The position numbers were made by a program, and so were the translations under genes. Shown here piece after piece: positions 1-64,000 of a stretch of DNA of 64,000 nucleotides (position 1 is the stretch's first letter; each line of letters starts with the position of its first letter). The notes beneath the pieces were generated by a model. That model did not search any database, was not told where the DNA came from, and saw only the letters and a list, made by a program, of their open reading frames with translations. Source of the stretch: Bacteroidota bacterium (GTDB lineage: Bacteria > Bacteroidota > Bacteroidia > JAHEXY01); assembly GCA_023251875.1 (NCBI GenBank), contig JAHEXY010000002.1, positions 62,001-126,000 of the forward strand, read 5' to 3'.

Positions 1-3000
1 CTGTTGCACATATTTGGTATTTCAGATCGCTTCCAAACAAAATTGGTTATCTTCTTGGATTACCTTCTAAAAAATTAGATGCAATTATCTACTATGAAAG
101 ATATGTTGTAATTAATGCTGGTATCAAAGGGCCTGAAGGTATTAATTATCTTGATTTCTTAACTGAAGAAGAATACTTAGATATTATTGATGCATTACCC
201 AAAGAAAATCAATTGTTAGATGATAACCATCCTGATAAATTTATTGCAGGTATGGGTGCTGAAGCGCTTAACAAATTGTTGTCACGTATCAATTTAGATG
301 AGCTTTCTTTTGCATTACGTCATCAAGCCAATACTGAAACGTCTCAACAAAGAAAAAATGAAGCGCTTAAGCGTTTGCAAGTTGTTGAAGCTTTTAGAGA
401 AGCCAATCGTAGATTAGAAAATAAACCGGAGTGGATGATTATTAAAGTTGTTCCGGTTATCCCACCTGAATTACGTCCACTTGTACCTCTTGATGGAGGT
501 CGTTTTGCAACATCAGATTTAAATGACCTTTATAGAAGAGTTATAATAAGAAACAATCGTTTAAAACGTTTAATTGAGATTAAAGCTCCCGAAGTAATCT
601 TGCGTAACGAAAAACGTATGCTACAAGAAGCGGTTGATTCCTTATTTGATAATACACGTAAAGCAAGTGCTGTTAAAACAGAATCAAATCGCCCGCTTAA
701 ATCACTTTCTGATTCATTGAAAGGAAAACAAGGTCGTTTCCGTCAAAACTTATTAGGAAAACGTGTTGATTATTCTGCTCGTTCAGTAATTGTTGTAGGA
801 CCAGAAATGAAATTGCATGAATGCGGTCTTCCAAAAGATATGGCTGCTGAGCTTTTTAAACCATTCATCATTCGTAAATTAATCGAAAGAGGAATTGTTA
901 AAACAGTTAAATCTGCAAAGAAAATTATTGATAGAAGAGATGCCGTTATTTGGGACATCTTAGAAAATATATTAAAAGGACATCCTGTATTATTAAACCG
1001 TGCTCCAACATTGCACCGTTTGGGTATTCAGGCTTTCCAACCAAAATTGATTGAAGGAAAAGCCATTCAACTTCATCCTCTTGTTTGTACTGCATTCAAT
1101 GCTGACTTTGATGGTGACCAAATGGCTGTTCACGTTCCGCTTGGCAATGCTGCAATATTAGAAGCTCAGCTATTAATGCTTGCTTCTCATAATATTCTCA
1201 ATCCTGCAAATGGAGCTCCAATTGCAGTACCTTCACAAGACATGGTACTTGGTCTTTACTACATTACAAAAAGTAAATTAAGCACTAAGGAAGTAAAAGT
1301 AAAAGGAGAAGGAGCCGTATTTTATTCACCAGAAGAAGTAATTGTTGCATACAACGAGAAAAAAGTTGAATTGCATGCTAACATCAGAGTAAAAGTTGAT
1401 GTAAGAGAAAATGGTGTATTGAAAAACAAATTAACAGAAACAACCGTTGGTCGTGTTATCTTTAACCAAGTTGTTCCTAAAGATGCCGGTTATATCAACA
1501 AATTGCTTACTAAAAAAGAATTACGAGATATTATTGGTGAAATTATCAAAACATGTGGGGTGCCTGCATCTGCTAAATTCTTGGATGATATTAAAGATTT
1601 AGGATTTACAATGGCATTTAAAGGAGGTCTTTCATTTAACCTTGGTGATATTATTATCCCTGAACAAAAGAAACCTTTACTTGAAAAAGCCTATACTGAA
1701 GTGGATGAGGTGTTGAGTAATTACAACATGGGATTCATTACCAATAATGAAAGATACAATCAGATTATTGATATTTGGACGCATACGAATTCTCGTTTGA
1801 CTAAAATATTGATGGATCAAATTTCTACTGATAAGCAAGGATTTAATTCTGTATACATGATGCTTGATTCTGGAGCTCGTGGATCTAAAGAACAAATTCG
1901 TCAGCTTTGCGGTATGAGAGGTTTGATGGCTAAACCACAAAAATCAGGTGCAGGTGGTGGAGAAATTATCGAGAATCCAATTCTTTCAAACTTTAAAGAA
2001 GGTCTTTCAATTCTTGAATACTTTATCTCTACGCATGGTGCTCGTAAAGGTCTTGCGGATACAGCATTAAAAACTGCTGATGCCGGTTATTTAACAAGAC
2101 GTTTGGTTGACGTATCTCAAGATGTAATTATTGATGATTTTGATTGCGGTACATTAAGAGGATTAACTTCAACTGCACTTAAAAATAACAATGAAATTGT
2201 TGAATCATTATACGATAGAATTTTAGGACGTGTATCGCTTCATGATGTTTACCATCCGCAAACAAGTGAATTACTTGTTAGTTCAGGTGAAGAAATTACT
2301 GAAGAAATTGCTACTAAAGTTCAAAATTCACCTATTGAATCGGTTGAAATTCGTTCTGTACTTACTTGCGAAGCACCAAAAGGTGTTTGTGCTAAGTGTT
2401 ATGGACGTAACCTTGCAACTGCTAAAATGGTTCAAAAAGGAGAAGCCGTTGGTGTTATTGCAGCGCAATCAATTGGTGAGCCTGGAACTCAGCTTACTTT
2501 ACGTACATTCCACGTGGGTGGTACAGCGTCTAATGTTGCTGCCGAATCAAAAATTGAAGCAAAATATGACGGTATTCTTGAATTTGACGAACTAAAAATT
2601 GTAAAAGGTTTAGATGCGGATAATAAAGGAGTATCAATTATTGTGGGACGTTCTGCAGAAGTAAAAATTGTAGATAAAAATACAAGAATTGTGCTTTCTG
2701 CCAGCAACATTCCTTATGGTGCTAAATTAAATTTAAAAGAAGGAGATACGGTTAAAAAAGGTGATGTAATTTGCGAATGGGATCCTTATAATGCCTTGAT
2801 CATTTCTGAATTTGCGGGTAAATTAAGTTTCGAAAATATTATCGAAGGTCTTACTTTCCGTTTAGAATCTGATGAACAAACAGGATTCCAAGAAATGGTA
2901 ATTATTGAAAGTCGTGATAAAACAAGAATTCCTGTTATTAAAGTAATGGGGTCTGATAGTCAAGTATTGCGTAACTACAATATTCCGGTAGGATCACACA

Positions 3001-3995
3001 TAGTAGTAAAAGAAAACCAAACTATTAAAGCCGGTCAAATTATTGTTAAAATACCTAGAGCAACTGGTAAATCTGGTGACATTACGGGTGGTTTACCAAG
3101 AGTAACCGAGTTATTTGAGGCACGTAATCCATCTAACCCTGCTGTGGTTTCTGAAATTGATGGTATTGTATCTTTCGGAAAAATCAAGCGTGGTAATAGA
3201 GAGGTTATTGTTGAATCAAAAACCGGTGAGGTTAAAAAATACTTGATCAATCTTTCTAAACACATTCTTGTTCAAGAAAATGATTACGTAAAAGCCGGTA
3301 CACCATTATCTGATGGGGCAATTACACCTTCTGATATTCTTTCAATTCAAGGGCCAACCAGAGTTCAAGAATATTTGGTGAATGAAATTCAAGAAGTTTA
3401 CCGTATGCAAGGTGTGAAAATTAATGATAAACACTTTGAGGTAATTGTTCGCCAAATGATGCGTAAGGTATTTATTGAAGATCCGGGAGATACTAAATTC
3501 CTAGAAAAACAAATTACCAACCGTGCAGAATTTATGGAAGAAAACGATTGGATATTTGGTAAAAAAGTAGTTGAAGAATCTGGAGATTCTCAAACTTTTA
3601 AACCAGGTCAAATTGTTACTGCTCGTAAATTACGCGATGAAAATTCAATGCTAAAACGTAAAGATATGAAACCGGTTATAGCACGTGAAGCAATTCCGGC
3701 TACAGCAAGTTCAATCTTACAAGGTATAACAAGAGCATCTCTTCAAACGGATAGCTGGATTTCTGCTGCTTCGTTCCAAGAAACAACTAAAGTTCTTAAT
3801 GAAGCCGCTGTAAATGGTAAAGTTGATGACTTAAGTGGATTAAAAGAAAACGTAATTGTTGGACATTTAATCCCTGCAGGAACCGGAACAAGAGCTTTCC
3901 AAAAAGTAGTAGTGGGTAGTAAAGAAGAATTTGAACTACTTATGAAAAGTAAGAAAACGGTAACTGAAGAAGAAGTTGCAATGGAAGAAAAATAA
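1..3995 (+). CDS. rpoC: DNA-directed RNA polymerase subunit beta' (5' end outside window)
   Basis: Largest catalytic subunit of RNA polymerase. The reading frame is already open at base 3, encoding a [17 protein letters not shown] stretch typical of the beta' clamp region, so the true start lies upstream and the first methionine at 213 is internal. The active-site Mg-binding motif [12 protein letters not shown] is encoded at about 1098-1133. The second zinc-binding cluster ([11 protein letters not shown]) lies near 2366-2400, and bridge-helix/trigger-loop sequence ([20 protein letters not shown]) near 2029-2090. About 1,330 residues are visible. Only the N-terminal part, including the first zinc finger, should be missing. 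Normally co-transcribed with rpoB, which would lie left of the window. The identification is certain. Confidence 0.98.
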
Positions 3996-4000
3996 AATAG

Positions 4001-4050
4001 CCTATCCCCCAGCCCCTTTCCAAAGGAAAGGGGAGCTGGAGGAAATAGCT
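4001..4050. repeat. palindromic intergenic repeat (CCCCTTTCC-AAA-GGAAAGGGG)
   Basis: Just after the rpoC stop there is a perfect 9-bp stem (4013-4021 / 4025-4033) with a 3-base loop, extended by CCAG/CTGG arms. It belongs to the same C-rich/G-rich palindrome type seen near 24.76, 27.65, 33.92, 38.30, 44.25 and 48.2 kb. It lacks a following T-run, so it reads as a dispersed REP-like repeat rather than a classical terminator, though it could attenuate readthrough into the DUF3467 gene. Confidence 0.75.
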
Positions 4051-4110
4051 AAGCAAGCATTTTAATTTATATGCTGTAATTTTTCAAATAAAGTTCTTAA
4101 GCAAAAAATA

Positions 4111-4422
4111 ATGGCAGACGATAAAAATCAAAACCAATTAAATATTGAATTGAGTGAAGAAATTGCAGATGGAATTTATTCTAATCTTGCAATTATCACA
4201 CATTCTAATTCTGAATTTGTTTTTGATTTTATTAAAGTAATGCCGGGTATGCCTAAAGCCAGAGTAAAGTCTCGTATTTTAATGACACCTCAACATGCCA
4301 AACGCTTAATGCAAGCATTAAAAGATAACATCATAAAATTTGAAGCAGCACATGGTTCTATTAAAGTTGATAATGGTCCTGTATTGCCCATGAATTTTGG
4401 CGGACCTCCTGCACAAGCATAA
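4111..4422 (+). CDS. DUF3467 family protein
   Basis: Small (103 aa) cytosolic protein that I recognise as DUF3467: a core reading YSNLAIITHSNSEFVFDFI, then KARVKSRILMTPQHAKRLMQAL and a Pro/Gly-rich tail. The family is common in Bacteroidota and often sits directly after rpoC, as here (115 bp gap holding a palindromic repeat). The biochemical role is not established. Length is normal and the ATG start is the only sensible one. It is followed by a good terminator, so rpoC-DUF3467 probably ends a transcription unit. Confidence 0.85.
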   Translation: MADDKNQNQLNIELSEEIADGIYSNLAIITHSNSEFVFDFIKVMPGMPKARVKSRILMTPQHAKRLMQALKDNIIKFEAAHGSIKVDNGPVLPMNFGGPPAQA

Positions 4423-4455
4423 ATCTTTGCTATCATCAATCAATTAAAAATAAAC

Positions 4456-4495
4456 AATCCTTTTAGGTTTTACTTAGAAAGGATTTTTTATTTTT
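4456..4495 (+). terminator. rho-independent terminator after the DUF3467 gene
   Basis: AATCCTTT (4456-4463) pairs with AAAGGATT (4478-4485) across a 14-base loop and is followed by a run of T (TTTTTATTTTT). It is placed about 35 bp after the DUF3467 stop and before the siaB-like gene. Confidence 0.6.
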
Positions 4496-4655
4496 AATTA
4501 GGGAATGTCGCCAAAATTAGGCGTTATTGATATTGGGGGTACTACCTTTACATGGACAGAAAAATTAAGATGTACTACTTATAAATCTTAACTTTAAACA
4601 TGATGAAAGCAGTAAAAAAGTATTACAGCAAAGCATTTTATTAAAATACTCATTT

Positions 4656-5786
4656 GTGAAAATAGAAACCATTTACGATTTATATAACAAGCTCCGAAAA
4701 GATAATATTAGCTTTTTATATCGTGGGCTCTATAATAATAATATTGCTGAAAAAATTAAAAGCTTCAGTGAGTTTTATACGGCTAAAGCAAGTAAAGATG
4801 ATGGCTTTAAAACAAAAGTAGGCAATTTGGTTATCGAGTCCTTTAAAACAATTTTACAACCCGATTCCGCTTATAGCGATCCTTATTTTTTTTCTGTTCG
4901 CTCGTATGACGCCAATTATTTTTTTGCAAGTGCTCAGTATCTTTCAAATGAACATACAGAATTTGTAAAGGCAATGCTTTTGCAAATTGAACAATTAAGT
5001 CCCCAAAAACTCAAGCTCCATTTTTTAGAAATTGTAAAACAAATTGAACAAAAAAAAATTAACGGGCTAGAATTACTGGGCTTGGCTCAAAAGTCGGGAG
5101 AAAAACCTGATTTTAGTTTTAAGCAATTAAACGATAAAGATGTACTATTTTCTTTACAGGTTAAAACAAGGAGTATTTTAGATGCCATGATTAATGAAAA
5201 TGAAGACCCCTTGACTTTAATGGGTTTTGATGCAGAAGAAACAGTTGCAGCTCCTGATGAGCCTATTTCTTTTTCTGAAGAATTATATGAGTTGATGTTG
5301 AAAGAAAATGCCCAAATCATTTTTCATGGCGATTTCTCGCAAAATGCAATACTTCATATTTTAAAAATGATTGAAGAAAATATTGTGCAAACCAAAGGAG
5401 ACATTAACCATGCTAAAAAAGTTATTCTAGTATTGATTGAATTGCTTCAAAATATAAGTAAACATGGAGAAAAATATTTAGGAAACAAAGAAGGTATTTT
5501 TATTTTGAGCAAAAAAGACAATCACTTTGTAATAAGTGCCGGCAATTGGGTAGCTACAGCTACGGTAAAAAAATGGTTACCGCATATTGAAAATATCAAT
5601 AACCTTAATGAATCTCAACTAAGCACATTGTATGCTCAAACTTTAATGGATGGCCCCGGTTCAGAAAAAGGAGGGGCGGGTATTGGATTAATAGATGTAG
5701 CTTTAATGACTGAAGGAAAAATAGAATTTCAAGTTTTTAGAAAAGATAGTCTGTATTCATTTTTTGGATTAAGCGTTACCATATAA
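4656..5786 (+). CDS. SiaB-type protein kinase with two tandem domains, the first apparently inactive
   Basis: The C-terminal half (about residues 210-376) resembles SiaB-family (DUF6272) GHKL-like kinases: IELLQNISKHG as the N-box (Asn for Mg/ATP) and a glycine-rich GPGSEKGGAGIGLIDVAL segment near the end. The N-terminal half (about 1-190) aligns by eye in the same order (YDLYNKLRKDNISFLYRGL, then VIESFKTILQ, then GLELLGLAQKSG), but the N-box Asn/His and the glycine-rich loop are lost. This suggests a fused pseudokinase plus kinase, about double the usual family length. The likely start is GTG at 4656. The stop is 3 bp before the SiaC-like gene, so the two are an operon, and the neighbour is its probable substrate. 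Known family role: switching of SiaC phosphorylation in SiaABCD-type signalling. Catalysis here is inferred. Confidence 0.75.
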   Translation: MKIETIYDLYNKLRKDNISFLYRGLYNNNIAEKIKSFSEFYTAKASKDDGFKTKVGNLVIESFKTILQPDSAYSDPYFFSVRSYDANYFFASAQYLSNEHTEFVKAMLLQIEQLSPQKLKLHFLEIVKQIEQKKINGLELLGLAQKSGEKPDFSFKQLNDKDVLFSLQVKTRSILDAMINENEDPLTLMGFDAEETVAAPDEPISFSEELYELMLKENAQIIFHGDFSQNAILHILKMIEENIVQTKGDINHAKKVILVLIELLQNISKHGEKYLGNKEGIFILSKKDNHFVISAGNWVATATVKKWLPHIENINNLNESQLSTLYAQTLMDGPGSEKGGAGIGLIDVALMTEGKIEFQVFRKDSLYSFFGLSVTI

Positions 5787-5789
5787 ATT

Positions 5790-6179
5790 ATGACAGCATT
5801 AAAACCCATACAAATAAAAGCCACTGAAGACACTCCTTACGTTAATTTAGATAAGGATAATAACAAATTTGAGATTTCAGGTAAATCTTTTCCTGAAGAT
5901 CCAACCGTATTTTATTCTCAAATTTTACAATGGCTAGAAACATATATACAAGAGCCTAGTCCCTTTACCATTTTTGAAATAAAATTTAGTTATTTTAATT
6001 CAGCCAGCGCAAAACAATTATTAAAAATATTTGTTGCATTAAGTAAAATATCCAATACATTTTCTACAACTATAATTTGGTATTACGAAGCGGGAGATAA
6101 AATTATGCGCATAAAGGGCGAGGGCTATAAAAATATGGTGCCCATAGCATTTGAGATAAAAGAAATTGTAGCAATATAA
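5790..6179 (+). CDS. SiaC-like regulatory phosphoprotein (DUF1987)
   Basis: A 129-aa protein matching the SiaC/DUF1987 family: an N-terminal beta strand with TPYVNLDKDNNKFEISGKS, then FPEDPTVFYSQILQWLE, then the hallmark FEIKFSYFNSASAKQLL. In Pseudomonas SiaC a Thr in the equivalent position is the phosphorylation site; here Ser71 in NSAS is the candidate. It follows the SiaB-like kinase by 3 bp, as expected for a kinase-substrate pair. The next gene, a large T9SS protein, starts only 14 bp downstream, so it may be co-transcribed. No SiaA-type phosphatase or SiaD-type diguanylate cyclase is present in the window. Confidence 0.85.
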   Translation: MTALKPIQIKATEDTPYVNLDKDNNKFEISGKSFPEDPTVFYSQILQWLETYIQEPSPFTIFEIKFSYFNSASAKQLLKIFVALSKISNTFSTTIIWYYEAGDKIMRIKGEGYKNMVPIAFEIKEIVAI

Positions 6180-6193
6180 AATATCATATACAG

Positions 6194-9100
6194 ATGAAAT
6201 TAATTTACTCTTGTGCATTTTTACTTTTTTGTTTCTGTAGTGCATTTGCTCAGGCGCCTGATTTTTCTTGGATAAAAACCAATTATGAAGCTATTTTTCC
6301 GTTAACAACTGCTGTTGATTCGTTTGGAAATTTATATGTAGCTGGATATTTTACCCAAGGCTCAGCAACCTTTGGTAACACAACCCTAAATGGAGTAAAA
6401 TCTTTTGATTATCCATTTATAGTAAAATATAATTTTAAAGGCGATGTTATTTGGGCCTTTGGTAATTCTTACAGTAATTGTGATGGTCGATTTAATAAAA
6501 TAGCCATTGATGTTGATGGAAATATATATGTTACGGGGTATTACAGTTCAAGTTCAATAAAATTTGGCAATTACAACTTAACTCTTAATGGAAATTCCGA
6601 TTCATTTATTATAAAATATGACGCTGGAGGTAATGTAATGTGGGCGAATAATATAGGGGGGAGCGATTTTGATTATGTGAAAGGAATAGTTGTGGATGAT
6701 GGTAATGTATATTGTGTTGGCCAATTCAAAAGCAATAATTTGTTTGTAGATGCTATTATTAATGGCAATAGTATAAATGACACCACATTAATCAATAAAA
6801 ACAATCTAAAAAATGATGCATTTATTGTAAAATACAACGGTGCCGGAAGTTTAAAATGGGCTTTAAGTTTTGGAGACAGTATAAGTGAAGATTGCGCTAC
6901 AGAAGTTAGTGTAGCATTAGATCACTCTATTTATATATCCGGATATTGGAATGCTGCGGCAAGTGCTTCAATACATATTGGTCCATCTACCATTACTGAA
7001 AAATCAGGAAATGATGCTCTTATTGTAAAAATAAACAATAATGGCTCTATTGGTTGGGCTAAGTCATTTGGAGGCTATTCAAGCGATCAGGGAAGTTTTA
7101 TTGAAGTCAAAAATTCAATTTATATGGCTGGTCTTTTTTACAGTTCAAGTCAATTTGATACCATTAGCTTAACTTCTACCGGATATAGTGATATTTTTTT
7201 GGTAAAAATGGATACTGCAGGTAACATTAATTGGGCAAAACAAATGGGATGTGCACAATATGATGATATCTATGGAATGGCTCTAGATGCAGATGAAAAC
7301 GTATATTTATCTGGACGTTATGGCCAAAACTCAAACTTTATTGCTGATTCCATTACACTAACTAATAATGGAAAATACGATGCATACTATGTTAAATATA
7401 ATTCTAGTGGAAAAGTTTCTTGGGCATTTGGTTATGGGGGCACTCAAAATGATTACGGCTATGATATAACAACAGATAACCAAAGTAATTTATTTATAAG
7501 CGGAACCTTTACAAGCTCCTCGATTGTTTTATCAAATGACACGCTAGCAAATGCAGGTAATGCAGGCGATTATAATTCGATTATTGCAACTTTGGTAGAT
7601 TACAGCGATACCGTAAGCATAATAGATACTACTCATATTTATTTTCCTCGTAATGGAGGTTTGTATGGAGGTGGCAGTGCAGATTTAGCGTATTCAAAAA
7701 CCGGCACTCGTTTATTTTCAGGTATGCAAACTCCTGCATCATTATTTATTTCAGATGATGGGGCATCAACATGGTATCAAGCTTTTAATAAAGATTCTCT
7801 TGAATATTCAGTTAATGGAATAGTAAGAGGCTGGAGCGGCAAAGCAACAAAAATTTTAACAAACCAAAACAATTGGGTGGCTGTGCAAACCAATCATCCA
7901 AAAGGGAGATACTCTTCTGCAGTTATTAGTTATAGCAATGGAGATACCAATACATGGAAAACCGTGGCAGACCCTGAACAGCTTACCCAATGGGGCTTTG
8001 CATCTCATCATGTATCTGCTATTGCACTATCTGATTATTATTTAATGGTAGCATTAGGTCCATTTATTGTTAAAAAGGGAAGTGGAGCCATTAATCCCTC
8101 AACAGACATTACAAATAGTATTTCAAGTGTTGGTGGCTTGCCATTAAAGTCTACTATTAATAGTATTGCTATTGCAAATAATGCAAATGCCTATCCGTAT
8201 TACATTGCTATTGATACAAACGGATTTACAAATGGATACAATCGTTTACTATATAAATTTGATGGGTCTATTTATTCAAAAATTAATTTACCCTCTAACT
8301 TAAATAGTATATGGGCAGTATTTACACATCCTAAACAAATTAGTGGCGATACTATTTTTATTACTGCAAAAGACACCAATACAAATGCATTTAAAATTTA
8401 TAAATCTTATGATGCAGGTGCAAATTGGGTAGATATTTCTTATTCGTCCGCCACAGATTTTTTAAGTGATGTTGATTACAGTGCTAATTGGAATTTAAGT
8501 GCGAGCAATAATATTATTTTAATTATTCCGGGCAATGCCATTTCAAAAGATTTAGGAACGAGTTGGGAAGTATTAAGTGATACTGCTCATACTGCTAATA
8601 CAATAAACCCTGATAATATCAATACAATTGTTGGCTCTGATAAAACTATTGAAATAAGTACTACCGGCACAACGGGCACATTTAGCAGAACGCAAAGTGA
8701 TGGATTAGAAGCCCTAAACGTAAATAAAATTGCCCGCACAGCAAGTGAAAAGCTATTTTATATTGCCACTAAAACCGGATTGGGTTATACAAAAGAGTAT
8801 CTAAATGATACGCTTACCGAAGCAGAAAAATGGCAATCGCCCCATGGAGCATTTCCGCTTATTTCAGATTCTATTAATTTTGGAGCAGTAGCCATAGATC
8901 CTACAGATTCATTGCATGTAATTGCAGGTTCTCCCTATGGTTTTTATACAACAACAACAGGGGAAATGGGGTTTTCAAAAATAACCCCAACAAATTTCAC
9001 AACAAATAATCCTCAAGTAAAAGATATTTTATTTGTCAATCATAATACGGCCATTGCAGTAACCGGAGGCGATAGCGCCATTGATGCAGGTAAAGGAAAT

Positions 9101-9988
9101 ATTTGGAAAACGATAGATGGGGGGGGAAATTGGACCAATGTTTCGCCTTCTGGATTTAAAAGTGGAAACACCATTGCAACAGGTAACATAGGTGCAGATA
9201 CAGTAATTTATGTAGGCACAGGATTACTAAATATCGACACTGGTTTTATATGGAAGTCAAACGATATAGGCCAAACCTGGGCGCAAATAAAAAATGGCCC
9301 AACCTCATTAGCCGGAACAAGTGTATTGGGTTTGCCCATCAATGATATTGCCGTTGATCCTCGTGGACGAGATACCCTATACATTGCAGCAGGTTATGAA
9401 GAGGAGTATGCATTTGTGCTTTCGTTTGACGGAGCAGAAACATATACTTATTTAAATTCTTATGCACAAAAACCATACACTTCAATTGGTATTCACAAAC
9501 AATTTCCCGATACAGTTTATTTAGCAACAGGCAGAGAAATTTATTTATATGATTTAGCCCATAATAATTTCAGATTTATGTATCGTAGTTTACCTGATGT
9601 TCAAATTCCGGATATTATGACAGGTTCCATCATTGTTGCCACCTCAACAGGACTGTATACCTACCGCCCCACATGGGAAGATGATCTTGATTCAGGCATT
9701 ATTGTAAACAATTCTTTAAAGATGATTGATAATAATGAACTAAATGTATTTCCCAATCCATTTACCGATGAAGCAACAATAAAATTGTATGTGAAAGAAA
9801 ATAGCAAAGTAAGTATTGAAATGTATGATCTAATGGGACAAAAAATAGAATCTATTTATATTGGCTCTTGTAAGCAAGGTTATACCAATTATGAAATTTC
9901 TCCTAACAATTTATCATCAGGAAGTTATTTGCTTTATGCAAATGTTAATGGGTTACCGTATAGAAAGTTATTGTATCATGTGAGGTGA
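6194..9988 (+). CDS. T9SS-exported surface protein, SBBP-repeat head with Asp-box propeller chassis (copy 1)
   Basis: 1,264 aa. A signal peptide (LIYSCAFLLFCFCSAFAQ) is followed by repeats of the SBBP type (about residues 20-470), each with a GN.Y..G.F strand and DAFIVKYNGAGSLKWA-like ends. From residue about 487 (NGGLYGGGSADL) a second region carries Asp-box/BNR motifs such as SDDGASTWYQ, SYDAGANW, TIDGGGNW and SNDIGQTW, implying a beta-propeller. The last 75 residues (VFPNPFTDEATIKLYVK to LLYHVR) are a type A T9SS sorting domain. The second half is shared with the genes at 11006 and 15874. The start 14 bp after the siaC-like gene suggests co-expression. Likely an exported or cell-surface protein; ligand unknown. 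Confidence 0.85.
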   Translation: MKLIYSCAFLLFCFCSAFAQAPDFSWIKTNYEAIFPLTTAVDSFGNLYVAGYFTQGSATFGNTTLNGVKSFDYPFIVKYNFKGDVIWAFGNSYSNCDGRFNKIAIDVDGNIYVTGYYSSSSIKFGNYNLTLNGNSDSFIIKYDAGGNVMWANNIGGSDFDYVKGIVVDDGNVYCVGQFKSNNLFVDAIINGNSINDTTLINKNNLKNDAFIVKYNGAGSLKWALSFGDSISEDCATEVSVALDHSIYISGYWNAAASASIHIGPSTITEKSGNDALIVKINNNGSIGWAKSFGGYSSDQGSFIEVKNSIYMAGLFYSSSQFDTISLTSTGYSDIFLVKMDTAGNINWAKQMGCAQYDDIYGMALDADENVYLSGRYGQNSNFIADSITLTNNGKYDAYYVKYNSSGKVSWAFGYGGTQNDYGYDITTDNQSNLFISGTFTSSSIVLSNDTLANAGNAGDYNSIIATLVDYSDTVSIIDTTHIYFPRNGGLYGGGSADLAYSKTGTRLFSGMQTPASLFISDDGASTWYQAFNKDSLEYSVNGIVRGWSGKATKILTNQNNWVAVQTNHPKGRYSSAVISYSNGDTNTWKTVADPEQLTQWGFASHHVSAIALSDYYLMVALGPFIVKKGSGAINPSTDITNSISSVGGLPLKSTINSIAIANNANAYPYYIAIDTNGFTNGYNRLLYKFDGSIYSKINLPSNLNSIWAVFTHPKQISGDTIFITAKDTNTNAFKIYKSYDAGANWVDISYSSATDFLSDVDYSANWNLSASNNIILIIPGNAISKDLGTSWEVLSDTAHTANTINPDNINTIVGSDKTIEISTTGTTGTFSRTQSDGLEALNVNKIARTASEKLFYIATKTGLGYTKEYLNDTLTEAEKWQSPHGAFPLISDSINFGAVAIDPTDSLHVIAGSPYGFYTTTTGEMGFSKITPTNFTTNNPQVKDILFVNHNTAIAVTGGDSAIDAGKGNIWKTIDGGGNWTNVSPSGFKSGNTIATGNIGADTVIYVGTGLLNIDTGFIWKSNDIGQTWAQIKNGPTSLAGTSVLGLPINDIAVDPRGRDTLYIAAGYEEEYAFVLSFDGAETYTYLNSYAQKPYTSIGIHKQFPDTVYLATGREIYLYDLAHNNFRFMYRSLPDVQIPDIMTGSIIVATSTGLYTYRPTWEDDLDSGIIVNNSLKMIDNNELNVFPNPFTDEATIKLYVKENSKVSIEMYDLMGQKIESIYIGSCKQGYTNYEISPNNLSSGSYLLYANVNGLPYRKLLYHVR

Positions 9989-10052
9989 GTTCTGGCGCCT
10001 CAGTTGCTGTGCTTTGAAAATTTTCAGTTTCCCCCAAAAATCACCTCAACCC

Positions 10053-10922
10053 CTAAGCATTTTTTAGTTTTCTTATTTCTTCAACAGTTAAATCTGTAAT
10101 TTCAGCAATTTGCTCAATAGGCATGTTTTTTCTCAGTAGTTTTTTTGCTATTTCAATGTTTCTTTCTTTTTTTCCTTTTATCTCTCCTTTTATTATTCCT
10201 TTCGCTATTCCTTTATTTTCAACATCTATAAGCAAGGTTTTTTCGGATCGTATACTATCCCAATATTTGTCGTATGTTTCTAATTCTGTTACACTGTATG
10301 AACTTTCTTCAAGAAGAAGCAGGGCTTCTTTTATTTCAGGTATTTCCGATAAATCTTTCAGCAAATCGTCTTTATAGCTTTCCATTTCGGCTATAAACTT
10401 TAGCCATAGCACCTGCAATTTTTTTTCAGTAAGGTTCTTTGCTTTAAATTTGGGTAATTCAATAAATACAAATTCCAAGCCTTCCATTTTTTTGTTCGAA
10501 TTCTCTGTATGAACAATATTATAGTGATGGTAGTAGCTTTCAGTATCCTTATCAAAATCTTGATTAACCAAACTTAAAGAAAAAACAGGATCGAGGCTTT
10601 TATAGCCTTTCGATTTTTCTAATTGCTTTACATAAGCTTTTGAGGCGTTAAACAAAACCCGGCTTTTAAAACTATCTGTCCATAGCATTTGCATTTCCAC
10701 AATAAACTGTCGGCTATAATTATCAACACAACGAACATCTACAATTGAATGTTTTAACACAGGAATTTCAGGTACTAATTCGGCAGGTAAATATTCTAAG
10801 CTAACAATTTGTTGGCCTTCTTGTAAAGGCATTAAGGCATTCAAAAAACTTTTTAACAAATGCGGATGTTGCCCAAAAATTTTTTTGAATGTTAAATCAT
10901 TTTTGGGATCAAGATAGCGCAT
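10053..10922 (-). CDS. Rpn-family recombination-promoting nuclease / PD-(D/E)XK transposase-like protein (copy 1)
   Basis: 289 aa with the Rpn/PDDEXK-transposase signature: N-terminal MRYLDPKNDLTFKKIFG, then VDVRCVDNYSRQFIVEMQM with the expected catalytic residues Asp62, Glu76 and Gln78, and a lysine-rich C-terminus with IAKGIIKGEIKGKKER and a small helix-turn-helix-like end (MPIEQIAEITDLTVEEIRKL). Known family role: DNA endonuclease that stimulates recA-independent recombination. It lies reversed between two related T9SS genes. Only 9 residues differ from the copy at 14922-15791. The start ATG follows a TATCTTTG -7 element by about 20 bp. No inverted repeats typical of an insertion sequence were seen. 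Confidence 0.88.
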   Translation of the reverse strand: MRYLDPKNDLTFKKIFGQHPHLLKSFLNALMPLQEGQQIVSLEYLPAELVPEIPVLKHSIVDVRCVDNYSRQFIVEMQMLWTDSFKSRVLFNASKAYVKQLEKSKGYKSLDPVFSLSLVNQDFDKDTESYYHHYNIVHTENSNKKMEGLEFVFIELPKFKAKNLTEKKLQVLWLKFIAEMESYKDDLLKDLSEIPEIKEALLLLEESSYSVTELETYDKYWDSIRSEKTLLIDVENKGIAKGIIKGEIKGKKERNIEIAKKLLRKNMPIEQIAEITDLTVEEIRKLKNA

Positions 10923-10942
10923 AATTTTTTCAGGTTTACCAT

Positions 10943-10950
10943 CAAAGATA
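10943..10950 (-). promoter_or_regulatory. -7 element (TATCTTTG) for Rpn copy 1
   Basis: Matches the Bacteroidota TAnnTTTG -7 consensus on the minus strand, 20 bp before the Rpn ATG. It is conserved in the duplicate copy (15811-15818). No clear TTTG -33 box was seen. Confidence 0.5.
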
Positions 10951-11005
10951 CAGCATTTTATCGTAATTTCAGCGAGAATTAGATCTTCACTTCAACTAAA
11001 AACCC

Positions 11006-14000
11006 ATGAAAAAGATCATACGTATTTTCTTTGCTTTTTTATTGCTGCACCCAAATATAAATTTTGCCCAAAATCCAAGTTACGAATGGAGCAAAAGCGT
11101 AAATTATAATTCTGGAGTAACTCCCAATAGAATGGCTATAGATTCTTATGGCGGGCTATATACATGTGGTCATTTTGTAGGGTCATCTACTAATAGCGTT
11201 GAGTTTGAAAATACATCTCTTTCAGGTTCAAATGTAGGTTATGACAATTCGTACCTTGCCAAATATAATTCGAATGGATATCTAGCTTGGGCGGTTCAGC
11301 CGTTAAAGGGTTCAACCCTAAGTTCTAGCTACGATTATATCAATGGCATTGCTGTTGATCTTACCGGCAATAGTTATGTTACAGGATTGTTTTTTTCAGA
11401 GCATTTAATTTTTCATTTCGATACATTAAAAAACTCCACTTCTTCAGATGATATATTTCTAGCTAAATATGATGCAGGTGGGAATGCATTATGGGCACTG
11501 AGCCTTCAAAATATGGGAGGTACATCCGGACAAGAATGTACAGCTATTGCAATTGATAATGAAGGCTACATTTATTGTAGCGGTAATTTTTATAATGATT
11601 CTCTTCTAATTCATTATAAACATAATAATTCCATTAGTGACACTATTATACCCAATAGTGGGAATGGAGTACAAAATAATAATGCTGATATATTTTTGAT
11701 TAAATATACAGCTGATGGAGATTTGGTATGGGCAAATAAATATGGTGGGGCAGATGTAACGGAATCATCATCATGTATGGCTATTGATGCAAATAACAAT
11801 ATTCTTATTGGAGGGTATATGATGAGTGGAACAGCAATTTTAGGAATTGATTCTCTTACTTCCAAAGGTAAAACGGATGGTATTATAATGAAATTGGATC
11901 CAAATGGTAATGTATTATGGGCTAATCAAGTTGGGTCTACGAATGAAGATCGAATATATGCTGTAAAAGCGAATAACAATATATATTTGACCGGCTATTT
12001 TACGGCCGACCTTAGCTGTGGAAAAGATACGCTGACCAATAATAATAGCAGTCAAGATATTTTTTTAATTAAGTTAGACAGTTTAGGCAGTATTATATGG
12101 GCTAAATCTTTTGCCGGCAATGGTGACGATTATCCTTTTGAACTTTCTTTAGATAATAACAATGAAGGTATACTTTTGTCCGGACTCTATTTATCATCTT
12201 CTATTGTGATTGGTAATGATACTTTACAAAATAATGGAAGTTATGGCACTCGCGATATATTTTTAGCAAAAATAGATTCTATAGGAAATGAAAAATGGGC
12301 AGTTCCGATAGGAGGTAATGACTATGAAGATTTACCTTCCATTGCATACGGAAGTGGTCAACATTTTTATTTGACAGGTAGCTTTAATAGTCAGTCAATG
12401 GTTTTGGGTTCAAACACCTTGGTTAATAGTAATTCTATATTTAACCTGTTTATAACAGCGCTTATTGACAATGACACTACTGGCAATATAAGTGAAGATA
12501 CTACTTCTACAACTTTGGTTTATGAATTAAATAATGGCGGCTTATACGGAGGCTCCAGTGCTGATTTAACTTATTCACAAACCGGCAATCGCCTGTTTTC
12601 AGGAATTGAAACACCGGCTTCTTTGTTTATTTCAGACGACAATGCTACAACATGGTACCAGGCATTTGACAATGATTCATTGGAAGATGCAAGCGAAAGC
12701 AAAGGCTGGAGCGGAAAAGCAACAAGAATTGTAGGCAATCAAAAAGGCTGGGTAGCCGTGCAAACCAACCATCCTAAATTAAAATATTCTTCAGCTGTTA
12801 TCAGCTATAGTAATGGGGATACCAATACATGGCAAACGGTTGTAGATCCGGTAAGGCTTACTGAATGGGGCTTTGCTTCTCATCATGTATCAGCCATTGC
12901 TTTGTCTGATTATTATTTAATGGCGGCACTTGGCCCTTTTATCGTAAAAAAAGATAGTGGAAAAATTAATCCTTTAACAGATGTGATGAGCATTCTTACA
13001 ACTACTTTCAATTTTCCTCTTACTTCAACTATTAATTCCATTGCGTTATCAAATAATGCAAATGCCTATCCTTTTTATATTGCCATTGATGAAAGCGGAG
13101 ATGAAAATGGATACAACAGAAGATTATTAAAATACGATGGAACTAATTTTACGGAATTAACCTTGCCTTCTTCACTCAATGGCATTCGTGCTGTATTTAC
13201 ACATCCTGCCCAAACAACAGCAGATACTTTATTTATTACAGCTATGGATGTAAATACAAATGCATATAAAATTTATAAATCGTTTGATGCAGGAAATAAT
13301 TGGACAGATATTTCCTATTCATCCGCAACTGATTTTTTAAGCGATGTAGATTACAGTGCAAATTGGAATTTAAGTGCAAGCAATAATTCAATTTTAATTA
13401 TTCCGGGCAATGCCATTTCAAAAGATATGGGTAGTACTTGGGATACATTAGGAACTGATCATACTGCAAATGCAATTGATCCTGCTAATGTGAACACAAT
13501 TGTAGGATCAGGAAAATCAATTGAAATAAGTACAGGAACTACACTAAGTTTTACTAAAACAACAAGCTATGGACTAGCAGCATTAGAAGTAAATAAAATT
13601 GCACGCACAGAAAATAAATCTGTTTTTTACATTGCTACAAAAACCGGCCTAGGTTATACTACCGCTTATCTTGATACCAATTTAACAGCCGGTCAAAAAT
13701 GGGAAACTCCTTATGGTGTTTTTCCTTTGATAACTGATACCATTAATTTTGGCTCCGTAGCCATTGATCCTACAGATTCATTACACGTAATTGCAGGTAG
13801 CCCTTATGGATTCTACACAACAAAAACAGGATACAATGGATTTTCTGCGATCACACCTTCAAATTTTTCAACTAACAATCCACAAGTAAAAGACATTGCT
13901 ATACTAAATAATAACATTGCCATAGCTGTAAGCGGAGGAGACAGTACCTATGATGCAGGCAAAGGAAAAATATGGAGAACCTCTGATGGCGGCCTTACTT

Positions 14001-14857
14001 GGACAGATATTTATTCACCAACTAATTTTAGCAATGGTAACAGCATTGCTTTAGGCTATGGAAAAGATACGGTGATTTATATTGGAAGCGGATTAATGAA
14101 TGTTGACAAAGGTTATTTGTGGAAATCGAATGATAAAGGCATTACATGGAATAAAATAAACAATGGACCCACTTCAATGGCAGGCACCAGCATACAGGGG
14201 CTTCCCATAAATGATATTGAAGTTGACCCAAGAGGAACAGATACATTATATATTGCTGCGGGTTATGAAAACGAATATGCTTTTATTTTGTCTATGGACG
14301 GAGGTAGTTCCTATATTTATATAAACAACTTTAGCGGAAATCCTTTTACCTCAATTGCAATCAATAATGACAATCCTGATACTGTATATGAAGCATCCGG
14401 AAGAGAGATATATTTATATGATTTGGCCAATAACAATTCCCGTTTTATGTTCAGGCTTTTGCCCGATGAACGCATCCCTGATTTAATGAGTGGATCTATT
14501 ATAGCAGCTACCACAACCGGATTATACACCTATCGCCCCACTTGGGAAGATGATCTTGATTCAGGCATTATTGTAAATAATGCTATAAAAATGGTGAACA
14601 ATAATGAAATGACAGTATTTCCTAATCCATTTACCGATGAGGCAACAATAAAATTGTATTTGAAAGAAAATAGCAAAGTAAGTATCGAAATGTATGATCT
14701 AATGGGACAAAAAATAGAATCTATTTTTAGTGGTTCTTGTAAGCAAGGTTATAGCAATTATCAAATTGCTTCTCATAATTTACCCTCAGGAAGCTATCTA
14801 CTTTATGCCAATGTAAATGACTTGCCATATAGAAAATTGTTGTATCACGTGAGGTGA
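11006..14857 (+). CDS. T9SS-exported surface protein, SBBP-repeat head with Asp-box propeller chassis (copy 2)
   Basis: 1,283 aa. Signal peptide KKIIRIFFAFLLLHPNINFAQ; SBBP-like repeats to about residue 500 (for example DIFLIKYTADGDLVWANKYGG); then the shared chassis beginning at NGGLYGGSSADL (nt 12533) with Asp-box motifs SDDNATTWYQ, SFDAGNNW, TSDGGLTW and SNDKGITW; and a C-terminal type A T9SS sorting domain ending in RKLLYHVR. The head is only distantly like copy 1, whereas the chassis is nearly the same as copy 3. The leader upstream of the ATG is also shared with copy 3. Predicted to be exported and cell-attached. Its role (adhesion, binding or enzyme) cannot be told from sequence. Confidence 0.85.
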   Translation: MKKIIRIFFAFLLLHPNINFAQNPSYEWSKSVNYNSGVTPNRMAIDSYGGLYTCGHFVGSSTNSVEFENTSLSGSNVGYDNSYLAKYNSNGYLAWAVQPLKGSTLSSSYDYINGIAVDLTGNSYVTGLFFSEHLIFHFDTLKNSTSSDDIFLAKYDAGGNALWALSLQNMGGTSGQECTAIAIDNEGYIYCSGNFYNDSLLIHYKHNNSISDTIIPNSGNGVQNNNADIFLIKYTADGDLVWANKYGGADVTESSSCMAIDANNNILIGGYMMSGTAILGIDSLTSKGKTDGIIMKLDPNGNVLWANQVGSTNEDRIYAVKANNNIYLTGYFTADLSCGKDTLTNNNSSQDIFLIKLDSLGSIIWAKSFAGNGDDYPFELSLDNNNEGILLSGLYLSSSIVIGNDTLQNNGSYGTRDIFLAKIDSIGNEKWAVPIGGNDYEDLPSIAYGSGQHFYLTGSFNSQSMVLGSNTLVNSNSIFNLFITALIDNDTTGNISEDTTSTTLVYELNNGGLYGGSSADLTYSQTGNRLFSGIETPASLFISDDNATTWYQAFDNDSLEDASESKGWSGKATRIVGNQKGWVAVQTNHPKLKYSSAVISYSNGDTNTWQTVVDPVRLTEWGFASHHVSAIALSDYYLMAALGPFIVKKDSGKINPLTDVMSILTTTFNFPLTSTINSIALSNNANAYPFYIAIDESGDENGYNRRLLKYDGTNFTELTLPSSLNGIRAVFTHPAQTTADTLFITAMDVNTNAYKIYKSFDAGNNWTDISYSSATDFLSDVDYSANWNLSASNNSILIIPGNAISKDMGSTWDTLGTDHTANAIDPANVNTIVGSGKSIEISTGTTLSFTKTTSYGLAALEVNKIARTENKSVFYIATKTGLGYTTAYLDTNLTAGQKWETPYGVFPLITDTINFGSVAIDPTDSLHVIAGSPYGFYTTKTGYNGFSAITPSNFSTNNPQVKDIAILNNNIAIAVSGGDSTYDAGKGKIWRTSDGGLTWTDIYSPTNFSNGNSIALGYGKDTVIYIGSGLMNVDKGYLWKSNDKGITWNKINNGPTSMAGTSIQGLPINDIEVDPRGTDTLYIAAGYENEYAFILSMDGGSSYIYINNFSGNPFTSIAINNDNPDTVYEASGREIYLYDLANNNSRFMFRLLPDERIPDLMSGSIIAATTTGLYTYRPTWEDDLDSGIIVNNAIKMVNNNEMTVFPNPFTDEATIKLYLKENSKVSIEMYDLMGQKIESIFSGSCKQGYSNYQIASHNLPSGSYLLYANVNDLPYRKLLYHVR

Positions 14858-14921
14858 GTTCTGGCGCCTCAGTTGCTGTGCTTTGAAAATTTTCAGTTTC
14901 CCACAAAAATCACCTCAACCC

Positions 14922-15791
14922 CTAAGCATTTTTTAGTTTTCTTATTTCTTCAACAGTTAAATCTGTGATTTCAGCAATTTGATCAATAGGCATGTTTTTT
15001 CTCAGTAATTTTTTTACTATTTCAATGTTTCTTTCTTTTTTTCCTTTTATCTCTCCTTTTATTATTCCTTTCGCTATTCCTTTATTTTCGGCATCTATAA
15101 GCAGGGTTTTTTCGGAACGTATGCTATCCCAGTATTTGTCGTATGCTTCTAATTCCGTTGTACTGTATGAACTTTCTTCAAGAAGAAGCAGGGCTTCTTT
15201 TATTTCAGGTATTTCCGACAAATCTTTCAGCAAATCCTCTTTATAGCTTTCCATTTCTGCTATAAACTTTAGCCATAGCACCTGCAATTTTTTTTCAGTA
15301 AGATTCTTTGCTTTAAATTTGGGTAATTCTATAAACACAAATTCCAAGCCTTCCATTTTTTTGTTCGAATCCTCTGTATGAACAATATTATAGTGATGGT
15401 AGTAGCTTTCAGTATCCTTATCAAAATCTTGATTAACCAAGCTTAAAGAAAATACCGGATCGAGGCTTTTGTAGCCTTTCGATTTTTCTAATTGTTTTAC
15501 ATAAGCTTTTGAAGCATTAAACAGTACCCTGCTTTTAAAACTATCTGTCCATAGCATTTGCATTTCCACAATAAACTGTCGGCTATAATTATCAACACAA
15601 CGAACATCTACAATTGAATGTTTTAACACAGGAATTTCAGGTACTAATTCGGCAGGTAAATATTCCAAGCTAACTATTTTTTGACCTTCTTCTAAAGGCA
15701 TTAAGGCATTTAAAAAACTTTTTAACAAATGCGGATGTTGCCCGAAAATTTTTTTGAATGTTAAATCATTTTTGGGATCAAGATAACGCAT
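14922..15791 (-). CDS. Rpn-family recombination-promoting nuclease / PD-(D/E)XK transposase-like protein (copy 2)
   Basis: 289 aa, same length as copy 1 and differing at 9 positions by my reading (for example Q34E, Q38K, and E for D in the IEQIAE/IDQIAE end). The catalytic residues Asp62, Glu76 and Gln78 are kept, so both copies look functional. It has the same reversed orientation and the same distance to the flanking T9SS genes. The changes are scattered and conservative, consistent with a fairly recent duplication under selection for an intact protein. The -7 element upstream is also kept. Confidence 0.88.
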   Translation of the reverse strand: MRYLDPKNDLTFKKIFGQHPHLLKSFLNALMPLEEGQKIVSLEYLPAELVPEIPVLKHSIVDVRCVDNYSRQFIVEMQMLWTDSFKSRVLFNASKAYVKQLEKSKGYKSLDPVFSLSLVNQDFDKDTESYYHHYNIVHTEDSNKKMEGLEFVFIELPKFKAKNLTEKKLQVLWLKFIAEMESYKEDLLKDLSEIPEIKEALLLLEESSYSTTELEAYDKYWDSIRSEKTLLIDAENKGIAKGIIKGEIKGKKERNIEIVKKLLRKNMPIDQIAEITDLTVEEIRKLKNA

Positions 15792-15810
15792 GATGTTCTA
15801 AATTTGCCAA

Positions 15811-15818
15811 CAAAGATA
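15811..15818 (-). promoter_or_regulatory. -7 element (TATCTTTG) for Rpn copy 2
   Basis: Same TAnnTTTG match and surroundings as the element upstream of Rpn copy 1. It lies 20 bp before the ATG. Confidence 0.5.
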
Positions 15819-15873
15819 CAGCATTTTATCGTAAATTCAGCGAGAATTGGTTCATCGCTTCAACTAAAAACCC

Positions 15874-18800
15874 ATGAAAAAATATTTACTTTTTTTACTC
15901 ATCCTATTAAGCTCTGCCAAAGGCTATGCACAATGTAATATTGAATTTGTAGCCGATACCAATCCTATTTCTGACCCATTTAATGTGGTAGATGTGGGTA
16001 CTAATTCTACTCCCACATTTACAGATATAGATAATGATGGAGATCTGGATGCTTTTATTGGCGAGTATTATGGACATATTTATTATTACCAAAATACTGG
16101 ATCTTTATCAAGCCCTGTATTTATCCTGCAAACTGGAAGTACGGATCCATTTAATGGAATTCAAGTGGCCAGTATGTCTACTCCCTCTTTTGCAGATATA
16201 GACAATGATGGGGATATGGATGCTTTTATTGGGGAGGAATTTGGAGATATTCATTATTACCAAAATACTGGATCTTCATCAAGCCCTGTATTTGCTTTGC
16301 AAACCGGGGCTACAGATCCATTTAATGGAGTGGATGTTGGTTATAATGCTACTCCCTCTTTTGCAGATATAGACAATGATGGGGATATGGATCCTTTTAT
16401 TGGGGAGAGTAATGGAAATATTAATTATTACCAGAATACTGGATCTTCATCAAGCCCTGTATTTGCCCTGCAAACCGGAAGTGCGGATCCATTTAATGGA
16501 GTGAATGCGTTGTCTTATTCTGCTCTCTCATTTGTAGATATAGACAATGATGGGGATATGGATGCTTTTATTGGGGAGGCATATGGAAATATTTATTATT
16601 ACCAAAATACTGGATCTTCCTCAAACCCTGTATTTGCCCTGCAAACTGGAACTGCAAATCCTTTTAATGGGGTGGATGTGGGCTTTTATTCTGCCCCCTC
16701 ATTTGCAGATATAGACAATGATGGAGATATGGATGCTTTTATTGGGGAGAGTAATGGAAATATTAATTATTATTATAATTCAAGCTCAAATGGACTTGGA
16801 TTGGTAGCAAACATTGTTGATGAAGTAGGCATAAATGATGGGGCTGTTGATGTAACAACAAATGGAGGTTTAGCGCCCTACCTATACGATTGGGATAACG
16901 ATGGAACAGGCGATTATGATGACAATGAAGATATTTCGGGCCTGGCTGCCGCAACCTATACGCTTGTAGTTATAGATGCCAACGCATGTTCAGATACAAT
17001 AACAGTTGTAATAAACAAAACTTCGACAGAAGAAATTATCATGCCTGATAATGGAGGGCTATACGGAGGCAGCAGTGCCGATTTAACTTTTTCACAAACC
17101 GGCAATCGCCTGTTTTCAGGAATTGAAACACCGGCTTCTTTGTTTATTTCAGACGACAATGCTACAACATGGTACCAGGCATTTGACAATGATTCATTGG
17201 AAGATGCAAGCGAAAGCAGGGGCTGGAGCGGAAAAGCAACAAGAATTGTAGGCAATCAAAAAGGCTGGGTAGCCGTGCAAACCAATCATCCCAAATTAAA
17301 ATATTCTTCAGCTGTTATCAGCTATAGCAATGGTGACACCAATACCTGGCAAACAGTTGTAGATCCGGCAAGGCTTACTGAATGGGGCTTTGCTTCACAT
17401 CATGTATCAGCTATTGCCTTATCAGATTATTATTTGATGGCGGCACTTGGCCCTTTTATCGTAAAAAAAGATAGTGGAAAAATTAATCCCTTAACAGATG
17501 TGATAAGCATTCTTACCACAATCTTCAATTTTCCTCTTACTTCAACTATTAATTCCATTGCGCTATCAAATAATACAAATGCTTATCCTTATTATATTGC
17601 GGTAGATGAAAGCGGAGATGAAAATGGATACAATAGAAGATTATTAAAATACGATGGAACAAATTTTACGGAATTAACCTTGCCTTCTACACTCAATGGC
17701 ATTCGTGCTGTATTCACACATCCTGCACAAACAACAGCAGATACTTTATTTATTACCGGCATGGATGTAAATACAAATGCATATAAAATTTATAAATCGT
17801 TTGATGCAGGAAATAATTGGACAGATATTTCCTATTCATCCGCAACTGATTTTTTAAGCGATATTGATTACAGTACCAATTGGAATTTAAGTGCCAGCAA
17901 TAATTCAATTTTAATTATTCCCGGAAATGCAATTTCAAAAGACATGGGCAGCACTTGGGAAACATTAGGAACTGATCATACTGCAAACGCAATTGATCCT
18001 ACCAACGTGAATACAATTGTAGGATCAGGCAAATCAATTGAAATAAGTACAACCGGAACTACTGGAAGTTTTACTAAAACAACAAGCTATGGACTAGCGG
18101 CATTGGAAGTAAATAAAATTGCCCGCACAGAAAATAAATCTATTTTTTACATTGCCACCAAAACCGGATTAGGATATACTACAGCTTATCTCGACACCAC
18201 TATTTCAGCCGGACAAAAATGGGAAACACCCTATGGGCAATTTCCATTGATATCTGATACCATTAATTTTGGAGCCGTAGCTATTGATCCTGCAGATTCA
18301 TTACACGTAATTGCGGGTAGTCCTTATGGATTTTACACAACAAAAACAGGAACTAATGGATTTTCTTTAATAACACCCTCAAACTTTACAACTAATAATC
18401 CACAGGTTAACGACATCGTTTTTATAAATCACGACACAGCTATTGCGGTAACAGGAGGAGATAGTGCTTATGATTCAGGCAAAGGCAATATCTGGAAAAC
18501 AACTGATGGCGGATTAAGCTGGGACAGTATTTCGCCATTGGGATTTTCGAGTGGCAATACCATTGCCAAAGGAATTTTAGGGGCAGATACGGTAATTTAT
18601 GTTGGAACCGGACTACTAAATGTTGACAAAGGTGTTGTTTGGAAATCGTTTGACTTAGGGCAAACCTGGAAGAAGATGATAACGGATATTAATTCAATGG
18701 CAGTAACAAATGTACAGGGTTTGCCTATCAATGATATTGCAGTTGACCCAAGAGGGAGAGACACCTTGTACCTAGCTGCGGGGTACGAAAATAATTATGC

Positions 18801-19377
18801 ATTTGTATTGTCGTTAAATGGAGCCAAGACAATTAATTATCTTAATTCCTACTCAGATAAAACATATTCATCTATTGCTGTAAATGAAAAAAATCCTGAT
18901 ACAGTGTACGTATCTACCGGCAGAGAAATATATTTATATGATTTGGCAAATAACAATTCCCGTTTTATGTTCAGGCTTTTGCCCGATGAACGCATCCCTG
19001 ATTTAATGAGTGGATCTATTATAGCAGCTACTTCAACCGGATTATACACCTATCGCCCTACTTGGGAAGATGATCTTGATTCAGGCATTATTGTAAATAA
19101 TGCTATAAAAATGGTGAACAATAATGAAATGACAGTATTTCCTAATCCATTTACCGATGAGGCAACAATAAAATTGTATGTGAAAGAAAATAGCAAAGTA
19201 AGTATCGAAATGTATGATTTAATGGGACAAAAAATAGAATCTATTTTTAGTGGTTCTTGTAAGCAAGGTTATAGCAATTATCAAATTGCTTCTCATAATT
19301 TACCCTCAGGAAGCTATCTACTTTATGCCAATGTAAATGACTTGCCATATAGAAAATTGTTGTATCACGTGAGGTGA
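15874..19377 (+). CDS. T9SS-exported surface protein, VCBS/FG-GAP-repeat head with Asp-box propeller chassis (copy 3)
   Basis: 1,167 aa. Signal peptide KKYLLFLLILLSSAKGYAQ. Residues about 35-305 are five 57-aa repeats with the calcium-binding DIDNDGDMDAFIGE motif (VCBS/FG-GAP type), followed by a SprB-like segment (NGGLAPYLYDWDNDGTGDY to ACSDTITVV). From nt 17050 the protein switches to the same Asp-box chassis and type A T9SS sorting domain as the genes at 6194 and 11006. It is therefore the same export/propeller body with a different head. The leader matches copy 2. The 60 bp after the stop still resemble the spacer before Rpn, but no Rpn gene follows. Predicted surface protein; ligand unknown. 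Confidence 0.87.
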   Translation: MKKYLLFLLILLSSAKGYAQCNIEFVADTNPISDPFNVVDVGTNSTPTFTDIDNDGDLDAFIGEYYGHIYYYQNTGSLSSPVFILQTGSTDPFNGIQVASMSTPSFADIDNDGDMDAFIGEEFGDIHYYQNTGSSSSPVFALQTGATDPFNGVDVGYNATPSFADIDNDGDMDPFIGESNGNINYYQNTGSSSSPVFALQTGSADPFNGVNALSYSALSFVDIDNDGDMDAFIGEAYGNIYYYQNTGSSSNPVFALQTGTANPFNGVDVGFYSAPSFADIDNDGDMDAFIGESNGNINYYYNSSSNGLGLVANIVDEVGINDGAVDVTTNGGLAPYLYDWDNDGTGDYDDNEDISGLAAATYTLVVIDANACSDTITVVINKTSTEEIIMPDNGGLYGGSSADLTFSQTGNRLFSGIETPASLFISDDNATTWYQAFDNDSLEDASESRGWSGKATRIVGNQKGWVAVQTNHPKLKYSSAVISYSNGDTNTWQTVVDPARLTEWGFASHHVSAIALSDYYLMAALGPFIVKKDSGKINPLTDVISILTTIFNFPLTSTINSIALSNNTNAYPYYIAVDESGDENGYNRRLLKYDGTNFTELTLPSTLNGIRAVFTHPAQTTADTLFITGMDVNTNAYKIYKSFDAGNNWTDISYSSATDFLSDIDYSTNWNLSASNNSILIIPGNAISKDMGSTWETLGTDHTANAIDPTNVNTIVGSGKSIEISTTGTTGSFTKTTSYGLAALEVNKIARTENKSIFYIATKTGLGYTTAYLDTTISAGQKWETPYGQFPLISDTINFGAVAIDPADSLHVIAGSPYGFYTTKTGTNGFSLITPSNFTTNNPQVNDIVFINHDTAIAVTGGDSAYDSGKGNIWKTTDGGLSWDSISPLGFSSGNTIAKGILGADTVIYVGTGLLNVDKGVVWKSFDLGQTWKKMITDINSMAVTNVQGLPINDIAVDPRGRDTLYLAAGYENNYAFVLSLNGAKTINYLNSYSDKTYSSIAVNEKNPDTVYVSTGREIYLYDLANNNSRFMFRLLPDERIPDLMSGSIIAATSTGLYTYRPTWEDDLDSGIIVNNAIKMVNNNEMTVFPNPFTDEATIKLYVKENSKVSIEMYDLMGQKIESIFSGSCKQGYSNYQIASHNLPSGSYLLYANVNDLPYRKLLYHVR
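15976..16788 (+). repeat. five in-frame 171-bp tandem repeats (VCBS type)
   Basis: Units begin at 15976, 16147, 16318, 16489 and 16660; the last is shorter. Each encodes PFNG(V/I), then SFADIDNDGDMDAFIGE, then NTGSSSSPVFALQTG. The exact 57-codon period and high DNA identity make the array prone to copy-number change. Confidence 0.9.
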
Positions 19378-19434
19378 GTTCTAGTGTCCAAGTTGCCGTG
19401 CTTCGAAAACTTTCAGTTTACCCAAAAAATCAGA

Positions 19435-19578
19435 TCAACGTAGTTTGAAAATTTTTCCTTCTAAACCAAATTTTTCAACAACTTCTATTTTCAATTTAGT
19501 TTGAAGCAACCAGTCTATCGTATAATCCCTTAGTCTTTCAAGTAGTTTTGATTTTTCTGTTTCGGAAAATAAATTCAT
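19435..19578 (-). CDS. small hypothetical protein (47 aa) where a third Rpn gene would be expected
   Basis: An ATG-to-TGA frame of 47 codons, beginning MNLFSETEKSKLLERLRDYT and ending in GLEGKIFKLR. It looks protein-like (amphipathic, charged helix). It starts where the spacer shared with the two Rpn loci ends. I do not recognise it. It could be a small protein or the fragment left after replacement of an Rpn gene. Confidence 0.4.
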   Translation of the reverse strand: MNLFSETEKSKLLERLRDYTIDWLLQTKLKIEVVEKFGLEGKIFKLR

Positions 19579-19627
19579 AGTTATTCTTTTTTTAAGATAT
19601 TAACTATTTAGTCAATTTGTTTTTAAA

Positions 19628-19662
19628 AGAACGCATGCATTATAAAAAATGCAATACGTTCT
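19628..19662. terminator. possible hairpin in the 19.58-19.78 kb gap
   Basis: AGAACG (19628-19633) pairs with CGTTCT (19657-19662) and the inner TGCAT pairs with ATGCA, with a small internal loop. It lies downstream of the minus-strand gene 19782-20945, but the T-run is weak. Nothing else is recognisable in this gap. Confidence 0.3.
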
Positions 19663-19781
19663 TCCATCCTAACAAACAATAAAATTTTAATTTATATTTC
19701 TATTTTGTTTTTGCAATTTTTGCGGATTTCCACATCAATTTTATAGCATCACTTGGATAGTCGGTAAAAAGATAAAACGAT

Positions 19782-20945
19782 CTATTCTATTTTACCGGAA
19801 ATATTTTTTACGAGCATGCTATATTGTTTATTGGCACCACATGAGCAGTAACTGTAATCAAGTTTACCTCCATTAATATTGTCTTTTACAACATAAGAGT
19901 ACAATACATTTGCTTTTTCAGGATTATCATTGTCGGCTACAACAAGTGCAACATTAAGAAAAGAATTGTCATAGTTTTTTCCTCCATTGTCCCAATCAAT
20001 ACCTGTTTTTTTGTTCCATTGCTCTTCTAAAAAATAAACCTTTATTATTTTCCCGGATCTACAATTACTCCAACTCGTAGATTCATTATAGGTTTTAATA
20101 ATTTCTGCTCTGTGTTTTTCTTTGTCGGCACCTTTGTATTTTTCAACAGGAGCAAGTTCTTTTGCTAATTCTTCACGTTCAACGTTAATAATAATTTCTT
20201 TTACTTTTTTTGTGGCAGCATTGTATTTAGTTAAATTCTCTGTTACTACAGGATCATTCATTCCTTTCGACTTGGCTAATACAATCATATAATTAGCAGC
20301 AGAAGCATATTGTGATTTAAATTGATAATATCGATTTTGTCCGTTCTCATCTTTTACCGAATGACTCGCATTGCATTGCATATATAGCTGATCCGCTCCA
20401 TTTGAATAAGATTGTATATAGTTTGGTGCTTTTGCAACCAGATCATCAATAGTTGTTTGGTGGGCTTTAACAACTTTATTGATGTAATAATAATAATGAT
20501 AAAGTTGGTCTTCAGGTGTTTTTTTGTAATCGTAATATACAGCCCAATATTCACTATAAGTAGCTTTGATAACTTCAAGCCGTTTATTGATAATGGTAAG
20601 AGAGTCCATTACTGTTTTTAAACCAACAGTATCATATTGCAGGTTCGTAATATTTTTTAACATGTTATAATTAGTATATACATAATTATAATCTGCATTA
20701 TAATTAGGATAATTAGTCATGGTTAATATTTTATTTACCTCCTCTTCTGTATATTTCTTTTTTTGTTGGTTATTTTCATTTGAAGTGCTGCTTTCTTCAT
20801 TTGTATTTGTTTCTGAAGTATTACTTTTTTTTGCTCCCATTTTTGGGACTTTAACTCCGCCAAGATTCAATTGGGCGTTTGCATTAAAATGGAGTAATAG
20901 GCCTAATGCTATTACGGTGCTCATTATTACATTTTTTGTTTTCAT
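19782..20945 (-). CDS. exported protein of unknown function
   Basis: 387 aa with a clear signal peptide (VIMSTVIALGLLLHFNANAQ), then a low-complexity Ser/Thr/Asn/Glu linker (about residues 40-65, SNTSETNTNEESS) and a helical, Tyr/Lys-rich body (YYDYKKTPEDQLYHYYYYI). Four cysteines lie in the C-terminal part, including YCSCGANKQYS near the end. No sorting domain and no lipobox, so a periplasmic location is likely. I do not recognise the family. It is followed toward the left by a gap with one weak hairpin. The upstream neighbour is a TerB-like gene in the same orientation. Confidence 0.6.
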   Translation of the reverse strand: MKTKNVIMSTVIALGLLLHFNANAQLNLGGVKVPKMGAKKSNTSETNTNEESSTSNENNQQKKKYTEEEVNKILTMTNYPNYNADYNYVYTNYNMLKNITNLQYDTVGLKTVMDSLTIINKRLEVIKATYSEYWAVYYDYKKTPEDQLYHYYYYINKVVKAHQTTIDDLVAKAPNYIQSYSNGADQLYMQCNASHSVKDENGQNRYYQFKSQYASAANYMIVLAKSKGMNDPVVTENLTKYNAATKKVKEIIINVEREELAKELAPVEKYKGADKEKHRAEIIKTYNESTSWSNCRSGKIIKVYFLEEQWNKKTGIDWDNGGKNYDNSFLNVALVVADNDNPEKANVLYSYVVKDNINGGKLDYSYCSCGANKQYSMLVKNISGKIE

Positions 20946-21021
20946 TGTTGGGAGGTTTAAATTGATTAATTAATTTTGAATTTATTTTTGTTTTAGATAT
21001 GTTATTTATTCCTGATATTTA

Positions 21022-21486
21022 TTATCTATTTCCATAATTTTTAACCATCATTACTTCAATAATTTTTTTTGCTAATTCTTCGTAAACATTTAATTCATTT
21101 TTTAAATGTTCAATAAGGGATTGTTCCTTTTTGGTAATATTTCCTTTTATAAATACCATTTCAACACAAACTGCAAAAAGAGTATTTTTGTTTTCGGGTT
21201 TAATAAACTTGGCACATTCTGATATAGCTTGGGTAAGGCTAGTATATGTTTTTACATTGTGTATACTTTGTTTTAGTAATTCATTTAGATCATCAACTTC
21301 ACTGAATATTTTTTTTTGAAAGAGCGTATCATAAATACTATCCCATTCTTCACCCTCTATATCTTTATCTGCGCATGCGGAGGCAACAACAATTGTTAAA
21401 AAAGCTTCCTTTTCATCATTTACATTTGGTTCCTCACTTAAAGTATTTAATAAACAATCAGAAAAAATAGCATCGATAAATTTCAT
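21022..21486 (-). CDS. TerB-like (tellurite resistance fold) protein
   Basis: 154 aa with the two acidic helical segments of the TerB fold: AFLTIVVASACADKDIEGEEW near residue 28 and CVEMVFIKGNITKKEQSLIE near residue 110. Members of this superfamily bind metal through such acidic residues and occur in stress and phage-response settings. The substrate is unknown here. It is not near other ter genes (the TerC gene at 50.3 kb is unlinked), so a tellurite role is not supported. Length is normal for the family. Confidence 0.6.
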   Translation of the reverse strand: MKFIDAIFSDCLLNTLSEEPNVNDEKEAFLTIVVASACADKDIEGEEWDSIYDTLFQKKIFSEVDDLNELLKQSIHNVKTYTSLTQAISECAKFIKPENKNTLFAVCVEMVFIKGNITKKEQSLIEHLKNELNVYEELAKKIIEVMMVKNYGNR

Positions 21487-21551
21487 GGTAATGTTTTAAA
21501 ATAATTGATTCGTTTTCTACGATTGAATTATTACTCATTCAATTTGTGGTA

Positions 21552-21559
21552 CAAAACTA
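21552..21559 (-). promoter_or_regulatory. -7 element (TAGTTTTG) for the TerB-like gene
   Basis: TAnnTTTG match on the minus strand about 66 bp before the TerB-like start, in the divergent intergenic region. No well-spaced -33 box was seen. Confidence 0.35.
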
Positions 21560-21658
21560 ATGGCTTATGAAAACAGAGGAAAAACAAAATTTTGAGTTTT
21601 GTATACTTCAGGGCTACATTTTAAATTTTACCTATGTTTATATCTGCCTGTATTTTAA

Positions 21659-21666
21659 TATATTTG
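21659..21666 (+). promoter_or_regulatory. -7 element (TATATTTG) for the helical protein gene at 21689
   Basis: TAnnTTTG match 23 bp before the ATG. The -33 region is AT-rich without a clear TTTG. Confidence 0.4.
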
Positions 21667-21688
21667 CATAAATAAAGACGGTATTTAC

Positions 21689-23257
21689 ATGAAGGAATCT
21701 GACGATCTTTTTTCATTAATTAAATCTCTTTCTCCATCGGAAAAAAGGTATTTTAAAATTTTTGCTTCACAATCAAATAAAAAAGAAGAAAATAATTATG
21801 TTTTACTTTTTGATATAATTGACAGGTTCAACGACCATAATTATAATGAGGATATATTAAAATACCGTTTACGAAAACACAGTTTTGTAAAACAATTACA
21901 CGTAACAAAAAATTATCTGTATAATCTTATTTTAAGAAGTCTTCGCAATTATTACGGTGATTCATCTGTAGAAAGTAAATTGCAAGAATTTTTAAAAAGC
22001 AGTGATATCTTATACAAAAAGAATTTGCATCAACAATCCTATAAAACCTTACTTAAGGCTGAAAAATATGCGCTTGAGAACGAAAAATATTTATATCTAT
22101 TAGAAATTTATGCTCATATAGAGAAACAACTCGTTCATTTATTTGTTAATACCAACGAAATTACCTCAGTATTATCTGAGATGGAATACAAAAGAAGGGA
22201 AATACAGAAATATATTTTTAATAGTAATGAATATACCAACCTGTGGAATAAATTGTATTCATTAGTTAAAAATACTGATTTGCAACTTAGATATGATGAT
22301 ACTAAAGTGCAATTAAATGAAATCATTTCAAATCCACTTTTATCAAATATTGATAAGGCATTAACCTTTCATAGTAAGCGCTATTTTTATATGATATATA
22401 GCATTTACTACATGTTTGCGGTGGATATGAAAAAAATTTATGAATATAATAAAGCGTTTTTAGGATTATATACGATTTTCCCAAATAGGATTGAAGATGA
22501 TTTAAGATATTACATTGCTGCATTGTGTAATTTTAATCTATACTGTATCTATTTAAATAAGGACGATGAATGGCAAGACAGTTTAGATAAATTGAAGCAT
22601 ATCTTAATTACCTATAATCATGTAGTGGGAGATAAAAGGAAACTTGATATTAAAGCTTGGTGTTTACGATTAGAAATGACTTACTATTCTCTTCGTAAAA
22701 AATATAAAGAGAATGAAAAATTAATTGCTAAAAATGAATCATTAATACAAGAAATTAATTTATTACAAAATAAAGAACATCCCATTTGTATCACCTATTT
22801 TGTAGCGTATCATTCTTTTATAATGGGGGATTTAAAAAAATCATTACAAATGGTAAATGAAATTATAAATGTTTACCATGAAGATAGTCATCCACAAATT
22901 CAGAGTCTTGCTAGAATGTTAAAGCTTATTCTCTATTTTGAATTGGGTCATTTTGATATGCTCAGCTATATTATTAAATCTAACTATCGTTTTTTGCGTA
23001 AGAAAAAGAGATTATGTGCTATTGAAAATGTTATTTTAAATAGCTTATTAAGTTTGCCAAATATAACAAGCAAAACAGAAATGACTCATTTCTTTGTTTT
23101 ACTAAAGGAAAATTTATTACCACTTACATTAGATATATATGAACAAAGATTATTTGATTTGCTAGATCTTATTTCTTGGGCAGATAGTAAGATTAATAAT
23201 ATATCTTTTGAAAAAGCTTTAGAAGCTGCCGGTCCGTATTACCAAATATATACTTGA
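21689..23257 (+). CDS. uncharacterised helical-repeat protein (paralogue of the gene at 54128-55615)
   Basis: 522 aa, cytosolic, nearly all alpha-helical by composition. The N-terminus (FSLIKSLSPSEKRYFKIFAS, then ENNYVLLFDIID) matches the paralogue's LHKLIKSLTKSEKRYFTINA and NYLKLFEIID. The C-terminal part also aligns (SLARMLKLILYFELGHFDML against ILARMLSLITHFELGNESNI). The pattern suggests TPR-like helical hairpins and a protein-binding scaffold. I know of no assigned function. Both copies end near DLISWADSK / DFILWAESK. The 3' end overlaps the convergent OstA-like gene by 19 bp. Confidence 0.65.
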   Translation: MKESDDLFSLIKSLSPSEKRYFKIFASQSNKKEENNYVLLFDIIDRFNDHNYNEDILKYRLRKHSFVKQLHVTKNYLYNLILRSLRNYYGDSSVESKLQEFLKSSDILYKKNLHQQSYKTLLKAEKYALENEKYLYLLEIYAHIEKQLVHLFVNTNEITSVLSEMEYKRREIQKYIFNSNEYTNLWNKLYSLVKNTDLQLRYDDTKVQLNEIISNPLLSNIDKALTFHSKRYFYMIYSIYYMFAVDMKKIYEYNKAFLGLYTIFPNRIEDDLRYYIAALCNFNLYCIYLNKDDEWQDSLDKLKHILITYNHVVGDKRKLDIKAWCLRLEMTYYSLRKKYKENEKLIAKNESLIQEINLLQNKEHPICITYFVAYHSFIMGDLKKSLQMVNEIINVYHEDSHPQIQSLARMLKLILYFELGHFDMLSYIIKSNYRFLRKKKRLCAIENVILNSLLSLPNITSKTEMTHFFVLLKENLLPLTLDIYEQRLFDLLDLISWADSKINNISFEKALEAAGPYYQIYT

Positions 23258-24861
23258 TTTTTATTTAAGGGCCTTTCATTTTTTTTCCAAACAAAATCTT
23301 TTAAAACCACATCTTCTTTTTTAGCATCTTTCATAGGATAAAAAGTAGCTGTAGGGGCACTTAAAAAGGAAATTCTATCGAAAGTTTTTTCTTTAATAAA
23401 GATAAGCATGGCACTTGCTAAGGCTTTATTTACACCAACAAAAGCATGGTTATCATCTTGTGCAAAATACACCGTTTCACTATTGCCATCAACGGTTACT
23501 TTATACAAATCGTTATCATGAAAATAACCAATCATCATTTTTCCTTTTATTTGATTAAAACGAATGGTGTCTAGACTATCAACAGAAGAAATTATAAATG
23601 CGGTATTGTTTAAATGCATGGAATATATTTTCCCGTTTCCGGTTTTTAAATGTATGGTATCTGCTGTGAGTTGATTGCCATCAGACCATAAAATGGGATT
23701 ATGAAACAAATGAATAATAGAATCTTTAAAAGAATAAACCAGAGAATCACATTTGCCTTGTAAATCTTGTTTAAATAATTTTACATGATGGTAGGCGTAA
23801 ATTAATTTGTGTTTTTCTAAAGTGGTATCAGTAGTTGCAAAAAGTGTATCGGCATGCATAAATAAAGTGTCTTTATCCATCATTTGCATCAACAGTACGC
23901 TATCCGTAATCATCGATTGATCAGAATTTTCATAGTAATAACCATAATTCCCTTTTATGGTTATGTTCTCAACAGTATCAAGTACCACCACATTTTTAAA
24001 GGCCTGTCCGTATCCTTTTTTTCTATCGTAACACAAACTATCTCCACTTAATTTTTGATTTTTCGATTGTAAATACGAGTTCTTATTAAACTGCGAAAAA
24101 TCATTTTTTGTATCGTACCATCCATTTTCGCAATAAATAAAATTGGTATCACTTGTTATGGTGGTTGGGCCAAAGAAATAAGAAATTTCAGTTTCGGTAT
24201 TGTATTTTAAGGTATCTGATTTTAACACATATTTTGGGTTGGTAAGTGTAACCTGATCTTTAAAAAAGAATTGTTTTCGTACTTCGTAATAAAAACCAAT
24301 TTTACTAACCAATGTATTATTGGTATCAACAATGGTTCCCCAATTAGTATATACAGCAGTTTGCGCATTCATATCGTAATCTAAATGGGGCGTGGTTAGG
24401 GTAATGGTATTGTCAATCATCTTTACATTACCATCTAATTGGGCAAATCTTTTATTACCATCGTATTTTAAAAGATCGCCATAAATGGTTACCGAATCTC
24501 CTTGAACTATTTTAATATTTCCAAAGGCATCGAGACTATTTTTAGAACCATATAAATAAGCGCTATCGCAATACATATACACGCTATCATGCTTAAAAGC
24601 AACATTCCCAATTAAGCGCCTTACATCAGAACCTCTATTTTCGTCATATTCAAGTGTATTGGCATTTAGTAATTCTACTTTTTGAATTTTTTGGGCGTAG
24701 GTATTACTTAACCACAGAGGCGCGGAGACACAGAGGAAAAGAAAGACCTCTCTCCCGACCTCTCTCCGAAGGAGAGAGGGGAAAAAGCATTTTATAGTTA
24801 CTGAGAGTGAGTATTTACACTTGAGCAGTAATAAATAGAGTTTATATTTTTTAGTCGTCAA
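23239..24861 (-). CDS. OstA-like outer-membrane/LPS-transport family protein
   Basis: About 540 aa. The body, from KIQKVELLNANTLEYDENRG onward, is the OstA/LptA-type repeated beta-strand fold (RLIGNVAFKHDSVYMYCDSA, then FGNIKIVQGDSVTIYGDLLKY) typical of Bacteroidota OstA-like proteins that handle LPS transport in the periplasm. The signal peptide ends at SNTYAQ. The N-terminus is odd: the codons before it contain two dispersed repeats (giving PSLLRREVGREV and VSAPLWLS), and the apparent TTG start lies inside a decayed T9SS tail. The true start is therefore uncertain and may be downstream of 24861. The 3' end overlaps the gene at 21689-23257. Confidence 0.75.
   Translation of the reverse strand: MTTKKYKLYLLLLKCKYSLSVTIKCFFPSLLRREVGREVFLFLCVSAPLWLSNTYAQKIQKVELLNANTLEYDENRGSDVRRLIGNVAFKHDSVYMYCDSAYLYGSKNSLDAFGNIKIVQGDSVTIYGDLLKYDGNKRFAQLDGNVKMIDNTITLTTPHLDYDMNAQTAVYTNWGTIVDTNNTLVSKIGFYYEVRKQFFFKDQVTLTNPKYVLKSDTLKYNTETEISYFFGPTTITSDTNFIYCENGWYDTKNDFSQFNKNSYLQSKNQKLSGDSLCYDRKKGYGQAFKNVVVLDTVENITIKGNYGYYYENSDQSMITDSVLLMQMMDKDTLFMHADTLFATTDTTLEKHKLIYAYHHVKLFKQDLQGKCDSLVYSFKDSIIHLFHNPILWSDGNQLTADTIHLKTGNGKIYSMHLNNTAFIISSVDSLDTIRFNQIKGKMMIGYFHDNDLYKVTVDGNSETVYFAQDDNHAFVGVNKALASAMLIFIKEKTFDRISFLSAPTATFYPMKDAKKEDVVLKDFVWKKNERPLNKNQVYIW
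24711..24785. repeat. two dispersed repeats within the signal-peptide region of the OstA-like gene
   Basis: A perfect stem CCTCTCTCC (24759-24767) / GGAGAGAGG (24771-24779) with a GAA loop, next to ACCACAGAGGCGCGGAGACA (24711-24730), a sequence type I recognise as recurrent in Bacteroidota genomes. Both fall within the OstA-like reading frame. Confidence 0.7.
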
Positions 24862-24950
24862 TTAAAATCCTTTAGATAACAAATTTACCGCTATTATTGT
24901 GTAAGTACAAAGAGTGAACCCTGGGCTTAACATTTTTTTTTGAATTGTGA
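24851..24950 (-). pseudogene. remnant of a T9SS sorting-domain C-terminus
   Basis: On the minus strand this reads NVKPRVHSLYLHNNSGKFVI-stop-RILID, matching the intact end of the T9SS gene at 27702 (NVKPGIYALYLNDNNGKFAI, then QRIVIEN). It contains a premature TAA and lacks any upstream reading frame. The DNA match runs from the stop codon region (24851, compare 27702) for about 95 bp. It is what remains of a second copy of the T9SS-tail junction. Confidence 0.8.
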
Positions 24951-24973
24951 AGATTGTTTATTCCTACAATTCT

Positions 24974-27712
24974 TTAAAACTTCATTAAACCGGAAGCAAA
25001 TCCTATTCGAAGGCCAAATGATTGGTATTTAAAATTATTAAAGGAAGAAACGAGTTCTAAACGAAACAATCGAAAAATTTTATCGAGGCCATAGCCAACT
25101 TCAATGTAGTTGTTTGAAGATGGTGTGTATAAATAATTCAAAAAGATATTTTCTTTTAAACCTAACATTCTTGAATATACAAACTGGGTAATCACTAATT
25201 TGGGTGTTTGAAAATGAAAAAATCCTTCTGCAAAATAATTAGCAGTTGAATAATTATAATAATCAAGCAAACGATATCCGGTAACAGATTCTTGTATAAA
25301 AATTCTGTTGCCATCAAAATGTTTATAGTCCATAAAATACAGTTTATTGTTATTGATAAAGCCTCCACAATTAATTTCAGTATTGAGTATTGCCCTAGCT
25401 CTTAATTTATATTGGTATTTTATACCCAGCTCCATATAATCGAAATCTATGTCACTATTGAATACATTTTTCCATCCCTTTTTATAATTTAATTTTAACT
25501 CGGGATAAGAGTCTTCAATTTCTGTTTTTATTCCATTTTCAATGCTATACTTTTTCCATAAAAAATATTTCAATGCAAGCTCTGTTACTAATGCTCTATT
25601 ATTAGAGAAATTCGTTGAGGTAGTTTCATTGTTTACCGGTGTATTAGAAGTAAACGCATATTGTTTCCAATTAATCCATGGTCTTGCATTTGGAGAATTT
25701 GTCAACATGGTTCGATTAGAGAATTCTCCATTTGCTGTAATAAATAATTGATCCGTTATTTTTTTAGAGAATGCTAATTTGAAATATTCTTTTTCATAAA
25801 TTTTCATGAAATTACTTTCGAATAAAAGGGTGGCAATACCATTAAAAAAATAATGAATGGGATCGTTTGAATTAAACTGGCTAATATCTTTTCCGCCTTC
25901 TAATAAAATACTTCCGGCATCTTCATCTTTGCTAAATTGATAATTTAATTTCCCCTTTGCGTAAAACAAATTCCTTGCCTGAGAATATTTTGCAATAGGA
26001 GAAATTTTTAATTCGTTTTTATTTTTAAAATTTTTATCATAAACTAAACTTGTGCTAAAAATAAATCGATCAACAGTATTATAATTAATGCTTGTAATGG
26101 GGGCTTGCCATTTTAATGTACTGCTCGAGTCAAATTTAAATTCATATCCCGAAAAAAGAAGACTTCCTATGCCGGATATAATTTTGGATGATATTTTATC
26201 TTTTGAAGAATCTATTTCTGCCTTCTTATTTTTTTCAATTGCAACCAAACTGTCGTTAAGTTTATAACTTTTTTCTTCTTCATTTGTTAATGGAATAACC
26301 CTTTCATTTTGCCAAAAAGTACTGTCTCTCCTATAAGCCATCGAATCAATTTCCATAGTTTCATTTGAAACTACTTCAGGGGCTTCTTCCTTTTTAGCCT
26401 CATCTTTTTCGTACATCTTCATTAGTTTGCGGAAATCTTTTTGAGTGATCTTTTTATCTCCCTGCTGTAAAAGTGAATCGAGGCTTTGATCGTCTCTTCT
26501 TCTCACGTGCGTAACATTAGCAAGTTCATCTTTCTCCGTTTTTTGGTCAATCACTTCTGTAGGAGGCAGTAATTTATCATTGATTTTTATTTTATAATTA
26601 TTACATGTTGCTTGATATTTTGCATTAAAACTAAGTCCGAGAACACTTCCATATATCACATAGCTTTGCATTAATGGCATCCAAACTTTATTCTGCACTT
26701 CACTGTATAATTGTGTAATAACGGTTGTGATTCCTTCATTAACAACAGATAGACTAACACTATGAATACACCATAAATTTTCGACAATATAAATGGTGCC
26801 TTCAAACACGCCATCTCCTTTTGAACGGGGTGTAACTTTTATTTTATTAATCTGGTGTTCTCCATCATAAAAAGAACCCTCAAATACAAACGTGTAATAC
26901 GAAAGTGCTTTAGGAGATAAGGGAGAAACATTTTCATTAATAGTAGGATAATAAAAACTCCCTTTTATATAATTTACAGGACTTGGTAAAGAATCTTGCA
27001 TGTTTGTACGAACAGAAATAACTTTTTCACTATAAGCATTGGGTTGTTTAAAATTTAATTCCGTAACATTTTCTACTAAAAATATTTTACCTGTATCAAC
27101 ACCGCTTTCTTTCAATTCTTTTTCAGAAACTATTTTACGAACGAGCCAAGGAATCTTTTCCAATTTCGCTACTCCTTTTGTATAAACTCTAGTGGAATAT
27201 TCCTGAACTTGATATTGATAAAATGTAGCCATGGAAATGGCTTTTCGCATAATAGCATAGGCGGGATCTTCATCTTTTACACCAACAGTTACTTCTCCAA
27301 GAGAATAGGTTGCCGATTTTAGTATGAGGTTTAATTCTACCCAATTATTTTCAACTTTCACTATTTGCTGTTCGGTTTGATAACCTAAAGATTGAACCAC
27401 AAGAGTATATTCTCCGGGACCCAACTTAATTTCAAATTTTGCATTGAGATTACTTGAGGTTCCTGAATTTATATTTTTAACATAAATTCCTACAAAAGGC
27501 AATGGCTCACCTTTATCAGACAATGTAGTACCTCTAATTCCTCCTGTTTGAGCAATGGCATGAAAAGAGAATTGCAAAATACAAACAAAATATACCGCAG
27601 TTTTAATCCAAGATAGAACTTGAATTAGAGTTGCCTTTGTCCCCTCTCCTCCTTCGACTTCGCTCAGGACAAGTTTGGAGAGGGCTAGGGAGAGGTGTTT
27701 TTTAGTTTTCAA
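24974..27712 (-). CDS. DUF5686 / carboxypeptidase-regulatory-like domain outer-membrane protein
   Basis: About 912 aa. After a signal peptide (VYFVCILQFSFHAIAQ), residues about 55-135 form a CarboxypepD_reg-like domain (RGTTLSDKGEPLPFVGIYVK to ATYSLGEVTVGV). The long DUF5686 region follows (PAYAIMRKAISMATFYQYQV) and ends as an outer-membrane beta-barrel with a terminal aromatic-rich strand. The family is widespread in Bacteroidota; function is unknown, probably outer-membrane or TonB-linked. The apparent start is a TTG overlapping the last codons of the upstream T9SS gene by 11 bp, and the first codons include a palindromic repeat (LSKLVLSEVEGGEG). No ATG occurs before the signal peptide, so the start is unresolved. 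Confidence 0.8.
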   Translation of the reverse strand: MKTKKHLSLALSKLVLSEVEGGEGTKATLIQVLSWIKTAVYFVCILQFSFHAIAQTGGIRGTTLSDKGEPLPFVGIYVKNINSGTSSNLNAKFEIKLGPGEYTLVVQSLGYQTEQQIVKVENNWVELNLILKSATYSLGEVTVGVKDEDPAYAIMRKAISMATFYQYQVQEYSTRVYTKGVAKLEKIPWLVRKIVSEKELKESGVDTGKIFLVENVTELNFKQPNAYSEKVISVRTNMQDSLPSPVNYIKGSFYYPTINENVSPLSPKALSYYTFVFEGSFYDGEHQINKIKVTPRSKGDGVFEGTIYIVENLWCIHSVSLSVVNEGITTVITQLYSEVQNKVWMPLMQSYVIYGSVLGLSFNAKYQATCNNYKIKINDKLLPPTEVIDQKTEKDELANVTHVRRRDDQSLDSLLQQGDKKITQKDFRKLMKMYEKDEAKKEEAPEVVSNETMEIDSMAYRRDSTFWQNERVIPLTNEEEKSYKLNDSLVAIEKNKKAEIDSSKDKISSKIISGIGSLLFSGYEFKFDSSSTLKWQAPITSINYNTVDRFIFSTSLVYDKNFKNKNELKISPIAKYSQARNLFYAKGKLNYQFSKDEDAGSILLEGGKDISQFNSNDPIHYFFNGIATLLFESNFMKIYEKEYFKLAFSKKITDQLFITANGEFSNRTMLTNSPNARPWINWKQYAFTSNTPVNNETTSTNFSNNRALVTELALKYFLWKKYSIENGIKTEIEDSYPELKLNYKKGWKNVFNSDIDFDYMELGIKYQYKLRARAILNTEINCGGFINNNKLYFMDYKHFDGNRIFIQESVTGYRLLDYYNYSTANYFAEGFFHFQTPKLVITQFVYSRMLGLKENIFLNYLYTPSSNNYIEVGYGLDKIFRLFRLELVSSFNNFKYQSFGLRIGFASGLMKF
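27641..27697. repeat. compound palindromic repeat at the 5' end of the DUF5686 gene
   Basis: Contains CCCCTCTCCTCC, then CTTCGACTTCGCTCAGGAC, then TTTGGAGAGGGCTAGGGAG. The halves of the C-rich/G-rich palindrome are separated by the well-known Bacteroidota segment that translates as LVLSEVEG. It lies between the T9SS stop and the signal peptide of the DUF5686 gene. Confidence 0.75.
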
Positions 27713-29336
27713 TTACAATCCTTTGGATTGCAAATTTACCGTTATTATCATTTAGGTACAAGGCATAAATGCCCGGCTTAACATTTTTTGTTTGAATGGT
27801 ATATTTTGTTTGGCTAGTGTTTAGATGAGTACGATACACTTCTTCTCCTAACATATTTACCATAACAATTGCTGAAGCCTCTGCTGTTATTGGGTTTTGA
27901 ATACTCAGCGTAAATTCTCCTTTATTGGGATTAGGGAAAATTTGTATTGTTTGATTTAATTCAATCATATTAATATTTGAAACAACGGAACTTACCACCA
28001 TTACTAATGAATTTGCAGAACATCCATTTTTATCAATAGCTTTTACATAATAATTTCCAACTGTAGTGGGCACACAATAATTTCCTGATGCATTTGAAAC
28101 AGGTTTGCCATTACAATACCAAAAATAGTTTGCATAACCCGATTGTGTATATAGGGTATCATTTTTTTGTGTAAGGCTTGGAACAACTGGAGCAGGATGT
28201 ACAAATACTGTGATGCTATCAGTCCCTTGACAACCATTAGCATCAGTGCCCACAACGGTATAAGTTGTAGTTGTTGCTGCAAAAGAATAGGGTTCTTGTG
28301 TATTAGAATAAATAAGTGTACTGGATGGAGACCAAGAATAACTTACTCCTCCACTTGCTGTAAGACCTAATGTATCGCCTGGACAAATGGTATCTAATCC
28401 GCTTACAGTATTGTAAGATGCAATAATTGCAGGATTGCTGTTAGATGAAATTGTAAACGTTTTTGAAGCACTACTGCAAGATTGCGATCCGGGCTGATCA
28501 CCCAATACTACTACATCATCAACTGCAAATGCAGGGTCTTTACCACTACCATCATTATTATTTCTCCATCTAAAAGCCAATTTTAAATTAGAGATGTTTT
28601 CACAAGCAGCAGGCAATACTACTGTTTCGCAAGCCCAGTTAGTTTGTAATTGATATTTAGTAGTTAAATCTGTCCAAGTTGTGCCGCCATCAGTACTGTA
28701 ACGAATAGAGCCATAATCCTTATTATTTTGTCCGTAACAACGGTAAGCAAATTTTAAATTGATATTAGTATATCCAACCGTATTGATATTGGATGCTGTA
28801 TAGGAATACACATCGGCAGTGGTTTTAGTGAGCAAACCTCCTGCATCATAAATAGCTCCTGTGCCAATTAAGCTACAATAAGAACTATTACAATAGATGT
28901 GAAGTGTTTTGTCTCCGGCAGTAACTAAATTGCCTGATCCGCAAACACCATCCCATGATTCATAATCGTCAATTACCCATTTATTGGCTTGGGCATCATT
29001 GGTGCCCGAACTTGTATTCAAAGTCCATTTGCTGCTGCCATCAAAATTGTCTTGAAAAAGCGTATCGGTACTTGCTGTGCCTGAGCCGCTTTTATCACTT
29101 ACTGTAACATTATAAGTGCCGGGAGCAAGATTACTAGCGGTATTAGTAGAACTCACATTCGGATTCCAGGTATAAGTATAATTGCCGGAACAACCACTTG
29201 CGGTAACTGTTGCACTGCCATTGGTAGAATTGCTACAATTTGCATTTTGCGTGGCGACACTAATGGTAATGGATTGACTAAAATTGTTGAATGCAATGCT
29301 TAAAAATAAAGCAATAAATAGTAAAGACGTCCTCAT
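27702..29336 (-). CDS. T9SS-exported protein with SprB-like and PKD-like modules
   Basis: 544 aa. Signal peptide (TSLLFIALFLSIAFNNFSQS); a SprB-like repeat (ANCSNSTNGSATVTASGCSG); a jelly-roll-like segment of about residues 95-285 (FQDNFDGSSKWTLNTSSG to DPAFAVDDVVVLGD) resembling a carbohydrate-binding or MAM-type fold; a PKD-like piece (YSWSPSSTLIYSN to TYTVVGTDANGCQGTDS); and a type A sorting domain (IQIFPNPNKGEFTLSIQN to FAIQRIVIEN). Likely a secreted adhesive or binding protein. The stop overlaps the apparent DUF5686 start, suggesting translational coupling. The end of this gene also exists as a decayed copy at 24851-24950. Confidence 0.8.
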   Translation of the reverse strand: MRTSLLFIALFLSIAFNNFSQSITISVATQNANCSNSTNGSATVTASGCSGNYTYTWNPNVSSTNTASNLAPGTYNVTVSDKSGSGTASTDTLFQDNFDGSSKWTLNTSSGTNDAQANKWVIDDYESWDGVCGSGNLVTAGDKTLHIYCNSSYCSLIGTGAIYDAGGLLTKTTADVYSYTASNINTVGYTNINLKFAYRCYGQNNKDYGSIRYSTDGGTTWTDLTTKYQLQTNWACETVVLPAACENISNLKLAFRWRNNNDGSGKDPAFAVDDVVVLGDQPGSQSCSSASKTFTISSNSNPAIIASYNTVSGLDTICPGDTLGLTASGGVSYSWSPSSTLIYSNTQEPYSFAATTTTYTVVGTDANGCQGTDSITVFVHPAPVVPSLTQKNDTLYTQSGYANYFWYCNGKPVSNASGNYCVPTTVGNYYVKAIDKNGCSANSLVMVVSSVVSNINMIELNQTIQIFPNPNKGEFTLSIQNPITAEASAIVMVNMLGEEVYRTHLNTSQTKYTIQTKNVKPGIYALYLNDNNGKFAIQRIVIEN

Positions 29337-29400
29337 AGAGTAGTTAAAAAATTAAAAATTATACAATTTTATTTCTAAGGGATAAGCTTGGGAGCTTTGT

Positions 29401-30687
29401 TTATCCGGCTTGCAAAACAGATGTTCTATTCAAAATCTGAGTTCTATCCGGACCAACGGAAACAAAGGTAATAGGAATTTTTAATTCCTTCTCTATGAAT
29501 TTGATATAATTATTCAATTCAAGAGGAATATCTTCGATATTGCTGAGCTTTGTAAGGTCTTTTTTCCAGCTTTTCATTTCTACATATACAGGTTCAACAG
29601 TATTATCGGCCACATCATACGGAACATAATCGATGGTTTTGCCTTTGTGCTTGTAATGCGTACAAATTTTAATGGTATCAATTACATTTAAAACATCAGC
29701 TTTTGTCATGATAATTTCTGTAACCCCACTAAGCATTATAGTATAACGAAGACTAGGCAAATCGAGCCATCCGCATCTGCGTGGGCGACCGGTAGTAGAA
29801 CCAAATTCATTACCGGCTTTACGTAATAATTCTCCTGTTTCATTTAATAATTCCGTTGGAAATGGACCACTACCAACACGAGTACTGTATGCTTTTACAA
29901 TTCCATAAACATTGCCAATTTTACTTGGCGGCAAGCCTAATCCTATACATGCTCCTGAACATAAAGTGTTCGAAGATGTAACAAAAGGATAAGATCCGAA
30001 TTCAATATCTAAAAGAGAGCCTTGCGCTCCTTCGGCCAATACCGTTTTGCCTTGGGCTAGATATTGGTTTAAAAGATACTCAGTGTTGGTACGCTGAAAA
30101 GTTTTAAGTAGTTCAATGCCTTCGAACCAAGTAGGTTCTAATTCTTGCAAATTATATTCATATTGGTGAAACTTAAGCAATTGAGCATGTTTATTAACAA
30201 GTGCAAGATACTTTTCTTTAAAATCAGGACTATCAATATCTCCAATACGCAAACCATTACGGCCTGTTTTATCCATATACGTTGGGCCAATTCCTTTTAG
30301 TGTAGAACCAATTTTGTTTTTTCCCTTTGAGGCTTCTGAAGCCGCATCAATTAAGCGATGTGTAGGTAAAATAAGATGTGCTCTTTCAGAAATAATTAAA
30401 TTTTTATGTACGTCAACACCTCTTGCTTTTAGAGAATCTACTTCTTTTTTAAAAATTCCCGGATCAATCACTACTCCATTGCCAATAATATTGATAGCAT
30501 CAGGCCTAAATATTCCGGAAGGAATGGTATGCAATACATGTTTAATTCCATTAAATTCTAAGGTATGACCGGCATTGGGCCCTCCTTGAAAACGAGCAAT
30601 TACATCGTATTGTGGAGTAAGTACGTCAACTACTTTTCCTTTACCTTCATCTCCCCATTGGAGGCCTAAGAGTACATCTGCTTTCAT
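29401..30687 (-). CDS. purA: adenylosuccinate synthetase
   Basis: 428 aa cytosolic enzyme joining IMP and aspartate with GTP to make adenylosuccinate, the first committed step to AMP. Hallmarks: QWGDEGKGK near the N-terminus with catalytic Asp13; GGPNAGHT with His41 (both at the same positions as in E. coli); KGIGPTYMDKTGRNGLR; and SSTTGRPRRCGWLDLP. Length is normal and complete from ATG to TAA. It stands alone: the next gene in the same direction is a T9SS protein 64 bp away, and upstream lies a 600-bp non-coding gap. High certainty. Confidence 0.98.
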   Translation of the reverse strand: MKADVLLGLQWGDEGKGKVVDVLTPQYDVIARFQGGPNAGHTLEFNGIKHVLHTIPSGIFRPDAINIIGNGVVIDPGIFKKEVDSLKARGVDVHKNLIISERAHLILPTHRLIDAASEASKGKNKIGSTLKGIGPTYMDKTGRNGLRIGDIDSPDFKEKYLALVNKHAQLLKFHQYEYNLQELEPTWFEGIELLKTFQRTNTEYLLNQYLAQGKTVLAEGAQGSLLDIEFGSYPFVTSSNTLCSGACIGLGLPPSKIGNVYGIVKAYSTRVGSGPFPTELLNETGELLRKAGNEFGSTTGRPRRCGWLDLPSLRYTIMLSGVTEIIMTKADVLNVIDTIKICTHYKHKGKTIDYVPYDVADNTVEPVYVEMKSWKKDLTKLSNIEDIPLELNNYIKFIEKELKIPITFVSVGPDRTQILNRTSVLQAG

Positions 30688-31288
30688 TTAATTATAAGTT
30701 CAAGGTTTAAAAGTTTAATGTTCAAGGTTTCGTTAAAAGAATTTTTTAAAGAAAAATGAAACAAACTACGAAGATACGGAATTTGGTTTTATAATGTTGT
30801 CTTGGGAGCTAGAAGTCTGAAGATGGAAGTTCGAAGAACATCCATTTTCGGTTCATATAAAATGGTTTAATAAAGGTTTGGGTGGGTAAAAGTTGAGATT
30901 TTTATTTATAGGATATCTCGTGTGAAAGCAATGGACGATTTGGAGTGGCAGCTTTTGCGGGCTGTCGGGATGGTTGCAATCAAATTGAAATAAATATTTT
31001 GCATCAATGTTGTTTATCAATTAAAAACGCAATAACAAAATACACCGTAGGTGTTATATTGTTGTAGATAAAACTATCACATACAGAATTAATACCGCGT
31101 AGCGGTTTGAAGAGATAAAATCTATATCATCTTGTTATTTTTGCAATAACAATTACTATGTTGTCTTCCCACCCTTTTTGTGCTAAATTTTTAATGGTTT
31201 GTTTTATGTCGGTTGAAAGAACTTTTTGATTTTAAATTGCCAAATAAAAAGTAGACTTAAATTTATTGTAGAAAAACTGAAGCAGGAT
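30688..31288. other. 600-bp intergenic region without a recognisable gene
   Basis: No convincing reading frame. It holds two short GTA-loop palindromes (31042-31054 and 31094-31106) and, on the minus strand near 31120-31215, a roughly 31-codon protein-like stretch (TIKNLAQKGWEDNIVIVIAK) between stops that may be a gene fossil. The AT content resembles the surroundings. Confidence 0.5.
31042..31106. repeat. pair of GTA-loop palindromes
   Basis: ACACC-GTA-GGTGT (31042-31054) and ACCGC-GTA-GCGGT (31094-31106): perfect 5-bp stems with the same 3-base loop, 39 bp apart, with different stem sequences. This resembles a folded repeat element rather than a protein-binding dyad. Confidence 0.55.
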
Positions 31289-32002
31289 CTAGAGCCCAAT
31301 TTTCTTAAAAACCTTATCCAGATTATTCAAGTTATCGATAATGGCTCTTTGCTGATCAGGAGCAATTTTAAGTAAGGTTGGTGTAACAACAATTTTACGC
31401 CTCAATGCCCAACGTTTGTCTTCATTTACATCGGCAATTTTTAATTCGTATTTATTGGTTGTATTATTTTCGAGCCAAGTTGTAACGGCTTGTATGGTAG
31501 CTTTAGATTTTTCAGCATTAACATTATCAATAAAAAGTTCCAATACAGTAGTAACTTCTTTCTCATTCCAAGGTGCCGGATTATTAAGAATGTGATTGAT
31601 TTTAAGGAATAAAAAATCGAGCTCTTCGGCTTTATATACATAATCAGTTGCGCCTACCGACAAATATTTTTCTCTGTCTTTTAAATCATACTTTGTGCTT
31701 ACAGCCAATACGGGCACATTTTTATATGCATCTCTTGTTTTTAAAGTACGTATCATTTCAAAAGCATTAACGCCAGTGGTATTTACATCCAACACAATTA
31801 AATCAATTTGGTTAATCTGTTCTAATTTTGTGAAAGCCTCTAAACAATTGGTTGATATATAGGAATTAGCTTCGTAAGCATTTAAATAGCTTGATAGTCC
31901 GTACACATCATTGCTACCATCTATTAAAAAAATATTTTTATTGTTTAAAAATACCTTTGGGCTGGTAATGCTTTTAAGCATTGTAGACGATGTTGTAGTC
32001 AT
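31289..32002 (-). CDS. receiver domain - KaiB domain fusion protein
   Basis: About 237 aa from the ATG at 32002; a GTG 45 bp upstream is possible but less likely. The N-terminal half is a CheY-like receiver: NIFLIDGSND (only one of the usual two acidic residues), phospho-acceptor Asp in LIVLDVNTTG, Ser in VLAVSTK, Lys in DYVYKAEE. The last 85 residues match KaiB, the thioredoxin-like clock protein: TVLELFIDNVNAEKSKATI, then YELKIADVNEDKRWALRRK, then VVTPTLLKIAP and AIIDNLNNLDKVFKKIGL (compare KaiB ATPTLAK and RRIIGDLSN.EKVL). No KaiC or KaiA is present in the window. It is the last gene of a GT2-SGNH-KaiB run, 56 bp after the SGNH stop. Partner and output are unknown. Confidence 0.82.
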   Translation of the reverse strand: MTTTSSTMLKSITSPKVFLNNKNIFLIDGSNDVYGLSSYLNAYEANSYISTNCLEAFTKLEQINQIDLIVLDVNTTGVNAFEMIRTLKTRDAYKNVPVLAVSTKYDLKDREKYLSVGATDYVYKAEELDFLFLKINHILNNPAPWNEKEVTTVLELFIDNVNAEKSKATIQAVTTWLENNTTNKYELKIADVNEDKRWALRRKIVVTPTLLKIAPDQQRAIIDNLNNLDKVFKKIGL

Positions 32003-32058
32003 GGCAAGTGGTTTTAATGTTACTTGTATTATACGCTCAAAACCCACAAGGGTTACAA

Positions 32059-33114
32059 TTATTCGTACTTTTTTAACAAATACTCATTTAATATCATGGC
32101 CGCCTTTTTATGCCCGTTTGCATTCCAGTGTTCGTCAAGCACATAGTAGTCTTTATAGCCCATTCTGTTACTAAAATCAACCAAGTCGAAATTATATGCC
32201 GACATCATGTATTTAAGAAAAAAGTACTCTCTAGAATACCTTACCTTCTTAAGATAAGGCGAATAGGGAATATATGCTATAATTATTTTACAATTATTGG
32301 TTTGGCTGATAAAATTGAGCTTTTCTAAAATCATGCTAAAAATTCTTGTTTCAGACCCGGTTAAATAATCTGGATTGATGGTATGTATCTGTTCTTTTGC
32401 TTTCCCAAAGGTTCTTAATATTGAATATGCGTTTCTTAAATAGAATATCGTGTAGAAATTTTTAGCCAATTGCATAGATGTATTTGTAATGGCTCCGGCA
32501 ATCCAATTATTATAAGAAGCCATAGAAACAGCATTTATTTTAATGCACGTTTCTGTTTTATCAATACTTGGGTTTACACCTGTGGTGCCAATATTGTCGA
32601 GCATATCATTTACATAATACATCAAAATGATGGTTTTATTTTTTAGAGAATAGGTTTGCTCCCATTGATCAAGCAATGCCAATTCTTGCACATTATTATA
32701 GCCCGATACAGACATGTTTAAGATTTTCAATTTGCTTTTTTGTTCTAAAATAGATTCAAAGCATTCATCCTTTTCTACTCCCCAGCCAAAGCCAAACGAA
32801 TCGCCTAAAACTAGCACATCAGGATCTTGGCATGAATTTTCATCGTCTCTAAAGCCTAATGAATTGGTTTGAATGTTGGTTGTAAATTCTTTATTTGAAA
32901 ATGGAATATCTAGATTCGGTTTGGTTAAATATCCACTATTGGCATTAAATTGAACATGATCTTTATTGTATTGAAAAACATCTCGTGTTTGATTGTAAAT
33001 AATTCTTTTTTTTTCTGTTGGCAGAAAACATCTTAATAAGCCCTCAGCCAATACCAATCCTATTAGTAAAGAAACAATAACAAGACCGATGTTAATAAGC
33101 CACTGTTTAATCAT
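32059..33114 (-). CDS. membrane-anchored SGNH/GDSL-type hydrolase
   Basis: 351 aa with an N-terminal membrane segment (LINIGLVIVSLLIGLVLAEG) and the SGNH fold: block I DVLVLGDSFGFGWGV (nucleophile Ser106), an Asn in MYYVNDML, and the catalytic Asp-His pair in VLDEHWNANGHKKAA near the C-terminus. Such proteins hydrolyse or transfer acyl groups on sugars. It overlaps the upstream glycosyltransferase gene by 8 bp, suggesting a shared job in modifying a glycan or lipid. Substrate unknown. Length is typical. Confidence 0.8.
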   Translation of the reverse strand: MIKQWLINIGLVIVSLLIGLVLAEGLLRCFLPTEKKRIIYNQTRDVFQYNKDHVQFNANSGYLTKPNLDIPFSNKEFTTNIQTNSLGFRDDENSCQDPDVLVLGDSFGFGWGVEKDECFESILEQKSKLKILNMSVSGYNNVQELALLDQWEQTYSLKNKTIILMYYVNDMLDNIGTTGVNPSIDKTETCIKINAVSMASYNNWIAGAITNTSMQLAKNFYTIFYLRNAYSILRTFGKAKEQIHTINPDYLTGSETRIFSMILEKLNFISQTNNCKIIIAYIPYSPYLKKVRYSREYFFLKYMMSAYNFDLVDFSNRMGYKDYYVLDEHWNANGHKKAAMILNEYLLKKYE

Positions 33115-33862
33115 TTGCCAATAGTAGTGTTTTAAGTTTCTTGTATTTTAAATAACTACCATAGGCCGAAATGCGTGCAATTATAAAACCATAATAGCCA
33201 TCCAAGAACCCTAATCTAAAAAAATATACGGTTAAAAATTTACCTATCGCACTTGTGAGTGGCTGATACCAAGAAAATTTTTTCTTATCTAAAAGCATTT
33301 GTTTTACACTCAGTTCAGCATATTTTTCAATTTTTTTATAGTGTTCCCGAATGGTATAATATGAATAGTGATAAAGATCTCCTGGTAAATATTGCTCTTT
33401 TATTTTTTCAAGTATTACAATTTCTTCATGAATAAATGCTCCTTGCCAGGTTACTTTACTTTTAGGAAAAATTCTGATTTTTTTATCAGGATACCAGCCA
33501 CAATGATGAATCCATTTACCGCAATAGTTGGTTAGGCGATTAAAACTGTATACTCCTGATAAATTATTTTTTATGGAAAGAATAGATTTTTTTAATTCAT
33601 CAGACAAAGCCTCATCAGCATCAATAGAAAGTACGTATTCATATTGGGTTTGACTGTTCGCAAAATTTTTAGTTTGGGCATATCCCATCCACCTTTCCCG
33701 GATAACTTTAGCTCCTTTTTGTTTGCAAATTTCTACCGTATTATCTGTAGAAAAAGAATCGATTACCACAATTTCATCCACCAGGCCAAGTAATGAATCG
33801 AGACAGCGCTCAATATTTCTTGCTTCGTTATAGGTGATAATAGTGGCGGAAATTTTACTCAT
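33107..33862 (-). CDS. family 2 glycosyltransferase, WaaE/KdtX-like
   Basis: 251 aa. GT-A fold start SATIITYNEARNIERCLDSL, the VDEIVVIDSFSTDNT nucleotide-binding stretch, and a DAD metal motif at residues 81-83 (VLSIDADEALSDELK). The RERWMGYAQTKNFA segment is characteristic of the WaaE/KdtX group that adds glucose to the LPS inner core. The C-terminus has a hydrophobic amphipathic end (FLTVYFFRLGFLDGYYGFI) that may touch the membrane. First gene of a run with the SGNH hydrolase and the receiver-KaiB protein. A role in LPS or glycan assembly is inferred. Confidence 0.85.
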   Translation of the reverse strand: MSKISATIITYNEARNIERCLDSLLGLVDEIVVIDSFSTDNTVEICKQKGAKVIRERWMGYAQTKNFANSQTQYEYVLSIDADEALSDELKKSILSIKNNLSGVYSFNRLTNYCGKWIHHCGWYPDKKIRIFPKSKVTWQGAFIHEEIVILEKIKEQYLPGDLYHYSYYTIREHYKKIEKYAELSVKQMLLDKKKFSWYQPLTSAIGKFLTVYFFRLGFLDGYYGFIIARISAYGSYLKYKKLKTLLLAND

Positions 33863-33881
33863 TGGGTATATGGCTTATGGA

Positions 33882-33965
33882 CAGTTCTAAAAATTCATTT
33901 TTTACGACCTCACCCCTACCCCTCTCCCAAGAGAGAGGGGAGCAGAAAAGTAATTTTTAGAACTG
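33882..33965. repeat. 14-bp inverted repeat enclosing a C-rich/G-rich palindrome
   Basis: CAGTTCTAAAAATT (33882-33895) is the perfect reverse complement of AATTTTTAGAACTG (33952-33965). Between them lies CCCCTCTC (33919-33926) / GAGAGGGG (33933-33940). The whole 84-bp element could fold into one long hairpin. It sits just before the glycosyltransferase start. Confidence 0.8.
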
Positions 33966-34007
33966 CCCTTATGAGTAAATGTAAAAAAGAAAACACAAAT
34001 GAAAAAA

Positions 34008-34068
34008 AGCTTCGTCTATATTTGGACGAAGCTCTTTATTATAGAATTCAATTTTAGGATTGAATTCT
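34008..34068 (-). terminator. tandem hairpin terminator after the small lipoprotein gene
   Basis: AGCTTCGTC (34008-34016) pairs with GACGAAGCT (34025-34033) and on the minus strand is followed by TTTTTTTC. A second perfect hairpin AGAATTCAAT/ATTGAATTCT (34043-34052 / 34059-34068) lies between it and the stop codon at 34076. Confidence 0.75.
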
Positions 34069-34075
34069 AAACCTC

Positions 34076-34516
34076 TTAATTCTTCAATTTATAATGGTAT
34101 TCATTGTTGCTATTGTCTTTTAACCACAGCTCCATATCATCTAGTTTAAGATTCATTGAACTGTATTTTGTGCTTCCAAAATCAACATAAATTTCTGTTA
34201 AATCTTTTGAAATACCCCATGTTCCATTTTCTGTAGTAGTAGTAGAATCATTGTATGTTACCATATTTGCAGTGCCGTCCTTTTCAATGTTTAAATTTTT
34301 AGAAGAAGTATTGGAGCTCAAGTAATTTCCGGTTATATCGTTTCCGGTTGAATCATATACTAAATCTAATTGCCATGATTTAGATACGCTTGTACCAATA
34401 GATAATTCTAATGGGGGAATACTAGTTAGTATTTCACTTTTGGTACAGCTTGTAAAAGAACTGGCAGCTATAAAGCAGATAAAAAATAATTGTGTTAGAT
34501 TTTTAATCGTTTTCAT
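34076..34516 (-). CDS. small lipocalin-like lipoprotein
   Basis: 146 aa with a lipoprotein signal (LFFICFIAASSFTSC, lipobox Cys near residue 24). The mature part has the pattern of lipocalin-like Bacteroidota lipoproteins: SKSWQLDLVYDSTGNDIT, then LNIEKDGTANMV, NGTWGISKDLTEIYVD and ELWLKDNSNNEYHYKL, an alternating beta-strand meander. Ligand unknown. A strong two-hairpin terminator follows the stop. The upstream region contains a block also found before neighbouring genes and a remnant of an LEA14-like gene tail. Confidence 0.65.
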   Translation of the reverse strand: MKTIKNLTQLFFICFIAASSFTSCTKSEILTSIPPLELSIGTSVSKSWQLDLVYDSTGNDITGNYLSSNTSSKNLNIEKDGTANMVTYNDSTTTTENGTWGISKDLTEIYVDFGSTKYSSMNLKLDDMELWLKDNSNNEYHYKLKN

Positions 34517-34636
34517 AATGTTTTTTTTAATTGTTTATTAATTTATATTATCAAAGTAACAGTAAAATCCTTAATCATGAAATAGTTGGTTTGCTCAGTG
34601 CTGCTTTTGGTTTGTGAACTGCGCTTAAACCTTATC

Positions 34637-34689
34637 TATGAAACCTGCTTAGGAGTTTTTCTTTTGAATTTATGTAATAGATCCATCAC
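34637..34689 (-). pseudogene. remnant of an LEA14-like gene 3' end
   Basis: Encodes MDLLHKFKRKTPKQVS followed by a stop, identical in protein to the last 16 residues of the LEA14-like gene at 36618-37154, with only a few base differences (GGAGTTTTTC against GGTGTTTTTC). No preceding reading frame survives, so this is a duplicated tail. Confidence 0.8.
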
Positions 34690-34704
34690 TAGTTCTTACT
34701 AGCG

Positions 34705-35382
34705 TTAGTATTTAAAATCTACTCCTGTTGTATCTTGCATCGAACAATAAACCTTAAAAACATTCGTATTAATATTTGAATGAAATGCGAATGGTCCAAC
34801 ATCATCAACGTCAAAAAAAATTGTTGTATCAGAGATGCCTTGAGAATTTTGAACCTCTTTCATAATACCGTTTCCATATATTTTGATCCAAGTCAAAGTA
34901 TCAGTATGATTCATATTTTCAATATTTAATTTAAGAATTGTAGGTCTAACACCAACATAGTTTATTACCCAGTCTTTTATCGTGATATCTGTTGTTGGAT
35001 CATCGACAGGAAACTCTCCATACAATTGCCCACTGTCTTTCGCATAAATTTTTAAATAAGGATCTTTTCCATAAAGGTCATAACTAAATTCAAAGTTGCC
35101 ATTTTGATCTGTCATAGTTGAATCATACCAAGAGTATTCTGTGTGAGGAGAACCTATCAACTTAACACCCCTCCATCCACTTTCAATGGAATCTGCATCC
35201 TTAGCATAGCTCGATCGAGGAATTACATAATCTAATGTTTGAACAACATATATTTTTATATTAGCTATTGGCATACTATCCTCTCCAATTACATTTCCCG
35301 ATATTTTTGCAAATTCAGATGATTTTTTACAAGCAGTAATAACCAAAAGAAAGAGTATGAGTGTTATAAATTGATTCTTCAT
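34705..35382 (-). CDS. lipoprotein with a carboxypeptidase-regulatory-like domain
   Basis: About 225 aa from the internal Met at 35382 (MKNQFITLILFLLVITAC gives a proper lipoprotein signal; the upstream MGIKIKA is less likely). After the lipobox CKK, the mature part begins AKISGNVIGEDSMPIANIKI, a CarboxypepD_reg/Ig-like beta-sandwich start, then DQNGNFEFSYDLYGKDPYLKI. I recognise the layout of small radical-SAM-cluster type lipoproteins but no radical-SAM gene is near. Probably outer-membrane anchored; role unknown. Confidence 0.6.
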   Translation of the reverse strand: MKNQFITLILFLLVITACKKSSEFAKISGNVIGEDSMPIANIKIYVVQTLDYVIPRSSYAKDADSIESGWRGVKLIGSPHTEYSWYDSTMTDQNGNFEFSYDLYGKDPYLKIYAKDSGQLYGEFPVDDPTTDITIKDWVINYVGVRPTILKLNIENMNHTDTLTWIKIYGNGIMKEVQNSQGISDTTIFFDVDDVGPFAFHSNINTNVFKVYCSMQDTTGVDFKY

Positions 35383-35532
35383 AGCTTTAATTTTTATCCC
35401 CATTGTTAGATGTTTTTAAACTGATTGATTGAGACTATTACCCAGTGTTAATTTGGGCTTGTGAACTGCGCGTAAACTTTATTTCGCACCTTTACAAACT
35501 TAACTTAGATAAACTATAATGGAATTAGTGAA

Positions 35533-36270
35533 TTATATTTTTATCGCCAAGCCCCCTTGTATTAAAGATTTGGTTAATCCCACTTCAGTAAAAAAACCAA
35601 TATTAGGACTAACATATACTCTAAGCCCTAAACTCATTTCAAAACCAACCGGTATTATTGCAGCGGTTGCAGTAGGAATATAAGATGGATCATTTGAGTA
35701 ATATTCAATTTTAGCATTTCTATATCCCACTCCAAAACCAACATAAGGATCTAGAATTTTTGAAGTAGCAAAATGAATATTCATTCTTCCCAACACGCTT
35801 AAAGAACTATAATTTTCACCTTCGGTATAGCTACTCGCATAACTTTGTCCGTAATAACTATAATAATTGGTCCATTCTCTATGAGCACTTACATAATTTA
35901 CACTTAATCCCAAGCTTACAATATCAGAAAGGGCATACTCTGCTTTAAAATGTACGGGACCCAAACCTGTTACCTTATAATTAGCCAATAAACTTTCTCC
36001 GGTATAATAATCATAATTATAAATGGAATTATTTGCCCATTCATACTTCCAAAAATTAAGTGCTCCATAACCTAAGGAGATAATAACGTTTCCTGTTTTA
36101 TAAGCATTAGGGCCTCTATGGTTTCCCCCTCCCCGATTTAAATGACTTAAAGAGGAATTTTTTTTCATTCCCATTTCAGTATTTGATAATAAAAAATTTG
36201 AATTAAATTCTGCTTTGCTTGAAAGCGAAAATAAGATTAGAAAAAATAATGATGTGATTTTAGTTTTCAT
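35533..36270 (-). CDS. outer-membrane beta-barrel protein
   Basis: 245 aa. Signal peptide (KITSLFFLILFSLSSKAEF), then a short Asn/Gly-rich stretch and eight or so amphipathic strands with aromatic ends (VIISLGYGALNFWKYEW, SLGLSVNYVSAHREW, YVGFGVGYRNAKIEYY, FEMSLGLRVYVSPNIGFFTE), finishing in LIQGGLAIKI. This fits the OmpW/OprF-type small porin-like barrels annotated widely in Bacteroidota. Function unknown. Upstream lies a 347-bp gap with a repeated block. Confidence 0.65.
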   Translation of the reverse strand: MKTKITSLFFLILFSLSSKAEFNSNFLLSNTEMGMKKNSSLSHLNRGGGNHRGPNAYKTGNVIISLGYGALNFWKYEWANNSIYNYDYYTGESLLANYKVTGLGPVHFKAEYALSDIVSLGLSVNYVSAHREWTNYYSYYGQSYASSYTEGENYSSLSVLGRMNIHFATSKILDPYVGFGVGYRNAKIEYYSNDPSYIPTATAAIIPVGFEMSLGLRVYVSPNIGFFTEVGLTKSLIQGGLAIKI

Positions 36271-36617
36271 TTTGATAAGGTTTTTTTTAGTTTTAAATGT
36301 TCAGTTTTAATAAAATCTCTTAATGCTATTTATGGTTGTTTAAATTTATTTTCAAATCAATATTTCATTATTAAGTTATTGTCCCTCCTCTGCCATACAA
36401 TCACAAGAGTCGCATTCTAGTAAATTGAAAGTTGATCTTTAAAAAGAGAAAACACGCATAATTCTATTGACTTTAAGCGACTTGCGTTTAACAAAAGTCA
36501 TTTCAAATAAGGATGCGATATTTATTTGTTGTTAATATTGAGCAAAGAAATATCAATACGCCAAATGTTGAAATAGTAAACTAATGAGGTGCGGCTTAGA
36601 GCTTATGAACTACTCCT
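36271..36617. other. 347-bp gap with a block repeated at three neighbouring loci
   Basis: No gene seen. The segment about 36540-36608 (CAAAGAAATATCAATA, then GAAATAGTAAACTAATGAGG, then CTTATGAAC) resembles blocks at 37180-37262, 34550-34636 and 35425-35485, each on the upstream side of a minus-strand gene. Confidence 0.5.
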
Positions 36618-37154
36618 TTACGAAACCTGCTTAGGTGTTTTTCTCTTGAATTTGTGTAATAGATCCATCACGGGTTTTACTTTTTCTTTCACATCTATTT
36701 TCTCACTCACATTAACTTGATTGAATGTTTTATGAAAATATTGTCCGCTTTTGATATTGCCATTTATTGAAAGATTTAGCTCTTTGGTTTGAACAGTAGC
36801 AATAGCCTTAGGAATGTCTACTAATCCTAAATGAGAAAAGCTTGGTTTTACTTCTATAATTTCTTGCACAGAAGAATTGGCAGGAATAACAGTAGCATGC
36901 ATAGTTGCTTTGCCCAATTGAATGTCATTAATGGATACTCCTAAACGAGAGCGAAAAACTTTTACATCAACCGGATTGGGATTTGTAATGGTAACAGGAA
37001 TACCCGCCTTAATTCCACCTAATGAAATTTTAGTAATTTTCATGTCTTTCATTTCAGTTGTTGTTAAGGGTTGTAATTGCATTACTTTACAAGAGTTTAA
37101 TAAAACAGAACTTGTAAGCAGAATAATGGCCATCATTTTTTGTATCGTTTTCAT
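36618..37154 (-). CDS. LEA14-like (water-stress/hypersensitive fold) lipoprotein
   Basis: 178 aa. Lipoprotein signal (MMAIILLTSSVLLNSC). The mature protein has the LEA type 2 signature ISLGGIKAGIPVTITNPNPVDVKVF, with the NPNP turn, followed by beta strands (VIPANSSVQEIIEVKP) and a short helical tail (MDLLHKFKRKTPKQVS). The fold resembles LEA14; the role in bacteria is unproven, possibly envelope stress. A second, decayed copy of the last 16 codons lies at 34637-34689, showing local duplication. Confidence 0.7.
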   Translation of the reverse strand: MKTIQKMMAIILLTSSVLLNSCKVMQLQPLTTTEMKDMKITKISLGGIKAGIPVTITNPNPVDVKVFRSRLGVSINDIQLGKATMHATVIPANSSVQEIIEVKPSFSHLGLVDIPKAIATVQTKELNLSINGNIKSGQYFHKTFNQVNVSEKIDVKEKVKPVMDLLHKFKRKTPKQVS

Positions 37155-37261
37155 AATTAATATTTTTTAATTGTTAGTAATCTTGAAACAAAGAAATAGC
37201 AATAAATTCAATACTGAAATGGTGAACTAAGGAACTGCTGCTTTGGGTTTGTGAAGTGTAG

Positions 37262-37420
37262 GTTTCCTTTCTTTCTTTTGCATGCCCAAAAGAAAGAAAC
37301 AAAGAAAAAGGCACCACGAAAACCAACCATAAGCTTTTGCTTGTCGCACAAACAACCCTACTAAGCCGCAAAACTTACGGTTCGCTCTTTTAGTGGACAT
37401 CTCCGCACTCGTCTAAAAAT
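37262..37420. repeat. intergenic element with a CTTTCTTTTG/CAAAAGAAAG hairpin
   Basis: A perfect 10-bp stem (37271-37280 / 37287-37296, loop CATGCC), followed by AAAAAGGCACCACGAAAACC and GGACATCTCCGCACTCGTC. I recognise the CATGCCCAAAAGAAAGAAAC string as recurrent in Bacteroidota intergenic DNA. A 65-codon frame running through it is probably not a gene. Confidence 0.55.
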
Positions 37421-37531
37421 ATTTATCAATGATTTTATACTGAATTTTTATTTGGGAATATATTTCGTGCGAAAGGAATAATTATTCAAAACTAAATTAC
37501 CCATACAAAACATTATAGAACCTGAAATTTA

Positions 37532-38278
37532 TTATTTAAAAATATTTTTGAGTAGTGCAGAGAACTCTGCTTTTACGGTACGAGAAACTTCTACATGAAC
37601 ACCATCAGCCATTTCGCAAGAGCCTCCGTCTTTTAAGGGAGAATATTTTTTTATGTGTTCTAGATTTACGAGATGAGATTTATGGGTTCGAAAAAAACTT
37701 TCTCCTTCAAGGGCTGTTTGCATTTCTTTTAGGTTACGAGAAATCAATCTGTTTTTTCCATCTGTTGTTATTACTTTGCAATAACTTCCATCGGCTTCAA
37801 TACGGATAATATCAGAAATTTTTATGTACTCAGTGCCTGCAGAAAAAGGTAATCCTACTTTTCCTGATAAGGCTGCTTTAATTTTTTCAAGTTTATCTTG
37901 TGCTGATATATTACCGTTAGCTCGGCTTTCGCTTACTTTATGCACCGCTTTAATAAGTTCAGGGATACTCACAGGTTTTAGCAAATAATCAATGGCATTT
38001 AGTTTAAATGCTTTTATTGCAAACCCATTGTGAGCTGTAATAAAAATGACATCAAAATTACGATTGCCCATTTGTTCTATTAATTCAATGCCGGTCATGT
38101 GGGGCATTTGAATATCAAGGAAAACCAAATCAGGATTTTTTGATTGAATTTCCTTTATCCCATCTATGGCTTTATTGGCGGAGCCTACCACTTCTACTCC
38201 CGGGCAATATTCTTTTAATGCCAATTCAATTGAAGTGATGGCACTTTTTTCATCGTCTATTATTACTGCTTTTATCAT
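37532..38278 (-). CDS. LytTR-family response regulator
   Basis: About 248 aa from the Met in MIKAVIIDDE (an ATG 9 bp upstream is also possible). Receiver domain complete: acidic pair in IIDDEKSA, phospho-Asp in LVFLDIQMPHMTG, Thr in FITAHNG, Lys in DYLLKP. The C-terminal LytTR DNA-binding domain runs from about residue 145 (EYIKISDIIRIEADGSYCKV, then FFRTHKSHLVNLEHIKKY). Paired with the LytS-type kinase just upstream in the same direction (about 190 bp away), so a two-component system. Target genes unknown; the GH3 gene just upstream of the kinase, in the same direction, is a candidate. Confidence 0.92.
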   Translation of the reverse strand: MIKAVIIDDEKSAITSIELALKEYCPGVEVVGSANKAIDGIKEIQSKNPDLVFLDIQMPHMTGIELIEQMGNRNFDVIFITAHNGFAIKAFKLNAIDYLLKPVSIPELIKAVHKVSESRANGNISAQDKLEKIKAALSGKVGLPFSAGTEYIKISDIIRIEADGSYCKVITTDGKNRLISRNLKEMQTALEGESFFRTHKSHLVNLEHIKKYSPLKDGGSCEMADGVHVEVSRTVKAEFSALLKNIFK

Positions 38279-38293
38279 AGGCCTCATTCTTAA

Positions 38294-38316
38294 TCCTTCT
38301 CCATAAGGGAGAAGGA
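38294..38316. repeat. palindrome TCCTTCTCC-ATAAG-GGAGAAGGA
   Basis: Perfect 9-bp stem in the kinase-regulator gap, of the same C-rich/G-rich type as the other dispersed palindromes. A second short hairpin (CCGATA/TATCGG, 38388-38407) lies in the same gap. Confidence 0.7.
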
Positions 38317-38464
38317 ACGTTTGGAATTATTTGTATAAAATATTATTAGAGACAAAGTATAACTAAATTAATCTGTTTTGCTTGATCCCGATACGTTTCA
38401 CTATCGGAATTAGTTCGACTAACAATTTTTGTTTCGCAATAAGGCTCACAAAAATAGAGTCTCA

Positions 38465-40114
38465 CTAATACGCTTCTATTATGGGAATAATCAATTCAAC
38501 TTTTGTTCCGGATGCTAACCCATTTTGATCTTTAAGATCAAAATATTGAACCGTCATTCCAATTTTATTTAATGAATTTAATAGATCCATTCTTTTTTGT
38601 GTAATCTTAGTTCCTAATGATTCGTGATTTTTTTCTTTTTCTTTATTCATGGCCATGGTAGCCTCTCTGCCAATTCCGTTATCTTGGATGGTACAAGTAA
38701 TATGGGTTTCGTTTTTTGTTATGCCAATAGTCAACACTTTTTCTCCTTCTTTATGAAGCAGTCCATGCCAAATGGCATTTTCTACATAGGGTTGCATAAT
38801 CAGCGGAGGAATTTTATATTCAGTAAGGTCTAGATCGTTTTCAATATCCCATATACAATTAAACTTGTTATCAAATCTTTGCTCTTCTAACTCAATGTAT
38901 AATTTCAATACTTCTAATTCCTTTTCAAAAGTGATTAATTGGTGTTGTGAATTTTCAAGCACTTTGCGCATAAGGCCTGCAAATTTTGATAAATAGATAT
39001 TAGCTTTTAATTTATCATTTTGCAAAACAAAACTTTGTATTGAATTTAATGCATTAAAAATAAAGTGAGGATTCATTTGTTTGCGCAATGCGAGTTGCAT
39101 ATAATGATCTAAATCTTCTTTTAATGCTTCCTGTAATTGTTTTGTATAAAGCAAGCTGGCTTCAAGCTCTTTTTTTTGGCTCTCTATTTTTGTGTTTTGA
39201 CTTAGCAATATTTCATTTGTTTTTTTCTTGGCTCTGTATTGTTTAAAAAGTGTGAGCAATAAAAAAACGGCAAGTATTAAAGTAATAGCTATAAGTATAA
39301 TATATTGCTTTTGTTTTTCTATATAGGCTAAGGTTTTTTGAATTTGAGTTCTTTTTTCCTCATCATCAGTAATGAGAGTTTGTATTTCTCCTTGTTTTTT
39401 TTCTAATTCATATTTTGCTTGCAGTTGATTCATTACCATGTTTGTTTTTAATGAGGCCATTGAATCTTGCATTTCAACATATTGTTTATAATAAAGAGAA
39501 GCTTTTTGTATATCTTGTGTTTGCGCATAAGCACGTGCAAGTCCTTTTAATGCATACTCAATCATTTGTGGCGATTGGGCTTCTTTAGCAACACGCAATC
39601 CTTTTTCATAATAATAGGCCGCTTTAGTGGCATTGTTTAAATTCATATACATAGCACCATAGTTAATATATTCAATGGCCATTTTTTCTGTAGCACTTCT
39701 CTTTTCAACATTATCGAGTTCAGTTTGTAATTGCATTTTAGAAACACTATCTGCATTACCTTTTGGATAAGATGTATTTGATCGAGATACAATGCTATCC
39801 GTGGATGTTTTACCCGAAATAACAGTAGTTGCCTGTTGAATGTCATTGTTTACTTCCGTTTTTTTAATGGAATCAGGATTGGATATCATTCCTTTTTCCG
39901 GATTTTCTTTCCCTACTTTAGAATTATATTTAGAGATATATTTTTGAGCTGTTTTAGAATTTTCAAGCTTTTTATAATTATTACCAATTACAGATTTTAT
40001 TTTTGAAATATTGGATGGGGTATTTTTAATTGAATTTAAGGTATCTGGTTTTTGCTGGGCAAATCCAAATAAAATTATTTGACTAATAAATATAATAAGC
40101 AAGCATTTTTTCAT
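38465..40114 (-). CDS. LytS-type sensor histidine kinase with TPR sensor
   Basis: About 549 aa. N-terminal signal/membrane segment, a low-complexity Lys/Ser region to about residue 120, then TPR-like helices (AIEYINYGAMYMNLNNATKA, KGLARAYAQTQDIQKASLYY), one membrane segment (ILIAITLILAVFLLLTLF near 275-295), a coiled coil, and the His_kinase domain with LALRKQMNPHFIFNALNSIQ (phospho-His region). The ATPase part has NAIWHGLLHKEG and QDNGIGREA. This is the common Bacteroidota partner of LytTR regulators. The start at the ATG in MKKCLLIIFISQ is favoured. Confidence 0.9.
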   Translation of the reverse strand: MKKCLLIIFISQIILFGFAQQKPDTLNSIKNTPSNISKIKSVIGNNYKKLENSKTAQKYISKYNSKVGKENPEKGMISNPDSIKKTEVNNDIQQATTVISGKTSTDSIVSRSNTSYPKGNADSVSKMQLQTELDNVEKRSATEKMAIEYINYGAMYMNLNNATKAAYYYEKGLRVAKEAQSPQMIEYALKGLARAYAQTQDIQKASLYYKQYVEMQDSMASLKTNMVMNQLQAKYELEKKQGEIQTLITDDEEKRTQIQKTLAYIEKQKQYIILIAITLILAVFLLLTLFKQYRAKKKTNEILLSQNTKIESQKKELEASLLYTKQLQEALKEDLDHYMQLALRKQMNPHFIFNALNSIQSFVLQNDKLKANIYLSKFAGLMRKVLENSQHQLITFEKELEVLKLYIELEEQRFDNKFNCIWDIENDLDLTEYKIPPLIMQPYVENAIWHGLLHKEGEKVLTIGITKNETHITCTIQDNGIGREATMAMNKEKEKNHESLGTKITQKRMDLLNSLNKIGMTVQYFDLKDQNGLASGTKVELIIPIIEAY

Positions 40115-40155
40115 GTAATGCAATATTCATAATTATCTTGCGATATTACAATCTT

Positions 40156-41655
40156 TCAATCTTTAATATACTTCATCAATTCATCTGCAATTTTTCTATC
40201 GTTTGATAGGCGAGGAATTTTATTTTGTCCGCCCAATTTGCCTTGTGATTTCATGAATTCTATAAACCCATTTTTCTTGATCTTTCGTATTATGAGTGAT
40301 TGTAAAACATTCCCTTTAATTAAATCGCGATAGTAAATATTTTTTTTTTGCATGGCTGCATCCAAATCATTTCTAAAACTTTCTATATTGGGATACTCTT
40401 GAGAAAATTCAATAAACCATTCGTGATAAGGCAAACCTTGTTTTGGATTTACTTGTGGTGCCAAAGTAAATTCGGTTACTTCAATATTATTTTTATTTGC
40501 AACTTCAACCATTGCTGATTCTACTTCTTCGGCAATTATGTGTTCCCCAAATGCTGAAGTATAATGACTAATCCTACCTGTTACTTCAATACGATAAGGG
40601 TTTTTAGAAACAAATTTAATTGTGTCGCCAATTGAATAGCTCCACAAACCTGCATTGGTATTGAGAATAATGGCATAGTTTACTCCCAGCTCAACATCTT
40701 TAAGAGAAATTCTTGTAGGATTAGAATTAAAATATTCATTGGATGGAATAAATTCATAAAACATTCCTGAATTTAATAATAGCAATAATCCTTTTTCTCT
40801 TTCCACATCTTGATAGGCAATAAAACCTTCTGAGGCAGGATATAATTCAATACTATCAATTTTATCTCCAATTGTTTTTTCAAACTTGGCACGATAGGGT
40901 TCAAATTGCACACCACCATAAATGAATAAAGAAAAGTTTGGAAATATTTCTTTGATGGTTTTCTTTCCCGCTTTTTGAAGCGCCTTATCAAAATACATTT
41001 GTACCCAAGAAGGAATACCGCTTATAAGAGCCATATCTTCTTTTATAGTTTCTCCAGCAATAGCATCTACTTTTGTTTCCCAATCTTCAATACAATTGGT
41101 TTTGTAAGATGGCATTTGATTTTTTCTCAAATATTGTGGCACATGATGGTTTACAATTCCAGACAACCTTCCCAAATGTATATTTCCAACTTTACTCAAT
41201 TCCGGACTACCCGAAAGAAAAATCATTTTACCGTTAATGAAATCTGTTTTTCCGGTTCTATGGATATACATTAAAATGGCATTGCGCGCTCCATTAATAT
41301 GATGCGGAATAGATTCTTTTGTAATGGGAATATATTTTGCTCCTGAAGTTGTTCCTGAAGTTTTGCAAAAATAAAGTGGGACATCTTTCCACAACACATT
41401 TTTTTCTCCGGCAATAATTTTTTCTATGTAAGGTTTGTGACCTTCATAATCTCTAATAGGAACTTGTTTTTTAAAATCTTCGTAAGAATTGATTTTATCA
41501 AATTGATGATCTTTTCCAAATAGCGTTTGTTTAGCGGTGTTCACTAAATCCCAGAAAACTTTTTCTTGGGTTTCAATAGGCTTGCTACTCCACTTGTGAA
41601 TGCTACGGGCGACTATATGTGCGAAGGGTTTGCTGAGTGCGGCTTTAATTCCCAT
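40156..41655 (-). CDS. GH3 family acyl-adenylating protein
   Basis: 499 aa matching the GH3/auxin-responsive promoter family of ANL-type acid-amido synthetases: YFCKTSGTTSGAKYIPITKE (P-loop-like ATP motif), YGGVQFEPYRAKFE, ELYPASEGFIAYQD, and VTGRISHYTSAFGEHIIAEE in the C-terminal part. Plant members adenylate auxin or jasmonate and join them to amino acids. Bacterial substrates are unknown. Complete length. Its stop is about 40 bp before the kinase start, so the GH3 gene is upstream of the two-component pair on the same strand. The conserved Gly/Ser motifs are intact. Confidence 0.9.
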   Translation of the reverse strand: MGIKAALSKPFAHIVARSIHKWSSKPIETQEKVFWDLVNTAKQTLFGKDHQFDKINSYEDFKKQVPIRDYEGHKPYIEKIIAGEKNVLWKDVPLYFCKTSGTTSGAKYIPITKESIPHHINGARNAILMYIHRTGKTDFINGKMIFLSGSPELSKVGNIHLGRLSGIVNHHVPQYLRKNQMPSYKTNCIEDWETKVDAIAGETIKEDMALISGIPSWVQMYFDKALQKAGKKTIKEIFPNFSLFIYGGVQFEPYRAKFEKTIGDKIDSIELYPASEGFIAYQDVEREKGLLLLLNSGMFYEFIPSNEYFNSNPTRISLKDVELGVNYAIILNTNAGLWSYSIGDTIKFVSKNPYRIEVTGRISHYTSAFGEHIIAEEVESAMVEVANKNNIEVTEFTLAPQVNPKQGLPYHEWFIEFSQEYPNIESFRNDLDAAMQKKNIYYRDLIKGNVLQSLIIRKIKKNGFIEFMKSQGKLGGQNKIPRLSNDRKIADELMKYIKD

Positions 41656-41691
41656 GTTTTCTTTAGTTCAAAGGTTGAAAAGTTAGAATGT

Positions 41692-41937
41692 TTAAAAGTT
41701 AGGGGAGCTACTACTCAGTTCTATCATTTTGCTGACATCAGCAAAATGATCAGAAACGTGCTCTCCTGCATTTTCACAGGCTTCTTTCGCCTTCTCAATA
41801 GCATTTACAAAATTTCGCCATTGGCTGTATCCAAGAATTTCCTGAAGCTCTCTGGCACTCCAACATTCTATTCCTTTGTATTCATAAGCTGCTTGTTCAA
41901 ATTTTTGCAGCAATTCTGTTATTAATTCTTTTTTCAT
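41692..41937 (-). pseudogene. N-terminal fragment of a DinD-type DNA-damage-inducible protein
   Basis: 81 aa. The sequence ECWSARELQEILGYSQWRNF, then AKEACENAG and DHFADVSKM match the start of DinD family proteins, which are normally about 270-300 aa. After KMI the frame runs into an unrelated SSSSPNF tail and stops just before the GH3 start, so most of the gene is lost. Probably a non-functional remnant, though it could be translated. Confidence 0.75.
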
Positions 41938-41974
41938 AATTTTTTAGTTTTGTTTTTCGCTCGCTTAAAAATTA

Positions 41975-42709
41975 TCAATCCTTAACACAACGGACAGACA
42001 AACCATAACTGTTAGAAAAATAATAGCTATTTAAAGTATCACTATTATAATCTAGACCATAATAACTAGTCATAATAATACCGCTGTTATCATCTTGATC
42101 ATGATGTATAGCTGTATCGATTGCTTTCCCTGAAATCCACCACCAAACTCCAGTATTACCAATTCCGCTAAACTCTTCAAAAAAACTACCATGAAATCCG
42201 CCAGGCAAACCAGCCAAACCGCTTTCATTACTACCATTGCCATTTTGTCCTTCATAGCTATTCCAACCACTTTCGTTTTTCATTTTTTTACCTGCAACAT
42301 CATCTCCTCCTAAATAACTAATCAGCAATCCCCACTCTGAATTATTAGGTATATGCCAGCCTTTAGGGGCTAATCCTCTTGGGTCATTTACCGCATACCA
42401 ATTATAAAGTTTGCCGTATTTTTTTCCTTTTTCAGGGTCATTATCGTAATAGCACCAAGCCGACTTTCCTTCCTCTACTGCTTTTTTCCATTCTTCATTT
42501 GTTTTTGCTTCTGGTATTGTATCTCCGTTTCTAAAAGTGCTTACATCTAAGTTTTTTTCCTCCCAAGTCTGCAAGCCTATTCTTACTCCTTTTATATTAA
42601 TGGTTGTATTATCTTTTTGCATATTAACAACATCTCCCGAATTGCTCCCGCAAGAAAATAAAAACACACAAGCAGCTATTAGTAATATAATTAGTTTTTC
42701 TTTTCTCAT
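41975..42709 (-). CDS. FISUMP-domain lipoprotein
   Basis: 244 aa. Lipoprotein signal with Cys near residue 20 (IAACVFLFSCGSN). The mature part is the Fibrobacter-succinogenes-major-paralogous domain: LQTWEEKNLDVSTFRNGD, then GKLYNWYAVNDPRGLAPKGW, GWHIPNNSEWGLL, and FSNSYGLSVRCVKD at the end. The domain is a common extracellular beta-rich module, also related to the C-type-lectin-like fold. Likely surface-anchored; the ligand is unknown. It sits among truncated genes in an accessory stretch. Confidence 0.8.
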   Translation of the reverse strand: MRKEKLIILLIAACVFLFSCGSNSGDVVNMQKDNTTINIKGVRIGLQTWEEKNLDVSTFRNGDTIPEAKTNEEWKKAVEEGKSAWCYYDNDPEKGKKYGKLYNWYAVNDPRGLAPKGWHIPNNSEWGLLISYLGGDDVAGKKMKNESGWNSYEGQNGNGSNESGLAGLPGGFHGSFFEEFSGIGNTGVWWWISGKAIDTAIHHDQDDNSGIIMTSYYGLDYNSDTLNSYYFSNSYGLSVRCVKD

Positions 42710-42748
42710 GTTCTTTCTTTTTTGATGGTTATTATTGTAATTGTTTTT

Positions 42749-43237
42749 TCACACTTCTATTTGGTAAAAATTTCTCTCTTTCTCATCTTGTATTTTCATA
42801 AGATGGATGTAATGAGTCCAGCTTAGTTGAAAGGAAATATCTGATTTCCGCATCAGTGGTTGGGATTTTGCCTTTGAAGTATTTGGTGATTTCCCAATCA
42901 GTGATTGGGATTTTGTTAGTCCAGTCTTTACGGGTATACGTAAATTATATAGCAAATAAAAATTGCGCATGTATTCAAGATTTGATCTTGAATAACCCTT
43001 TCCAAATTCTTTCGACAAATAAATGCTAATACTCTTAAGTGTTTCTTTTGCGTACTCAGCTCTTTGTTTCCCTTTTTGCTCATGCTCAACAATCATTCTT
43101 CCAATCTCAAAATAGGTAATGAGCATGGTGGTATTAACATTACGCACCACTTGTGCTTGCGCTTGTTGAATAAGCTGTTTAATATTTTGGAGAAGTATTT
43201 TACGTTGAAAAGGTTTGCGCATATCTCTTGAAATCAT
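42749..43237 (-). CDS. truncated DUF1016 / YhcG-type PDDEXK nuclease, N-terminal domain only
   Basis: 162 aa. Residues about 12-100 (LLQNIKQLIQQAQAQVVRNV, then YFEIGRMIVEHEQKGKQRAE and LSKEFGKGYSRSNLEYMRNF) are the DUF1016 N-terminal domain, and the end (WTHYIHLMKIQDEKERNFYQ) is its typical junction to the nuclease domain. Full-length proteins run to about 340 residues; here the frame stops right after that point, so the catalytic PD-(D/E)XK half is missing. The middle carries a local repeat (SQSLIGKSP, KSQPLMRKS). It may be inactive, or a stand-alone binding subunit. Confidence 0.7.
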   Translation of the reverse strand: MISRDMRKPFQRKILLQNIKQLIQQAQAQVVRNVNTTMLITYFEIGRMIVEHEQKGKQRAEYAKETLKSISIYLSKEFGKGYSRSNLEYMRNFYLLYNLRIPVKTGLTKSQSLIGKSPNTSKAKSQPLMRKSDISFQLSWTHYIHLMKIQDEKERNFYQIEV

Positions 43238-43243
43238 TTATAA

Positions 43244-44878
43244 TTAGCAATTCGTCATTAGTAATTTTTTCTTAGTAAGTACTTCAGCAACTTCATTAAG
43301 ATGTTTCGCATTAAAAGTCATATCAGCAATAAGCGCACCTTTTCTTGCAGCACAAACGCCATAATACATATCGCCATAACCTTCTTTGCTATGCGCATCA
43401 GGGTTAATGGAAATCATAACCCCTTTTTCTAATGCATAAGGAATCCATCGCCAATCAATATCTAAACGATAAGGGTGTGCATTCAATTCAATAATTACAT
43501 TGTTGGCTGCACAGGCATCGATTATTTTTTTTGTGTCGAGCGGATAGCCTTCTCGCGAAAGCAATAATCTCCCTGTCATGTGCCCAAGTATAGTTGTATA
43601 TGGATTTTCAATAGCTTTGAGCAAACGAGCAGTTGCTTTTTCTTCGTTCATTTTAAGGTTTTGATGCACAGAAGCAATTACAAAATCAAATTGTTTTAAA
43701 ATTTCTTCTTCATAATCCAAAGAACCATCTCCTAAAATATCGGATTCTATCCCTTTGAAGATTTTGAAGGGAGCGAGCTCTTGATTAAGTTTATCTATTT
43801 CAGCAAATTGTTCAAAAACTCTTTCTGGCTTTAAGCCTTTAGCATACACTGCAGTTTGTGAGTGATCACTAATTCCCAAATATTCATAACCCAACTCTTT
43901 ACAATGTTTGGCCATTTCTTCTAAACTATGTTTGCCATCACTGTATTTTGTATGAACGTGAAAAATACCTTTAAGGTCTTTTAATTCAATTAAAGAAATC
44001 CTCTCTCCTACTTGTTTAGTGGCAGCAGTTTCTCTTAATTCAGGCTCAATGTAATTTAAATTATTCTTCAAATAAATTTCTTCTTCACTTGAACATTCTT
44101 CTAAACCCTTAGTATTTATTTGGGCAATATGCTCGGCACTTCCCGTCAATAAAAATAATTGATGATAAAAATTCTTTCTTTCGCAAATAAAAATTTCATA
44201 CGGAATTCCGTTTGCAGTTTTACCTACTAAAGGAACTATGAAATCACTTCCCCTCTCCTTCGGAGAGGGGCTAGGGGAGAGGTGTATCTCAATTTTTTCA
44301 ATGACCTCACATTTTCTTCTCAATGCTCCACAAAATGAAATAAGTGCCTCAGGATATTTTTCTTTGATGGATTTTATTAATTCATTTCCGGCAAACTCAG
44401 CCGTGGCATAATGAAATTTATTTTTACTTGCCAGTAAAAATTCAATGGCTTGTTTAATTAGCTGTTGTGTTTTTTCTCCAAAACCTTTTATATCAACCAA
44501 GCGGTTTTCGTTACAGGCATAATACAATTCTCCAATTGATTCTATACCTGCTTCCAGCCAAAGCATTCTTCCTTTTTTAGGACCAATGCCTTTTATACCC
44601 AATATTTCAATTACGCCTGCCGGGGTTTTTTCAATCAATTGGTTTAATTCAGTCAATTGACCTGTTGCAATAAGCTCATGAATTTTTGTGGCAATACTTT
44701 TTCCAACACCTTGTATGGCTTCAATTTCCTGTTGTGAAAGAGTTGAAAGCTCTTTTTCGTATTTGTCTAATTTAAATGAAGCATTATTATACGAACCTAC
44801 TTTAAAAGCATTTTCGCCATGTAGTTCCATCAACTTGGCTGTGAATTTTAATGTGTCGGCAATGTCTTCGTTGGTCAT
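43244..44878 (-). CDS. PolX-family protein: HhH + degenerate polymerase domain + PHP phosphoesterase
   Basis: 544 aa. Helix-hairpin-helix segments (LSQQEIEAIQGVGKSIATKI, ILGIKGIGPKKGRMLWLEAG) lead to a PolX-like nucleotidyltransferase core, then a PHP domain with a near-complete set of metal ligands: FHVHTKYSDG, ISDHSQTAV, FKGIESDIL, ASVHQNL, LGHMTGR, and NPDAHSKEG. The polymerase triad is lost: the usual GDIDIL is replaced by EKIEIH and VDL by YEIF, so the PHP nuclease is probably the working part. A palindromic repeat is inserted in frame (residues about 198-210, LSPSPSPKERGS). A role in base-excision-type repair is inferred. Gene start ATG at 44878. Confidence 0.85.
   Translation of the reverse strand: MTNEDIADTLKFTAKLMELHGENAFKVGSYNNASFKLDKYEKELSTLSQQEIEAIQGVGKSIATKIHELIATGQLTELNQLIEKTPAGVIEILGIKGIGPKKGRMLWLEAGIESIGELYYACNENRLVDIKGFGEKTQQLIKQAIEFLLASKNKFHYATAEFAGNELIKSIKEKYPEALISFCGALRRKCEVIEKIEIHLSPSPSPKERGSDFIVPLVGKTANGIPYEIFICERKNFYHQLFLLTGSAEHIAQINTKGLEECSSEEEIYLKNNLNYIEPELRETAATKQVGERISLIELKDLKGIFHVHTKYSDGKHSLEEMAKHCKELGYEYLGISDHSQTAVYAKGLKPERVFEQFAEIDKLNQELAPFKIFKGIESDILGDGSLDYEEEILKQFDFVIASVHQNLKMNEEKATARLLKAIENPYTTILGHMTGRLLLSREGYPLDTKKIIDACAANNVIIELNAHPYRLDIDWRWIPYALEKGVMISINPDAHSKEGYGDMYYGVCAARKGALIADMTFNAKHLNEVAEVLTKKKLLMTNC
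44249..44284. repeat. palindromic repeat inserted in frame in the PolX-like gene
   Basis: CCCCTCTCC (44250-44258) / GGAGAGGGG (44262-44270) with TTC loop, followed by CTAGGGGAGAGGTG. 36 bp is a multiple of 3, so the frame is kept; translated it gives the LSPSPSPKERGS insertion seen at the end of the degenerate polymerase motif. Confidence 0.85.
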
Positions 44879-44904
44879 AATCGTAAATTTTATTCAGAAA
44901 GTTT

Positions 44905-45531
44905 TCAGCTTAAAAACGCTCTAACTTTTAGTTGTAAAAATTTCTTAATTTCTTTCCAGGTTTGCCCTTGTAAACTAAGGGGCTCTTCACTTTCTTCAGC
45001 ATCTTCAAAATAGATAAGTGCATTGGGTATAGAAATCATGAGCATTTGAGATGGAAACTTTTGTTTGTGAAATTCTAGTATTTCATCAAGCGTAAATTCT
45101 TTTAGCAGCTCAACTAAATCCCAAAAATCTTTTTTTACTCCCCTGCCAAGTATTGCATTTATTTTCATGGCTGCAATATCTTTATTGCTATACATGGCAA
45201 TATTATCAATAACCTCTAAGGGCGCAATTAATGGATGAGGATAATGTATAATATCAACTTTAATATTTTGTATTGTACAAAATACGCCAAATTTTATATG
45301 TGGATTTTTGTAAGAAAATTCTTGACCAAATTCTTTCTCTAAAATACTTGCGATTTGTTGGTTGTCGAATTTTTCATGAGTAAAAAAATCAAGATCAATA
45401 GATTTTCTATGTCCATACTTTAAAGCTAGAGCAGTACCACCAACTAAGGAAAACGATTTTAGTTCTGGTAATGCGCTAAGTCTTTTTAGTAAGGATAGCG
45501 TGTTGGGTTCGATTGCCTCTCTATGTAACAT
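44905..45531 (-). CDS. AbiEii/AbiGii-type nucleotidyltransferase toxin
   Basis: 208 aa with the AbiEii motif SLVGGTALALKYGHRKSIDL followed by DFF (Asp46/Asp48 as nucleotide/metal ligands), the KVDIIHYPHPLIAP strand, and the KINAILGRGVKKDFWDLVEL helix. Members are nucleotidyltransferases of type IV-like toxin-antitoxin or abortive-infection systems. The start lies 46 bp inside the upstream DUF6922-like gene, the normal toxin-antitoxin layout. The chain is complete and the catalytic Asp pair is intact, so activity is plausible. Target unknown. Confidence 0.85.
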   Translation of the reverse strand: MLHREAIEPNTLSLLKRLSALPELKSFSLVGGTALALKYGHRKSIDLDFFTHEKFDNQQIASILEKEFGQEFSYKNPHIKFGVFCTIQNIKVDIIHYPHPLIAPLEVIDNIAMYSNKDIAAMKINAILGRGVKKDFWDLVELLKEFTLDEILEFHKQKFPSQMLMISIPNALIYFEDAEESEEPLSLQGQTWKEIKKFLQLKVRAFLS

Positions 45532-45785
45532 CTAAAATTTTGAATAGGTTCATCAATAACAGCCGCAGCTAAATACAATCCATTAAGCATAATATATTTT
45601 GCTTCAAGTAAGGCTTTCTTTACCAAATCTTCACTATAATATCTTCTACATTGTCTAATATCTTCAATATCTCCGCGTTCAAATACACGCACAATTACAA
45701 AATGCGCTTTTGTATCGTAATCGATATTTTCGAAATTTACATCCCAAAAAATACGCTTGTCGAATATTGGTTTATTACGCATCAT
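45486..45785 (-). CDS. DUF6922-like antitoxin partner of the AbiEii gene
   Basis: 99 aa. KRIFWDVNFENIDYDTKAHF, then VIVRVFERGDIEDIRQCRRY and DLVKKALLEAKYI fit the small proteins (DUF6922 type) that commonly precede AbiEii toxins in Bacteroidota. It overlaps the toxin by 46 bp, so translation is coupled. First gene of the unit, with a TACATTTG -7 element about 20 bp upstream. The antitoxin role is inferred from position; no DNA-binding motif is evident. Confidence 0.65.
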   Translation of the reverse strand: MMRNKPIFDKRIFWDVNFENIDYDTKAHFVIVRVFERGDIEDIRQCRRYYSEDLVKKALLEAKYIMLNGLYLAAAVIDEPIQNFRCYIERQSNPTRYPY

Positions 45786-45804
45786 TTCGCTTTTTATGGT
45801 AAAA

Positions 45805-45812
45805 CAAATGTA
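45805..45812 (-). promoter_or_regulatory. -7 element (TACATTTG) for the DUF6922/AbiEii pair
   Basis: TAnnTTTG match on the minus strand, about 20 bp before the DUF6922 ATG, in the short divergent region shared with rfaD. Confidence 0.45.
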
Positions 45813-45852
45813 AGCTATTTTAAGATTAATTTAAATGACTAAATTTGATTCT

Positions 45853-46818
45853 ATGATTGTTATAACCGGTGTCGCAGGTTTTATTGCTAGTTGTTTGGTT
45901 CGTCAACTAAATGATGAAGGGATGAATGACCTTATTGTTGTGGATGATTTTTCGAGACCCGATAAAAAATTAAATCTCGAACACAAACAAATAAAACAAT
46001 TCATTCATCGTAATACTTTTATCAAATGGCTCGATCAAAATTATATGGATGTTGAATTAATTATTCACCTTGGAGCCAGAACAGACACTACAGAATTTAA
46101 CAAAGCCATTTTTGACGAACTCAATGTAAATTATTCAAAAGCCATTTGGAAAAGTTGTACCCAATATGCAATTCCGCTTATTTATGCTTCTTCAGCTGCT
46201 ACTTATGGTTTGGGAGAATTGAGTTATAAAGACGATCATTCCCTTATTGAAAAACTAAAGCCTCTTAACCCTTATGGAGAATCAAAAAACGAATTTGATA
46301 AATGGGTTTTAAATCAAAGAACTACTCCCCCATTTTGGGCAGGGCTCAAATTTTTTAATGTATACGGCCCTAATGAATATCATAAAGCCAGAATGGCTTC
46401 AGTAGTATTTCATGCATTCAATCAAATTGAATCAAATGGAAAAGTAAAACTCTTTAAATCTCACAAACATGAATTTGAAGATGGAAAACAATTGCGAGAT
46501 TTTATTTATGTAAAAGATGTGGCTGATGTAATTTTGTTTTTGATGCAAAACCAAAATCATTCTGGCATTTATAATCTTGGAACAGGTAAGGCTCGTACAT
46601 TTTTAGATCTAACCAACAGTGTTTTTACAGCATTAAAAAAAGAATCGAATATTGAGTTTATTGATACACCAATGGATATTCGGGATACATACCAATACTT
46701 TACTGAAGCAGATATGAACAAACTTAAAAATATTGGCTATACCAAACCATTTACTTCACTAGAGAATGGTATTTATGAGTATGTAAACCACTACCTTATT
46801 TTAAAGAATTATTTTTAA
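45853..46818 (+). CDS. rfaD: ADP-L-glycero-D-manno-heptose 6-epimerase
   Basis: About 321 aa from MIVITGVAGFIAS (an ATG six codons upstream is also possible). Short-chain dehydrogenase/epimerase fold: Rossmann TGVAGFIAS, which deviates from the usual GGAGFIGS at two small residues; HLGARTDTTEF typical of HldD; the catalytic Tyr-Lys pair in LNPYGESKNEFD; and KFFNVYGPNEYHKARMASV. The enzyme converts ADP-D-glycero- to ADP-L-glycero-mannoheptose for the LPS inner core. Divergent from the toxin-antitoxin pair; the downstream TPR and CAP genes follow on the same strand. Confidence 0.9.
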   Translation: MIVITGVAGFIASCLVRQLNDEGMNDLIVVDDFSRPDKKLNLEHKQIKQFIHRNTFIKWLDQNYMDVELIIHLGARTDTTEFNKAIFDELNVNYSKAIWKSCTQYAIPLIYASSAATYGLGELSYKDDHSLIEKLKPLNPYGESKNEFDKWVLNQRTTPPFWAGLKFFNVYGPNEYHKARMASVVFHAFNQIESNGKVKLFKSHKHEFEDGKQLRDFIYVKDVADVILFLMQNQNHSGIYNLGTGKARTFLDLTNSVFTALKKESNIEFIDTPMDIRDTYQYFTEADMNKLKNIGYTKPFTSLENGIYEYVNHYLILKNYF

Positions 46819-46874
46819 GCTTCATTTTGCTAAGTGCTACAGAGTACTTAAATTCGTTTTATAAACCATCAATT

Positions 46875-47609
46875 ATGAAGAACTTATATATTTTTCTTTT
46901 TTTAGCATTTATTTCTCTTCCAATTGCTATTGCACAAAATGAAGCTGCCAAGCCTCATTATGATAAAGCGGTAACACTACACCGACAAGGTAAAACGGAA
47001 GAAGCCATTAAAGAATTAGATGAGGCTGTTCATTCAGATAAAGAAAATATTGATGCTCTTTTTGAGAGAGGCGTTTGCAAATTTGATTTAGGAGATTTTA
47101 GAGGATCAGAAGTAGACATGTTAAAATGCCTAAAGATTAATGATCACCATGCAAAATCGTATTTTTATATAGGTCTTTGTTATTTAAAGGCTGAATATCC
47201 TACCGTTGCAACGGAATACTTTAGTAATGCTATTAAATGCGATCCGTCTGATTATATTTATTTTTATTATAGAGGAGTTGCCATTTGCGAGCTTAAAAGT
47301 GACTACAAATTTGCTCAAGCAGACTTTGAAAAAGCAGTTGAATTAAATCCCAATCATACTGATTCGTATGTTTATTTAGGAAATATTGCTTTTAAATTTA
47401 AAGATTACCAAAAAGCTTTAAGTAATGATAATAAAGTGCTAGATCTAGATCCCAATTATGCTTTGGCTTATTTTAATTTAGGAATGGCTTATGATGCTTT
47501 AAAAGATTATACCAATGCCTGCAGATCCTTTAACTCCGCTTTAAAATTAGGCTATGCTACCGCAACTGAATTTGCAGATAAGGCCTGTAAAAAAGCATCT
47601 GAAAATTAA
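46875..47609 (+). CDS. periplasmic TPR protein
   Basis: About 244 aa from the ATG of MKNLYIFLFLAFISLPIAIA, which opens a signal peptide (an upstream in-frame Met at 46827 gives no signal). The rest is a run of tetratricopeptide repeats: AVTLHRQGKTEEAIKELDEA, then ALFERGVCKFDLGDFRGSEV, AKSYFYIGLCYLKAEYPTVA, YIYFYYRGVAICELK, DSYVYLGNIAFKFKDYQKA, and ALAYFNLGMAYDALKDYTNA. A protein-interaction scaffold in the periplasm; partner unknown. Its stop codon is immediately followed by the ATG of the CAP gene, so the two are co-translated. Confidence 0.85.
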   Translation: MKNLYIFLFLAFISLPIAIAQNEAAKPHYDKAVTLHRQGKTEEAIKELDEAVHSDKENIDALFERGVCKFDLGDFRGSEVDMLKCLKINDHHAKSYFYIGLCYLKAEYPTVATEYFSNAIKCDPSDYIYFYYRGVAICELKSDYKFAQADFEKAVELNPNHTDSYVYLGNIAFKFKDYQKALSNDNKVLDLDPNYALAYFNLGMAYDALKDYTNACRSFNSALKLGYATATEFADKACKKASEN

Positions 47610-48143
47610 ATGCGTTTTTTAGTAATTTTAATTCTATTATTATTGCCATTTTTTGGTTTTTGCCAAGTAATTAATGTTAATACGATTGACAAAATTTACA
47701 TTGAGCAACTCATTAAAACCAAAATCGATAGTGTGCGAATAAAAAATAAGAGAACTGTTTTAGTAAACGATTCTATTTTATATTTAACGGCAAGCTATCA
47801 TGCCAATTATCTCTTGGAAAATAATATTCTCTCCCATACCGAGAAAAAAGCAAAAATGAAAACGCCCCAAACACGAGCTGAATTTTTTGGTGCTAAAAAT
47901 TATCTGGTAGGAGAAAATATTGCTTTTACTTATCTAAACGAATTGGTAATTGAAAAAAATAAAAAGCATACCAATAAAACCTATGAAGATTTAGCCAATG
48001 ATTTTGTAGATATGTGGGTACATTCTTCTGGCCATTTTGCCAATATCATTAACAAAGATTATACGCTTACGGCTCTTTCCATTAGTTTTGATGAAAAAAC
48101 CAATAAGGTGTATGCTGTGCAAAATTTTGCCTGTAAAAAATAA
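47610..48143 (+). CDS. CAP-domain (SCP/PR-1) exported protein
   Basis: 177 aa. Signal peptide (FLVILILLLLPFFGFCQ). The CAP fold is recognisable: an early His in LYLTASYHANYLLENN, SHTEK, VGENIAFTY (the conserved Glu), and the C-terminal MWVHSSGHFANIINKDYT with its His, followed by KVYAVQNFA. CAP proteins in bacteria are periplasmic or secreted; function is poorly defined, some bind lipids. It starts directly after the TPR gene stop, so the two form an operon. The next 200 bp hold palindromic repeats. Confidence 0.85.
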   Translation: MRFLVILILLLLPFFGFCQVINVNTIDKIYIEQLIKTKIDSVRIKNKRTVLVNDSILYLTASYHANYLLENNILSHTEKKAKMKTPQTRAEFFGAKNYLVGENIAFTYLNELVIEKNKKHTNKTYEDLANDFVDMWVHSSGHFANIINKDYTLTALSISFDEKTNKVYAVQNFACKK

Positions 48144-48146
48144 AAG

Positions 48147-48272
48147 CCCCCTCCAACTCCCCCAAGCGGGGAGAATGTTCTGTCATAATTAATTTACATT
48201 TCTATTTTACTCAAATGATTCTTGCATCAATCTCCTCCCCTTTGAGGAGGCAGGGATGGTTTATAGGGGTAA
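48147..48272. repeat. two C-rich/G-rich palindromes in tandem
   Basis: CTCCCC-CAAGC-GGGGAG (48157-48173) and CTCCTC-CCCTTT-GAGGAG (48232-48249), each with adjacent single-strand extensions (AAAGCCCCCTCC; CAGGGATGGTTTATAGGGG). They are typical of the dispersed REP-like elements elsewhere in the window and fill the gap after the CAP gene. Confidence 0.7.
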
Positions 48273-48340
48273 TTTTATTTTCATGTGTATTACCTATGAA
48301 GCGCTCATAAAATAATGTTAAACTCAAAAAATAAACAATT

Positions 48341-49456
48341 ATGATAACCATCAATCGTAAAGCTCTACTCGCAGGAATACTACTTAATGTTTTCTTCCTC
48401 TCCTTTCAAAGTTGTAAAAAAGAAGTAAGCACTTCTGATAACAACATTATGCCGGAATCATTTAGTGTTGAAATTCCTGCATCCATGAGTCAGCCTTATA
48501 CTGCACAAAAAATGAAAACGGCCTCTGATGATACAATAAATGGAGGAGATATTTATGCGAACCTGGGTAATTTTATCAATTTAGGAAAAGGTTCTGCTGA
48601 AATTGTGCAAGCCATTGTTACAACTATACATGCTTATAAACTTAGTCAGGCATGTGCATTTTCTTATGTGAGTGCCGATGATGGCAGATCTAAGAATGTA
48701 AATATAATAGCCAGCTCAGATTTTGAAAATGTAAATTGGGAATATGAAATGACTATTACTGATGCGCAATCTGAATCAAGTGCAGATAGCGGTAAAGCAT
48801 TGCAAATTTTTTGGAACAAGAATCCAGTAAAAGGCATTGCCATACTTAAGCCGTATAATATTAATCGTGCTACAAGTTCTCTTTATCCCGATGCTATGTT
48901 CCGTATCGATTATAGCGAAGCTGGCGAACTAGGGTATGACAAACACATGATAGTTTCTATTGCAGGCTTACCTCTTGCTAGTCCATTAATTGATCCGTAT
49001 TCTGTAAATAGCCTTAAAATGTTTGCCGGAAAAACGGGAGATGTTGTAGATATGTATGGAAATTCAAATCATCCCAATGCCATTTTCTTTACTACCAATA
49101 CCGGTTTTGATTGGGCATTTGCAGCATCGGGAGATCTAAAAGCTGATATTGGTGTTGCAGAAGTGGGTTTGCCTCCGTATCAATTAAACGAAACCAGCAG
49201 AAAAGTATTGCTCGAAGATTATTCAATAAGAAATGTTTTTGAAGAACAAATTTATGCCCTTTGGCCAACTATTGACAGTGTAAGTGTAAATGGTTATTTG
49301 CATAATACACAAGCACCCGGTTATTTTAATAATGGCGGTTTTGTTCAAGGTGGTACTGCTCCCAATTCAAGTTATGCTACTATTGAGGGGAGAATAAAAA
49401 ATCTGAGTCCGTATAATCCTAAAGATATTTCAGAACAAGTTTTAAATTTTAAGTAA
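48341..49456 (+). CDS. lipoprotein of unknown function
   Basis: 371 aa. Lipoprotein signal LLAGILLNVFFLSFQSC with CKKEVS at the cleavage site. The mature protein is beta-rich (SKNVNIIASSDFENVNWEYE, FRIDYSEAGELGYDKHM, FFTTNTGFDWAFAASGDLKA) with a Gly/Asn/Tyr-rich end. I do not recognise the family. It has its own region, with palindromic repeats upstream and a strong bidirectional terminator downstream, so it is probably monocistronic. Expected on the inner face of the outer membrane or on the surface. Confidence 0.65.
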   Translation: MITINRKALLAGILLNVFFLSFQSCKKEVSTSDNNIMPESFSVEIPASMSQPYTAQKMKTASDDTINGGDIYANLGNFINLGKGSAEIVQAIVTTIHAYKLSQACAFSYVSADDGRSKNVNIIASSDFENVNWEYEMTITDAQSESSADSGKALQIFWNKNPVKGIAILKPYNINRATSSLYPDAMFRIDYSEAGELGYDKHMIVSIAGLPLASPLIDPYSVNSLKMFAGKTGDVVDMYGNSNHPNAIFFTTNTGFDWAFAASGDLKADIGVAEVGLPPYQLNETSRKVLLEDYSIRNVFEEQIYALWPTIDSVSVNGYLHNTQAPGYFNNGGFVQGGTAPNSSYATIEGRIKNLSPYNPKDISEQVLNFK

Positions 49457-49474
49457 AATCCATTTAGTTTTTGT

Positions 49475-49518
49475 CAAGTAGGCCGACTGCATTTTTTGTA
49501 GTTGGCTTACTTGTTTTT
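49475..49518. terminator. bidirectional terminator between convergent genes
   Basis: CAAGTAGGCCGACTGC (49475-49490) pairs with GTAGTTGGCTTACTTG (49498-49513) over 16 positions with three G-U wobbles, 7-base loop, then TTTTT. It serves the lipoprotein gene on the left, and possibly the TIGR02757 gene on the right. Confidence 0.8.
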
Positions 49519-50275
49519 AAAAATTCTCAAATACCCCCAATCCAAATAAAGCAAAATCATATTTAACAGGATCCGTTTGATCTAAACTTTTTAATTGTGT
49601 TGTTAGTTCTTCAACGGCTTTCCAATCGTTTTGTTTACGATTTAATAAACCTAGTTTTCGAGCTACATTTCCTGAATGCACATCTAAAGGACAATATAAT
49701 TGAGAAGCCTTTATGTTTTTCCATATTCCAAAATCAACACCCTTCTTATCGTTTCTAACCATCCAACGTAGGTACATATTAATTCTTTTTGCAGCAGAAT
49801 TTTCTTCAGGATTGGAAATGTGTTTGGCTACACGCAAAGGATAAGGCATTTCAAAAAATAATTTACGAAAATGAATAATTTTATTTTTTACCTCATCACT
49901 ATCTTTACTAAATACATCTTCAAGATTATAATGATTGATGTAAATATTTTTTAGCGACTGAAGAAAATAAACACAGTCAATTCCATTAAATGTGCGGTGT
50001 ACAAATTTTTTAAATGGTTTTAAATCTTGTTCTTTAAAATTTACGATAAATTCGTGGGGCCTGTAATCCATCCACTGCATTAATTTCTTTGCATTATTAA
50101 TAATGGTTTTTCTTTGCCCCCATGCAATAGTTGCAGTTAAAAAACCAGCTATTTCAATATCTTCTTTTTTGCTAAAAAGATGCGGAATACAAATAGGATC
50201 TGATTCAATAAATAAGGGCATATTGTATTGTTCAACTTTACTATCAAGAAATTCTTTGAGATGATCCGGTATCAT
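49517..50275 (-). CDS. TIGR02757 family protein
   Basis: 252 aa cytosolic protein with the recognisable TIGR02757/DUF2400 features: the FLTATIAWGQRKTIINNAKK segment, the CVYFLQSLKNIYINHYNLED stretch and the conserved RINMYLRWMVRNDKKGVDFG and QLYCPLDVHSGNVARKLGLL blocks. The fold resembles helix-hairpin-helix DNA glycosylases, but no activity is proven. Directly downstream of the TerC gene with a 15-bp gap, so an operon is likely. Complete, ordinary length. Confidence 0.9.
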   Translation of the reverse strand: MIPDHLKEFLDSKVEQYNMPLFIESDPICIPHLFSKKEDIEIAGFLTATIAWGQRKTIINNAKKLMQWMDYRPHEFIVNFKEQDLKPFKKFVHRTFNGIDCVYFLQSLKNIYINHYNLEDVFSKDSDEVKNKIIHFRKLFFEMPYPLRVAKHISNPEENSAAKRINMYLRWMVRNDKKGVDFGIWKNIKASQLYCPLDVHSGNVARKLGLLNRKQNDWKAVEELTTQLKSLDQTDPVKYDFALFGLGVFENF

Positions 50276-50290
50276 TTTTATACAAACAAT

Positions 50291-51058
50291 TTATTTTATT
50301 TCTCTCTTAGGAAAATTAAAAAGTAATGAACTTAACAGCGGAATAAAAAATATAGAAACTGTTATTAAGGAAGTAAGCCAATCTGCCATATGGCTTGATA
50401 AAAATTGACTAAGACTAGTTTGTGGATAATAATGTTCGTATAAGGATAGAACTAGTTTTAATCCTAAAACTGCTATTACAACAAATGCAGCAGTTTCAAG
50501 AAAGGAATGTTTTTCCATAAGCTTAACAAAGGCTTGTGCAACAAAACGCATGGCAAGTATGCCAATAAAAACACCCATGCAAATGAGAATAATATTTTCA
50601 GAAAAGGCAACGGCAGCAAATACATTATCAATTGAGAAGGCTAAATCCATTACTTCAACCAATATAATGGTTGCAATAAATTTTCCAAATATTCCAATGG
50701 TATTTTTATAAAACCAATTTTCTTCTTTGTTTAATAAATCATCTTGAACACTTTTTGTGTTCTTGGTTTTAAAATAATCAAATGATAAATACAATAAATA
50801 AATACCACCAATTGATTTTAGCCACCAAATTTTGATAAGAAAAGTAGCAAACAAGAGGCACAATCCTCTAAATAGATAGGCTCCTATAATTCCATATTTA
50901 AGGGCTTTATTTCTTTGGCCTTTGGGTAAGTCTAATACCATTGTTGCCAATACAGCAGCATTATCAATAGACAAAAGACTTTCTATAATAATCAAATTAG
51001 CAATCACTATTAATGAAGCAAGAGGATTATCAATAATTTGCTGAAAAAGCGCTTGCAT
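50291..51058 (-). CDS. TerC family integral membrane protein
   Basis: 255 aa with about seven membrane segments and the TerC signatures LIIESLLSIDNAAVLATMVL near the N-terminus and VMDLAFSIDNVFAAVAFSEN in the middle (paired SxDN motifs, likely metal-handling), plus YGIIGAYLFRGLCLLFATFL. Family members (TerC, Alx) are linked to metal and redox/pH homeostasis, chiefly manganese export. Substrate unknown here. Located at the inner membrane, and upstream of TIGR02757 in a probable operon. Not near the TerB-like gene. Confidence 0.92.
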   Translation of the reverse strand: MQALFQQIIDNPLASLIVIANLIIIESLLSIDNAAVLATMVLDLPKGQRNKALKYGIIGAYLFRGLCLLFATFLIKIWWLKSIGGIYLLYLSFDYFKTKNTKSVQDDLLNKEENWFYKNTIGIFGKFIATIILVEVMDLAFSIDNVFAAVAFSENIILICMGVFIGILAMRFVAQAFVKLMEKHSFLETAAFVVIAVLGLKLVLSLYEHYYPQTSLSQFLSSHMADWLTSLITVSIFFIPLLSSLLFNFPKREIK

Positions 51059-51240
51059 TGATGAGTACTAAAATGATTTATTGCAAAGGTGATACAATTT
51101 TGTAAATAACAAAATGAGATTGAAAAATACAGTAATAAACTCAAAATTCTTTTGTTTATCCTATGGTAGGGCTATGTATTTTTAGAATTTATTGAAATAA
51201 AAAACGGGACAATTTCAAAAATGAATTGTCCCATTTAATG

Positions 51241-51326
51241 TACCCGGGGCGGGACTTGAACCCGCACGACATTTGCGTGTCACAGGATTTTAAGTCCTGC
51301 GTGTCTACCAATTCCACCACCTGGGC
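51241..51326 (-). tRNA. tRNA-Leu (anticodon TAA)
   Basis: 86 nt, minus strand: acceptor GCCCAGG, anticodon stem-loop CAGGACTTAAAATCCTG with TAA, a long variable arm, and T-arm GCGGGTTCAAGTCCCGC. The 3' acceptor CCCGGGT gives one A-C mismatch with the 5' strand. CCA is not encoded. Confidence 0.93.
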
Positions 51327-51412
51327 GTAAAAACTCGTTCAATGTTTCAAGTTTGAAAGTTCAAAGTTGAAGTAAATATCCATTCTTGTGTAAGGGATAT
51401 ATTGAAGCAATT

Positions 51413-51488
51413 TGGAGCGAGAAACGGGACTCGGACCCGCGACCCCAACCTTGGCAAGGTTGTGCTCTACCAACTGAGCTACTCTCGC
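51413..51488 (-). tRNA. tRNA-Gly (anticodon GCC)
   Basis: Minus strand: GCGAGAG acceptor, D-arm AGCTCAGTTGGTAGAGC, anticodon loop TTGCCAA, T-arm GCGGGTCCGAGTCCCGT. The 3' CCA is encoded (TCCA at 51416-51413). Confidence 0.95.
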
Positions 51489-51502
51489 TTATTAATTTTG
51501 TG

Positions 51503-51577
51503 TGGGAGCTACAGGGATCGAACCTGTGACCCCCTGCTTGTAAGGCAGGTGCTCTAAACCAGCTGAGCTAAGCTCCC
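51503..51577 (-). tRNA. tRNA-Val (anticodon TAC)
   Basis: Minus strand: GGGAGCT acceptor, D-arm AGCTCAGCTGGTTTAGAGC, anticodon loop CTTACAA, T-arm ACAGGTTCGATCCCTGT, 3' acceptor AGCTCCC plus A. First in a Val-Gly-Leu cluster with a promoter about 40 bp upstream. CCA not encoded. Confidence 0.95.
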
Positions 51578-51617
51578 AAAATCAACATTCCTATTCTTAT
51601 TTCTAAAAACGGGAGTG

Positions 51618-51647
51618 CAAATATAGGGTTTTATTATTCTTTACAAA
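51618..51647 (-). promoter_or_regulatory. promoter of the tRNA-Val-Gly-Leu cluster
   Basis: On the minus strand: TTTG (-33) at 51647-51644, 18-bp spacer, TATATTTG (-7) at 51625-51618. A near-perfect Bacteroidota TTTG-N(17-23)-TAnnTTTG promoter, 41 bp before tRNA-Val. Confidence 0.75.
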
Positions 51648-51649
51648 AA

Positions 51650-52543
51650 TTATTTTGCACTAACATAAGTAATATATGAAACACCGCCTAAAGAATCTAT
51701 TCCTGCTTCTGCTAAGGGATAGCCTATTTCTTGGGCATACCAAATGTATTTTTTAGTAGTAAATGTTTGCGGATTGGCATATTCAAAATACCCTTGTATG
51801 TATGGAACTAGCATCCATCCCCCAAAAAGAAAATGAGCAAAAATACTATCTGTTATTACTTCTTCTCTATATTCTCGTATTGCTTTGTATGTACCAAGAG
51901 GAATAGTAATGCTACCTTCTGCATCTACATTGGTAGATAAAATATTTTGTTGTTTAATTCTAAATGAATCGGCTATAGCATCTAAACCTAAAGCCACCAA
52001 TTCAGGAACCTCTTTAACTGCCATGGTTGTTTCAAATCCTGAAGTATTATCATAAGAATCATCATAAGTAAATGGAAAATTATATACTAATTGACTTGGA
52101 TTATAATTTACTCCTACAATAAATCCTTGGCCGGTTAAATCACCATACATACCCACTATTTCTGAGCGCTCAGAAGATTTATTCACAAAAACAGCAATTC
52201 CATTGCCTTGATCGTATGCAAGATTAGCATCTGGAAAATCAGATCCATACGAATACGATGATGGCGATTTATAAATAATAGTTTGTTCTGTTTCAATAGT
52301 AAGATTTGAAAAATCCCAAGTTTGATCTTTTCCTTCGGAACCAACAGAATCATTAGGAACAGAATCTGTAGCCAAATAAACAGTATCTCCTGCTTCGGCA
52401 AAATCTCCCGAACTCATCTTATAGGGATCTGTTGTAGTAGTTGTATTATTATTGTTATTATTATCATCTGAAGTGTCTTTTTTTTTACAGCCCGTTAGTA
52501 GAATAGATCCAATAATAGCAATCGAAAAGATTTTTTTAATCAT
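51650..52543 (-). CDS. lipoprotein related to the neighbouring T9SS protein
   Basis: About 297 aa from MIKKIFSIAIIGSILLTGC (an upstream in-frame Met gives no signal peptide). Lipobox Cys followed by a KKKDTSDDNNNNNN linker. The body matches the T9SS protein at 52698 in order: GDTVYLATDS / GNTAYLVSDT, then TWDFSNL / SWDFSAL, YGSDFPDANLA / YGSYYPTANLC, GMYGDLTGQG / GLVGDLLDKG, PLGTYKAIREYREE / PNGNTYDALRQKNAE, and IWYAQEIGYPLAE / RWWANGVGYALAE. It is thus a paralogue anchored by lipid instead of T9SS. Function unknown. Followed closely by the tRNA cluster promoter. Confidence 0.75.
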   Translation of the reverse strand: MIKKIFSIAIIGSILLTGCKKKDTSDDNNNNNNTTTTTDPYKMSSGDFAEAGDTVYLATDSVPNDSVGSEGKDQTWDFSNLTIETEQTIIYKSPSSYSYGSDFPDANLAYDQGNGIAVFVNKSSERSEIVGMYGDLTGQGFIVGVNYNPSQLVYNFPFTYDDSYDNTSGFETTMAVKEVPELVALGLDAIADSFRIKQQNILSTNVDAEGSITIPLGTYKAIREYREEVITDSIFAHFLFGGWMLVPYIQGYFEYANPQTFTTKKYIWYAQEIGYPLAEAGIDSLGGVSYITYVSAK

Positions 52544-52642
52544 ATCAATAAGTTGTTTTTTAATAATAAATAAAAGCAGAAACAAAAAGGAATAGCAGCC
52601 CAAGTTACAAAATAAGCCCTAAAAGAAAAATACAGATAAACT

Positions 52643-52680
52643 AAAAAAGCGGCTATTTTAGAGCCGCTTTTTTGTATAAT
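52643..52680 (-). terminator. terminator after the T9SS protein gene
   Basis: AAAAAAGCGGCT (52643-52654) pairs with AGCCGCTTTTTT (52662-52673), loop ATTTTAG. T-runs flank both sides, so it can stop transcription in either direction. Confidence 0.85.
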
Positions 52681-52697
52681 TATTTGTTTTAAAATTC

Positions 52698-53828
52698 TTA
52701 ATGAATCACATTAAATTTACCTTTTTGAATACTATTGCCTTTCAAATCAGTTATGTGGTATATATAAACTCCATTTGAATATTGGGCAGTATTAAGATTG
52801 CAAGTACCATTATTCATTTCAATATTTGTGCTATTTAATTCTTTTCCGGCAATATCAAATACCGTTAATTGGCTAGCATTTGAAGATAAATTTGAAAACT
52901 TTATTTGATTTGAAGCCGGATTAGGAAATAAAGAAATACTTTCTTGATCAAAATCTATCCCTGCAATTGAAGTAACAATTGGATTGGTAGATGAAACATA
53001 TTGAACTTCTCCTTTAATTTTTCCTTTATTCGGATTGTACTTGCATTCAGCTAATGCATAACCCACTCCATTTGCCCACCAACGCAATCTATTAGTTGTA
53101 TAGTTTGTTGCATCAGCAAGAATCCAGCCCATAGTTTGAATATATACAAATTGAGAATCAATTTCTGTTTCTGCATTTTTTTGTCTTAATGCATCGTATG
53201 TATTTCCATTGGGCATTTTTACGGTACCCCATCCATCTATTTCACTTGAAACTGTATAGGTATATTTAGCATATACAGAATCAATTAAAACCGGAAATTT
53301 AATATTACTAATAACGATTGTATCCATTTGTCCATAATACTCTCTTGTAGTTGCTACATAAGGAGCATTAAAAGTGCTTTGATATGTGCTGGGAAATTCA
53401 ATTAAAGTTTGACCAGGGCTTAAAAATGCTTTAATGTCCATTCCTTTATCAAGCAAGTCTCCAACTAAGCCCGTCATAACAAAACCGGAACTTGAGTTTG
53501 TAAAATAAGCATTGTATCCTGTAGACTGAGTAATGGCACATAAATTTGCTGTTGGATAGTATGATCCATAAGTAGTAGAGGATGGAGTAACAAAATCTAT
53601 CTTATCACTAACATGGCTATGTAGAGCAGAAAAATCCCAACTTACATTGGCTCCATTTTTCATAGCTTCAGTACTAATACTAGACAGGGCAGCTGTATCA
53701 CTCACCAAGTAAGCAGTATTGCCAACTGCAATAATATCATTTTCAGTAAGGGTAATTGCACTTTGCGCATTAGCATTAGCTAAAGCTCCAATAGTAATAG
53801 ACAAAATGGGTAAAAATTTCTTCAACAT
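52698..53828 (-). CDS. T9SS-exported paralogue of the neighbouring lipoprotein
   Basis: 376 aa. Signal peptide (FLPILSITIGALANANAQS), a body homologous to the lipoprotein at 51650 (GNTAYLVSDTAALSS, SWDFSALHSH, TPSSTTYGSYYPTANL), and a C-terminal type A sorting domain (ISLFPNPASNQIKFSNLSSN to QKGKFNVIH). Expected to be secreted or tethered to the cell surface by the T9SS. No known catalytic motif, so a ligand-binding role is only a guess. Own promoter (TACCTTTG) and terminator, so it is a separate transcription unit from its sister. Confidence 0.8.
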   Translation of the reverse strand: MLKKFLPILSITIGALANANAQSAITLTENDIIAVGNTAYLVSDTAALSSISTEAMKNGANVSWDFSALHSHVSDKIDFVTPSSTTYGSYYPTANLCAITQSTGYNAYFTNSSSGFVMTGLVGDLLDKGMDIKAFLSPGQTLIEFPSTYQSTFNAPYVATTREYYGQMDTIVISNIKFPVLIDSVYAKYTYTVSSEIDGWGTVKMPNGNTYDALRQKNAETEIDSQFVYIQTMGWILADATNYTTNRLRWWANGVGYALAECKYNPNKGKIKGEVQYVSSTNPIVTSIAGIDFDQESISLFPNPASNQIKFSNLSSNASQLTVFDIAGKELNSTNIEMNNGTCNLNTAQYSNGVYIYHITDLKGNSIQKGKFNVIH

Positions 53829-53865
53829 GTTTTGAAATTTAAATGGGGTTAATAAATTTTTGCGA

Positions 53866-53873
53866 CAAAGGTA
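53866..53873 (-). promoter_or_regulatory. -7 element (TACCTTTG) for the T9SS paralogue gene
   Basis: TAnnTTTG match about 38 bp before the ATG; a TTG lies 16 bp further upstream, a slightly short spacing. Confidence 0.45.
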
Positions 53874-54127
53874 AGGTAAATCTTTTTATCAATTTACATC
53901 ATCTATTAATAATTCATAGTGCAAAATTATATCTGTTTATTAGAGAATAGAAATACTTTTTTTAGCATAAATCTTTATAAAGTAATTTATTTGCGGCATT
54001 ATACATCCAAAATAACAGGCAAAAAATTGAATATCAATACTTTTAAAAGAAACATTTTTCAATCGGAATTAGATGAAATACATATATTGGAAATTTGAAA
54101 TAATGAATGGGTATGTAGCGATGTTAT
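53874..54127. other. gap with no recognisable gene
   Basis: AT-rich spacer between the T9SS paralogue and the convergently read end of the helical protein gene. Apart from the promoter to its left I see no ORF, repeat or RNA. Confidence 0.4.
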
Positions 54128-55615
54128 TTATAATAATACCTTCATCGATTTACGTTGGCGTTTACTCTCTGCCCAAAGTATAAAATCGAAGTATTCAAAC
54201 TTTAGTTTTTCGGTAGCATTTTGTTTTGTTTTTTTCAATTCAGAAATCAATATATCGTATAGTTGATTGGCTTGTTTTGAATCAGAAATTTTTAAAATTT
54301 CTTTAAAATGCAATAAGAGTATGTTTTCTAAAATAGGTTTTTGATCAAGTGGTTTTAATATACGCTCCATCGACTCTATTTCATACAATATATTAGATTC
54401 ATTACCCAATTCGAAATGGGTTATTAAACTAAGCATACGCGCTAAAATACCCCAAAAGGCAATGGCATTGTATTTTTGATTTACCAATTGATTAATAAAA
54501 TGCAATGCCATTTTATAATCCCCGGCTAAAAAGAATATTCTAAAACAGGAGTTATATATAGCTTCTCTAAAATTATTTTTAACATGTTTACCTAATAAAA
54601 ATTGATCACTTTCTATTTTATTAATACGTACAATTGCTTCATCAAATTTTTTAATGCAATACAGATAATCGAGTATGTTACGGTAATAATATTGCTTTGC
54701 CAATACTTTATACTCAACTTTAATTTTTAATTGTTCAAACTCTTGTAGTTTTTGAAAGTAGTGATCTGCATGTTCAAATTGTTTTGCATGAATAGCCGAA
54801 ATTAAAAAATTATTGATCCGCATTAAATAAACATGAGGGGTTTCGTATAATTCCTTTTCAAACATTTTTTCATAGTGCAAGAGCGACCGGTAAGCATAGT
54901 AATACTGTTTTGCATAATCTCCCTCTATGCCATGCTTTAAAATTTGTAAAAAATAAAAAACATTTTTTGAGCGCATTGAAATGGCCCTACTTTCGTCTTG
55001 CAGTAGGGCATTGTTCCATAATTCATTTAATTCGGGCACTTGTGTGGTAGATGTAATTAATGCGGCTTCTATTTTTTTCTGCAACTTTTCATAGGCAAGA
55101 AAATTGGTATAGTAATCGATTATTTTTTCATATTCGGCAGTAACAATGTTGGTATCGGAATAAGACCGGCCCACTATTTTTCGTTTTACTTTATCTTCTA
55201 TTCTGTTGAGGCTTATTAATTCAGGAAAATATTCGTGCCGCCATGCTAATTTTTTTGCTCTTTGGATATGATCTAAACAAATAGAAAAAACCTCTCTACT
55301 TTCCAACACTTCAATTTGCTTTAAGGTTTCTTGCAATTTGTATTTTACAGTATCGTATGAAGTGTAGTTGATGAGGGTTTCTATCAATACATCAAACAAG
55401 TATTTTTTTGTAATTGCATAACGTTCTTGTACACCTTTTTTACTCAGTTTTTGTTTCGCGTCTTCTTCGTTATACTCTTTTTGGCTATCAATTATTTCAA
55501 ATAGTTTGAGGTAATTTTTATTACCATCTATTTTAGCAGCATTAATGGTAAAATACCGCTTCTCCGATTTGGTAAGCGATTTAATGAGTTTATGAAGTTC
55601 GTCTTGTTTGTGCAT
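54128..55615 (-). CDS. uncharacterised helical-repeat protein (paralogue of the gene at 21689-23257)
   Basis: 495 aa, soluble and helical. The N-terminal block ELHKLIKSLTKSEKRYFTIN and the ENILLLHFKEILKI and FEYFDFILWAESKRQRK end match the 522-aa copy (FSLIKSLSPSEKRYFKIF; DLLDLISWADSK). Internal TPR-like pairs (CLDHIQRAKKLAWRHEYFPE; HFINQLVNQKYNAIAFWGIL) suggest a scaffold. I recognise this as a Bacteroidota-wide family without an assigned role. Its first codon is an ATG, and it lies upstream of the HigBA pair's 3' end without a shared promoter. The identity between copies is low but collinear over the whole length. Confidence 0.65.
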   Translation of the reverse strand: MHKQDELHKLIKSLTKSEKRYFTINAAKIDGNKNYLKLFEIIDSQKEYNEEDAKQKLSKKGVQERYAITKKYLFDVLIETLINYTSYDTVKYKLQETLKQIEVLESREVFSICLDHIQRAKKLAWRHEYFPELISLNRIEDKVKRKIVGRSYSDTNIVTAEYEKIIDYYTNFLAYEKLQKKIEAALITSTTQVPELNELWNNALLQDESRAISMRSKNVFYFLQILKHGIEGDYAKQYYYAYRSLLHYEKMFEKELYETPHVYLMRINNFLISAIHAKQFEHADHYFQKLQEFEQLKIKVEYKVLAKQYYYRNILDYLYCIKKFDEAIVRINKIESDQFLLGKHVKNNFREAIYNSCFRIFFLAGDYKMALHFINQLVNQKYNAIAFWGILARMLSLITHFELGNESNILYEIESMERILKPLDQKPILENILLLHFKEILKISDSKQANQLYDILISELKKTKQNATEKLKFEYFDFILWAESKRQRKSMKVLL

Positions 55616-55697
55616 TCATATCATAATTAAATTATATGGCAGAAACATGGATAATTTTTCCTACAGAATATTTCTCCAACATTAAAACGTAATCGTC

Positions 55698-56006
55698 TTA
55701 CAAGTCAAGGGTTAATCTGAGTCGCCCACCAAGTCCTTCTCTAATAATTCTAATAAGAGTTGAAAGCCTTATGTCGCTTGTATTATTCTCTAGTTGTGAA
55801 ATATAATTTTTTGTTGTTCCTGCTTTTAAAGCTAAGTCCTCTTGTGTTAGGTGCTTTTGTTTACGAGCTTCTTGAATTAGAACACCAATTTTAAAGGCTT
55901 CAAATTCTTCTTCATATTTATCGCGAGTAGATGTGCCAACTTTACCATATTTCTTGTCTAAGTGATCGTTCCACGAAATAAGATTATTTTTTGCTTTGGT
56001 CTTCAT
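55698..56006 (-). CDS. HigA-type antitoxin (XRE helix-turn-helix)
   Basis: 102 aa. A helix-turn-helix (QEARKQKHLTQEDLALKAGT then TKNYISQLENNTSDIRLSTL) at residues about 38-90 identifies an XRE-type DNA-binding antitoxin. It starts within the last 23 bp of the toxin gene, the reversed (toxin-first) order of HigBA systems, so the two are translated together. It should bind and neutralise the toxin and repress the shared promoter. C-terminus GGRLRLTLDL. Confidence 0.88.
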   Translation of the reverse strand: MKTKAKNNLISWNDHLDKKYGKVGTSTRDKYEEEFEAFKIGVLIQEARKQKHLTQEDLALKAGTTKNYISQLENNTSDIRLSTLIRIIREGLGGRLRLTLDL

Positions 56007-56322
56007 AATATTTTTGTTTTAATTGTTCTGCTTTTTCAATTTCATTCTTTGGTGTTTTATCGGTCTTTTTCTGAAAACCGTTGAGCAGAATTATCAGATT
56101 TCCTTTATCGAAAAAGCAAAAAATTCGATAAATATTACTGCCTACTTTTATTCTCATTTCAAAAAGACCATCAGTTCCTTGAAGGTGCTTGAAAAACTTT
56201 TCAGGCACCATTGGTAGCGTTCTTACTAACCCAATCACCCAGTCAATTTTGTCTTGAATAGGCTTTTTTTGAGCATCATAGAAATTCCAAAATTCGTTTC
56301 CGTAAACGTAAGTTGTCCGCAT
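55984..56322 (-). CDS. HigB/RelE-type toxin (phage Gp49-like)
   Basis: 112 aa. The family features are present: WNFYDAQKKPIQDKIDWVI, then FFKHLQGTDGLFEMRIKVGS, NIYRIFCFFDKGNLIILLNG, FQKKTDKTPKNEIEKAEQL. Such proteins are ribosome-dependent mRNA endonucleases. Basic and aromatic residues of the RelE fold (Arg in FEMRI, YRIFCF, FQKKT) are kept, so it is probably active. Toxin-first order and overlap with the XRE antitoxin fit HigBA. Confidence 0.87.
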   Translation of the reverse strand: MRTTYVYGNEFWNFYDAQKKPIQDKIDWVIGLVRTLPMVPEKFFKHLQGTDGLFEMRIKVGSNIYRIFCFFDKGNLIILLNGFQKKTDKTPKNEIEKAEQLKQKYYEDQSKK

Positions 56323-56600
56323 AAATCTTTCTACAATGATTTTATTGCAGTCAAAAAACTAAGGTTTAAATCAGATACCTTTAATATAAATACTGTTTCC
56401 ATTTTATTTGGCTATTGTTTATTAATTCAAATATACTAAACCAGCCTTAAAACTCAAACAACTGAATAAATTACTACTCATGAATGCTGTTTTCTTTAGC
56501 ATCACAAATGCTATGTTATATGATTTGGATTTCCTTACACACAATACCATCACACTAAATACAAACCAACGGCTATCGCACATCTAAGCCGTCTGGAATT
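56323..56600. other. gap between the HigBA and DUF2442 genes
   Basis: 278 bp with no recognisable coding frame or repeat. The right end just precedes the DUF2442 stop, and the left end is the likely HigBA promoter region. Confidence 0.4.
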
Positions 56601-56831
56601 TTATTTACCAATTCGATATAAATATTCCGGAGCTAAATCAGCTCCATTGGGCCATTCGATTGTATTAAACTTGATGTAGAATTGTTTGAAAATATTGATG
56701 TCATGTAATGGTTCAAATACCTTACCTTCTAACTTATTTTTTAAATCAACGGTTTTCGTTTCTCCATTATTGAAATAAAGTTGCAATTTATACCCTTCTA
56801 AATACTTGGCATTCTGAATTTCAAGAAACAT
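56601..56831 (-). CDS. DUF2442 domain protein
   Basis: 76 aa, matching DUF2442: AKYLEGYKLQLYFNNGETKT, then VDLKNKLEGKVFEPLHDINI and FNTIEWPNGADLAPEYLY. The family often partners with DUF4160 in small two-gene modules. Here only a 33-codon tail of a DUF4160 gene remains directly upstream. The role is unproven (antitoxin-like or regulatory). Short ATG-started frame, complete. Confidence 0.85.
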   Translation of the reverse strand: MFLEIQNAKYLEGYKLQLYFNNGETKTVDLKNKLEGKVFEPLHDINIFKQFYIKFNTIEWPNGADLAPEYLYRIGK

Positions 56832-56839
56832 AATTTCAT

Positions 56840-56941
56840 TTATTTTAAGGGTTCAATATAATTTAATGTATCACCTTTTTGTGCCAATTCCCAATCCTTT
56901 AATAAATCTTCTTTATGCTCTTCAAGCCATTCAAATATCAT
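56840..56941 (-). pseudogene. C-terminal fragment of a DUF4160 gene
   Basis: 33 codons, MIFEWLEEHKEDLLKDWELA to LNYIEPLK then TAA, matching the end of DUF4160 proteins (normally about 80 aa). It begins 9 bp after the RHS stop and ends 8 bp before the DUF2442 ATG. The N-terminal half is missing, as if the RHS end replaced it. Confidence 0.7.
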
Positions 56942-56950
56942 TCTGGGAAT

Positions 56951-59900
56951 CTATTCTTCATTAAGTGCATCATTAATTTTTTGCTCCCATTGTTGCTCAA
57001 TTAATTTATTGGCTCTATCAGTTGCACTACCTCCTGTATTTTGTGAACCTGAATTATAATCGTCTAATGTATAAGTTGGCGACCCTTTCCAATATTTAGC
57101 CATGGGAGATGGTTTTTCATATACATCATATACTTTTAATGAGCCCCCAACTAATGGTTTAGGTTTTGGACTAGATGGTGTTTTAATTTTAATATCAGTA
57201 ACACCTAAGTCAAATACTTCTTGAGAAGGTTTTTGTAAAACTATAATTTCATCTGGAAATGTAAGACCGTTTTGCTTTTCAGGAGTATTATTGTTTTTGG
57301 AGTTTTTGGTATCTTGTATTACATCTGCAACTGCACTTATAGGTCCTTCAATATTGTGTGTTGGAGCGTAGCCTTCTTCAGATTTTACTCTATTAGAATA
57401 TAAAAATGATACCCAAATTGCATGCTTCCATGCATCTCTAGTTCCAGCACTTTCCATTTCCTCTAAAGAAGTATAGGTTGTAATTGTTGTTGTACGTTGA
57501 GGCTCCCCATTATCATCTGTATTATTGTCTTGAATTATTGTTAACTCATATATATCTGAACCTCCAGCTTTATCTACACCTTCTAAAGTTCTATGAAAAA
57601 CAGGATTTCTGCCTTGGCTTTGAGTATAGTGATACACATCTCTCCCATCCGGATCCACAAAGTTTATTGGATTATCAATCGCAAAATTATACGGGCTCCA
57701 AGAAACATATTTTGCCTGCATTGGATCTAAACTCAGCCACCTGCCCACTCTAGGGTCATAAATACGGGCGCCAAAATCATATTCTATTCCCTCGCCTTCC
57801 ATTTCATTCATTTTTTCTTTGCCATTAAAACCAAAGCGGCTTGTAGTAGTGCTATAATTATTGCCCACCATTTGCATACCATAAGCATAATAATTATTTA
57901 GGCTTGTTACATCGGCTGTATAATTGCCTGGTTTTTTTGCAGCATCAAGTGTTGAAAGTTTTACATCACTAATGGTTACACGTATATTGCCTAAGTGATC
58001 GACTATTTCGTATTGCTTTTGGTTCAATTTACGCTTAAAGCCATCTGTTGGTGCCAGGTAGGCATTATCTGTAGTTTTGCCCGCTGAGCGTATGGTTATG
58101 CTACTTGGTTTGTATTCGCCAATGCGTTGGTTTCCTTTAATGGGTTCTTCTTTTAATTTTAATGTTTTGGTAGTGCCTGAACCGGTTTCTTCATAAATGG
58201 CTTGTATGCCCCCCTTGGTATCTAATGCATAATAAGTAGTGGTGACGGTTAGCCCATCGGCAGCAGTATATTTTTTAGAAATTTTATTACCCATAGGGTC
58301 GTATTTAAATTCTATAATTTCTTTAGTGGTTTTAGTAACTTTAGTTGGTTTGTTTTGCACATTCCATTCTATACTGCTTATTTTACCGCCTACATCTTTG
58401 GTTAAATTGCCTATTGCATCGTAAGTATAATTACCTGCAGCTTGGTTATCAATATCTGTTGTGTAATTAGTTGCAGCAACGGCATCTGTTACATAAGCTA
58501 ATTTATTGGTGTTGGCTGTATAATTATAAGTAAGGTTATCCATACTTAAAGAAGTAGTTTTAGCCGCATTCTCGTATCCATTTCGCTTGAAAGCTGTAAT
58601 ATTACCATTATCATCATAGCTTAGATCCATTGAATAGTTAAGGGAATTTGCAAATGCAGAACCGTTATATGCATATAAAGCAGCACTTGTTAATCTGTTT
58701 AACTTGTCATAGCGATATAAATATCCCCATGCATCATTATAAGTTAAGCCTGTAGCGGCTGTAGGCAAAGCGGCTTTACTTACTTCAGTAGTAATTATGC
58801 CATTGTATTTTGAAAAAGAATCATATATCATGCTATATTTATTATTTTTATCAGTATTAAATGCGGATCCCTTTCTATAAAAATCGCCATAATAATAACC
58901 AAGCATACTGGCAAATGCATCGGGTGCAAAAATCTGAGAACTTGAATTATCTAAACCAGGATCGAGTGTTTTATCTAATGACGAATGATTGATTCCTTTA
59001 AGCCAACCTTGCAGGGTATACATATAATCGACACCTTGTAAATGATCTTCCCCAATTTCGGTTCTTTTTAATGGGCCATGTTTGTAAAAAGAATAAGCCG
59101 CATCGGTTTCGTAAAATTTATCATCAATAGATGTTTCTACTTTTGTTAAACGACTATTGGCATCATAAGTAAAGCGGTGGTAAAACTGATCTAATTGCCC
59201 GGCATTAAATTTTTCTTTTGTTACTAAATTGCTGAGTAAATCATATTCATATTCTGTAATGTGCACACTGGTTGATGACGCATCTAAACCCGGAACATAA
59301 GTATACAATTTAGCAACATTGCCATGGGCATCATACGAATAAGCAATGTAAGCGCCATCATCATTTTTTACATAACTGATTCTATTGCGTAAATATTTTT
59401 GTGTATTGGCACTTGAAAGAGATGGGCAAACTGTAGTATACACAGTGTAAGTTCTGCTACTGCCTGTTGTTGGGCTTGTAGTAACATCAACATAATTTGA
59501 AAGTGTGCTGTAGTTTTCTTTACTTTCACCGGTTTCTATAATTCTGCCAAGAGCATCATATTTAATATAGGAATAGGATGTACTTGCTTTTTGTTTGTCG
59601 TTAACACTAAAACGCAAGCGTTTTTTGCTATCGTAATAATATGTAATTTCTCCTCCATCTGTTGTTTTTTTGCGAACCACTTGGCCTAAAAAATTATAAT
59701 CGTATTCTGTTTCATAACTATGTGAGGGATGGTTTTTAGCACGATCTGTTGAGGTTGTTACAACTCCTTTAGGAGCAACAGTGCGCACTAAATTACCGGC
59801 ACGATCGTAATAAAACAGGGTGTAATTACTCAATGCTCCAGAACTTTCAATACAATTGGCAATTACTTGCCCATTAAAATTAACTAAGCTCACTGTTTTG

Positions 59901-61552
59901 ATCCCATCTGCATCAGTTGTAGTTACTTTATATACTTTATTAGCATTGGGAGCTTCGTCTCCAAATATTTTAATTAATTCGGCATCAGTTATGGTGGTAT
60001 ATGTTGTTTTTACAGTATGTGAACTACCCAGTTTAAATGATTTGCCCACCATAGAATTTTCTTCAGGCCTGCCACTGCCGTCTTTTTTATAAAGTACAGC
60101 ACTAAATGGGAAGCCTTGCGCAGAGGCAATGGTTTTATCGGTATTATTATCAGAATAATAACTAAAATAACTTGATGAGTCAACTGGGCTTGGATTATTA
60201 TAGGTATCGTCATCTGCAAAATCTTCATCTCTATATAAAGAACCAGATGCATTTTTCATAAAATTATCTACATAAGCAAAAGTTGATTTTGTGGTAATAG
60301 GAACAGCCATACTTCCAAGAGCCGGGCTTCCTATATAATCATAAACAGTTTGAGCAGTAACCACAAAGCCTTCTGTTTGGTTAAGTGCTTGATTTTGTTT
60401 CACCATACATAAGCCATTGGCATAAGTTTTAGTTTCGTATTGTTTTATTGATGAAGTGGCATCTCCCTCAGAAAATGCACGGCTATAAATCCAGTTCAAA
60501 TCTTTATCAGGATCTGTAAACCAAAATACATAATCGTACCCAAGATATGTAGCTCCTGTTAGATATAGAGAACTTGTGCTAAAGTTACTCCAACCACTTT
60601 CACTATAATTCCAACTATTTGCAATGCCGCCTTCATCTTCTGAATTGCCAATTGGCCTAACTCGCCAAACATAATAACCTGTTCCTTCTCCAATATTTAG
60701 TGTAAGACTTTGCTTGGTACTTTCCAGATACAAATTAAGTGCATTGTTCCAATTAATTTCTTGAGATGTAATTTCATCTGAACCGTTTGTAGTAGCTTCA
60801 TCTGTATTATTTAAACGCAACAACTGAAACTGCCAATAGGGTACATCAGTAACCGCCACCGGTGATGGCATTGTTGTGTGATCAGTAGAAGAAGGTAGTG
60901 GGGTATGCGTACAACTCCATGAAAAAACCTGTGGATTTGAAGCGGTATAAATTTTATTAATGGTTGTTGTAATATTAGATACGTCAAGTTTATATTCTAT
61001 TTCGTGGGTTAAAGTAAGTGATAGATATGATTGCACATAAGAGTCGGCATTGAGGTAGGTTTTTCCAGTAACATTTTTTAGGGGAAGAATATAAAACATA
61101 TTTACTTCATCTTTTTTAGATGCATCCGTAAACCAGTCATCTATATCTAATTCATAATATAATTCAGGGCTTGATGAGTTTAATTGAAGGGCAACTGTTT
61201 TTCCGGCTATGCCATCTTTGGTATAGTTACTATAATTGGTAACAACACCAGATGCTTCTTTCCACGCTGTAATATTAAGCGTAATAAGTGCGGTAGCACT
61301 GTTTTTCCCAAAAATATAATCTTTCCCAAAATCAAGATAAATGCGAAGCTTGGAGTCTTTATTGGTTCGCGTTAGTCCATCATTGGGTTTTACGGCAAAT
61401 ACTTTAAAGGCTGTATTAGCGGTGGCAGCAGTACTTATTTGACTATAGGTATATTTTAAGGTTTTGCTTGCAGATAGAGCGAATCCTTTTAGAGATATAA
61501 ATAACAGCAATAACACTAAGGCTGTGTTTTTATTTTGTAGGAGTTTTTGCAT
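56951..61552 (-). CDS. RHS/YD-repeat protein with variable C-terminal tip
   Basis: 1,533 aa. Signal peptide (ALVLLLLFISLKGFALS), a DUF6443-like N-terminal region, then YD repeats (YDRAGNLVRTVAPKG, YDFLGQVVRKKTTDG-like, YDANSRLTKVETSID, YDDNGNITAFKRNGY). The RHS core lies at about residue 1258-1300: YDFGARIYDPRVGRWLSLDP, then DNPINFVDPDGRD, the shell-closing and auto-cleavage-type element. The remaining ~230 residues (VYHYTQSQGRNP to INDALNEE) are a unique tip, as in polymorphic toxins or wall-associated YD proteins. No recognised toxin domain was seen in the tip. The gene follows the large partner at 61609 with a 56-bp gap, so they are probably one operon. Confidence 0.88.
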   Translation of the reverse strand: MQKLLQNKNTALVLLLLFISLKGFALSASKTLKYTYSQISTAATANTAFKVFAVKPNDGLTRTNKDSKLRIYLDFGKDYIFGKNSATALITLNITAWKEASGVVTNYSNYTKDGIAGKTVALQLNSSSPELYYELDIDDWFTDASKKDEVNMFYILPLKNVTGKTYLNADSYVQSYLSLTLTHEIEYKLDVSNITTTINKIYTASNPQVFSWSCTHTPLPSSTDHTTMPSPVAVTDVPYWQFQLLRLNNTDEATTNGSDEITSQEINWNNALNLYLESTKQSLTLNIGEGTGYYVWRVRPIGNSEDEGGIANSWNYSESGWSNFSTSSLYLTGATYLGYDYVFWFTDPDKDLNWIYSRAFSEGDATSSIKQYETKTYANGLCMVKQNQALNQTEGFVVTAQTVYDYIGSPALGSMAVPITTKSTFAYVDNFMKNASGSLYRDEDFADDDTYNNPSPVDSSSYFSYYSDNNTDKTIASAQGFPFSAVLYKKDGSGRPEENSMVGKSFKLGSSHTVKTTYTTITDAELIKIFGDEAPNANKVYKVTTTDADGIKTVSLVNFNGQVIANCIESSGALSNYTLFYYDRAGNLVRTVAPKGVVTTSTDRAKNHPSHSYETEYDYNFLGQVVRKKTTDGGEITYYYDSKKRLRFSVNDKQKASTSYSYIKYDALGRIIETGESKENYSTLSNYVDVTTSPTTGSSRTYTVYTTVCPSLSSANTQKYLRNRISYVKNDDGAYIAYSYDAHGNVAKLYTYVPGLDASSTSVHITEYEYDLLSNLVTKEKFNAGQLDQFYHRFTYDANSRLTKVETSIDDKFYETDAAYSFYKHGPLKRTEIGEDHLQGVDYMYTLQGWLKGINHSSLDKTLDPGLDNSSSQIFAPDAFASMLGYYYGDFYRKGSAFNTDKNNKYSMIYDSFSKYNGIITTEVSKAALPTAATGLTYNDAWGYLYRYDKLNRLTSAALYAYNGSAFANSLNYSMDLSYDDNGNITAFKRNGYENAAKTTSLSMDNLTYNYTANTNKLAYVTDAVAATNYTTDIDNQAAGNYTYDAIGNLTKDVGGKISSIEWNVQNKPTKVTKTTKEIIEFKYDPMGNKISKKYTAADGLTVTTTYYALDTKGGIQAIYEETGSGTTKTLKLKEEPIKGNQRIGEYKPSSITIRSAGKTTDNAYLAPTDGFKRKLNQKQYEIVDHLGNIRVTISDVKLSTLDAAKKPGNYTADVTSLNNYYAYGMQMVGNNYSTTTSRFGFNGKEKMNEMEGEGIEYDFGARIYDPRVGRWLSLDPMQAKYVSWSPYNFAIDNPINFVDPDGRDVYHYTQSQGRNPVFHRTLEGVDKAGGSDIYELTIIQDNNTDDNGEPQRTTTITTYTSLEEMESAGTRDAWKHAIWVSFLYSNRVKSEEGYAPTHNIEGPISAVADVIQDTKNSKNNNTPEKQNGLTFPDEIIVLQKPSQEVFDLGVTDIKIKTPSSPKPKPLVGGSLKVYDVYEKPSPMAKYWKGSPTYTLDDYNSGSQNTGGSATDRANKLIEQQWEQKINDALNEE

Positions 61553-61608
61553 ATCAATTTATTTTTTCTTTACAGTTTTTACGATTTTCTAATTTTTCAA
61601 TTCAAAAT

Positions 61609-64000
61609 TTATCTTGATTCTGTTGCTGTATTATAGTGGGTTTCTTTAATTGTTCGTTTACCCTTTTCGGTTTCAGCTATTTTTCTGATTAGCTTACCTT
61701 CGGCATTGTATTGATAAAACAAGCCAAAATGTTGGCTGTCAAATGCAGTTAATAATCTAAGCGTTACGGGATCATATACAAAACAATTCATTTCTGACGA
61801 AGAAGGCTGTACCCGAATATCATCAATGTATAATTTAGCCGTTGCGCTGGTTATTTCTGCGAACTTAATAAGGGGGGTAAATGAAACGCCCTCACTCATA
61901 AAACGCCAATTGGTTATTTCAGCTTCGTAAAGCGACCATTCGCCTACTCGTGCAATTTTAGAACAGCTTACTTCCGGAAATAAGAGTCCTGTAGTCTCAG
62001 CCAACTTAAGCTTATATGAAATATCTTTATTTTCTTGCTTTAGCCAAAAGCGAACCAACATTCCATCTTTTTTCAATTGGCTTGACAAAGTCATTTCATT
62101 TAAATTTAATGAGGCCGAATTGACTGATGATATTGAATTGATTTTAAGTTGAAAGGAATTACTCCCTGAATGAGCATTTGTAGTACGTACATCTCCATAA
62201 AGTGTTGATGATATATAGTTTTCTTCCATGGTATAATATCCAATATAGGAAGTGTAGTATGGCAATGTAAAATAGGTGTAGTTTTCAAAGCCTTCAAAAT
62301 GCACAGATTTATAATCCGCATTTGCAGCTGTTAGGCAAGGAACAGAAAAGTCATATCCAAATTTAGCTGTACTATAAATCCCCAATGCATCCTTTTCTTC
62401 TAATGCATCTCCATTAGGTGAATAAGAAGTTACTTCATTCATCATGCTCCAGTTTGCATATTCAGTTTCAGCAGACCAGTCAAATAAATAAAATTTATCG
62501 GCAGTACCCGCTGTGTAAATACGTTGTGTGGCATCTTGACTTCCACCCTTAATAGTTGTATTATAAATATAGTTTGATACCGGCCTCCATTTCCCTTTTG
62601 CACCTTTAATGTATTCATCATTCTCGGTAATGCCATATATACCATTAAGATCATCGCTCATTGCCCAGTCATCGGTATATTTTACCGCAGATGCGCTTAA
62701 CACAGAACCATTATACTTTTCAAAATCTTCAATATTGGTAACCTTCCATGAGGTTGCGACATCTATTGTTAATTGAACAATACCATTATTTACACACTCT
62801 AACTTACCTGCATCTCCCACACGCCATACAGAAGTATTTGGAAAAGTAGTTGCCATAAAATTTATTTTCCCTCCAGTATTTGCTATTAGATATAAATAGT
62901 TATCCTTACTTGCCTTATATAATCGTAATCCTAAGTATTTAAATGTTATGCTTGATGAACCTGTATAACCCGAAGCATAAGTAATATTACCTGAATAGGA
63001 ATAAACTTTTGTAACATCTTCACTAATACTTGGCGCATCTTGGTTTAATTGTTTAGCAAGTGAAGATAAGCTAGCAAAGGTTTCTTGTTCCTTACTTGTG
63101 TTAGAACTTAATGTAACGCCAGCAGCCGACCAAGCTTTAGTTACATTGGCGGCTAAAACGCCTTGACTAGAAGCACTTGCTGCAACATCAGAGCCATAAG
63201 TAGTTATAGTGCCTGCTATTTCATTTAATTGGTTGGTACGGGCAGATTGTAATACTTCCATAGAAACACTTTCGGTAATTTTTGGTTCACCCTGATCTTG
63301 GTTGATGGGGACAACGGTTACTCTATTGTCATCATAATTTTTATCTGTAATGTGATAGTAAAGTGTTTGATAAACCTTACCTCCGGTACTTGGGATGTAA
63401 TAACCTCTTACTACTATTAAATCGCCATTGTTTAACATATCTAATATTTCAGTGGCATTAGCATCTGAAGTCGTTTCTACAAATTTTACAAACGTACTAA
63501 TATCAAAGACATCGTTATACGGCTGAATTTTTATGCCATAATTATTGCTTGCTTCGATACGAAAACCTTCATTATATGCCTTAGGCCCCATCATATCATA
63601 CTCATAAGAGGCAGGGTTAAGATAATTAGTATAGGTTCCGTTATGAGCTGTTGATAAAATTAAGTTTAAGCCATTAAATTCATCAGTTGACATACTAACC
63701 AAAGGCTTACCAGTATGTTTATTAAAGGCATAATAAGTTTCAGCTGAATTCATACCATTGGCATAAGAGTATTTAGCTTTTACAATGGATGGTTCGTGAA
63801 TTATTTTAGTAGTAATGTGTGTACAAAGTTCCTGAATAGAATTAGCTGTTGTTGTTTTTTCAGGAATTATTCCCATTACAGTTTCTAATTTTTCAGCCTT
63901 TATTGATTGGGTTGAATACGTTTTAATATCTTTTGATTCCATTACAACTTCCTGCACTTTTCCGATATCATACCAATCGTCATAATCGTTAGGAAATTGA
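61609..64000 (-). CDS. large exported-type protein upstream of the RHS gene (5' end outside window)
   Basis: The reading frame is open to the window edge (FPNDYDDWYDIGKVQEVV before the first apparent start), so about 797 residues are visible and the true N-terminus is outside. The visible region is beta-rich with a YNAEGKLIRKIAETEKGKRT end that resembles a single YD repeat, and the CFVYDPVTLRLLTAFDSQHF stretch just before it. It is probably an RHS-family partner or a carbohydrate-binding surface protein. The 56-bp gap to the RHS gene suggests co-transcription. I cannot name the main family. Confidence 0.6.
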   Translation of the reverse strand, partial: QFPNDYDDWYDIGKVQEVVMESKDIKTYSTQSIKAEKLETVMGIIPEKTTTANSIQELCTHITTKIIHEPSIVKAKYSYANGMNSAETYYAFNKHTGKPLVSMSTDEFNGLNLILSTAHNGTYTNYLNPASYEYDMMGPKAYNEGFRIEASNNYGIKIQPYNDVFDISTFVKFVETTSDANATEILDMLNNGDLIVVRGYYIPSTGGKVYQTLYYHITDKNYDDNRVTVVPINQDQGEPKITESVSMEVLQSARTNQLNEIAGTITTYGSDVAASASSQGVLAANVTKAWSAAGVTLSSNTSKEQETFASLSSLAKQLNQDAPSISEDVTKVYSYSGNITYASGYTGSSSITFKYLGLRLYKASKDNYLYLIANTGGKINFMATTFPNTSVWRVGDAGKLECVNNGIVQLTIDVATSWKVTNIEDFEKYNGSVLSASAVKYTDDWAMSDDLNGIYGITENDEYIKGAKGKWRPVSNYIYNTTIKGGSQDATQRIYTAGTADKFYLFDWSAETEYANWSMMNEVTSYSPNGDALEEKDALGIYSTAKFGYDFSVPCLTAANADYKSVHFEGFENYTYFTLPYYTSYIGYYTMEENYISSTLYGDVRTTNAHSGSNSFQLKINSISSVNSASLNLNEMTLSSQLKKDGMLVRFWLKQENKDISYKLKLAETTGLLFPEVSCSKIARVGEWSLYEAEITNWRFMSEGVSFTPLIKFAEITSATAKLYIDDIRVQPSSSEMNCFVYDPVTLRLLTAFDSQHFGLFYQYNAEGKLIRKIAETEKGKRTIKETHYNTATESR

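Follow-up and report, generated by a model that had tools for sequence, protein, structure and literature searches.

Among the described systems that come closest to the locus studied here are the gingipains and HagA of Porphyromonas gingivalis, T9SS surface proteins with interchangeable domains and a common sorting tail, whose domain variants reassort through recombination (PMC5266723). The nucleases lodged between the genes of our locus also have studied relatives. Rpn proteins are products of toxin-antitoxin genes that protect against phages; their four-residue repeats affect the specificity of the RpnS antitoxin, and rpn arrays arise by tandem duplication, no evidence having been obtained for autonomous transposition of rpn (Zhong et al., PMC10327210). 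In Escherichia coli, overexpression of Rpn raises RecA-independent recombination (PMC5350276).

Here we analyze an array of three T9SS genes and two rpn genes in a window of 64,000 nucleotides of a Bacteroidota genome. An earlier note had taken it for a locus that builds new surface proteins by exchanging heads on a constant body, with Rpn as the recombination factor embedded in each unit. Most probably, the array instead consists of three members of an expanded T9SS family, whose modules were reassorted by homologous recombination and among which the rpn genes are incidental.

Composition of the array

The features of the array are listed in Table 1. Profile matches above the curated cut-off were obtained for Por_Secre_tail/TIGR04183 at the C terminus of A, B, and C, for SBBP repeats in A and B, and for FG-GAP repeats in C, and all three proteins are predicted T9SS type A cargo. 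A chassis of about 780 amino acids is common to them and can be aligned up to the stop codon, as had been noted before; the junctions given at the time (7652, 12533, and 17050) were also correct, except that the chassis starts one codon earlier in each gene. Chassis identity at the nucleotide level is 74% for A and B, 74% for A and C, and 88% for B and C, and both the length and the identity of the repeats in the array are far above chance expectation. As for the heads, that of C is indeed unrelated to the others, while the SBBP heads of A and B, described as divergent, are homologous (34% amino acid identity).

The near-identity of the two rpn genes was likewise recognized correctly (97% for the proteins). 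The leader that precedes gene B, of which a similar copy precedes gene C, is however not simply a common element of the T9SS genes: part of it is the rpn upstream region, and the same stretch occurs upstream of another rpn gene elsewhere in the genome. This stretch contains TATCTTTG, which we take to be a Bacteroidota -7-like box.

Table 1. Features of the array, in positions of the window
Feature	Position	Strand	Remarks
Gene A, SBBP-head T9SS protein	6194..9988	+	1264 aa
Chassis of A (double propeller and sorting tail)	7649..9985	+	tail from about 9698
Rpn1, PD-(D/E)XK nuclease of the Rpn family	10053..10922	-	289 aa; four-residue repeats in the C-terminal region
Divergent intergenic leader	10923..11005	.	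rpn upstream region (TATCTTTG, minus strand) and start of gene B
Gene B, SBBP-head T9SS protein	11006..14857	+	1283 aa
Chassis of B	12530..14854	+	middle ~0.5 kb diverged from C, both ends near-identical
Rpn2	14922..15791	-	97% amino acid identity with Rpn1
Divergent intergenic leader preceding gene C	15792..15873	.	
Gene C, FG-GAP-head T9SS protein	15874..19377	+	1167 aa
FG-GAP units in the head of C	15976..16772	+	4.7 tandem units of 171 bp
SprB-like segment, from the head end of C to the fusion point	16773..17046	+	profile match below cut-off
Chassis of C	17047..19374	+	tail from about 19087

Directly upstream of gene A, at window positions 4656-6179, are genes for a SiaB-type kinase and a SiaC phosphoprotein, a biofilm-type regulatory pair that here adjoins surface-protein genes. 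On the 3' side of gene C (19378-19590, minus strand), about 55 nt resemble the downstream flank of A and B, and are followed by a short minus-strand frame (about 47 codons) in the place that rpn would occupy. Farther along the window are a gene for a 1533-aa RHS-repeat protein (56954-61552, minus strand) and, next to it, the stretch 61612-63957, without a Pfam match.

The chassis family

The chassis had been treated as a feature of this locus. When the propeller part was searched against the whole genome of 4.8 Mb in 23 contigs (E <= 1e-20), 34 copies were recovered, none of them with an internal stop. The AlphaFold2 model of the chassis was confident (pLDDT 88.9), with the tail fold at its end, and the chassis is accordingly modelled as a double beta-propeller followed by a type A sorting tail. 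The same genome holds at least 150 T9SS sorting tails, a number that suggests that it also encodes the secretion machinery.

By total length and head comparison, the copies were classed as headless (19), Ig-like (6), SBBP (8), and FG-GAP (1), where Ig-like is our label for a common head of about 220 amino acids with two repeats, to which Pfam gave no name. Seven tandem arrays together hold 16 of the 34 copies. Directly 3' of one of them, the pair F/G (L007), an SBBP protein with a sorting tail and no propeller is encoded at 14716-16560 of that locus, so that SBBP heads occur on the tail alone as well. The heads are predicted to bind at the cell surface, which is their likely use.

Elsewhere the propeller is rare. 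It was found in two further genomes among 395 at the class level, with at most three candidates scored per genome, and in one among 395 at the phylum level, while a scan of GTDB contigs returned three loci, from two Bacteroidetes metagenome-assembled genomes and one weak match. In each of four closer relatives one copy was found, carrying an Ig-like head, and a single chassis copy per relative genome is likely. The chassis has thus grown to 34 copies within one lineage, as a lineage-expanded family.

Heads in relation to the chassis

The propeller tree groups C with the eight SBBP proteins in a single clade (SH-aLRT 100), inside which C is the sister of B. Head states require six changes on this tree, compared with 17.6 when the labels are shuffled. 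Head class is therefore largely inherited together with the chassis, gene C being the one replacement among the 34 copies, besides which the Ig-like head was gained or lost a few times. Co-inheritance of head and chassis had been named beforehand as the pattern that would speak against head exchange, and it does largely hold at the level of head class. It is also what favors the plainest alternative, duplication followed by fast divergence of the heads under selection, with recombination only at the origin of gene C; in agreement with it, heads evolve about two times faster than propellers in vertically inherited pairs.

Below the level of class, the co-inheritance breaks down. For the eight SBBP proteins, AU tests reject the propeller topology on the head data (p 0.012) and the head topology on the propeller data (p 6e-5), an incongruence that is good, not final, evidence, as the alignments of the head repeats may be out of register. 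Together with the sharp junction at the start of the chassis and the replaced head of C, these separate histories are what remains of the proposed exchange of heads on a constant body.

The head of C has up to 66% amino acid identity with FG-GAP proteins elsewhere in the genome. Two of these (C10:40485 and C15:182595) have the order FG-GAP repeats, SprB-like segment, sorting tail, and gene C has the identical order up to the SprB-like segment, after which the chassis follows about where the tail would begin. The simplest reading is that the head of C came from a fusion at a module boundary, the donor being probably a protein of this FG-GAP class; the fusion appears too old for its donor gene to be named. 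The 171-bp units themselves are 80-84% identical to one another, and are propeller blades that were amplified recently.

Programmed switching, by inversion, silent cassettes, or a diversity-generating retroelement, usually presents in a similar way, with a constant body and heads that vary. Inversion and other site-specific exchange are not supported, no inverted repeats having been found at the junctions. Among the head-like sequences elsewhere in the genome no silent head cassettes were seen; these sequences lie in open frames of at least 561 codons and are not silent fragments. From these searches for inverted repeats and silent cassettes, we regard programmed switching as the least probable of the explanations considered.

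Mosaic tracts

The clearest sign of recombination comes from the tandem pair F/G, at a locus without rpn, in which the chassis are 98% and the heads 57% identical at the nucleotide level. Agreement at 4-fold degenerate sites is 281 of 294 for the propeller, against 35 of 75 for the head. The common tract begins about 70 nt before the chassis and ends shortly before the stop codon; downstream of it, the flanks are unlike each other. A tract that is confined to the chassis between differing flanks is the pattern expected of gene conversion. Because the signal-peptide regions are also alike, copying of the body and replacement of the head would leave the same picture. The near-identity of F and G is known from the assembly alone and may be an assembly artefact.

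Pairs of proteins from different species among the relatives served as a vertical baseline, with no relative close enough to polarize individual events. The ratio of head to propeller distance is 40 in F/G against 2.4 and 2.1 in the between-species pairs, and that of tail to propeller distance is 0.4 against 3.0 and 2.8.

B and C form a patchwork. Identity between their chassis is 85-98% in the first ~1.3 kb, falls to 65-75% in the following ~0.5 kb, and is 98-100% in the last ~0.45 kb. No good match that could have served as donor for the diverged middle of either gene was found among the paralogues of the genome. Near-identical internal tracts between diverged flanks, by which a gene-conversion family is recognized, are thus present in both F/G and B/C. 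In addition, tails are more alike than propellers in the tandem pairs A/B, B/C, O/a1_3, and M/N and in the unlinked pair D/J, and the reverse, propellers alike and tails unlike, was observed in X/c22 and e19/i19. These conflicts indicate that sorting tails, too, have probably been exchanged between members of the family.

Duplication with selected head divergence accounts poorly for these results. The synonymous sites of F and G, which contradict it if that region is correctly assembled, differ in the head and not in the propeller, and the F/G ratio of 40, the B/C patchwork, and the conflicts between tail and propeller all stand against it, so that we consider it unlikely.

The rpn genes

Rpn1 and Rpn2 match PDDEXK_2 and, over its full length, TIGR01784 (E about 1e-38, above cut-off). 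A comparison of their genes shows 39 differences in 870 nt and nine amino acid changes, and with so few differences the genes look maintained and locally duplicated; most likely, the two copies stem from one local duplication. The genome has four rpn genes, two of them in this array and none at the other chassis loci. A third copy (C17), 84% identical to those of the array at the nucleotide level, lies away from all chassis genes, beside an IS66 transposase gene. Beyond the coding sequence the likeness extends only ~40 nt upstream of the start and not past the stop codon, and the protein has two four-residue repeats fewer in its C-terminal region. For an internal start from which an RpnS could be made there are only two candidates, TTG at codon 230 and ATG at codon 267. 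With PADLOC, only one Rpn was matched, weakly and uninformatively, and relatives of Rpn on plasmids have at most 46% identity, the best being in Candidatus Megaira/Megaera.

That Rpn nucleases embedded in the array drive active head exchange on the constant chassis was proposed in the earlier note, and this can draw on the two rpn genes inside the array, on the E. coli overexpression phenotype (PMC5350276), and on the differing histories of head and chassis. The distribution of the genes does not bear it out. The strongest homogenization, that of F/G, and the other tail exchanges occurred with no rpn nearby, rpn is present at only one chassis locus, the third copy has no chassis neighbor, and the array pair most likely arose by local duplication; the Rpn tails, moreover, bear repeats of the type found in the anti-phage toxin-antitoxin genes, in line with the anti-phage literature. 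Nothing requires a contribution of Rpn to the exchange, which is not supported, and we judge an Rpn-driven diversification locus to be very unlikely. By analogy, the rpn genes of the array are putative phage-defence type genes, which would merely be lodged between its members. Still less credible is the wider version, in which all 34 members reassort actively, cells differ in their combinations of head and chassis, and breaks made by Rpn raise local exchange.

Discussion

The reading that we prefer, reassortment within an expanded family, starts from a plan of optional head, double beta-propeller, and type A sorting tail. Reassortment would have proceeded by gene conversion and unequal crossing-over, mainly between tandem neighbors. 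As recombination acts between similar genes, it would keep chassis and tails alike and leave diverged heads untouched. In gene C, a single head replacement would have fused an FG-GAP and SprB-like protein to the chassis near the point at which that protein's own tail would start. An rpn gene of phage-defence type may have been inserted in the array and then duplicated locally, without being the engine of the exchange.

The family illustrates clearly how T9SS surface proteins evolve by modules in nature: in one lineage, a chassis expanded to many copies and gained different heads, and recombination kept the copies alike. Relatives provide a vertical baseline against which the reassortment of modules can be measured, and this part can be set apart from a causal role of Rpn, which is tempting but unsupported; the annotation of Rpn as recombination-promoting is an easy source of error for readers of genomes.

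Several parts of the array have counterparts in known systems. The Rpn proteins, here known from sequence alone, are like the described toxin-antitoxin and anti-phage nucleases in the full TIGR01784 match, the variable number of C-terminal four-residue repeats, the solitary mobile occurrence, and the arrays formed by local duplication (PMC10327210). The chassis shares its double beta-propeller with PorZ and the GH74 xyloglucanases (best Foldseek matches 5m11 and 5fkt, E about 1e-18 to 1e-20), but at 12-14% identity and a TM of about 0.5 this is a resemblance of fold only, and on this evidence it is a member of neither family. The FG-GAP head of C is an instance of the recent blade amplification described for beta-propellers, with no difference of substance (PMC9218822). 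Comparable in overall design are the gingipains and HagA. There, variation is at the strain level and concerns the adhesin domains of a few proteins, whereas here the evidence is entirely within-genome and concerns an unrelated double-propeller chassis present in 34 copies.
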